From: Brasilonema sp. CT11
GTDB lineage: Bacteria; Cyanobacteriota; Cyanobacteriia; Cyanobacteriales; Nostocaceae
Length of the DNA: 32,315 nucleotides
NCBI RefSeq assembly: GCF_017982655.1
Contig: NZ_JABXYX010000089.1
Coordinates: 1-32,315, forward strand
Direction of reading: 5' to 3'
Shown here one piece after another: positions 1 to 32,315 of this stretch. Below the pieces are notes generated by a model. The model had not been told where the DNA came from. It made no database searches and saw nothing but the letters and a program-made list of their open reading frames with translations. Positions within the stretch are counted from its first letter, which is position 1. Each line of letters starts with the position of its first letter. Made by a program: the position numbers and the translations under genes.

Positions 1-164
1 TCAATAATACTCAGTCGTGTATGTCCTAATGCAACACGTCTATCTGGAGAAATCCAAAATTTTTGTCCATCTGGGCCTCGATGCTTCAAGCAATTAATAC
101 TTTGTCTCAAAGATGATTCGGAAATTGATTCCTGTTTTGAAAACAAGGCCACTATGCCACACAT
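1..164 (-). CDS. asnB: Asparagine synthetase (glutamine-hydrolysing), N-terminal fragment cut by the window edge
   Basis: About 54 codons are visible, read leftward from the ATG at 164-162 and running off the window start. The protein begins MCGIVALFS, so Cys2 becomes the N-terminal nucleophile of a class II glutamine amidotransferase after Met removal. It continues with the family motifs HRGPDG and LGHTRLSIID. In the full enzyme this domain releases ammonia from glutamine and a C-terminal synthetase domain makes asparagine from aspartate and ATP. AsnB-like amidotransferases also occur in exopolysaccharide and lasso-peptide loci, so the exact substrate is not fixed by this fragment. It starts 28 bases after the RTX ORF on the same strand and could be co-transcribed with it. 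Confidence 0.88.
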   Translation of the reverse strand, partial: MCGIVALFSKQESISESSLRQSINCLKHRGPDGQKFWISPDRRVALGHTRLSII

Positions 165-192
165 AAAATACCACCACTATTTAATACCAATT

Positions 193-567
193 CTATCTGA
201 GGGTGTCGTTACCTTGTCCACCAACAATTAAATCTTTTCCAGCATTACCAAATAGGCTATCATTTCCCCGACCACCATAAATGCTGTCGTTGCCAGTCCC
301 ACCATAGATTTTGTCGTCACCACTCACGCCGGAATTGTTCTCTATGTCATCACCGTAGAGTATGTCGTCGCCTGCCTCACCATAGATTAAGTCGTTGCCT
401 TTCCCACCCTCAATATAGTCATTCCCAGAACCACCAAATATTTGGTCGTCACGGTCTTGACCAAAGATTTGGTCGTCTCCCTCATTACCAGAGAGGGTAT
501 CTTCACCACTTGCAATCAAGTCCGGATTTCCACTAGGACTATAGCCCACGTGAGTATGGTTATCCAT
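193..567 (-). CDS. Small RTX (GGxGxD nonapeptide repeat) calcium-binding protein, possibly a fragment
   Basis: The 124 residues consist almost wholly of about ten RTX nonapeptides (such as IYGGTGNDS and IFGGSGNDY) from about residue 25 to the end. In RTX proteins these form a parallel beta-roll that binds Ca2+ in the GGxGxD turns, usually outside the cell after type I secretion. No enzymatic domain, signal peptide or separate secretion domain is visible, and the ORF stops right after the last repeat. The first roughly ten codons lie antisense to a transposase-like reading frame (537-791), so the original 5' end may have been lost and the annotated start may be accidental. It is either a small repeat-only protein or the tail of a broken larger RTX gene. 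Confidence 0.6.
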   Translation of the reverse strand: MDNHTHVGYSPSGNPDLIASGEDTLSGNEGDDQIFGQDRDDQIFGGSGNDYIEGGKGNDLIYGEAGDDILYGDDIENNSGVSGDDKIYGGTGNDSIYGGRGNDSLFGNAGKDLIVGGQGNDTLR

Positions 568-791
568 TTGAACGCTGGACAGCGCAATGGTTAGGGAAAC
601 ATCTCGCGAAAGAATTGGGAATTAAGGTTAGCAATTACCACATTACCCGTCTGCTTAAGTCAATGGGGCTTTCTACTCGATACAGAAGTAAAATTCTAGA
701 GAAAGAAACTGATGATGATAAGGATTGCAGTATTAGTGTTACTATTAGCAGTCTGCTATTCCCTTTGAGCTTGTTTTTGTGTAGTTACTGA
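537..791 (+). pseudogene. Transposase remnant, IS630-like helix-turn-helix region
   Basis: A rightward frame, open from 537 to the TGA at 789-791, reads SPREYGYPFERWTAQWLGK, then GIKVSNYHITRLLKSMGLS. This pattern (WTxxxLxxHL, G(I/V)xVS, RLLKxxGLS) is typical of the second helix-turn-helix of IS630-type transposases. There is no start codon in a sensible place and no DDE catalytic domain. After about residue 60 the frame becomes unlike any transposase. It is a decayed internal piece whose left edge abuts the RTX gene. Family assignment rests on pattern recognition only. Confidence 0.5.
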
Positions 792-862
792 ATTCGAGCA
801 AGACCAAAAGTCATCACAGCTAAAGAATTTCCACTCTCATTTGTACTATTCTACACAAGTTT

Positions 863-2089
863 TTAGTTAACTGTTCCCAACCCTGCTAAATATCCAGTGG
901 TCCAAGCACTTTGAAAGTTAAAGCCACCAGTGACACCATCAATATCTAAAATTTCTCCAGCAAAGTAAAGCCCTGGAACTAATCGACTTTCCATTGTTTT
1001 AAAGTTGACTTCTTTAAGGTTGACACCGCCACAGGTGACAAATTCTTCCTTAAAAACTCCTTTGCCTTTTATTTGGTATTGTCCTTGAGTCAGTTCTTGC
1101 ACCAACTGGTTGAGTGTTTTGTTTGATAATTCTGCCCAACGGTCTTCTGGTGTGATACCTGCACGCGAGATAATGTATTGCCAGAGGCGGTGGGGTAAGT
1201 CTACGCCGCGATGTAAGGCGATCGCCTTTTTTGCCACTTCATTTTTGACTACTAGTAATTTCTGCCGGACTTCTTCTGGCTGGAGATCGGATAGCCAATT
1301 AATATGTAAAGTGGCTTGGTAGTTGTTTGAGTGCAGCACTCTCGCACCCCACGCAGAAAGTTTTAGCACAGCTGGACCACTAAAACCCCAATGGGTGATC
1401 AGCAATGGTCCTGTTTGTTCTAGTTGGGGAAATCCTGGTATGCTTAAGCGCAACCGCACAGGGTTAACACTCACACCAGCCAACTTCAAAACAAATTCAT
1501 CTTTGATATTGAAGGTAAATAAAGAGGGGACTGGTGGTTCAATTGTATGTCCAAACTTCTGTGCTATTTTGTAACCGACAGGATTGCTACCTGTGGCTAA
1601 GAGTAGGCGATCGCACTCCAAAATCTCTCCCGACTTTAAATAAATTTCAAAATGAGTGCTGAGTTGTTTGACAGCAACAATCAGTGTTTCTGTACGTATG
1701 TTTACCCCAGCCGCTTTTGCTGTATTTATCAGACAGTTGACTACAGTTTCAGAAGTATTAGTGAGGGGAAACATTCTGCCATCAGGTTCGGTTTTGAGTG
1801 GAACTCCGTGGGTAGCAAACCAAGCGACTGTATCCTTAGCTTGAAAGCGCGTGAACGCACCTAGCAAAGCTTTCCCGCCTCTGGGATAATTTTGTACCAG
1901 TCCTGAGGGGTCAAAACAAGCTTGAGTGACGTTGCAGCGTCCGCCACCAGAAATGCTGACTTTTGCCAGAACTTGGCGACTGGCTTCAAGTATTGTCACT
2001 TGCGCGTTAGGATTTACTTCGGCTGCTGCGATCGCACCAAAAAAACCTCCCGCACCACCACCTACAACTATGATCCGTAGCGGTTTCAC
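863..2089 (-). CDS. BaiN/HI0933-type NAD(P)/FAD-dependent oxidoreductase
   Basis: This 408-residue flavoprotein matches the HI0933/YhiN/BaiN family. It opens with the FAD-binding Rossmann motif VVGGGAGGFFGAIAAAE (residues 8-24), has the family hallmark SISGGGRCNVTQ near residue 46, and ends with the FAD-contacting segment GLYFAGEILDIDGVTGGFN. The length is usual for the family and the gene looks intact. The start is a GTG at 2089-2087, chosen because AGGAGAAAC lies about 8 bases upstream. Members bind FAD, and one (BaiN) was proposed to act in bile-acid reduction, but the cyanobacterial substrate is unknown. It is cytoplasmic, with no signal peptide or membrane segment, and stands alone on its strand. 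Confidence 0.88.
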   Translation of the reverse strand: MKPLRIIVVGGGAGGFFGAIAAAEVNPNAQVTILEASRQVLAKVSISGGGRCNVTQACFDPSGLVQNYPRGGKALLGAFTRFQAKDTVAWFATHGVPLKTEPDGRMFPLTNTSETVVNCLINTAKAAGVNIRTETLIVAVKQLSTHFEIYLKSGEILECDRLLLATGSNPVGYKIAQKFGHTIEPPVPSLFTFNIKDEFVLKLAGVSVNPVRLRLSIPGFPQLEQTGPLLITHWGFSGPAVLKLSAWGARVLHSNNYQATLHINWLSDLQPEEVRQKLLVVKNEVAKKAIALHRGVDLPHRLWQYIISRAGITPEDRWAELSNKTLNQLVQELTQGQYQIKGKGVFKEEFVTCGGVNLKEVNFKTMESRLVPGLYFAGEILDIDGVTGGFNFQSAWTTGYLAGLGTVN

Positions 2090-2135
2090 TTTTTCGTTTC
2101 TCCTCTCATCCCTTGGCGTCTTTGGTGGTTCATTT

Positions 2136-2332
2136 AAAATAGCACTGTCATAGCTTGGCTTAGCCCAACTTACTTTATAGGCGTAGGTTGGGTTGAGGAA
2201 CGAAACCCAACAATATCAAACGTTTGTTGGGTTTCGCGCTTCGCTCTACCCAACCTACCATTCTCTTAACTGAACCGTATTGCATTCAAAATAGCACTGT
2301 CATAGCTCGGCTTAGCTCAAGTTACCTTATAG
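2136..2332. repeat. Composite repeat: 45-bp direct repeats flanking a hairpin element
   Basis: Two 45-bp copies starting AAAATAGCACTGTCATAGCT lie at 2136-2180 and 2288-2332 and differ at four positions. Between them is an imperfect long hairpin: GTAGGTTGGGT at 2183-2193 pairs with ACCCAACCTAC at 2248-2258, and an inner arm CGAAACCCAACA (2201-2212) faces TGTTGGGTTTCG further on. The inner palindrome resembles the TTGGGTTTCG/ACCCAACCTAC repeats dispersed in many cyanobacterial genomes. It lies between convergently arranged flanks of the flavoprotein start and the LssY_C gene, so it may also influence transcription. Confidence 0.8.
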
Positions 2333-2374
2333 TAATCATAAACATCTTTGATCTAGAAAAACTAAAACAAGCCA

Positions 2375-3199
2375 ATGCCCAGTAAGGTACAAACATCAGT
2401 ACAGTCACATCACCGCAGGTTATGGATTTGGCTTATCATTATTCCTGGGTTATATTTGCTGCTAGCTTATCTTGTCCTACCTGCACTATGGCGTCATTAC
2501 GAACACAACTCAAAACTAGAACATTCTCCTAAAACCACGCAAACAGCTCAAGGTATACCTGGCGATCCGCTCAATGTTGGATTGGTTGGTACAAAAGTTG
2601 AAGTGGTTCAGGCAATCCTCGCAGCAGGCTGGTATCCGGCAGATCCAATTACCTTTAACTCCAGCCTTGGCATTGCCAAAAGTGTGTTATTGAAGCGTCC
2701 GTATCCTAATGCTCCTGTTAGCAATTTATACTTTTTAGGACGCAAGCAGGATCTTGCATTTGAGCTACCCGTAGGTAACAGCGCCAAGGAACGTCATCAC
2801 GTTCGCTTGTGGCAGACCAACAATTTAAGCGCTGATGGCAGACCTCTGTGGGTTGGTAGTGCAACATTTGATACTAGTGTTGAACTCAGCCGTTTCACCG
2901 GACAAATTACCCATCATATTGACTCGAATATTGATGCAGAGCGAGACAACTTTATCCAAAGCCTTGAGAAAGCACATCTTGTTAGCAACTTGTATCAGGT
3001 GACAGGAGTAGGAGCAACTTTGTTTGGTCGTAATGGCGGCGGCGACTGGTATAACACCGATGGAGAGTTAACAGTCGGCGTACTTTCGCTTAATAATACC
3101 GTTCAATCAATAACCCCAACCCAGTTACCCAATCCAGCTCCCGTTGAGATTAAGAATCGAGCTTGGTTATGGTTGCGGCATTTATTTACTCATAAGTAA
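2375..3199 (+). CDS. LssY C-terminal domain protein, membrane-anchored
   Basis: The 274-residue protein has one hydrophobic segment near residues 16-40 (LWIWLIIIPGLYLLLAYLVL), followed by a soluble domain with LssY_C family signatures: GDPLNVGLVGTKVEV, AAGWYPADPI, SVLLKRPYPNAPVS, LYFLGRKQDLAFELPVG and RHHVRLW. LssY was named for a Legionella type I secretion locus, but the domain's biochemical role is unknown. Here it is a stand-alone anchored version without a PAP2 phosphatase or DedA fusion. The soluble part probably lies on one face of the inner membrane; topology cannot be decided. The gene has its own upstream space, begins with ATG, and nearby genes give no functional link. Confidence 0.85.
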   Translation: MPSKVQTSVQSHHRRLWIWLIIIPGLYLLLAYLVLPALWRHYEHNSKLEHSPKTTQTAQGIPGDPLNVGLVGTKVEVVQAILAAGWYPADPITFNSSLGIAKSVLLKRPYPNAPVSNLYFLGRKQDLAFELPVGNSAKERHHVRLWQTNNLSADGRPLWVGSATFDTSVELSRFTGQITHHIDSNIDAERDNFIQSLEKAHLVSNLYQVTGVGATLFGRNGGGDWYNTDGELTVGVLSLNNTVQSITPTQLPNPAPVEIKNRAWLWLRHLFTHK

Positions 3200-3397
3200 C
3201 AATTGATACTTTTAATGTTTGATTATTATAATTTTTATTTCACTAAAAATTAAGAGAGGGTATAAAAGCGATCGCCGCTAGCAAGGATTTTGGCTACATT
3301 TCAACCAGTCGGTAGAAATGATAGGCTGCGTTATGCCGTTTAATAGTTTGGAACATGAACTCGCGCAAATCCCTTTGCTAACAGAGGAGATACAAGT

Positions 3398-4195
3398 ATG
3401 ACAGAAACAAACAGACAGTTGAGAACTACTTTTGATCAGGTGGCACTACTTTATGACCAAGCACGACCTGGCTATCCTGAGGAACTGTTTGACACTGTAG
3501 TGTCTGTGTCAGGAATTCCACCAGATGGACGCATACTCGAAATTGGTTGCGGCACAGGTATTGCTACAGTACCTTTTGCTCGCCGGGGTTATCGTCTGGT
3601 GTGCATCGAACTGGGGGAGAACCTTGCTGCCGTTGCTCGACACAAACTAGCTGCCTATCCCTTAGTACAGGTGCAGACTGGAGCGTTCGAGGACTGGTCG
3701 CCGCAGACCGGTGCCTTCGATCTAGCTATTGCGGCGACTGCCTTTCATTGGCTTGACCCAAAAATAGGATACCACAAGACGGCTCAAGCGCTAAGGGTTG
3801 GGGGAACCATTGCTCTATTTTGGAACGTGCATGTGCACAGTGACACAAGTCAGGACTTCTTTGAAGCGCTGCAGTCGGTCTACCTGTACTTTGCTCCATC
3901 GCTAACCAAGGATGACTACAAGCTTGCCCATGAGAACGATGTGCCGGACAAAACGGGCGAGATTGAGCAAACAGGTTTGTTTGACAAGGTGACAGTTTAC
4001 AAGTATCGATGGGATGCAGGTTATGACACTGCAAGCTATATCGACCTTTTAAACACGTACTCTAATCACATAGATTTGGGCAGTAGCAAACGAGAGCGTC
4101 TGTTTGATGAAATAGCAAAGCTAATTAATACCAAGTTTAACGGTCACATTACTATGAGGTACTTAACTACTCTCTACATAGCCCATCGAAAGTAA
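3398..4195 (+). CDS. Class I SAM-dependent methyltransferase
   Basis: The 265-residue protein has the Rossmann-type SAM-binding motif ILEIGCGTGIATVPFARRG (residues 46-64), the acidic end of strand 2 (CIELGENL), and FDLAIAATAFHWLDP at motif IV (about residues 108-122). It fits the Methyltransf_11/UbiE-like superfamily, in which FHWLDP is common among small-molecule methyltransferases. The acceptor cannot be deduced. The start is supported by a strong AGAGGAGAT ribosome binding site about 10 bases before the ATG. It is monocistronic; a 12-bp perfect palindrome (CTTCAATTGAAG, 4200-4211) follows the stop. Confidence 0.85.
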   Translation: MTETNRQLRTTFDQVALLYDQARPGYPEELFDTVVSVSGIPPDGRILEIGCGTGIATVPFARRGYRLVCIELGENLAAVARHKLAAYPLVQVQTGAFEDWSPQTGAFDLAIAATAFHWLDPKIGYHKTAQALRVGGTIALFWNVHVHSDTSQDFFEALQSVYLYFAPSLTKDDYKLAHENDVPDKTGEIEQTGLFDKVTVYKYRWDAGYDTASYIDLLNTYSNHIDLGSSKRERLFDEIAKLINTKFNGHITMRYLTTLYIAHRK

Positions 4196-4490
4196 TTCGC
4201 TTCAATTGAAGACTAAAACGTTTCTGAGTCCACTACCAACTAGTTTTGACCACACCCCGTTAGCTGGTTCTCGCACCGATCGCCTCCCTATAGAGACGAT
4301 CCAACAAATACGAGTTTACTGTGTACTCTGTAGACATGTTGATGTTCCTTTTTTTCTTTCAAAGTTATGTGGTCGATGTGACCCCCAATGCACCATCAAA
4401 TTTTGTAGGCGTTTCAACGCCAACGGCACAAACCGGGGGTCAGTCAAAGAAAACGATCTCCCCACTCTCTAAGTAGGGCTGATTCGTTTT

Positions 4491-5627
4491 CTATAACAAA
4501 ACACTCAAGCTTTCCAGTCCATGTACTCTGATGTTGGCAATTGGTTTGAGAGGCTCAGTAGAGTCAACGCGAAGGTTAGGAAATTCTGAGAGTAAAGCTT
4601 TGATCCCAATCTTGGCTTCTAGTCGAGTTAAAGGTGCGCCCAAACAGAAATGAATTCCATTACCAAAGGCAAAATGTTTATTCGGTTCTCGATCAATGAT
4701 GAAGCGATCAGCATTCTCAAAGTGAAGTTCATCTCGATTGGCAGAAGCTAGCCACGGGTGCACAAGTTGCCCTTGAGGAATTGTCTGGTCTCCAATTTGG
4801 GTTTCTACTTGGGTGTATCGATTTAAAAAAGTAATCGGGGAATAATAACGCAGTACTTCCTCAATTGCACTCGGTAATAGAGACAAGTCGTGGAGTAGGC
4901 GTTGGTTTTCATCGGGATGCTCATGCAGACACCAAATCGTATTGGTAATCAAGTTAGTTGTAGTCTCATTCCCGGCTGTCAACAGTAGGATGCAAAAATC
5001 CACAACTTCCTGTCCGGTCAACTTTTCTCCCTCTTCATAAGCCGCAATTAAATCGCTGATCAAATCTTGGCCTGGATGCGATCGCCGCTCCTTGAGTAAT
5101 TGGCGGAAATAGTCAGCCATATTTTTTATCGCTGTTGGATCGGTAGCTAATACCCCGTCAGACCAGTGCTTGAAGTTTTCTCGGTCTTCAAGGGGTACAC
5201 CGAGAATTTCTCCAATCACGATGATCGGCAGAGGTGAGGAGAAAGCTTGGATTAAATCGACCTGTTTGTGTTGCTTCATTTGATCCAGCAACTCGTGAGT
5301 CAGTTCGGTAATCCGAGGTGCTAGTGCTTCGACTCGATTGGGAGTAAACACCTTTTGTACGAGAGTGCGTAGTGACTGATGTTTAGGCGGATCGGTGTGG
5401 ATTAAATCCTGAGTAAAATCTTCTCGACCAAGGGGTTTCGGCGATTTAGATGAAAAGGTTTTCCATTGGCTTGATACTCGTTCCACATCGTCATAGTGAA
5501 ACACCATCCAAGCTTGCCACTCTTTGTCATAGAAAACCGGCGCTTCCTGACGCATTTTAGCCAACCAGGAATAAGGATTGAGCAGGAATTGTGGATCGGT
5601 CGGTAGAAATTGTAAATCGTTAGTCAT
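4491..5627 (-). CDS. Cytochrome P450, bacterial class I type
   Basis: This 378-residue soluble P450 has all core motifs: I-helix oxygen-activation AGNETTT (residues 218-224), K-helix ExxR as EEVLR (E257, R260), and the heme loop FGNGIHFCLG (321-330) with Cys328 as thiolate ligand. Lack of a membrane anchor and the length suggest a CYP107/CYP109-like monooxygenase that takes electrons from a ferredoxin. No ferredoxin or reductase gene is nearby. The start ATG follows a good AAGGAG site. The gene lies 261 bases downstream of a tetR gene on the same strand. It may belong to the operon read from the promoter near 6850, or have its own promoter in that gap. Substrate unknown. Confidence 0.93.
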   Translation of the reverse strand: MTNDLQFLPTDPQFLLNPYSWLAKMRQEAPVFYDKEWQAWMVFHYDDVERVSSQWKTFSSKSPKPLGREDFTQDLIHTDPPKHQSLRTLVQKVFTPNRVEALAPRITELTHELLDQMKQHKQVDLIQAFSSPLPIIVIGEILGVPLEDRENFKHWSDGVLATDPTAIKNMADYFRQLLKERRSHPGQDLISDLIAAYEEGEKLTGQEVVDFCILLLTAGNETTTNLITNTIWCLHEHPDENQRLLHDLSLLPSAIEEVLRYYSPITFLNRYTQVETQIGDQTIPQGQLVHPWLASANRDELHFENADRFIIDREPNKHFAFGNGIHFCLGAPLTRLEAKIGIKALLSEFPNLRVDSTEPLKPIANIRVHGLESLSVLL

Positions 5628-5888
5628 GACAAATCTCCTTGTATCAAAAATTGCAGGTTAAACTGAGTCAGATACTTGCATGATCTGACATATCATCTAC
5701 GAGAGAGAAATCTGTTGTGGAATTACGTAGTCAGAGGTAGAGCGATGTCTGCGACAAGACGAAGCGTCTACGCACTGAATCGAGATCTAATCAAGACAGG
5801 TATGACACAAATCTCTAGACGCAAACATCAAATTAGGAAAGCGTCCAAATCAAGCCTTTTTAAGACCGTCTTAATTACGAATTACGAA

Positions 5889-6452
5889 TTACTCTCCTGC
5901 TAGTTTCAGCAGAGTTTCAATTACCTGCTTGTGCAAAGATTCTTGCGGGACTCCTAAACCAAAGAGGTGGGCGAAGGATAGACCATTGAGCGCTAGACGA
6001 ATCACAGTCGCCATTGCAGGATCGAGTCCACTTGCTTCAATTAGCCGTTGCCAATCAGCAAATTTTTCTTGCATTGGCTTAAGTAATTCTGGATTTTCAG
6101 CAACCGCTGCTAGTAAACCGGATTGCATTGGACCAGAGTGAGTATTATGATTTTCAAATGACCGGATATAGGCTCTAAGCCAATGTCCCGGTGTATTCGG
6201 TGCATCATCTTGCTCCAATTCATGCTTTAGTGATGCTGTCTTTTGATCAATTACCTGTTGCAACATCCCAGCAATCAAGGCTTCTTTGTTGGGAAAGTGG
6301 TAAAGTAATCCACCTTTACTGACACCTGCTTCGCGGGCAACAGCCTCCAACGTCAATGCCTTTGAACCATGAGCTACCATCACTCGCGCCGCTGCTTCTA
6401 GCAATGCATTATAGGTGGCAGACGTAGATTTTGTTTTTTTGCTAGTAATCAT
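5889..6452 (-). CDS. TetR-family transcriptional regulator
   Basis: This 187-residue repressor-type protein carries a TetR N-terminal DNA-binding domain at about residues 13-60, with the helix-turn-helix LTLEAVAREAGVSKGGLLYHF and the following PNKEALIAGM. The C-terminal part is all-helical and resembles the TetR_C variant with a GLLAAVAENPELLKPM segment, which forms the ligand pocket and dimer face. Upstream on the same strand is a promoter with two inverted-repeat sites (6801-6814 and 6831-6844), the arrangement expected for autoregulation. Likely targets are itself, the small broken gene before it and possibly the P450 downstream. The inducer is unknown. Confidence 0.92.
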   Translation of the reverse strand: MITSKKTKSTSATYNALLEAAARVMVAHGSKALTLEAVAREAGVSKGGLLYHFPNKEALIAGMLQQVIDQKTASLKHELEQDDAPNTPGHWLRAYIRSFENHNTHSGPMQSGLLAAVAENPELLKPMQEKFADWQRLIEASGLDPAMATVIRLALNGLSFAHLFGLGVPQESLHKQVIETLLKLAGE

Positions 6453-6497
6453 AGAGCTTGAATGATGGAACTAGATAAATGGTCTGGTGAACACAGT

Positions 6498-6745
6498 TTA
6501 TTTGGCAACGAGATTGTTAATATCTTCTGTGATTGTTTCGTCTATGGGGGGCAGCAACGGCAAGACTAGATTTCTTGAGTTCGCATACTTGCAAAGCGAG
6601 AAAATTCGTGGGATGCAATCATACAGTGTAAAGTTTCATCCAACAAATCCGTAGCACGTCGAACCAGCGGATTTTGAGACAGCAGCGAATTGCTATGGGA
6701 ACCCAAAGCAGTTTGATCAAAAAAGGGATTTGCAATGGTAAACAT
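6498..6745 (-). pseudogene. Small gene upstream of tetR, probably frameshifted; function unknown
   Basis: From an ATG at 6745-6743 a 59-codon frame reads MFTIANPFFDQTALGSHSN onward and stops at 6568-6566. A neighbouring frame over 6498-6560 continues with protein-like sequence (NLVLPLLPPIDETITEDINN) and stops at 6500-6498. The two halves together would give about 82 residues, suggesting a single-base indel near 6545-6570, or alternatively two unrelated short frames. It is the first gene after the promoter at 6854-6826 and precedes tetR by 45 bases, so it belongs to the TetR-controlled unit. I do not recognise the family. Confidence 0.4.
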
Positions 6746-6800
6746 AACATTCTCAATCCAAAATTGATATAGATTGGATTCAAGTATCTACTTTTACTTA

Positions 6801-6844
6801 ACCGTCTGGACGGTTTACTTTTTTTATAGTACCGTCCAGACAGT
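6801..6844. promoter_or_regulatory. Pair of inverted-repeat TetR-type operators
   Basis: Site 1 is AACCGTC-TG-GACGGTT (6800-6815), perfect 7-bp arms. Site 2 is ACCGTC-CA-GACAGT (6831-6844), with one mismatch between arms. The centres are 30 bp apart, about three helical turns, so two dimers would bind one face of the DNA. One site lies inside the promoter spacer and the other just downstream of the -10 box. The nearest regulator gene is the TetR at 5889-6452, the obvious candidate to bind here. Confidence 0.75.
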
Positions 6845-6854
6845 ATAGTGTCAA
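6826..6854 (-). promoter_or_regulatory. Sigma70-type promoter of the tetR/P450 unit
   Basis: On the minus strand a perfect -35 box TTGACA (6854-6849) is followed by a 17-bp spacer and a -10 box TACTAT (6831-6826). Transcription would run left into the small ORF at 6745 and tetR. One of the two candidate operators (6831-6844) fills the spacer, so repressor binding there would block RNA polymerase directly. Confidence 0.7.
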
Positions 6855-7142
6855 CTAAGTAGTTTGAGATTTTGGATAATTAATTCCTAGGGCATAGGGG
6901 TTGACTTGGGAGTTGTGGCTTGGTCGTGATATTGTGAGATCAGTGCGCATGAGGCGTTTTCCCACGCCCTGGCGACTGCCGTATGCGCAAAGCGCACGTC
7001 CAGAGCGGCTCAAGCCGTCAGGCGAAAGCAAGCATACCCGAAAGGATGAGTGTGTTTAAAAATTTGTATCGAAATTATTTTTTGCCAGTCAATTGGAATT
7101 ACTCTGGTAGAAATCCTCTACTACAAATCGGAATCGAAAATT

Positions 7143-7295
7143 ATGTTAGGCATACTTTGGGGTCTTGTCGTTCTACTGTTTGCTTTTTGGGTATTGGGTC
7201 TAGTACTTCACATTGCAGGAAATCTGATTCATATCGCGTTAGTTTTAGCTATTACTCTTGCAATCTATAATTTTTTAAAAGCCCGTGATGTGTAG
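7143..7295 (+). CDS. Short membrane protein, lmo0937/DUF5670-like
   Basis: A 50-residue ORF starts at ATG 7143 with MLGILWGLVVLLFAFWVLGL and has two hydrophobic segments around a short GNLIH turn, ending in a basic KARDV tail. This matches the pattern of lmo0937-family (DUF5670) small proteins: two transmembrane helices joined by a Gly-x-x-(I/V)H turn. These are widespread and of unknown function, sometimes stress-linked. A longer in-frame version from 7050 exists, but its extra 31 residues are Cys-rich and unlike the family. It lies 121 bases before the SNF2 gene on the same strand. Confidence 0.7.
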   Translation: MLGILWGLVVLLFAFWVLGLVLHIAGNLIHIALVLAITLAIYNFLKARDV

Positions 7296-7416
7296 GTATA
7301 GCGGCTTTGCAAACAAAATCTGAATTTTTTGGATAATTCTGTAATACTCCATACCTACTTTTGGTAAAGTAATCTAGACCCTCTAAAAATTCTAGAATAA
7401 CCAAAAGCGTGGACTC

Positions 7417-10400
7417 ATGAAAGTTATTCATGGTACGTGGATACCCAACGCAGCGGCTGACTTTATACAACCTGGGTCTTTTTCTTTGTGGGTAGAAACC
7501 CCTGAAGTCAAAAAACGTCGTCACAAAAATCAACAAATTCACCCTGGACATCTAGCACAGGATGAATTGGTAGGCTTTTTAGCTCAAGAATTAGGCATCA
7601 AAGAACCAGCAGCTGCCTTAAACGAACGTATATCTCCCAAATATTTTGCTCTACCAACTGCGAATGATCAGCCCATTCCCTCACCAGAATTAATTAAGTA
7701 TCTAGAAATAGACCTTCCTGAAGAATATGAAGGGTTTCAATACTGGCAGGTAGACTGCTATGAGGCTGTAGCGTCAGTTAAAACTGGTTCTTATCGAGTC
7801 TCAAAAGCTATCAATGCTATCAAACTCCTCAACGAAATCCACTTTTTAGCATTATACAGTTCGGGCGAAATTCAACTTGGTTCAGATATCTTGTTTTGGT
7901 ATCACTATACTCAAGCCTTTAAGCAATTTATTCTTAAAGACCAATATATTCCAGGACTGAAATATCGTGAGTTAGAAGCGATCGTTACTAAGACAAGTAA
8001 AAAAGGTAAAACAAAAACTCCGCAAACACAACCATTTGAAATCTACACAAATTGGGAAATTATATCTGAACAATACGAATCAAACCTGAAAAAATACGTT
8101 GAATATATGCCACTGATTTGTGTGGCGGGTTCGGTAACAGCAACTGATCCAATAGAGTTCTTTGATAAAGAAAAGCTTTTACGCCACTTCAGTGAGTCTC
8201 TTCTTAACGATATACTCACCCATACACCCTCAACAGCTGCTTTTGACAAACAAATTGCTGATTCCCTCATTCACCATTGCTTACGTCCAAACAGTCATAA
8301 CCCACAGACAACAGATGCTGCTTTAGAACAATATCAGCAATGGTTGACATGGAAAACTAAAATTGCCCATACCCAAAGCGACTCCGCGTTTCATCTCTGC
8401 TTTCAGTTGCATTCTCCTGCTTCAGACGCAATAGACAACTGGCAGATTCAATTCCTTGTAGCTAGCAAACAAGATCCCTCCTTGAAACTAGCGCTGGCTG
8501 ACTACTGGACAATGAGTCAAAAAACCAAAACAGGAGTAAACAAGCAATTTGGTAATGGTTTTGAAACAGATTTGCTACTGAATCTCGGCTACGCAGCGCG
8601 GATGTATCCTCAGCTATGGCAGGGACTGGAAACACAACATCCCACAGGATTGCAACTCACGCTAGAAGAGGCTTTTGACTTCCTCAAAGAAAGTGCCTGG
8701 GTACTGGAAGATGCTGGTTTCAAGATTATTGTACCGGCTTGGTATACTCCTGCTGGTCGTCGTCGGGCAAAAATTCGCCTCAAGGCGTCTGGTAGTAAAC
8801 TATCCGCAACCAAAAGCAAGACAAAAAGCTATTTCAGCCTTGACTCGTTAGTGGAGTATCAATACGAATTGGCAATTGGTGACAAAGCCGTTACTCCGCA
8901 AGAGTGGCAACAACTTATTAATTCTAAGGCTCCACTGGTACATTTTCGCGGTCAGTGGATGGAACTAGACCGAGATAAAATGCAGCAGTTCCTAGAATTT
9001 TGGCAGTCACACGCTGATGAAAAATCAGAAATGACGATGCTAGAGTTCCTGCAACGTAATGCTGAAGTGGGTGAAGAGTGGGAATTTGAATATGACCAAT
9101 TTTTGTCTGAGACAATGGCGAAGTTGCAAGACAAAAGTCGGTTGGAACCCATTTCTGAACTGCCACAATTGCAAGGAAATCTGCGCGAGTACCAAAAGCG
9201 TGGCGTCTCATGGTTGCAATACTTGGAAAGATTGGGATTAAATGGCTGTTTGGCAGACGATATGGGCTTGGGCAAGTCGGTGCAGGTTATTGCTAGACTC
9301 GTGCAGGAGAGAGATGGGGAAGTAGGGAGCAGGGAGCAGGGAGCAGGGGGAGTAGGGGAAGTGGGGGGAGAAATTCCTTCCTCATCCTCACGCCAATCGC
9401 CTCAACACGACGCTGGCTTCTCATCCCCGCTAATGCCTACACTATTAATTGCCCCGACTTCAGTTGTGGGAAACTGGCAGAAAGAAATTGCTAAGTTTGC
9501 ACCTCATCTCAAAACAATGGTGCATCACGGTAGTAACCGTATTCAGCAGGAAGCAGATTTTAAAGCAGCTAGCCTACAGCATGATGTCGTGATTACCTCC
9601 TTTACTCTGGCTCGCAAAGATGAAAAGCTACTAAGTACTATGAAGTGGCAGCGGGTGGTAGTGGATGAAGCGCAAAACATTAAAAACCCCAAAACTGCAC
9701 AGACTAAAGCAGTTTTAAAATTATCAGCCAAACACCGATTGGCATTGACAGGAACTCCAGTTGAAAACCGCTTGCTCGATTTGTGGTCAATTTTTAACTT
9801 TCTCAATCCCGGTTACTTGGGAAAAGAAGCACAGTTTCGTAAGTCTTTTGAGATTCCCATTCAAAAAGAGAATGACAAAATAAAATCAACTACCCTGAAG
9901 AAGTTAGTTGAACCATTGATTTTACGGCGTGTCAAGACGGATCAATCTATCATCAATGATCTACCAGATAAAGTAGAACAAAAACTATACACGAATTTGA
10001 CAAAGGAACAAGCATCACTCTACGAAGTTGTTGTCAAGGATGTAGAGGAAAAACTGAAAACAGCAGATGGGATTCAACGCAAAGGATTAATTCTCTCAAC
10101 ATTGATGAAATTAAAGCAGATTTGCAACCATCCAGCACAATTTTTACAAGATGGAAGTGAGTTTTTACCGGAACGTTCTCATAAATTGAGTCGTTTAGCC
10201 GAGATGGTGGAAGAAGCTTTATCAGAAGGAGAAAGTCTCCTTATTTTTAGTCAATTTACTGAAATTTGCGAAAATGTAGAAAAATATCTCAAACAGACTT
10301 TGCACTGCAATACATACTATTTACACGGAGGTACTAGCCGTCAAAGACGAGAGAACATGATTGCAGAATTTCAAGAGCCAGAAACAGAATCATCTGTTTT

Positions 10401-10719
10401 TATATTATCTCTCAAAGCCGGTGGCGTTGGTATTACTCTTACGAAAGCTAACCATGTTTTCCACTTTGATCGTTGGTGGAATCCAGCAGTAGAGAATCAA
10501 GCAACTGACCGCGCTTTTCGTATTGGTCAAAAGAAGAATGTTTTTGTCCATAAATTTGTTGCCATTGGTACTTTAGAAGAGAGAATTGACCAAATGATTG
10601 AAGATAAGAAAAAACTTTCTGCTGCTGTTGTTGGTAGTGATGAATCGTGGTTGACTGAATTGGACAATGATGCATTCAAGGAACTCATTACACTGAATAG
10701 AAGCGCAATCTTGGAGTAA
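7417..10719 (+). CDS. SNF2-family DEAD/DEAH-type ATPase/helicase
   Basis: This 1100-residue protein has a long N-terminal region typical of bacterial SNF2 proteins (the SNF2-associated domain, to about residue 560), then a complete SF2 motor: motif I DDMGLGKS (about 614-621), Ia LLIAPTSVVGNW (about 676), II DEAQ (about 749), III LTGTPVENR (about 777), IV LIFSQFTEI (about 942), V SLKAGGVGITLTKA (about 999) and VI ATDRAFRIGQ (about 1029). Such ATPases translocate on duplex DNA and remodel protein-DNA complexes. The cellular role in cyanobacteria is not established. A SWIM-domain gene follows after 15 bases, a pairing known for bacterial SNF2 proteins. A stretch of about 40 residues between motifs I and Ia is low-complexity and encoded by a GGGAGCA repeat tract. 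Confidence 0.93.
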   Translation: MKVIHGTWIPNAAADFIQPGSFSLWVETPEVKKRRHKNQQIHPGHLAQDELVGFLAQELGIKEPAAALNERISPKYFALPTANDQPIPSPELIKYLEIDLPEEYEGFQYWQVDCYEAVASVKTGSYRVSKAINAIKLLNEIHFLALYSSGEIQLGSDILFWYHYTQAFKQFILKDQYIPGLKYRELEAIVTKTSKKGKTKTPQTQPFEIYTNWEIISEQYESNLKKYVEYMPLICVAGSVTATDPIEFFDKEKLLRHFSESLLNDILTHTPSTAAFDKQIADSLIHHCLRPNSHNPQTTDAALEQYQQWLTWKTKIAHTQSDSAFHLCFQLHSPASDAIDNWQIQFLVASKQDPSLKLALADYWTMSQKTKTGVNKQFGNGFETDLLLNLGYAARMYPQLWQGLETQHPTGLQLTLEEAFDFLKESAWVLEDAGFKIIVPAWYTPAGRRRAKIRLKASGSKLSATKSKTKSYFSLDSLVEYQYELAIGDKAVTPQEWQQLINSKAPLVHFRGQWMELDRDKMQQFLEFWQSHADEKSEMTMLEFLQRNAEVGEEWEFEYDQFLSETMAKLQDKSRLEPISELPQLQGNLREYQKRGVSWLQYLERLGLNGCLADDMGLGKSVQVIARLVQERDGEVGSREQGAGGVGEVGGEIPSSSSRQSPQHDAGFSSPLMPTLLIAPTSVVGNWQKEIAKFAPHLKTMVHHGSNRIQQEADFKAASLQHDVVITSFTLARKDEKLLSTMKWQRVVVDEAQNIKNPKTAQTKAVLKLSAKHRLALTGTPVENRLLDLWSIFNFLNPGYLGKEAQFRKSFEIPIQKENDKIKSTTLKKLVEPLILRRVKTDQSIINDLPDKVEQKLYTNLTKEQASLYEVVVKDVEEKLKTADGIQRKGLILSTLMKLKQICNHPAQFLQDGSEFLPERSHKLSRLAEMVEEALSEGESLLIFSQFTEICENVEKYLKQTLHCNTYYLHGGTSRQRRENMIAEFQEPETESSVFILSLKAGGVGITLTKANHVFHFDRWWNPAVENQATDRAFRIGQKKNVFVHKFVAIGTLEERIDQMIEDKKKLSAAVVGSDESWLTELDNDAFKELITLNRSAILE
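9321..9372. repeat. GGGAGCA-type repeat tract inside the SNF2 coding sequence
   Basis: The plus strand carries three tandem AGGGAGC units in a purine-rich GGGGAAGTAGGGAGCAGGGA-type run, continuing as GGAGTAGGGGAAGTGGGG. Tracts of this type are usually intergenic in filamentous cyanobacteria. Here the tract is read in frame as GSREQGAGGVGEVGG between helicase motifs I and Ia, together with a Ser-rich tail encoded by 9376-9420. The frame stays open, so the ATPase is extended by a flexible loop and not truncated. Confidence 0.8.
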
Positions 10720-10734
10720 TTTCTGGAGTGAAAG

Positions 10735-11574
10735 ATGAATAAATTTAGTCGAACTTGGTGGGGCGATCGCTTTATTAAAGCATTGGAAGCTTTTACCGAT
10801 GACGCCAGACTACAACGCGGACGATCCTATGCTCGTGGTGGAAAAGTATTGAGCTTTGAAATAGAGCAAAATTACATCACGGCTAGAGTCAAAGGGTCAG
10901 TTAATCCCTATTTTGGAGTTTACAAAGAACCAACATACAATATTTCAATTGAAATTACTCCCATTGCTAAAACACGTTGGAATGAAATTATTCATGAACT
11001 TTCATCTAAAGCAAGTGTTGTTTCGCGACTCCTGCTTAATGAAGTTCCAGAAAATATTGAAGATACTTTTTCAGAATTAGGAGTATATCTATTACCTCAC
11101 AGTAGAAAGGACTTCAAAACTTCATGTTCTTGTCCAGATTATGCTAATCCCTGCAAGCATATTGCTGGGGTATACTATCTTGTTGCTTCCGAATTGGATC
11201 AGAATCCATTTTTGCTATTTGAATTGCGGGGATTATCAAAAGCAGAACTTCAGGCAAAACTAGTTGAGTCACCTTTAGGTAAAGCACTTTCTGACGGACT
11301 TTATGCCAAAGAAGTTAAGATAGAAGCCTCGACTTCTTTATACACAAAGCTTTATAAACAGCAGATTGACCAAAAACCAAGTGCTAGGGAATTTTGGTTA
11401 GGAACGAAGCGATTACCTCAAACAATTGAAGTTGCAACTCCCAGCGCTGTTTCAGCAATTTTAATTAAGAAACAGGGTGATTTTCCAGCTTTTTGGCAAA
11501 AGGATAATTCTTTTCTTGAAGCAATGGAAGAATTATATCTGCGAGTGAAAACGAAGAATCAGAATTTGATGTGA
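10735..11574 (+). CDS. SWIM zinc-finger protein, partner of the SNF2 ATPase
   Basis: The 279-residue protein has a SWIM zinc-binding motif CxCx6CxH as CSCPDYANPCKH (Cys131, Cys133, Cys140, His142), followed by the usual hydrophobic IAGVYYLVA helix. SWIM domains bind DNA or protein partners and are repeatedly found beside SNF2 genes in bacteria. The start ATG has a GGAGTG site 8 bases upstream and lies 15 bases after the SNF2 stop, so the two are almost certainly co-transcribed. The N-terminal region (TWWGDRFIKALE, RGRSYARGGKVL) matches the conserved start of this bacterial SWIM group. A shared role in chromatin-like or DNA transactions is inferred. Confidence 0.92.
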   Translation: MNKFSRTWWGDRFIKALEAFTDDARLQRGRSYARGGKVLSFEIEQNYITARVKGSVNPYFGVYKEPTYNISIEITPIAKTRWNEIIHELSSKASVVSRLLLNEVPENIEDTFSELGVYLLPHSRKDFKTSCSCPDYANPCKHIAGVYYLVASELDQNPFLLFELRGLSKAELQAKLVESPLGKALSDGLYAKEVKIEASTSLYTKLYKQQIDQKPSAREFWLGTKRLPQTIEVATPSAVSAILIKKQGDFPAFWQKDNSFLEAMEELYLRVKTKNQNLM

Positions 11575-11991
11575 GGTGATCTGCATCTGTTTGATAAATT
11601 TATGAGACTAGGTTTAACACCTCACTACAAAATTTCAGTACGCTCATATTTAACAGATGTGATATCAGGTGGATAGAAGGTCTTATGTTATGTTGACTTG
11701 ATCGCACCCCCATAGAGTTAATTTAGCTACTATTGTAAAAAAATGTATTTAGATTCAACCTTTCTGTATTTGTAACTGCTAGAATTTTTACGCTCACAAT
11801 TGCACAAGACAATATAACTCTGTGTATATGAAGCAATCCCTCAAAACTTCTGTCTCTATTACCTCTTGATTTGCATTGCACGCATAAAATAAAAAGTCAA
11901 TATCTATATTTTTGCACTTTGCAGAAGTTTGATAACTATTTATTGTTGACTGTTGACATATTTATTCAGGTTGCAAAAGGAAGTCGTTACA
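11575..11991. other. Intergenic stretch with no recognised gene
   Basis: These 417 bases are AT-rich. No plausible ORF, RNA gene, strong terminator or named repeat was seen. The last 60 bases should hold the promoter and leader of the FkbM methyltransferase gene, with AAAGGAAG at 11976-11983 as its likely ribosome binding site. Confidence 0.5.
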
Positions 11992-12729
11992 ATGTTGAGA
12001 GACATAGCTTATTCTTTGATTTCGGCAGGCTATAAAATACCCAAATCTGTAGAAGAAAAAATAGGTCGATTTTCTTACCAAATTTACTTAGCGACTTTTT
12101 TGAAGAAATTAAGAATTAATTGTGTTCTTGATGTGGGAGCTAATATCGGTTACTTTGCAGAAAACATCAGGAAACTAGGCTATAAAGGACAAATTCTTAG
12201 TTTTGAGCCACATCCAGAAATATTTCCCACTCTTCAAAAGAACTTTAAACACGATACCCTTTGGAGAGGATATGATTTGGGACTTGGAAGTGAGGATGCT
12301 TCGGCTACCTTTAATTTGAACACCTATTCAGAACTGAGTTCATTTTTAGTCCCTAATGCTAGTATGCCAAAAACTGTTAATTCCTGTGAAGTCAAGATCA
12401 AGCCTTTAGACTCTCTTTTGGATGATATTCTCACTTTAGTACCTGAGCCGCGTATCTTTCTAAAAATGGATACTCAAGGATATGACATTGAAGTTGTTAA
12501 GGGTGCAAGTAAATGCATAGATAAAGTTCTGTGTTTGCAATCTGAAATATCTGTACGGGCTAATTACATTAACATACCTTCATATTTGGATGCCTTAAAG
12601 TATTATGAATCCCTAGGTTTTGAGCTTGCTGATTTATTTGCTGCCTTTCGTAATCCTGACGGTTATGTTACTGAATATGATTGTTTGATGGTGCGTTCTA
12701 AAACATTGGATGTTGCTGAAATTCATTAA
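11992..12729 (+). CDS. FkbM-family methyltransferase
   Basis: The 245-residue protein (from ATG 11992) contains the SAM-binding motif CVLDVGANIGYFAENI, the FSFEPHPEIF-like segment (SFEPHPEIFPTL), and the family motif FLKMDTQGYDIEVVKGA. FkbM enzymes O-methylate sugars or natural products, often in glycan loci. A longer TTG-initiated version from 11953 is possible, but the ATG is preferred because AAAGGAAG lies just upstream and the added 13 residues carry no family signature. No glycosyltransferase is adjacent, so the acceptor is unknown. It appears monocistronic. Confidence 0.88.
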   Translation: MLRDIAYSLISAGYKIPKSVEEKIGRFSYQIYLATFLKKLRINCVLDVGANIGYFAENIRKLGYKGQILSFEPHPEIFPTLQKNFKHDTLWRGYDLGLGSEDASATFNLNTYSELSSFLVPNASMPKTVNSCEVKIKPLDSLLDDILTLVPEPRIFLKMDTQGYDIEVVKGASKCIDKVLCLQSEISVRANYINIPSYLDALKYYESLGFELADLFAAFRNPDGYVTEYDCLMVRSKTLDVAEIH

Positions 12730-12877
12730 TCTGTTGGGATACATCGCACAAAATAGGAATGAAATAACGTAGATGCGCTAGACGAACGAAGCGAGGCTTC
12801 CAAAGTAAACGCACCTTAAAGTGGCACAATTAAGATTGACTTTAAAATCATAAATGAGCCAATCTATTGTGCTACTA

Positions 12878-13357
12878 TTACGCAATGTCTGAACTTCTTA
12901 AAAACTTCTCCATTACATAATTAGTGAAAGTTTCCCCCCGACGAGTCACTTGTTGTTCTTTGACAACTGAGAATCCCATATGCTGGAAAAATGGCTTTGC
13001 AGTAATACTCGCTTCAGTAAACAGGCTATTCAACCCTAATTCCAATGCTTTTGCCTCAATCGCCTGATAGATTTGACTCCCTACTCCGCGACGCTGATAG
13101 TTTTTATGGCAGTAAAAGCAATTAATATGACCATTGGGTTCTAGCTCCCCAAAACCAACAATTATTCCCTCTTCATCTGCAACATAGGTAAATATTTTTA
13201 AACAAACTTCTGACCAGTTTCTAAAGTAAATATCATCTGGTGCCCAAGCTTTAACTTGATTGTTTGAGTAATCGCGGATGTTGACTTCACGTACTGTTTC
13301 GTGGAATAGCTGTGCTATTTGCTCTGTGTCTTGTGTACGAAACAACCGTATTTCCAT
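12878..13357 (-). CDS. GNAT-family N-acetyltransferase
   Basis: The protein has about 159 residues starting MEIRLFRTQDTEQIAQLFHETV, the classical first strand and helix of GNAT folds. Strands 3-4 follow (ADEEGIIVGFGELEPNGHI) and then the acetyl-CoA pyrophosphate loop YQRRGVGSQIYQAIEAKA (Q/RxxGxG/A). The C-terminal part (FFQHMGFSVVKEQQVTRRGE) resembles YafP/ElaA-like acetyltransferases. A GTG start seven codons upstream (13378) is also possible; neither start has a convincing ribosome binding site. The acceptor is unknown. Confidence 0.88.
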   Translation of the reverse strand: MEIRLFRTQDTEQIAQLFHETVREVNIRDYSNNQVKAWAPDDIYFRNWSEVCLKIFTYVADEEGIIVGFGELEPNGHINCFYCHKNYQRRGVGSQIYQAIEAKALELGLNSLFTEASITAKPFFQHMGFSVVKEQQVTRRGETFTNYVMEKFLRSSDIA

Positions 13358-13472
13358 AACGTATTCTAAATATGACACCCTTTGAGTGGCTGTCCATTGA
13401 CAAAATGATTTTCAACCAGTTCAGGCTTATAAAGCCTCTGTTGATATATTAAAGCAGTTTTCACCTAAATGA

Positions 13473-13521
13473 ACCACACTCTTTGTAAGGGCGCAAGCAA
13501 GATCGCCCCTACAACTGTGGT
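13473..13521. repeat. Imperfect inverted repeat with GGGGCG-type arms
   Basis: ACCACA at 13473-13478 pairs with TGTGGT at 13516-13521, and the inner arm TTGTAAGGGCG (13483-13493) pairs with CGCCCCTACAA (13504-13514) with one mismatch. The short loop contains AGATC-like sequence. It resembles GTAGGGGCG...CGCCCCTAC dispersed palindromes common in cyanobacteria. It could also act as a weak transcription end point between the GNAT and AraC genes. Confidence 0.65.
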
Positions 13522-13571
13522 CTATTTACCTGAAAATGCCTGTAAAGTAATGGCTCCTGCTTCACAATAGT

Positions 13572-13670
13572 CTTAGGACTTACGCACGAGTTACTAATGA
13601 ACTTGACTGTGAGATTGCGCACCAGACGTCGCAACGAGTGCAACTACGTTATTTTTGCGTAAGTCCTGAG
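13572..13670. repeat. MITE-like element with GGACTTACGCA terminal inverted repeats
   Basis: CTTAGGACTTACGCA (13572-13586) is matched by TGCGTAAGTCCTGAG (13656-13670), 14 of 15 paired, around a 69-bp core without an ORF. The TAGGACTTACGCA/TGCGTAAGTCCTA ends are recognisable as a dispersed miniature element in Nostoc-like genomes. No transposase is encoded here. It lies 41 bases downstream of the AraC-family gene's stop. Confidence 0.7.
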
Positions 13671-13711
13671 TCTAAACAACCAGAGCGACGAATTTCTACC
13701 TGATTTTCTAG

Positions 13712-14374
13712 CTACCGAGTTGGTATTAAGGTTATCTGTATCGAACCATCGCCTATTTTTGCAACAGAGCTACTTTCACCTTCTAAGATAAGTTCTTCAC
13801 CATAGGCAGTCTTCTTGTTAAGAATGGCAGCAATTTCTTGACAGCAAGCTTGTAGTCGTTGAGCTTCTGCAGCAGTCACATTTGTGGCTATCTGGTTAAT
13901 TAATTCGCTTGAACCTGCTTTGTGTGAATCTGTCTGCCAAAGTGGGATACTCTTGCTTTGATTTGTCCTTCTCCATAGTTGCGGGGTTGTGTTATGGAGC
14001 CGGAGAAACTGGCGGCTGAAATGGCGTCTATCAAAATAGCCTACTGCTTCAGCAATCCGCTCTACTGACTGCTCAGTTTCAACAAGCAAACGGCGAGCCT
14101 CTGCCATCCGACGCTCGATAATCCAATTGAGCACGGTCTTTCCAGTCTCTCGCCGTACAAGGTCAGTCAGGTATGCAGGAGAGCGATCGACTGCCTCAGC
14201 TACCTCCCGAAGACTAATGTATTGTTTATAATTATTTTCAATAAACTGAAAGACACTGTTCAGTAGGGGTTGGGACTGAAGCAATAACTTCTCAAACCTT
14301 GACACTATTGACGTGTCAATATCTATGTTAACGTTATAGGAGTTGATGTCACTAAATAAGTAATTGGAGTCCAT
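13712..14374 (-). CDS. AraC/XylS-family transcriptional regulator
   Basis: The protein has 220 residues from the ATG at 14374-14372, chosen because GAGGG lies 9 bases upstream; an upstream ATG at 14428 would add 18 residues with no support. An AraC-type double helix-turn-helix fills roughly residues 38-140: ISLREVAEAVDRSPAYLTDLVRRETGKT, then RMAEARRLLVETEQSVERIAEAVGYFDRRHFSRQF. The DNA-binding domain sits in the N-terminal half, which is unusual, followed by a roughly 75-residue C-terminal region ending in a beta-rich tail. It lies beside the ThDP/KAS III/SDR locus and shares strand with the NTF2-like gene, so it is the likely local regulator. Ligand unknown. Confidence 0.9.
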   Translation of the reverse strand: MDSNYLFSDINSYNVNIDIDTSIVSRFEKLLLQSQPLLNSVFQFIENNYKQYISLREVAEAVDRSPAYLTDLVRRETGKTVLNWIIERRMAEARRLLVETEQSVERIAEAVGYFDRRHFSRQFLRLHNTTPQLWRRTNQSKSIPLWQTDSHKAGSSELINQIATNVTAAEAQRLQACCQEIAAILNKKTAYGEELILEGESSSVAKIGDGSIQITLIPTR

Positions 14375-14481
14375 AACTTTACCCTCATTCATTTGCTTAA
14401 ATAGACTGCACTCTCCTATCAGATGCACCTGAGTTTGAGTAGAACGCAGACATTTTTGAGATCGAACAATTCTAAATTCTC

Positions 14482-14633
14482 TTTTTGCTCTAGCTTCATC
14501 AATTGCGGTTTTCAGTTTTTCCTCTGTTCCCTATAATTGTGGTTGTAAAAGTTTAGGTTTTTGCTCTAGCTTCATCAATTGCGGTTTTCAGTTTTTCCTC
14601 TGTTCCCTATAATTGTGGTTGTAAAAGTTTAGG
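14482..14633. repeat. Perfect 76-bp tandem duplication
   Basis: Bases 14482-14557 and 14558-14633 are identical 76-bp units (each starting TTTTTGCTCTAGCTTCATCA and ending GTTTAGG). The unit is not a multiple of three, so it is unlikely to have been coding in both copies. It fills most of the gap upstream of the AraC-family gene, so its leader or promoter has been duplicated. Perfect identity suggests a recent event, or a collapsed/duplicated assembly segment. Confidence 0.95.
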
Positions 14634-14674
14634 GTGAATGTTGTTCCTTAGAAAATAGCTATATTTGCTTTCTA

Positions 14675-15241
14675 TTAACGCCTGATCCAATGCAGCAACT
14701 CATCGGAAGCATAAACATCGCGAAAAAAATTAAGTTGCTCGGATTTAAAGTAGCATGCACCTCTGTGCCCACGTCGAAGAAAGGTTTGGTTTCCCTTGGC
14801 GATTATTTCCTTTGTTACATCGTCAGTACAATTCCACTCACTGTAAACAACTTCACCATTGAACATAACAATTGGCCAAGCCATTGTTACGCCAGGTTGA
14901 GCGAGGATTGCCCACCAATGGACTTCTCTATTTACCGCTGCGGTTTTGCTATAAAAAGGTCCGTTAGCACAGAAATAGACAAGACTATTGGCATACTCAC
15001 CAGCTAAAAGATCACCCCGTCCTTGTCGCAGCGCTTCACAGTGGCTTGGCCACCATTCTCTGTTTTCCTGTTCTATTTGCGCTAAGCTATATTCTGAAGT
15101 TATTTCCGGCAGTTTTTGTTCATATAGAGAAATATATTTTTCCCCGTTGCTCAGCAGTCCTACTCTTAGTTCATCGGAAATTAGCCTTGGCTTAGAATAA
15201 TCTGCAGATAGATTATTGTAGTAGTTGGTTCGCTTCGTCAT
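14675..15241 (-). CDS. NTF2/SnoaL-like fold protein, function unknown
   Basis: The 188-residue protein has helix-rich N-terminal sequence, then WWPSHCEALRQGRGDLLAGEY followed by LVYFCANGPF, HWWAILAQPGVTMAWPIVMF, GEVVYSEWNC and RRGHRGACYF. The order (helix, strand, then four antiparallel strands ending in a WxRRGHRG turn) is that of NTF2-like/SnoaL cone-shaped folds, used as cyclases, isomerases, hydrolases or pure binding pockets. Family assignment is by fold pattern only. Start ATG has AGAGG upstream. It is transcribed away from the ThDP/KAS III/SDR genes and toward the AraC gene, so it may be an accessory enzyme of that locus. Confidence 0.55.
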   Translation of the reverse strand: MTKRTNYYNNLSADYSKPRLISDELRVGLLSNGEKYISLYEQKLPEITSEYSLAQIEQENREWWPSHCEALRQGRGDLLAGEYANSLVYFCANGPFYSKTAAVNREVHWWAILAQPGVTMAWPIVMFNGEVVYSEWNCTDDVTKEIIAKGNQTFLRRGHRGACYFKSEQLNFFRDVYASDELLHWIRR

Positions 15242-16058
15242 CTTGAGCCTCTACCAAAGTCTTAGCAAACAGAATGTTGTAGTGCTGTCATAGCACTCCA
15301 TTAAGCTTGAATCGCCACAAGCTCCGCTCGATATCCGTAACGGGTGAGATGTTATGAATCGCGGGCGGTGACAAGCCTGTTTCCAAATAAAACCAGTTGT
15401 TAGACTAAGGAGTGAGTTTTCGCCCATCTCCGAGGATACATCAGTAAGGACAGGCAACATTTCTAAGAAATTTTCAATTTTTCCCAACAGATGCTATGAT
15501 CAGATATACGAGAAAACATAACTAGTAATTACAAAACAAATTAAACTTCTCATAGTTGTGATATTCATGCTGAAAAACTTAGGGAAGAAAGATATTGTTG
15601 TCCCAAACGTGGATATAAAGCATACGAAACTAATGAGAAAGTCCCCGTGCATTAGCTGGGGTAAAGAGCGCGGCAACAGAGTAGACAGCACACAGAGCAG
15701 ATCCTTGTCCACGTTGGTTTAGCACAATTTTATGTTTATAAATAAGCTTTCAGCAAGTTAAGATAGAAAACTTAAGGAAAAAAGTTTAAGTTTTTTTGTT
15801 GTATGTTACGTAAAGTTCCAATTGAAAAGATTTTCAGCCAATAGCAAATTTCGATCTGGGGTTGGCTAACTTTGATAAATTTATCTCGATGCAAAGGGTT
15901 TTAGCGCTCGAACAAAGTTCCACCCCCTTTGAGAATTTGCAGGCGAAAAATAGCTATAAGCCCTACGTCAATTAGCGATGCATAGTCTGTTTGCACTGAC
16001 TAAGTGGACTACTACGTCAAAGTTTTCAGCATTTGAGTAAAATGTCAACATACAAAAT

Positions 16059-16077
16059 ACTTAACTTTATGTTAAGT
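16059..16077. promoter_or_regulatory. Perfect inverted repeat ACTTAAC-N5-GTTAAGT
   Basis: Seven-base arms with a five-base spacer lie 223 bases before the ThDP gene start. The symmetry suits a dimeric regulator, but no bound protein is known. Confidence 0.4.
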
Positions 16078-16227
16078 TACTTATCGTGAGTTGTTTAACT
16101 TTTGTGTAGCAAGCAAACTCAATAACGTCAGGCTTCACTCTATCAACTAAATTCAGCAAGGAAAGCAATTTAAGCTTAACTGACCTTCAGATTTTTAGAT
16201 AACGCTTAGTAGATATAATCAACATTT

Positions 16228-16251
16228 TGTCAATATGTCAATGTGTCAATG
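16228..16251. promoter_or_regulatory. Three tandem TGTCAAT(A/G) octamers
   Basis: TGTCAATA, TGTCAATG and TGTCAATG follow without gaps, 48 bases upstream of the ThDP gene start. A related TGTCAACA lies at 16043-16050. Head-to-tail iterons just upstream of an operon are typical binding arrays for activators (AraC proteins bind direct repeats), making the adjacent AraC-family regulator a candidate. The 8-bp spacing is short for this family, so the link is tentative. Confidence 0.45.
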
Positions 16252-16299
16252 ATAACAGATTAGACTGTTTGTTAACCTCTGTGCATCTACTTAAGCTTT

Positions 16300-18183
16300 A
16301 TGAGCACTAAATCTTTTTCCAAAAAAAAGAAAACGGCTAAAAAGTTACACATAGATACCAATAGCGAATTTAGCCCAATTCAGACTAGGCATATTAATCA
16401 GACATCCGGATGTAGCATTTTTTCTCCATCTGAGTCTTCTTTGATCCCCTCACCTATTGCAGATATCCAGAGCAACCCACAGTTGGACATCGTGTCTCTC
16501 GAAGCAAGTCAGCAACTTGCACCTGTCTCAGTTGCTGAGACGGTGGTCAAGATGTTGGAAGATATGGGAGTGCAATATGCGTTTGGTGTTTCGGGGGGTG
16601 CGATCGCTCCCCTTTGGCACACACTGCAACATAGTTCCATACGCGTATTGCACTTTCGTCATGAAGCGGGAGCAGCTTTTGCAGCCGCCGAGGCGTACTT
16701 TGCAAGTGCTCGTCCCGTCGTCGTGTTTACTACAGCAGGTCCGGGGATCACGAACGCGTTAACTGGGTTATTTGCTGCACGCTGGGAGGGTGCAAAGGTG
16801 ATTTTGCTGTCGCCTTCCACCTCGACATCGCAGCGCGGGCGGTGGGCATTTCAAGAAACCAGCGCCTATACAATGTCCAACACAGGGATTTTTACCTCCG
16901 AACCACTGTTCGATTACGCAACCACTCTCGAATGCAGTGATGAACTCCCAGAGGTCTATCGACGGCTGGCAAAAGGCTTAGCCCAACCCGGTGGATTTGT
17001 AGCACATTTGAGTATCCCTACCAACATCCAAACAAATTTAGTTAAGACATCTTTGCCACAAGTGACCCTCTGTGTTGCTGCTGCAACCGCAAGTGAGGAA
17101 ACCATCTCAAAATGTGCGCGGCTGTTGTCGGAAGGATCATTTGCGATTTGGGTCGGGTTTGGTGCACGGGGCGCACCGGCGGAGATTCGCGAGCTTGCTG
17201 AGAGGACGGGAGCGGCGGTGATGTGTTCGCCGCGCGGCAAAGGTATTTTTCCGGAGGATCATCCTCAGTTTGTAGGCGTCACGGGCTTTGCTGGGCATGA
17301 GTCGGTTTTGAAATATATGCAAGAGTATTGTCCTTTGCGGACGCTGGTACTCGGAACACGCCTTGGTGAATTCACCTCATTCTGGAACCCTGCGATGATC
17401 CCCTCGCGGGGTTTTGTGCATGTTGACATCGACTCCGAGGTGCCAGGGATAGCGTATCCATCTGCTGAGACGTTTGCCATTCAGTCAGATGTGGGAATGT
17501 TTGTCAAGGCGCTGTTAAACCACTTCCCAAAGCGTAAAAGTTGGTTCAAAATCCAGTCTTTGCCGAGACCCTACCGTATGGTAATCAATCCCAGCGCGGC
17601 TGGTCCGGTGCGACCCGAGGTACTTATGAATATGATTCAACGGATAATCGTTGAAGGCAGTGATGCGTTGGTGATGACTGAGGCAGGTAACTCCTTTGCT
17701 TGGGGAAATCATATGCTGCGATTTACCAAACCGGGTCGTTACCGTGTCAGTACCGGATTTGGAGCAATGGGTCATGCTGTCACGGGCGTCGTGGGTGCTG
17801 CTCTAGCTCGTAATGGTAAGGCTGTTGCCATCGTTGGAGATGGTGCCATGCTCATGAACAGCGAGATTAGCACTGCCGTGCAACACCAGATTCCTGCTGT
17901 TTGGATCGTACTAAACGACTCGCATTACAACATGTGCAACCAAGGAATGGCAATGTTGGGGTTTGAGGGTATAAACGCGAAAATCTCACAGACTAATTTC
18001 GTCAAGATTGCTCAAGGAATGGGATCTGATGGTATCCGCGTTGAAAAAGAATCTGACATTCAGGCAGCGCTAGAGAAAGCACTCGTCTCTACTGGTCCGT
18101 TTGTTGTTGATGTAGTCATCGACCCCACACGATCTGCACCGATTGGAAGTCGTATCAGCAACTTAAGTTTGCAACAGCAATAG
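16300..18183 (+). CDS. ThDP-dependent acetolactate-synthase-like enzyme (candidate acyloin synthase)
   Basis: The 627-residue protein has the three-domain layout of the acetolactate synthase/pyruvate decarboxylase superfamily from about residue 75. The catalytic Glu122 lies in RHEAGAAFAAAEAYF, and TTAGPGITNALTG follows. A central domain spans about 255-410. The C-terminal cofactor domain has the GDGAMLMNSEIS motif (GDG 513-515) closing at LND (538-540), which binds Mg-ThDP. Such enzymes decarboxylate 2-oxo acids and join the aldehyde unit to an acceptor. The first 70 residues are a Lys/Ser-rich extension (FSKKKKTAKKL) outside the fold. It is the first gene of a three-gene unit with a KAS III-like and an SDR gene. 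It recalls ScyA (scytonemin) and other acyloin synthases, but no other scytonemin gene is present. Substrates unknown. Confidence 0.85.
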   Translation: MSTKSFSKKKKTAKKLHIDTNSEFSPIQTRHINQTSGCSIFSPSESSLIPSPIADIQSNPQLDIVSLEASQQLAPVSVAETVVKMLEDMGVQYAFGVSGGAIAPLWHTLQHSSIRVLHFRHEAGAAFAAAEAYFASARPVVVFTTAGPGITNALTGLFAARWEGAKVILLSPSTSTSQRGRWAFQETSAYTMSNTGIFTSEPLFDYATTLECSDELPEVYRRLAKGLAQPGGFVAHLSIPTNIQTNLVKTSLPQVTLCVAAATASEETISKCARLLSEGSFAIWVGFGARGAPAEIRELAERTGAAVMCSPRGKGIFPEDHPQFVGVTGFAGHESVLKYMQEYCPLRTLVLGTRLGEFTSFWNPAMIPSRGFVHVDIDSEVPGIAYPSAETFAIQSDVGMFVKALLNHFPKRKSWFKIQSLPRPYRMVINPSAAGPVRPEVLMNMIQRIIVEGSDALVMTEAGNSFAWGNHMLRFTKPGRYRVSTGFGAMGHAVTGVVGAALARNGKAVAIVGDGAMLMNSEISTAVQHQIPAVWIVLNDSHYNMCNQGMAMLGFEGINAKISQTNFVKIAQGMGSDGIRVEKESDIQAALEKALVSTGPFVVDVVIDPTRSAPIGSRISNLSLQQQ

Positions 18184-18204
18184 AATTGATAGGAGATTTG
18201 TATT

Positions 18205-19344
18205 ATGCATTACTCAGTAGGCATTCGCTCGCTTGCATTGAGCTTTCCTAACACCATACGTACAAACGATTACTTCCGCAATAAATATCCAGAGTTAATT
18301 GCTCAGTCCGAGCAAAGAAGTTTAGCAAAGCTGTTTTCACTGGCTGACTCCGCTCCCAGAAATGAGTTTGACTTGGAGATGATGCCTTATTTGTCAGACC
18401 CCTTTCGCGGCACCGTTGAACGGCGAGTACTTGCCCCTGGTGAGACGTCACTAACGCTTGAGTATAAAGCCGCCAAAGATGCTCTTGACGCAGCTAAACT
18501 TTCTCCCGATGATGTCGATTTGATGATAGTCGCCTCACTCGTTGGCGAGCATATCATACCTGGCAATGCTGTTTTCCTCGCCGAGCAACTCGGTTTACAA
18601 TGTGCCGCTTGGAATCTTGATTCAATGTGCTCAGGTGCGATGGTTGCACTCCAAACTGCCAGTACACTCGTTCGAGCAGGAGAGTACCGCAATGTGCTGG
18701 TGGTAAATTCTTGTACGTTCTCTCGCTTTCTTGATGAAAGAGATACCCTCTCGTGGGTAGCTGGTGATGCTGCCGGAGCCTTTATAGTTAGCCCACTTCA
18801 AAGCAACCAGGGAATTCTCGGCAGCAAAACCGTTCATACCGCAGAAACTTGTGGTGCCTTTTACACTCAACTGGCACAGGATTCCCAGGGTGATCCACGA
18901 TTCTTTCTAAGGTCAGCAAAGGGAGCTAATCGAATAATCAGCACTACATTTGCTAATTATGTTCGTACTTGCTGCAACGGTGCTGCCGCTGCTGCCAACG
19001 TCACACTTGACCAGATTGACTTCTTTGTTTTGAATGGAACAACTGCCTGGTTTGCTAACTTTTGCGCTCGTGTACTAGGCATTGACTTAGAGCGTACAAT
19101 CAACCTCTACCCTAAGTATGGGAACATTGGACCAATAGCTGTCGTTAGTAATTTGTATCATGCAGCACAATTGGGTAAAATCAAGGAAAATGATTTAGTT
19201 CTCGTCTATTCCCTTGGTACACCAGCGAACGCTACTGCAAGTGTAATGCGCTGGGGTGATGTAGCTCTAGGACCTGTTCGAGTTCATGAACCCAATATTG
19301 CAGTCAAAAGAGCCAAAGACAAGAGCCTTGTTATGGCTATCTAA
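18205..19344 (+). CDS. KAS III-like thiolase-fold protein with altered active site
   Basis: The 379-residue protein has the ketoacyl-ACP synthase III fold: SLTLEYKAAKDALDAAKLSPDDVD, then the nucleophile Cys142 in LDSMCSGAMVALQTA, AGDAAGAFIV, and the late GNIGPIA loop with Asn307. The usual catalytic His (PHQAN in FabH) is replaced by VLNGTTAW (residues 275-282), so the Cys-His-Asn triad is incomplete. This suggests acyl transfer or a condensation that does not need His-assisted decarboxylation, as in some KAS III-like acyltransferases; this is inference. Start has AGGAG 10 bases upstream and lies 21 bases after the ThDP stop, so they are co-transcribed. Confidence 0.85.
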   Translation: MHYSVGIRSLALSFPNTIRTNDYFRNKYPELIAQSEQRSLAKLFSLADSAPRNEFDLEMMPYLSDPFRGTVERRVLAPGETSLTLEYKAAKDALDAAKLSPDDVDLMIVASLVGEHIIPGNAVFLAEQLGLQCAAWNLDSMCSGAMVALQTASTLVRAGEYRNVLVVNSCTFSRFLDERDTLSWVAGDAAGAFIVSPLQSNQGILGSKTVHTAETCGAFYTQLAQDSQGDPRFFLRSAKGANRIISTTFANYVRTCCNGAAAAANVTLDQIDFFVLNGTTAWFANFCARVLGIDLERTINLYPKYGNIGPIAVVSNLYHAAQLGKIKENDLVLVYSLGTPANATASVMRWGDVALGPVRVHEPNIAVKRAKDKSLVMAI

Positions 19345-19387
19345 CAATATTGAATACCAATTTTCTTGACTATTGCAACAAATAAAA

Positions 19388-19431
19388 CCTCCTGTAGCCC
19401 CTCCGCAAGTGGGGGGGACGCCGACAGGAGG
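19388..19431 (+). repeat. GC-rich stem-loop between the KAS III-like and SDR genes
   Basis: CCTCCTGT (19388-19395) pairs with ACAGGAGG (19424-19431), and inside it CCCCTCC faces a run of seven G. The sequence resembles the CCCCTCCGCAAGTGGGGG type of dispersed cyanobacterial repeat. Lying in a 204-base gap, it may lower read-through or protect the upstream mRNA. A TATTTT run follows but is too weak to call a firm terminator. Confidence 0.6.
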
Positions 19432-19548
19432 GATGTATTTTCCTTGTTAAACAAGAGTTTTAAGTACTTGTTACGCCAGAAAGTTTCAAAGTCCCAATCA
19501 CTACTAACTAGTATAAAACAAAGCTACTCAGACGAAAGGAGCACACTC

Positions 19549-20298
19549 ATGATCGGTCAATTTTATGGAAAAGTCGCGCTGGTTACAGGAGCTTCATCAG
19601 GCATTGGTCGGGCTACTGCGATCGCGTTTGCACGTGCTGGAGCAAAGGTCGTGGTTGCTAGTCGTCGCATCACGAATGGAGAAGAAACCGTGCACCGCAT
19701 ACATGAGCTTGGAGGAGAGGCTATTTTTGTCAAGACCGATGTGTCAAAGGCTGCTGAAGTAGAGGTACTAGTCAACAAGACTATTGATTACTATGATCGT
19801 CTGGACTATGCTTGCAACAACGCTGGTATTCCGGCATCTAGTCCACTCATTGATATCTCCGAAGAGGACTGGGATCGCGTGATCAACGTTAATCTCAAAG
19901 GAACGTGGCTCTGTCTCAAGTATGAAATCAAGGCAATGCTCAAACAAGGTGGCGGTGCAATTGTGAACGTGGCTTCCATTGGTGGTGTCATCGGCTGTGA
20001 AGGGCTGACCAGTTACTGTGCTAGTAAAGGTGGGGTTATTGCCTTAACTCGAGCAGCGGCACTAGAATATGCCCAATCCGGTATCCGGATCAATGCTGTG
20101 AGTCCTGGTTGCGTCCAGACCGATATACTGGCTAATGTCTCAAAAGACATACTTGCTCGAATCAAGGCAGCGCATCCGGTAGGACGTATTGGCAAACCAG
20201 AGGAGGTTGCAGAAGCTCTACTATGGTTGTGTTCCGATGCAGCTTCCTTCGTGATGGGGCATAATATGATCATTGATGGGGCATATACCGCACAGTAA
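19549..20298 (+). CDS. SDR-family oxidoreductase (classical, FabG-like)
   Basis: The 249-residue protein has the NAD(P)-binding TGASSGIG (residues 13-20), structural NNAG (90-93), and catalytic Ser143, Tyr156 and Lys160 (SYCASK). Arg39-Arg40 after strand 2 (ASRR) suggest NADP(H). It likely reduces a keto group or oxidises an alcohol made by the preceding ThDP and KAS III-like enzymes. The start ATG 19549 is chosen for GAAAGGAG 8 bases upstream. A longer frame from 19366 would translate the GC-rich hairpin and has no family support. The gene closes the operon and meets the NB-ARC/WD40 gene tail to tail 78 bases on. Confidence 0.92.
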   Translation: MIGQFYGKVALVTGASSGIGRATAIAFARAGAKVVVASRRITNGEETVHRIHELGGEAIFVKTDVSKAAEVEVLVNKTIDYYDRLDYACNNAGIPASSPLIDISEEDWDRVINVNLKGTWLCLKYEIKAMLKQGGGAIVNVASIGGVIGCEGLTSYCASKGGVIALTRAAALEYAQSGIRINAVSPGCVQTDILANVSKDILARIKAAHPVGRIGKPEEVAEALLWLCSDAASFVMGHNMIIDGAYTAQ

Positions 20299-20376
20299 GG
20301 TAAAGAGTTTGCTAATCGAAGGTGACGAGTTTTAGCCAATCTCACTGGCTGCAAAATTCTCCATAGAATAACATAT

Positions 20377-23300
20377 TCACTGGTTCTGTTTATCCTCAAT
20401 CGCTCCTAAATATTTCATAGCAAATTTTTCAGCTTCAGTTAAGCCAATTACCCCACTAATATTCATATTTTCGTAGGGTCTAGGGCTTCTCAAAGTTTTC
20501 AAGCACTCACCAGTTTTTACATCCCAAAGCTTGATCGTCTCATCTTCACTACTACTGGCTAGGATCTTACCTTGAGGACTAAAGGCTAGTGACCAAACTA
20601 ACTTAGAATGTCCCAATAAGGTGCTTACGCATCTGTTTGTACTGATATCCCATAGCTTGACCGTTTGGTCACCACTACCACTTGCCAATATGCCACCATC
20701 TAAAAAGATGAGTCCGTATACGCAATTACTATGTCCACGCAAAGTTCCAATACATTGACCTGTACTGACATCCCAGAGTTTTATCGTTTGGTCACCACTG
20801 CCACTTGCTACAATATTACCATTAGGACTAAAGGTGAGTGACCATATCCAGTCAGTATGAGCATACACAGTCTGAAGGCAACGACCAGTGCTGACATCCC
20901 AAAACTTTAGTGTTTGATCATTACTGGCACTGACTAGCATATGACTATCGGGGCTAAAAGCGACTACTGTTACCCAATTAGTGTGCTCTTGTAGGGTCTT
21001 GAGGCAAAGACCTGTCTTAACATCCCATAGCTTTACTGTTTGGTCCTGACTGCCACTAGCAAGTATAGTACCTTGGCAGCTGAAGGCAACTGACATAATC
21101 CAATAGCTATGTTCGCGCAAAGTTTTGAGACATTGACCAGTCCTAATATCCCAAAGCTTCACTGTTTGATCCTCACTGGCACTGGCAAGTATATTACCTT
21201 GAGGACTCAAAGCAACTGATGTGACCCGATTACTGTGTCCCCGCAAAGTCTTGAGGCATTCGCTAGTGCTGACATCCCACAGCCTCACTGTTTGGTCACC
21301 ACTACCACTTGCTAGCATAGTACCTTGAGGATTGAAAGTGACTGACCATATCCCATTACAGTAACCTTGCAAGATTTTCAGGCATTGACCTGTAGTGACA
21401 TCCCACAGCCTTACCGTTTGGTCATCACCGCCACTCGCTAGTATCGTGCTTTTCGGTCTAAAGGCGACTGACCACACCCTGCTAGTATGCCCCTGTAGAG
21501 TACTTAGGCATTGACCTGTAGTGACATCCCACAACCTTACTGTTTGGTCCTCACTCCCACTCGCAAGCTTTTGCCCATCACAACTAAAAGCAACTGAATT
21601 TACGCAGTCAGTATGACCATGCAGAGTAGTCAGGCATTGACCGATATTGACATCCCATATTTTCACCGTTGTGTCATAACAACCACTAGCTAAAGTATGA
21701 CCATCTGGGCTGAAGGCAAGTGAGCGACTCCCAGTATTATTATCCTGCAAAGTTTTGAGGCAAAGACCTGTGCTGGCATCCCACAACTTCACTGTTTGGT
21801 CATCACTGGCACTGGCAACTATAGTACCTTGTGGGCTGAAGGTGACTGATGTAACCCGATGATTATGTCCCTGCAAAGTTTTGAGACATTCATAAGTACT
21901 AACATCCCACAGCTTCACCGTTTGATCCTCGCTACTACTTGCAATCAGGTTACCATTGAGACTGAACGCGACTGACCAGATGCTACCGCTATGACCTTGC
22001 AAACAAGCAAGGCAAAGACCTGTCTTAGTATCCCACAGCTTCACTATTGGGTCATCACTGCCACTAGCAAGAACATCACCATCGGGACTAAAAGTAATCG
22101 GCCAAACAAAACCCGTATGTGCCTTGAAGCTGAGCAGTTGTTTCCCGTTCGCAACCTGATACAGGCGGATCTCACCATTAGTATCCCCCGTAGCCAAGAC
22201 TTTTCCATCAGGACTAAATGCCAGTGAATGAATACCGCCGAGGGTTTCAGTAAAAATACATTTATCTAGATTGGCGTGAGCAAAATTTGCATTGTGCAAT
22301 TTCACATTTCGCAAATCTGCTTGCCAAACCGTCAAATGAGAAAAATCATAGCCACTTAGATCAATTTCCAGATGACAAAGCAGATTAAGAATATTTCCAG
22401 CCGTATAACTTTGTTCTAACGGAGATTCCTCTCGCAGCGTTGCTAAAATTTTATTTAACTGATTTTCAAGATTTTTTTTGCTTCTCAAGACAGTGAGCAG
22501 CCCATCTATTACTGGTTGGAGAATAAGGCGAATTTGAATATCCCTAACATAGTCTTTCGCCGTCGCCTTCATCAAAGCATGACACCTGAACAAATCGATA
22601 TTCTGAGTAACAATCTCTTCACAAACTTGCTCTATTAATCGATTCGTCACATACTCCATAACGACTGGTTGTAGTGTGAAGGTTGCTTCGCTTTTTTCTA
22701 CTACTAGCGTAGGCGTATAGCTAAGCTCTTCCCGCAGGATAGCCTTCTCGATTAGCGATCGCCTTACCAAAGACTCCAAAGCCTCCAGTAATTTCTGTGG
22801 TGGGATCGGTGATACTATATCTTCTCGTAACTCTGATAGCGAAACTGGCTCACGATTAATTGCCAGCCAGTACATTATGTCCTTTTCTAAATTTGACAAG
22901 CGCGAAAACTGCTGGTCTAATAGTTCGTGAATGTCACCAAAAACAACACCGTCTTGTTTGAGAAATTCAGAAATTTTACCATTAAACACATCTTGTATCG
23001 TCGTCGCCACTATCTTCAAGGCTAAGGCGTTACCTGCATAGCGCTCAACCACTGTTCTCAATTCTGACTCTGAACCAGAGAAACCCTTAATTTCAAAGAT
23101 TTTTTGCCCATGTACCGCTTCTAAACCACTTAATTGTAATGAGCGAACGGGCAGCCCTTGTCCTTCGAGTGACGCCACGTCTTTCGGTTTTTCCCGAGAA
23201 GTTAGCAGCAAGCAGCTTCTGTGGGAAACTTCTCCTAAGCGTCTGATCAACTGACCATAATCTTCGTAGCCTTCTCGATACTTTCCAGCAATAACCCCAC

Positions 23301-23991
23301 TTTGCAGAATGGTCTCAGCATTATCTAGTATAATCAGACAGCCGTGTTCTCGTAAAGAATCAATCAGTCGCGAGATTCTTTCATCTACGCTGTTTGGTAA
23401 ATCAGCTTCTAAAACCTGGGGATCACAGAAAAATTGAATCAAGTTTGCCAAAAGCTCGAAAAGTGGCGGGGCATTGTAGAGCGATCGCCAGATAACGTAC
23501 TCAAACCCCTCCTGAATTTGTTGAGATAGCTTGACAGCAACAGAAGTTTTACCAATTCCCCCCATTCCCAACAGAACCACCACTTGACAACGATCCTTGA
23601 TGATCCATTCCTCTAGCAAAGCTAGTTCTGCTGTGCGTCCATAGAAAATTGAGACACAAATTGCCTCTCCTAAATCAACGCGCTTGAGGACTTTCAAGTC
23701 TTCCTGCTTCACTAAATCCGAGTCTGGCTTTGTATAGTCGCTTTGCTGCAGTTCTAAATTAAACGCCATAAACAAACGAACAAGCGTTTGTTTGTCAACC
23801 CCTATTTCGCGAGTCAGCACTTTCCTAAAAGTGACAGGAGTTATTCCAGCCTGTTCACTTAATTCTTCCAGGGTACACTTACAACCAGAATTTTCCTGAA
23901 ATTCCCACTCAACTTTGGCATTTTGAAGCTTTTGCCAGCCTTCACGAGTCAGTATAAGCCCACGGTTGCGTTTTTGCTTTTTCTGTTTCAT
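20377..23991 (-). CDS. HTH-NB-ARC (STAND) ATPase with 14 WD40 repeats, copy 1
   Basis: This 1204-residue protein has four parts. Residues about 9-80 form an HTH-like domain ([21 protein letters not shown]), similar to the N-terminal HTH of cyanobacterial VMAP/NB-ARC proteins. Then comes a STAND ATPase with Walker [10 protein letters not shown] (142-150), Walker [10 protein letters not shown] (218-226), sensor TSREKP (264-269) and a GNALAL motif (320-325), where the usual proline of GxP is replaced by Ala. A short pentapeptide-like segment follows ([18 protein letters not shown]). From about residue 585 there are exactly 14 WD40 repeats, enough for two seven-bladed propellers. STAND proteins act as ligand-triggered switches; a signalling or defence role is inferred. 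Paralogue of 24863-28513. Confidence 0.92.
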
Positions 23992-24136
23992 TATTTCTCC
24001 AATTATGACGCCCGACTTGGGCTATCTACTCCAAAAGGGGTGCCACTTTTGCTACCTCCACCGGCCACTGTCTACTTGATTTTATATCTTAACTTTTTTA
24101 GTATAGTACTTGAAAAGTCATTGAAAAGCAATAACC

Positions 24137-24289
24137 ATGCCCAGACAAAATGCTGCCAACTTGACGATTCAGTTCTCGCAGGAGGAAAAAAAAATTTTGG
24201 AGGAATATTGTCAGAAGATGCAGCGAACCAAGAGTGATGTTATTCGAGAGATGGTTCGCTCACTTAAAGAATATTTAGATGAGAGCTAA
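24137..24289 (+). CDS. Ribbon-helix-helix (CopG-like) DNA-binding protein
   Basis: A 50-residue ORF from ATG 24137 reads MPRQNAANLTIQFSQEEKKI then LEEYCQKMQRTKSDVIREMV. This is the classic RHH pattern: a short strand (LTIQF), helix A (EEKKILEEYCQKM), the T-K-S-D turn, and helix B (VIREMVRSLKEYL). Such dimers bind operator DNA and often serve as antitoxins or plasmid/element repressors. No toxin gene follows. It lies between the two STAND genes, transcribed divergently from copy 1 (146 bases apart), so control of that gene is possible. No ideal ribosome binding site is visible. Confidence 0.8.
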   Translation: MPRQNAANLTIQFSQEEKKILEEYCQKMQRTKSDVIREMVRSLKEYLDES

Positions 24290-24388
24290 AAAAATACAAT
24301 CTTCAAAAGAAAAATTGACCCTTGCAACCTGAAAGCAGGATTTCTTAGACTTCTGTATATCAACGCGTAAATCCTTAATGTTGCAGAT

Positions 24389-24892
24389 ATGAGTAGTCTA
24401 GTTGCCGCTGTGAAGAATAACGACCTTGAATTAGTCAAAAAATTAATTGAAAATGGTGTAGACGTTAACCAAATAGACAGCAGTGGAAATAGCCTCTTGA
24501 TTGTCAGTTCTGCTAACGGTCAATCTGAAATGGTGAAGCTACTTCTTGACTCTGGTGCTGATATTCACGCGGTAGACTCAAGTATGAAAGCCACTGCACT
24601 CCACGCTGCTGCCTATTTGAGGCATCCAGAGGTTATGGAAATTCTAATTTCGTATGGAATTAATATAGATGCTCAGGGTCCTTACAACGGATACACTGCC
24701 TTACACGATGCGGTTTGGCAAAACAATGTTGAAGGAGTTAGGCTCCTGGTAAATGCAGGTGCGCGCTTAGACATCAAAGGCAAGAAAGGAAATACCCCGT
24801 TAGATCTTGCCAAAAAAAGTGGGCACAAAGAAATTGTTAGCATCCTTTCTGGAGCGATACCTCTAGTTAGTCATAGCTCCCAAAGCTTTTAG
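24389..24892 (+). CDS. Ankyrin-repeat protein
   Basis: The 167-residue protein is built of about four ankyrin repeats: SSLVAAVKNNDLELVKKLIENG, then NSLLIVSSANGQSEMVKLLL, TALHAAAYLRHPEVMEILI, TALHDAVWQNNVEGVRLLV and TPLDLAKKSGHKEIVSIL. These are protein-binding scaffolds without catalysis. There is no signal peptide or membrane segment. Its last ten codons overlap the 3' end of the convergent STAND gene (24863-24892), so the C-terminal IPLVSHSSQSF may be a non-native tail acquired when the genes were brought together. It follows the RHH gene by 99 bases and may be co-transcribed with it. Confidence 0.88.
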   Translation: MSSLVAAVKNNDLELVKKLIENGVDVNQIDSSGNSLLIVSSANGQSEMVKLLLDSGADIHAVDSSMKATALHAAAYLRHPEVMEILISYGINIDAQGPYNGYTALHDAVWQNNVEGVRLLVNAGARLDIKGKKGNTPLDLAKKSGHKEIVSILSGAIPLVSHSSQSF

Positions 24893-27800
24893 AGAAGCAA
24901 TAGTTGCTTGTGTTAAACCTATAACACCAGTAATGTTCATTCCCTCTAGTGGTCTTTCGTTTCTGAAAGTTTTTAAACACTCACCGGTCAAAACATCCCA
25001 TAACTTAACTGTCCCATCTTCACTGCCACTAAGCAAAGTTTTACCATCCGGACAAAAAACAACTGACCTTACCCAGTGGGTATGACCCTGTAAAGTTTTA
25101 AGACATTCACCGGAGTTAATATCCCACAATTTTACCATTTGGTCTACGCTACCACTGGCGAGGATATGACCTTGAGGACTAAAGGCAACTGACAACACCC
25201 AACTCGTGTGTCCTGAGAAAGTTTTGAGACATTCGCCTGTGCCAACATCCCAGAACTTCACTGTTTTATCTTTACTGCCACTGGCTAAAATCCTACCTTG
25301 AGGACTGAAATCAACTGACAATACCCAACCGCTATGTCCCAACAAGTTTTTAAGAGTTTGACCTGTGCTGACATCCCATAACCTCACGGTTTGGTCATCA
25401 CTGCCACTTGCCAAGATATTACCAATCTCCTGAGCCTGCGGCACGGCTGCGCCTAACGCAGACGCTATGCCTACGGCACGGCTGCGCCTATCGCTAACGG
25501 GACTGAAGGCAACAGACCATACCCCATGACTATGTTCCAAGGTTCTCAAGACTTCACCAGTGCTGACATTCCATAACCTCACAGTTTGGTCATCACTGCC
25601 ACTTGCCAGGATATTGCCTTCAGGAGCAAAGGCTACTGCTTTTACCCAACCAGTATGTCCTTGCAAAATTTTATAGCATTGGTTAGTGCTAGTATCCCAT
25701 AACCTGACTTCCTGGTCGTAACTGCCAGTGGCCAAGATATTACCTTCAGGACTGAAGGCAACGGTTCGTACTCGGTTAGCGTGTCCCAGCAAAGTTTTGT
25801 TGCACTGAGCGGTGCTGACATCCCAACAGCGTACAGTTTGGTCATCACTGCTGCTGACAAAGGTTTTGCCACTAGGAGCAAAGGCAACAGACATCACCCC
25901 GTTACTATATCCCTGCAAGATTCTCAAGGTTTGACCAGTGGTAACATCCCAAAGCCTGACAGTTTGGTCATCACTTCCACTGGCAAGGATATTACCTTCA
26001 GGACTCAAAGCAAGTGACCAAATTAAACCAGTATGTCCTTGCAAGGTCATAAGGCATTCACCAGTGGTATGATCCCAAAGCTTGACAGTTTGGTCATCAC
26101 TGCCGCTAGCTAGCATTTTACCTTTAGGAGCAAAGGTGACTGACCTTACTCGGTTACTATGTCCCTGCAAAGTTCTAAGGTATTCACCAGTACTGGCATC
26201 CCAAAGCTTGACAGTTTGGTCATCACTGCCAGTAGCTAGAATTTTGCCATCCGGACTGAAAGTAACTGACCAGATCCAACCAGTATGTCCCTGCAAAGTT
26301 ATTTTACATTCACCCGTTGTGAAATTCCATAGCTTTAAAGTTTTGTCACTACTAGCAGTGGCTAGGATCTTACCTTGAGGACTAAAAACAACTGACAATA
26401 CCCGACCAGTATGTCCCTGCAAAATTTTATGGCACTGACTGCTGCGAAGATCCCACAAACTCACCGTTTGGTCATCGCTGCCACAAGCTAAGATATGACC
26501 TTTAGAACTGAAGGCAACGGTTTGTACGCGCTTAGGGTGTCCCCTGAAAGTTTTCAGACATTCACCGGTGCTTGTGTCCCACAACTTTACATTCTGATCC
26601 GCACCAGAACTACTGATGGTATTGCCATCTGGACTGAAGGCGATCGCTCGAACCCAACTAATGTGTCCTTGACAAGTCAAAAGTTCTTCACTATCAGTAA
26701 AGTCTTGCCATAAGCAAATCTTACCATTAGCGTCACTCGTTGCTAAAACTTTTCCGTTGGGACTAAATGCTACCGCAGAAACTCTACTGAAGTTTTTCGT
26801 AAAAACAGACTTGGATAAATTAGCGTTTTGGAAATTGACTTGAGGTAAATTTACACCTCTTAGGTCAGCTTGCCAAATACTCATGTTAGAAAAATCATAA
26901 CCCCTGAAATCAGTTTTTAGCTGACTAAGCATATTGATAATATTTCCGCCTGTATATCCTCGTTCCTGTGAAGATTCTTTTTGCAGCAATACTTTGATTT
27001 GAACCAGTTGATGTTCAAGTCTTTTTTGGCTTTTAAAGATAGTGAGCAATTCATCAATAAGTGGTTTGAGAATAAAACGTATTTGAGCAACTCTTACATA
27101 GTCTTTGGATTGAGCTTTGCTCAAAGCATGATGTCTAAAAAGCACAATTTGTTGAGTGACTATCTCTTCACATATTTGCTTTATTAATTTGCTAGTCACA
27201 TACTCCATTAATACAGGTTCTATTGTGAAGAGTGGAGTGCTTTTCTCTACTTGTGTAGGTGTAGCCTTGTCGATGAGACTTCTCCGCACCAGAGACTCCA
27301 AAGCCTCTAGTAATCTCTGTGGTGTTCCTATTGATATAATATCTTCTCGCAATTGGGAGAGGGTCATTGGCTCACGATTAATACAGAACCAGTACATCAC
27401 CTCATGCTCCTTATCCGACAAGCGCTCAAACTGCTGGTCTAAAAGAGCACTAATATCGCCAAAAACTGTGATTTCTTGGTTTAAAAACTCAGAAATATTA
27501 CCATTAAAAACATCTTGAATTGTTGTTGCAACTATCTTCAAAGCTAATGGATTGCCACAATAGCGCTCAAATAGTGCTTTCTTTTTAGAATCTTTTCCAG
27601 ATATACCTTTGTCGAGCAAAATTCTTTTTCCTTCCTCCTCACCGAGACCTCTCAGGTGTAATGAGCGAACAGGTAATGTTTCTCCTTCGAGTAACGCCAC
27701 GTCTTTCGGTTTTTCCCGAGAAGTCAGCACTAAGCAGCTTTGATGAATTGTTTGTCCCACCCGTTTTATAAGTTGACCATAATCCGAATACTCTTGTTGA

Positions 27801-28513
27801 TAGCTTCCAGCAATCGCGCCACTTTGCAGAATGGTTTGTGCGTTATCGAGTATAATCAGACAGTGGTATTGTCGCAAATATGAAATCAGTTGGGACAATC
27901 TGCCGTCTACGCTTTTTGGTAAGTCAGCTTCACAAATCTGGGCGTCACAGAAAAATTGAATTAAGTTAGCCAAAAGCTCGAAAAGTGGAGGGGCATTGTA
28001 GAGCGATCGCCAAACAACATACTCAAATTGCTCCTGAATTTCATGGACTAACTTAGCAGCAACAGAGGTTTTACCAATACCCCCCATTCCCAACAGTGCG
28101 ACAACTCGGCATTGCTCCGTCAAGAGCCATTGCTCCAGCATAGCCAATTCTGTTGTACGTCCACAAAAACCTGACACACAAACAGCTTCGTCCCAATCAA
28201 TCCGCTTGAGAGTCTTCAAGCCTTGAAGCTTCGCCGAATTGGGATTGCTCTTTGAATAGTCGCTTTTCTTCAATTCTAAATCAAATGCCATGAAGAAACG
28301 AACAAGCGTTTGTTTGTCAACCCCTTCTTGGCGAGACAGTACTTTTGCAACTGTATTCGGAGTTAATTCAGCGCGTTCACTTATTTCTTCCACGGTGTAC
28401 TTAATACCAGATTTTTCGCGAAATTCCCATTCGAGTTTTCCTTTCTGAAGTTTTTGCCAGCCTTGGAGAGTGAGTATAACGCCACGACTTCGTTTTGAAT
28501 TGTGCTGATTCAT
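24863..28513 (-). CDS. HTH-NB-ARC (STAND) ATPase with 14 WD40 repeats, copy 2
   Basis: The 1216-residue paralogue of 20377-23991 has the same layout and residue spacing: HTH (about 9-80), Walker [10 protein letters not shown] (142-150), [15 protein letters not shown], and a canonical GNPLAL motif with the proline kept. A pentapeptide-like segment (YDFSNMSIWQADLRGVNL) precedes 14 WD40 repeats. The C-terminal tails are also alike (MNITGVIGLT versus [10 protein letters not shown]). Blade 11 carries a 25-residue in-frame insertion, FSP-VSDRRSRAVGIAS to QAQEI-GNILASG, from a dispersed DNA repeat. High WD40 similarity within and between copies favours gene conversion. The ligand sensed by the propellers and the output of the HTH domain are unknown. 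Confidence 0.92.
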   Translation of the reverse strand: MNQHNSKRSRGVILTLQGWQKLQKGKLEWEFREKSGIKYTVEEISERAELTPNTVAKVLSRQEGVDKQTLVRFFMAFDLELKKSDYSKSNPNSAKLQGLKTLKRIDWDEAVCVSGFCGRTTELAMLEQWLLTEQCRVVALLGMGGIGKTSVAAKLVHEIQEQFEYVVWRSLYNAPPLFELLANLIQFFCDAQICEADLPKSVDGRLSQLISYLRQYHCLIILDNAQTILQSGAIAGSYQQEYSDYGQLIKRVGQTIHQSCLVLTSREKPKDVALLEGETLPVRSLHLRGLGEEEGKRILLDKGISGKDSKKKALFERYCGNPLALKIVATTIQDVFNGNISEFLNQEITVFGDISALLDQQFERLSDKEHEVMYWFCINREPMTLSQLREDIISIGTPQRLLEALESLVRRSLIDKATPTQVEKSTPLFTIEPVLMEYVTSKLIKQICEEIVTQQIVLFRHHALSKAQSKDYVRVAQIRFILKPLIDELLTIFKSQKRLEHQLVQIKVLLQKESSQERGYTGGNIINMLSQLKTDFRGYDFSNMSIWQADLRGVNLPQVNFQNANLSKSVFTKNFSRVSAVAFSPNGKVLATSDANGKICLWQDFTDSEELLTCQGHISWVRAIAFSPDGNTISSSGADQNVKLWDTSTGECLKTFRGHPKRVQTVAFSSKGHILACGSDDQTVSLWDLRSSQCHKILQGHTGRVLSVVFSPQGKILATASSDKTLKLWNFTTGECKITLQGHTGWIWSVTFSPDGKILATGSDDQTVKLWDASTGEYLRTLQGHSNRVRSVTFAPKGKMLASGSDDQTVKLWDHTTGECLMTLQGHTGLIWSLALSPEGNILASGSDDQTVRLWDVTTGQTLRILQGYSNGVMSVAFAPSGKTFVSSSDDQTVRCWDVSTAQCNKTLLGHANRVRTVAFSPEGNILATGSYDQEVRLWDTSTNQCYKILQGHTGWVKAVAFAPEGNILASGSDDQTVRLWNVSTGEVLRTLEHSHGVWSVAFSPVSDRRSRAVGIASALGAAVPQAQEIGNILASGSDDQTVRLWDVSTGQTLKNLLGHSGWVLSVDFSPQGRILASGSKDKTVKFWDVGTGECLKTFSGHTSWVLSVAFSPQGHILASGSVDQMVKLWDINSGECLKTLQGHTHWVRSVVFCPDGKTLLSGSEDGTVKLWDVLTGECLKTFRNERPLEGMNITGVIGLTQATIASLKALGAMTN
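25424..25498. repeat. Dispersed cyanobacterial repeat inserted in frame in a WD40 blade
   Basis: These 75 bases are GC-rich and contain two copies of GGCACGGCTGCGCCTA around GACGCTATGCCTAC. Read on the minus strand they encode VSDRRSRAVGIAS and onward between the FSP and GNILASGSDDQT parts of WD40 repeat 11. All other repeats of both paralogues lack this block. The insertion is a multiple of three and creates no stop codon. Confidence 0.88.
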
Positions 28514-28689
28514 AAATTTATAAGTTTTATACTTATTCTCTAATTTTTTAGCAGAGAAAAATTTATGATTAGGTTAACAGGCGATAGCGGCAGTATCTAC
28601 AGTATGATAGGCACTTTTAAGCAAAATTTAACTATAGTATTCCTATTTTTTCACGAATAACCTAAATTGCGGGTTAAGAAGAAATAAAT

Positions 28690-28785
28690 ATACTATCAGG
28701 CTGCAAGTGGGAGGATGAGAACCCCTCGACAATAGCTGCGGGTGATGAAATCCGACGCTACGAGTTTTAACTCGTAGTTTATCTG
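28690..28785. repeat. Hairpin pair resembling an IS200/IS605-type element end
   Basis: Two hairpins follow one another. The first has CCCCTCG (28722-28728) facing a TGCGGGTG arm (28737-28744). The second is CTACGAGTT-TT-AACTCGTAG (28758-28777), with perfect 9-bp arms. The flanking text GGATGAGAACCCCT and GATGAAATCCGAC is of the kind seen at right ends (reRNA/omega RNA side) of cyanobacterial tnpB elements. No tnpA or tnpB frame is present. The rest of the 28514-28958 gap contains no supported gene. Confidence 0.35.
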
Positions 28786-29587
28786 TTAATATGTTGAAGG
28801 TACTGGGTGGAGACCCATACAGGATATCCATAACTGGACTGAAAGGGTAGAAACGTAACCGATTGGTTGTACCGGAGTCTGTGGTGGGACGCATCGTTGA
28901 CGTTAAACGCTCATTGCCTGCAAACGACGATCTGGTGGGGACTGGCGACAGTCTAGTTGTGCGAATCGTTTCGTCGAAAAAGTCTAAGTACCCTAGAAAA
29001 GATTTGGGATGACGGACAAGGAAAAAGTAGGGAAAATCCCACAAGAACCTTGATAACTGAGTGACCATGTAGGTGAGAAATAGTACCCTAGAACTTTCAA
29101 ATCCTACCCCGTAAGTGCAACGGTGACAGCATCACCCCCAGGTTCGAGACTAGCCATCAACGCCTGAAGCGGGGTGAAAAGGCGGCTCCACAGGAAGTCT
29201 AAAACCAGTGTCCGCCAAGCAAAGTACACAAGAGTAAGAATTCTGAAGCTTACGTTTGAATCATCGTCATGTTGAACCAGCGAAATAAGGCTGACACGCT
29301 GGAGCCAAAAGGCAAAGGAAGAATGGGAGATGGCAAATAGCTAGTTGACCAATCGTGCACTTCCCAAAAACCCGGTGAATAGTAAGCACTCTAAACGTAC
29401 ATAGAATGGTCACTCGGAACGAGATAACCTATTTTCGGCTCTCAGGTGGTCGATTCCCTGAGCAGGTGCTAACCGGATGCAGTAAATAGGAGAGATTGAG
29501 TCAGAAGCTAAAGCTCTGGGTAACATCAGAGATATGCTGACGGATTCACGGTGATTTAGAAGATAAAGTCTCAAGTAATGAGTAAAA

Positions 29588-31375
29588 ATGTCTAAAACGA
29601 GTTTAAAGACTACGGTGGAATGGAACCAAGTGAACTGGCAAAAGCGAGAACGCAAGGTTTATAAGCTCCAAAAGAGAATTTATCAAGCCTCTCAACGTGA
29701 CGATGTGAAAGCATTACGCAGACTCCAAAAGACGTTGATGAAATCCTGGTCAGCAAGATGTTTAGCGGTCAGGCGGGTAACACAAGACAATCAGGGGAAG
29801 AAGACGGCAGGTGTGGATGGACAAAAAAATCTAACCCCAAAGCAACGTCTCACCCTAGTTGCCAATCTTAAGTTAAGCCCAAAAGTCGCCCCAACCAGGC
29901 GAGTATGGATTCCGAAGCCTGGAACTGATGAAAAGCGACCACTTGGCATCCCGACAATGAATGACCGAGCCTTGCAAGCGCTTGTCAAACTGGCACTAGA
30001 ACCAGAATGGGAAGCACGATTTGAACCTAACTCATATGGGTTCAGACCAGGACGCTCATGCCAAGATGCCGTCGAAGCAATATTTAGGGCAATTGTGCCA
30101 AAGCCAAAATACGTGCTAGACGCCGATATTGCCAAATGCTTTGACCGCATTGACCATGAAGCACTGCTCACAAAATTAAATACATTCCCTGCTATCCGTC
30201 GACAAGTTCGGGGGTGGTTAAAAGCAGGGGTTATGGATGATAAGCAGTTGTTTCCAACATCTGAGGGTACACCACAAGGAGGAATTATTTCTCCTCTACT
30301 GGCTAACATCGCCCTCCACGGAATGGAAGAACGGATTAAACAGTTTGCGGAAACTCTTCCTGCAAAGACAAAAGGACAAGGAAAACGTGACAAACGTAGC
30401 AACCTCAACCTTATCCGTTATGCCGATGACTTCGTAATTCTACACGAAGATTTGACCGTTGTCCAAAGATGCAGGGAAATAATCTCTGAATGGTTAAAAG
30501 GCATGGGATTGGAATTAAAACCCAGTAAAACGAGACTTGCCCATACCCTTAATCGGTATGAGCAAGAAAAACCAGGATTTGACTTCCTGGGATATACGAT
30601 ACAACAATTTCCGGTAGGAAAGTATCACTCGAAACAAGGGTTCAAAACAATCATCACCCCAAGCAAATCGAAGCAAGAGATACATTACGAGCAGATTGCT
30701 AGTATTATCAATGCCCATAAGGCAGCACCTCAAACGGCGCTAATCAGCCATCTAAACCCAATCATACGGGGATGGGCAAACTATTATGCAACTGTAGTAA
30801 GCAAAAACGTTTTCTCAGACTTAGATAACCTCATATACCAAAAGCTGAGGGCTTGGGCAAAACGCCGCCACCCCTTGAAAAATGGAGAATGGGTGTCAGA
30901 GAAATACTGGCATCAAATGGGTGGCGATAACTGGGTATTCGCAACCAAAGAGGTAGATAAAACACTCTTAGGGCTACTTAATCATGCCAACACTCCTATA
31001 GTGCGACATGTAAAAGTAAAAGGCGAATCATCGCCATACGATGGCAACCTGGTTTACTGGAGTACAAGAATGGGAAACAATCCAGAAATGCCAAGTAAGG
31101 TATCAAAACTCCTGAAAAAGCAAAAAGGAAAGTGCGCCCACTGCGGATTATATTTCCGTGAAAACGATGTGATAGAAGTTGACCATAAAATCCCCAAATC
31201 GAAAGGTGGAAAGGATTCCTACGACAATTGGCAGCTACTACACAGGCACTGTCACGACACAAAAACTGCCACAGATGGTAGTCTTGGCAACAAATCCGGC
31301 TGTAAAAGTGCCGAGCCTAAACCCTCTAAGAAGCTGGAAAAAATCCAGGATAAATGGGTGATGAGGTATGCATGA
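29588..31375 (+). CDS. ltrA: Group II intron reverse transcriptase/maturase with HNH endonuclease
   Basis: The 595-residue intron-encoded protein has an N-terminal RT0-type region (RVT_N, about 10-90), then reverse transcriptase fingers and palm: SYGFRPGRSCQDA (149-161), DADIAKCFDRIDH (178-190), GTPQGGIISPLLANI (227-241) and the catalytic YADD (278-281). The thumb/maturase GIIM domain has PIIRGWANYY (391-400). The C-terminal HNH nuclease has CAHC (516-519), VDHKIPKSKGG (531-541) and HRHCH (552-556). It splices its own intron, nicks target DNA and copies the RNA into DNA. All catalytic residues are intact, so the element may be active. It lies inside domain IV, with domain V 20 bases after the stop. 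Confidence 0.95.
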   Translation: MSKTSLKTTVEWNQVNWQKRERKVYKLQKRIYQASQRDDVKALRRLQKTLMKSWSARCLAVRRVTQDNQGKKTAGVDGQKNLTPKQRLTLVANLKLSPKVAPTRRVWIPKPGTDEKRPLGIPTMNDRALQALVKLALEPEWEARFEPNSYGFRPGRSCQDAVEAIFRAIVPKPKYVLDADIAKCFDRIDHEALLTKLNTFPAIRRQVRGWLKAGVMDDKQLFPTSEGTPQGGIISPLLANIALHGMEERIKQFAETLPAKTKGQGKRDKRSNLNLIRYADDFVILHEDLTVVQRCREIISEWLKGMGLELKPSKTRLAHTLNRYEQEKPGFDFLGYTIQQFPVGKYHSKQGFKTIITPSKSKQEIHYEQIASIINAHKAAPQTALISHLNPIIRGWANYYATVVSKNVFSDLDNLIYQKLRAWAKRRHPLKNGEWVSEKYWHQMGGDNWVFATKEVDKTLLGLLNHANTPIVRHVKVKGESSPYDGNLVYWSTRMGNNPEMPSKVSKLLKKQKGKCAHCGLYFRENDVIEVDHKIPKSKGGKDSYDNWQLLHRHCHDTKTATDGSLGNKSGCKSAEPKPSKKLEKIQDKWVMRYA

Positions 31376-31394
31376 TAAGCACTAAATCATTGAG

Positions 31395-31428
31395 GAGCCG
31401 TGTGAGACGAAAGTTTCATGCACGGTTT
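31395..31428 (+). ncRNA. Group II intron domain V
   Basis: The 34-nt hairpin GAGCCGTGTGAGACGAAAGT to CACGGTTT has the AGC catalytic triad in the lower stem, the two-base bulge position and a GAAA tetraloop. These are the hallmarks of the catalytic domain V. Confidence 0.9.
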
Positions 31429-31655
31429 TGGAGACCAGCGGGGGCGGTGACAATCTCGCTGAGTTTAATAAAAGTCTAAGAAACAGGAAAAAAGGTGGAG
31501 AGGCATCTTTTCAAAGTGCCTCGTAAGGCTTCGACACTTCGGCAAGCTCAGTGCGTCGCTACGCTCACCCTTACCGTGAGCGTTAGCCCTTGGCGTGTCC
31601 GGAGGACTCAGCCGAAGGATAACATCTTTTAGGAATCCACTGGACTTTGGTCAGG

Positions 31656-32170
31656 GTGCGACCCGTTCGCCAGAAAGAAGTAGGAATACTTAAGGATTGG
31701 TGGCAAGTCGTACAAACTTGGAATGTCAAAACATTCCAAGTTTGTACCTTGATAACTTGTTATTCGTGTAGGTGCAATTCCTACCCTTTGTGGTGACAAA
31801 GTGACAGTATATCCCCCATTTGGGCGACTGATTATCAAACGAGTGAAGCGGGGATAAACGATGGTAACTGGAAGTCTCATCCGGAACCCCACCCAACATA
31901 GTTGATCATGGATAGCAAAAGCAAAGTCACACTAATCCGTCGTGAAAGCGCAACTAGCTAAAGGACCACAAGTTATTTTGGAAATTATTCCGAGGTTGGG
32001 CAAAGTTCAGACATCCCAAAAAATCGAGAAGGTGGATAGCTAGAAAATACTGGCACATCCAGAAACATAAAAATTGGACTTTTGGTAATGGCAATTTAGT
32101 CTTACCAAAGCATTCCAATACAAAAATAAGCTGTCTCACCTACTTCCCCTACTTGCCCACCATGTTCTAA
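31656..32170 (+). mobile_element. Second, internally deleted group II intron
   Basis: The segment begins GTGCGACCCGTTCG (31656), the same 5' consensus as the complete intron. It shares boxes such as CCTTGATAACT, GTAGGTG, CCTACCC, GTGACA and GAAGCGGGG in the same order, so it is domain I of a related intron. At about 31957 the RNA part joins directly to the tail of a maturase frame. The reverse transcriptase, HNH and domains V-VI are absent. A perfect 16-bp hairpin (arms 31710-31725 and 31732-31747) lies in its first 100 bases. Confidence 0.75.
31958..32170 (+). pseudogene. Group II intron maturase, C-terminal fragment
   Basis: A 70-codon frame ending at TAA 32168-32170 reads LFRGWAKFRHPKKSRRWIAR and KYWHIQKHKNWTFGNGN. 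It aligns with KLRAWAKRRHPLKNGEWVSEK and YWHQMGGDNWVF of the intact maturase (residues 419-451). The upstream reverse transcriptase is missing and a stop lies just before 31958, so this is a deletion product, not a gene. Confidence 0.8.
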
Positions 32171-32250
32171 CTTTAAAGTGAAACGGTATAATATCATGTC
32201 CGGTGGCATAGTAAGTGTATAATTTCTCTAAAAGAAAAAATTGCTGGTAT

Positions 32251-32315
32251 ATGCCAAAACGTTTAACGCTACAACCACATCTAAGTATCGCAGAACTGGA
32301 GCATCGTTACCGTCA
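32251..32315 (+). CDS. IS630-type transposase, N-terminus, cut by the window edge
   Basis: From ATG 32251 the frame reads MPKRLTLQPHLSIAELEHRY and runs off the window. This is the start of the IS630-type helix-turn-helix transposases that begin MPKRLTLxxHLSxEELExRYR. It is a different subgroup from the remnant at 537-791. The element's left inverted repeat must lie between 32171 and 32250 but I could not place it. Confidence 0.75.
   Translation, partial: MPKRLTLQPHLSIAELEHRYR

Follow-up and report, generated by a model that had tools for sequence, protein, structure and literature searches.

A putative CybE/CybF-type gene pair without neighbouring ammonia-lyase gene lies beside an NB-ARC-WD40 gene in a mosaic locus of Brasilonema sp. 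CT11

What would be made by a cyanobacterial locus that places an acyloin-type carboligase beside a ketosynthase III (KAS III)-like enzyme, and is this gene set of a known kind? The locus lies in a 32,315-nucleotide stretch of Brasilonema sp. CT11, analysed as a whole (hereafter the window), and the initial annotation described it as a compact divergent set of five genes for a pathway that it could not name. All five open reading frames of the interval 13,712-20,298 were recovered where they had been placed: on the minus strand, an AraC-family regulator (238 aa, 13712-14428; PF12833, E 2.8e-21) paired with a putative NTF2/SnoaL-like protein (188 aa, 14675-15241), and on the plus strand, a ThDP-dependent carboligase (627 aa, 16300-18183), a KAS III-like enzyme (379 aa, 18205-19344) and a classical SDR reductase (249 aa, 19549-20298). 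The gaps within this co-directional trio are 21 bases (ThDP-KAS) and 204 bases (KAS-SDR, counted from ATG 19549), as annotated, and a Pfam scan of the 22 window ORFs likewise bore out the absence of PKS, NRPS and acyl-carrier domains. The term compact applies to the trio only, because 1058 bases separate the NTF2-like and ThDP genes. The results below support assigning the locus to the small-molecule type, with its acyloin-type ThDP enzyme, KAS III-like enzyme and SDR. Scanning the region for promoters and terminators gave counts at chance level. A P450-like ORF lies 10.7 kb away and is thus not an adjoining gene.

The ThDP protein carries three TPP Pfam domains and passes the 'ScyA-related' NCBIfam model NF035927 (1062.9 bits, cut-off 1000). 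So does its 65% identical counterpart from Nostoc 210A, to which strain a nostoclide-type cluster is attributed. The initial annotation named an ordinary acetolactate synthase as the identity that would refute it; the enzyme is not one, scoring 225 bits against TIGR00118 (cut-off 538). Glu122, GDG513-515 and Asn539 are intact, and these residues are invariant in all 74 ThDP sequences taken. The window enzyme shares a common family with ScyA of scytonemin biosynthesis and is 61% identical to the genome's own ScyA; unlike ScyA, however, its partner is a KAS, not ScyB/ScyC. We rejected its assignment as ScyA itself: it scores 956.5 bits against the equivalog NF035923, under the cut-off of 1020, and the true scyABC sits elsewhere in the genome, on contig C225. 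A literature search joining ScyA, acyloin and ketosynthase returned no paper. The best PDB match was BbmA (8x3x), and CsmA came fourth, after E. coli acetolactate synthase I. The parts seen of one paper name two CybE homologues 'CsmA and BpmA' (PMC12395478), a pair that we take to be the PDB matches CsmA and BbmA; a literature search on BbmA gave nothing relevant among the matches listed.

The second enzyme of the trio (PF08545/PF08541, the N and C domains of ACP_syn_III) keeps Cys142 and Asn307, and the position of the catalytic His of FabH, judged against the genome's own FabH, is occupied by Asn277. Among 81 related KAS sequences, Asn307 is kept in all, Cys in 79 and the His-to-Asn change in 73. 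Its AF2 model (pLDDT 84.3) has a FabH/PqsBC fold. In the KAS tree, from which authentic CybF and the xenocyloin KAS are absent and in which Nostoc 210A stands in for the CybE/CybF of Tolypothrix PCC 9009, the window KAS belongs to the same family as the KAS of furanolide-type loci and falls in a separate clade of 56 of the 81 sequences. It is 55% (L157) and 60% (L089) identical to the KAS of loci with lyase and ligase genes, and 55% identical to that of Nostoc 210A. The window clade has its own active-site surroundings, suggesting that its chemistry may have shifted. An apparent conflict between the KAS and ThDP trees was set aside as one-sided: the grouping of the ThDP tree is strongly rejected by KAS (AU p 2.6e-63), but that of the KAS tree is not rejected by ThDP (p 0.146). 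Both groups were defined with the trees already in view, and the ThDP tree was a quick one.

Judged from their sequences, the ThDP and KAS genes form the CybE/CybF pair of furanolide biosynthesis, so that, contrary to the initial annotation, the core of the locus does match a known kind. The CybF-type reaction comprises a decarboxylative O-acylation, a ring closure by a Morita-Baylis-Hillman route and a hydride shift, and one of the products, cyanobacterin, is an algicide. This chemistry is summarised in the parts seen of PMC13288894 and PMC12395478. The pairing is also conserved: ThDP adjoins KAS in 51 of the 53 window-clade loci with enough upstream sequence, more than expected by chance, and in 20 of 22 outside the clade.

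By its predicted gene content, nevertheless, the locus differs from an ordinary furanolide cluster. None of the 46 testable clade loci has an aromatic lyase beside it, whereas 19 of 19 other loci do, and a CoA ligase of the LIG506 type is equally missing (0/46); of the core quartet of ammonia-lyase (B), CoA ligase (C), E and F, only the E and F types occur together here. Compared with the cyanobacterin (cyb), maculalactone (mac) and nostoclide-type (ncl) clusters, the window locus shares the adjacent ScyA-related ThDP and KAS III-like genes and their catalytic residues, but it has no adjoining ammonia-lyase, DAHP synthase or related CoA ligase, its KAS belongs to the separate clade, an SDR or GDSL gene follows downstream, and a convergent NB-ARC-WD40 gene is present. 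Two clade loci (L102, L107) carry a distant AMP-binding relative, 23-31% identical, within 8 genes. The lyase-free branch is seen across many Nostoc-like genera; in the parts seen of the open-access literature on CybE and CybF, to which the 2022 cyanobacterin paper does not belong, such a clade is not described.

A cinnamoyl-type CoA could of course be supplied to an otherwise ordinary furanolide locus from elsewhere in the cell. Indeed, as far as the parts seen of PMC8777810 report, a co-localized cybE/cybF pair without other cyb genes is already described in myxobacteria (Plesiocystis and Enhygromyxa, in connection with deoxyenhygrolides); in P. pacifica only these two homologues are co-localized, with cinnamoyl-CoA proposed as building block. 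We liken the window to these pairs by their published description; in contrast to the cinnamoyl-CoA proposed for them, its genome yielded no lyase: PF00221 finds no match in it (96% complete), nor in 8 of the 9 genomes chosen as carrying lyase-free loci, while it is present in 7 of 7 chosen as carrying lyase-type loci, in a search that gives matches in 5 of 14 control genomes. In the ninth genome (G383) a full-length lyase is encoded some 350 kb from the lyase-free locus, in favour of supply in trans, but the nearest of the 83 matches to the furanolide cluster's CoA ligase in the window genome are 34-36% identical, and we regard this explanation as very unlikely. The missing lyase is compatible with acyl supply by another route.

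Downstream of KAS, the genes are less constant. The long SDR ORF opens at TTG 19366, but an AGGAG-type site precedes ATG 19549 and the relatives in L096, L142 and L152 begin near that point, so the latter is the likely start and the TTG an unlikely one; L078 has an in-frame extension like that of the window. The SDR (PF13561/PF00106), whose S/Y/K motifs were examined together with the start, passes NF004818 (368 bits, cut-off 336). Among 51 clade loci, KAS is followed by an SDR with 60% identity or higher in 10, and a GDSL esterase is present in 30, suggesting that later steps differ between loci. A GDSL relic was sought in the 204-base gap and discarded, with no signal above chance. Trio co-occurrence, proposed by the initial annotation as a check, is thus true of the ThDP-KAS pair, the full trio being a minority arrangement.

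The same gene types resemble the xenocyloin locus, cited by the initial annotation, in which a ThDP acyloin enzyme is accompanied by KAS III-like enzymes that O-acylate the acyloin. By this likeness, the KAS III-like enzyme would only O-acylate the acyloin, with no ring, and the SDR would reduce the ketone. The frequent GDSL esterase favours such a route, as does the lack of a lyase for the cinnamoyl unit, since a Baylis-Hillman closure would be left without its usual enoyl substrate; the KAS nevertheless shares one tree, itself without xenocyloin KAS, with the furanolide-type KAS of lyase and ligase loci. We consider it a rather unlikely alternative.

On balance we lean, with modest confidence, towards the trio being a CybE/CybF-type biosynthetic unit that lacks genes for aromatic-acyl supply and makes an acyloin-derived butenolide whose acyl unit is not cinnamoyl. 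The computed part comprises family membership, the intact state of the catalytic residues, gene order, the missing lyase, the clade and the mosaic described below; every reaction, the acyl donor, the ring and a sensor role are what we infer. The ThDP enzyme would join two 2-oxo acids into an acyloin-type alpha-hydroxy-beta-keto acid. The KAS III-like enzyme would take up an acyl group on Cys142 from a thioester of CoA or ACP and pass it to the oxygen of the acyloin while CO2 is lost; by forming a second C-C bond, the same enzyme would give a butenolide/furanone ring. The SDR may then act on the product by reducing a carbonyl or double bond. As the search turned up no aromatic ammonia-lyase, the acyl unit would come from primary metabolism and is probably not cinnamoyl or coumaroyl, in which case ring closure would be aldol-like, not Morita-Baylis-Hillman as in CybF.

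The two minus-strand genes, counted by the initial annotation as members of the set, are not core, because the pair also occurs without the trio: of 20 fetched loci with NTF2-like matches (relatives occur in 69 of 388 genomes), the window among them, 6 of the other 19 have an AraC gene that is 60% or more identical within 1.5 kb but lack a ThDP gene in that range. Moreover, the AraC-NTF2 pair adjoins the ThDP-KAS pair in only 4 of 81 loci, and we rejected it as part of the core. The five-gene layout recurs in two other loci of 80 (L078, L152), and L105 shares it up to KAS, near which its contig ends. The ORF at 14675-15241 exists; its NTF2-like label is unconfirmed, with no Pfam or NCBIfam match at E 0.001 (a chance-level Pfam match had E 0.11), only two chance-level chains in a profile search of the PDB, and an AF2 model from 17 sequences of pLDDT 41.5 whose element order, in our reading, would be consistent with an NTF2-like fold. 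Two further loci that were scanned, L173 and L181, have the NTF2-like domain as the terminal part of an EthD-domain protein.

A convergent gene, overlooked by the initial annotation as was the mosaic, variable structure of the locus, is more constantly present than the SDR. It encodes an NB-ARC-WD40 STAND protein (1204 aa, 20377-23991, minus strand; NB-ARC E 6.7e-9, 14 WD40 stretches) and follows in 40 of 51 clade loci versus 1 of 21 elsewhere; this protein is part of the locus, with a probable role as sensor or regulator. A second such protein (1216 aa, 24863-28513, minus strand) groups with the second copies of L078 and L152. Pfam recognised no cell-death domain in these proteins, and a literature search for NB-ARC, WD40, cyanobacteria and gene cluster returned no paper.

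The window locus is a mosaic. An exchanged stretch at 18200-20150, covering KAS and most of SDR, is 94-100% identical to L078 per 100-bp bin, whereas the ThDP gene and left flank are about 50-93% identical; identity rises again to 92-100% over the WD40 repeats (about 20800-22200) and is 71-89% beyond. Among 18 loci that occupy one site in Nostoc and near kin, silent divergence at the KAS-WD40-repeat centre is twice that of the flanks, and locus type differs more between strains than the flanking genes do. Such variability might reflect a decaying or redundant locus under weak constraint, with accessory genes that come and go and a catalytic Cys replaced in 2 of 81 KAS (L105 Trp, L132 Thr). The pN/pS of 0.18-0.36 across the locus, however, points to purifying selection, and with the near-universal Cys and invariant ThDP residues noted above it makes decay highly improbable.

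Distances of KAS and WD40 repeats are correlated (r 0.66, 39 loci; 0 of 5000 permutations as high). In the same 18 Nostoc and near-kin loci r is 0.79, against 0.04 (KAS) and 0.02 (repeats) with the flank P289. A correlation is also seen for the GDSL gene, which is situated between the two (r 0.70 to KAS and 0.80 to the repeats, n=29). After thinning by KAS distance the KAS-repeat correlation falls to 0.30 (>15%, n=24) and 0.17 (>20%, n=21), below that of KAS-ThDP (0.43 and 0.37), and so reflects recent joint transfer of neighbouring DNA; it gives no support for deep synthase-receptor co-evolution.

By analogy, the locus might be a polymorphic chemical-recognition system of filamentous cyanobacteria, a reading that we hold to be unlikely. 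The ThDP-KAS pair, with or without SDR or GDSL, would make a butenolide-like signal specific to the strain type, and the NB-ARC-WD40 protein would serve as receptor for it. The variable propeller and the synthase would be exchanged as one cassette between more conserved arms, the ThDP N half and the STAND domain, built much like polymorphic self/non-self or pheromone loci. The variable WD40 positions are 3, 4, 5, 7 and 23 in our register, spaced like the fungal positions 10, 11, 12, 14 and 30 (PMC12222747); fungal positions 32 and 39 do not fit, and since the alignment of the two registers is our own, this likeness was set aside as evidence. The fungal NLR self-recognition genes het-d/het-e similarly occupy a polymorphic locus and join a STAND NTPase to a WD40 sensor that is variable, according to the parts seen of PMC12222747. 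In contrast, the window system is bacterial, lies beside biosynthetic genes and has no Pfam cell-death domain, and the likeness is one of analogy only.

All together, the existence of this enzyme pair in a branch without lyase genes suggests chemistry beyond cinnamoyl-derived furanolides. Algicides and antibiotics are among the furanolides, whose core enzymes are in use as biocatalysts. With an NB-ARC-WD40 gene so often present as partner and a variability resembling that of a cassette, it moreover becomes a testable question whether bacterial NLR-like proteins sense small molecules from neighbouring genes.

In an 8.79-Mb genome, the window makes up contig C47. Among named relatives, those nearest to it at the locus come from Brasilonema angustatum (L105) and from an uncultured Scytonema (L078). 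All five ORFs of the initial annotation were found in place: an AraC-type regulator (13712-14428) and a putatively NTF2-like protein (14675-15241) on the minus strand, and, on the plus strand, a ThDP enzyme (16300-18183), a KAS III-like enzyme (18205-19344; KAS) and an SDR (19549-20298), which most likely starts at the ATG at 19549. FkbM methyltransferase, GNAT, SWIM and SNF2 genes lie upstream; downstream are two NB-ARC-WD40 genes, one of them convergent (20377-23991, minus strand), with an ankyrin gene in between, and a group II intron maturase (29588-31375; RVT_1, GIIM and HNH domains). A P450-like ORF (4491-5627, 378 aa), which adjoins a TetR gene, was matched in two stretches and is below the usual length.

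The ThDP enzyme passes NF035927, "ScyA-related TPP-binding enzyme" (1062.9 bits, cut-off 1000), and scores below the cut-off of the ScyA model (956.5 bits, cut-off 1020). The true ScyA of the same genome, 61% identical to it, is encoded on contig C225 with ScyB and ScyC. The top PDB match is BbmA. An ordinary acetolactate synthase, the alternative named in the initial annotation, is set aside by a score of 225 bits against a cut-off of 538. As two studies summarise, cyanobacterin-type furanolides are built by CybE (ThDP) and CybF (a KAS-like furanolide synthase), with coumaroyl-CoA supplied by CybB (lyase) and CybC (CoA ligase) (PMC13288894, PMC12395478). A nostoclide-like cluster is credited to Nostoc 210A (PMC5987646); the gene row of this strain reads DAHP synthase, lyase, P450, ligase, ThDP, KAS, and its ThDP enzyme also passes NF035927. 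Given these roles and this row, the window carries what is, by sequence, an E/F pair.

Of 177 KAS relatives detected in named genomes, the 80 best were retained and joined to that of the window in a tree of 81, a sample skewed to close relatives. The KAS domains are of KAS III type, and the predicted fold (pLDDT 84.3) is FabH/PqsBC-type. Asn307 is kept in 81/81 sequences and Cys142 in 79/81; where FabH has its catalytic His, 73 sequences have Asn, 4 His, 3 Tyr and 1 Thr. The catalytic Cys is replaced by Trp in B. angustatum (L105, 9968-11137) and by Thr in L132, both metagenome assemblies in which sequencing error is possible.

In the tree, the window KAS falls inside a 9-row group (support 98/92), itself within a 55-row group (99/95) that forms with L085 a 56-row clade of weaker support (88/77, below the starred level). 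Every KAS with an aromatic ammonia-lyase (PF00221) or a furanolide-type (LIG506-type) CoA ligase at its locus falls outside this clade. Among loci with sufficient flank, the lyase lies beside the KAS in 19/19 of the other loci but in 0/46 of the clade, and the ligase in 17/19 versus 0/46. The two others without that ligase label (L094, L113) have a different AMP-binding protein, and within the clade L102 and L107 each show, no more than 8 genes away, a distant AMP-binding relative (23-31% identical). The conservation expected of the whole ThDP-KAS-SDR trio held for its first two genes, adjacent in 51/53 clade loci and 20/22 others, and in most loci failed for the SDR, found at ≥60% identity in 10/51 clade loci versus 2/21 others. 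A GDSL esterase occurs in 30/51 versus 0/21, and the convergent NB-ARC-WD40 gene (≥50% identity) in 40/51 versus 1/21.

One clade esterase (L096, 5245-6243) has, by eye, a PEP-CTERM-like C-terminal tail, which would suggest export. In another neighbourhood type (L094, L103, L113, L148), genes for an aromatic lyase and an AMP-binding ligase are accompanied by one for a giant protein of ~1800 aa and in some cases by ThDP or SDR genes; the giant protein of L094, the one scanned, is a kinase/AAA/GAF/histidine-kinase protein. At L058-L059, L065-L070, L073-L075 and L077 the KAS relatives measure ~490-550 aa, one within a 1585-aa ORF, and many have as neighbours large ORFs (1150-1700 aa) and a small one of 120-150 aa; they are possibly a separate polyketide-like family.

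A PF00221 search of the window's genome (96% complete) gave no match. Among genomes picked by neighbourhood, PF00221 was present in 7/7 with lyase-type loci and absent in 8/9 with lyase-free loci; the ninth (G383) has two matches elsewhere in its genome. G295, also among the nine, has in addition a larger KAS relative of a different type (L074). KAS relatives at E 1e-60 occur in 19 genomes of a 386-genome sample of the phylum, all of the window's order; at E 1e-40, with other neighbourhood types included, they occur in 74/388 genomes of that order.

The locus is real, a variant of the CybE/CybF kind. We propose acyloin-derived butenolide synthesis, all of whose chemical steps are modelled on CybE/CybF; a non-cinnamoyl acyl unit is the prediction that would set it apart from known furanolides. 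A less probable rival reading is a xenocyloin-like O-acylation that forms no ring, from which predicted ring closure would distinguish the butenolide route.

The AraC and NTF2-like genes had been counted in the set, but the pair also occurs alone in other genomes and lies beside ThDP-KAS in 4/81 loci. It is non-defining for the locus, and may regulate the trio where present. The gap between the two genes holds an exact two-copy 76-base tandem repeat (14482-14633), each copy with a promoter-like match, though such matches are no more numerous than chance would give; judging by blastn overlap, L105 probably has a single copy. In L173 and L181 a protein of 510-517 aa combines EthD domains with the NTF2-like domain at its C-terminal end; in L173 an EthD/carboxymuconolactone-decarboxylase protein comes next.

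The window's genome has 6 close NB-ARC-WD40 relatives free of internal stops, the partner gene included and 2 of them in the window, plus one with a stop. Forty-five locus-neighbour genes form one supported group (96), which leaves out 3/4 unlinked paralogues of this genome and takes in the fourth, on contig C2; NB-ARC-WD40 genes 5' of ThDP in L082, L083, L084 and L150 fall outside it. With PADLOC, the sole match linked the WD40 region with a repeat model. Co-evolution of synthase and putative sensor was also considered, and its evidence weakened once close relatives were thinned.

The locus is mosaic. Against L105, identity is 95-100% in 17/19 150-bp bins at 13.5-16.35 kb (89 and 93% in the other two) and goes down to 57-84% within the KAS gene. 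The comparison with L078 gives 50-84% to the left of 16.5 kb and 79-91% across the ThDP gene, then, in 100-bp bins, 94-100% at 18.2-20.2 kb, 69-92% at 20.2-20.8 kb, 92-100% at 20.8-22.2 kb and 71-89% from 22.3 kb onward. Silent divergence was measured in 18 loci sharing the flank gene P289 (15 Nostoc, 2 Desmonostoc, 1 unnamed Nostocales), a set outside which the window lies. Mean pS (n 13-18 depending on gene) is 0.30 in the upstream gene, 0.27 in P289, 0.35 in the HAD gene and 0.42 in the ThDP N half; it is higher in the centre (ThDP C half 0.57, KAS 0.60/0.57, GDSL 0.49, WD40 repeats 0.61) than in the right arm (STAND domain 0.35, downstream gene 0.29), and pN/pS within the locus is 0.18-0.36. 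On this profile, the centre consists of deeply different alleles or imports flanked by more conserved arms, through either exchange or long-kept polymorphism. This variable centre beside an NLR-like protein is the most interesting part of the locus.
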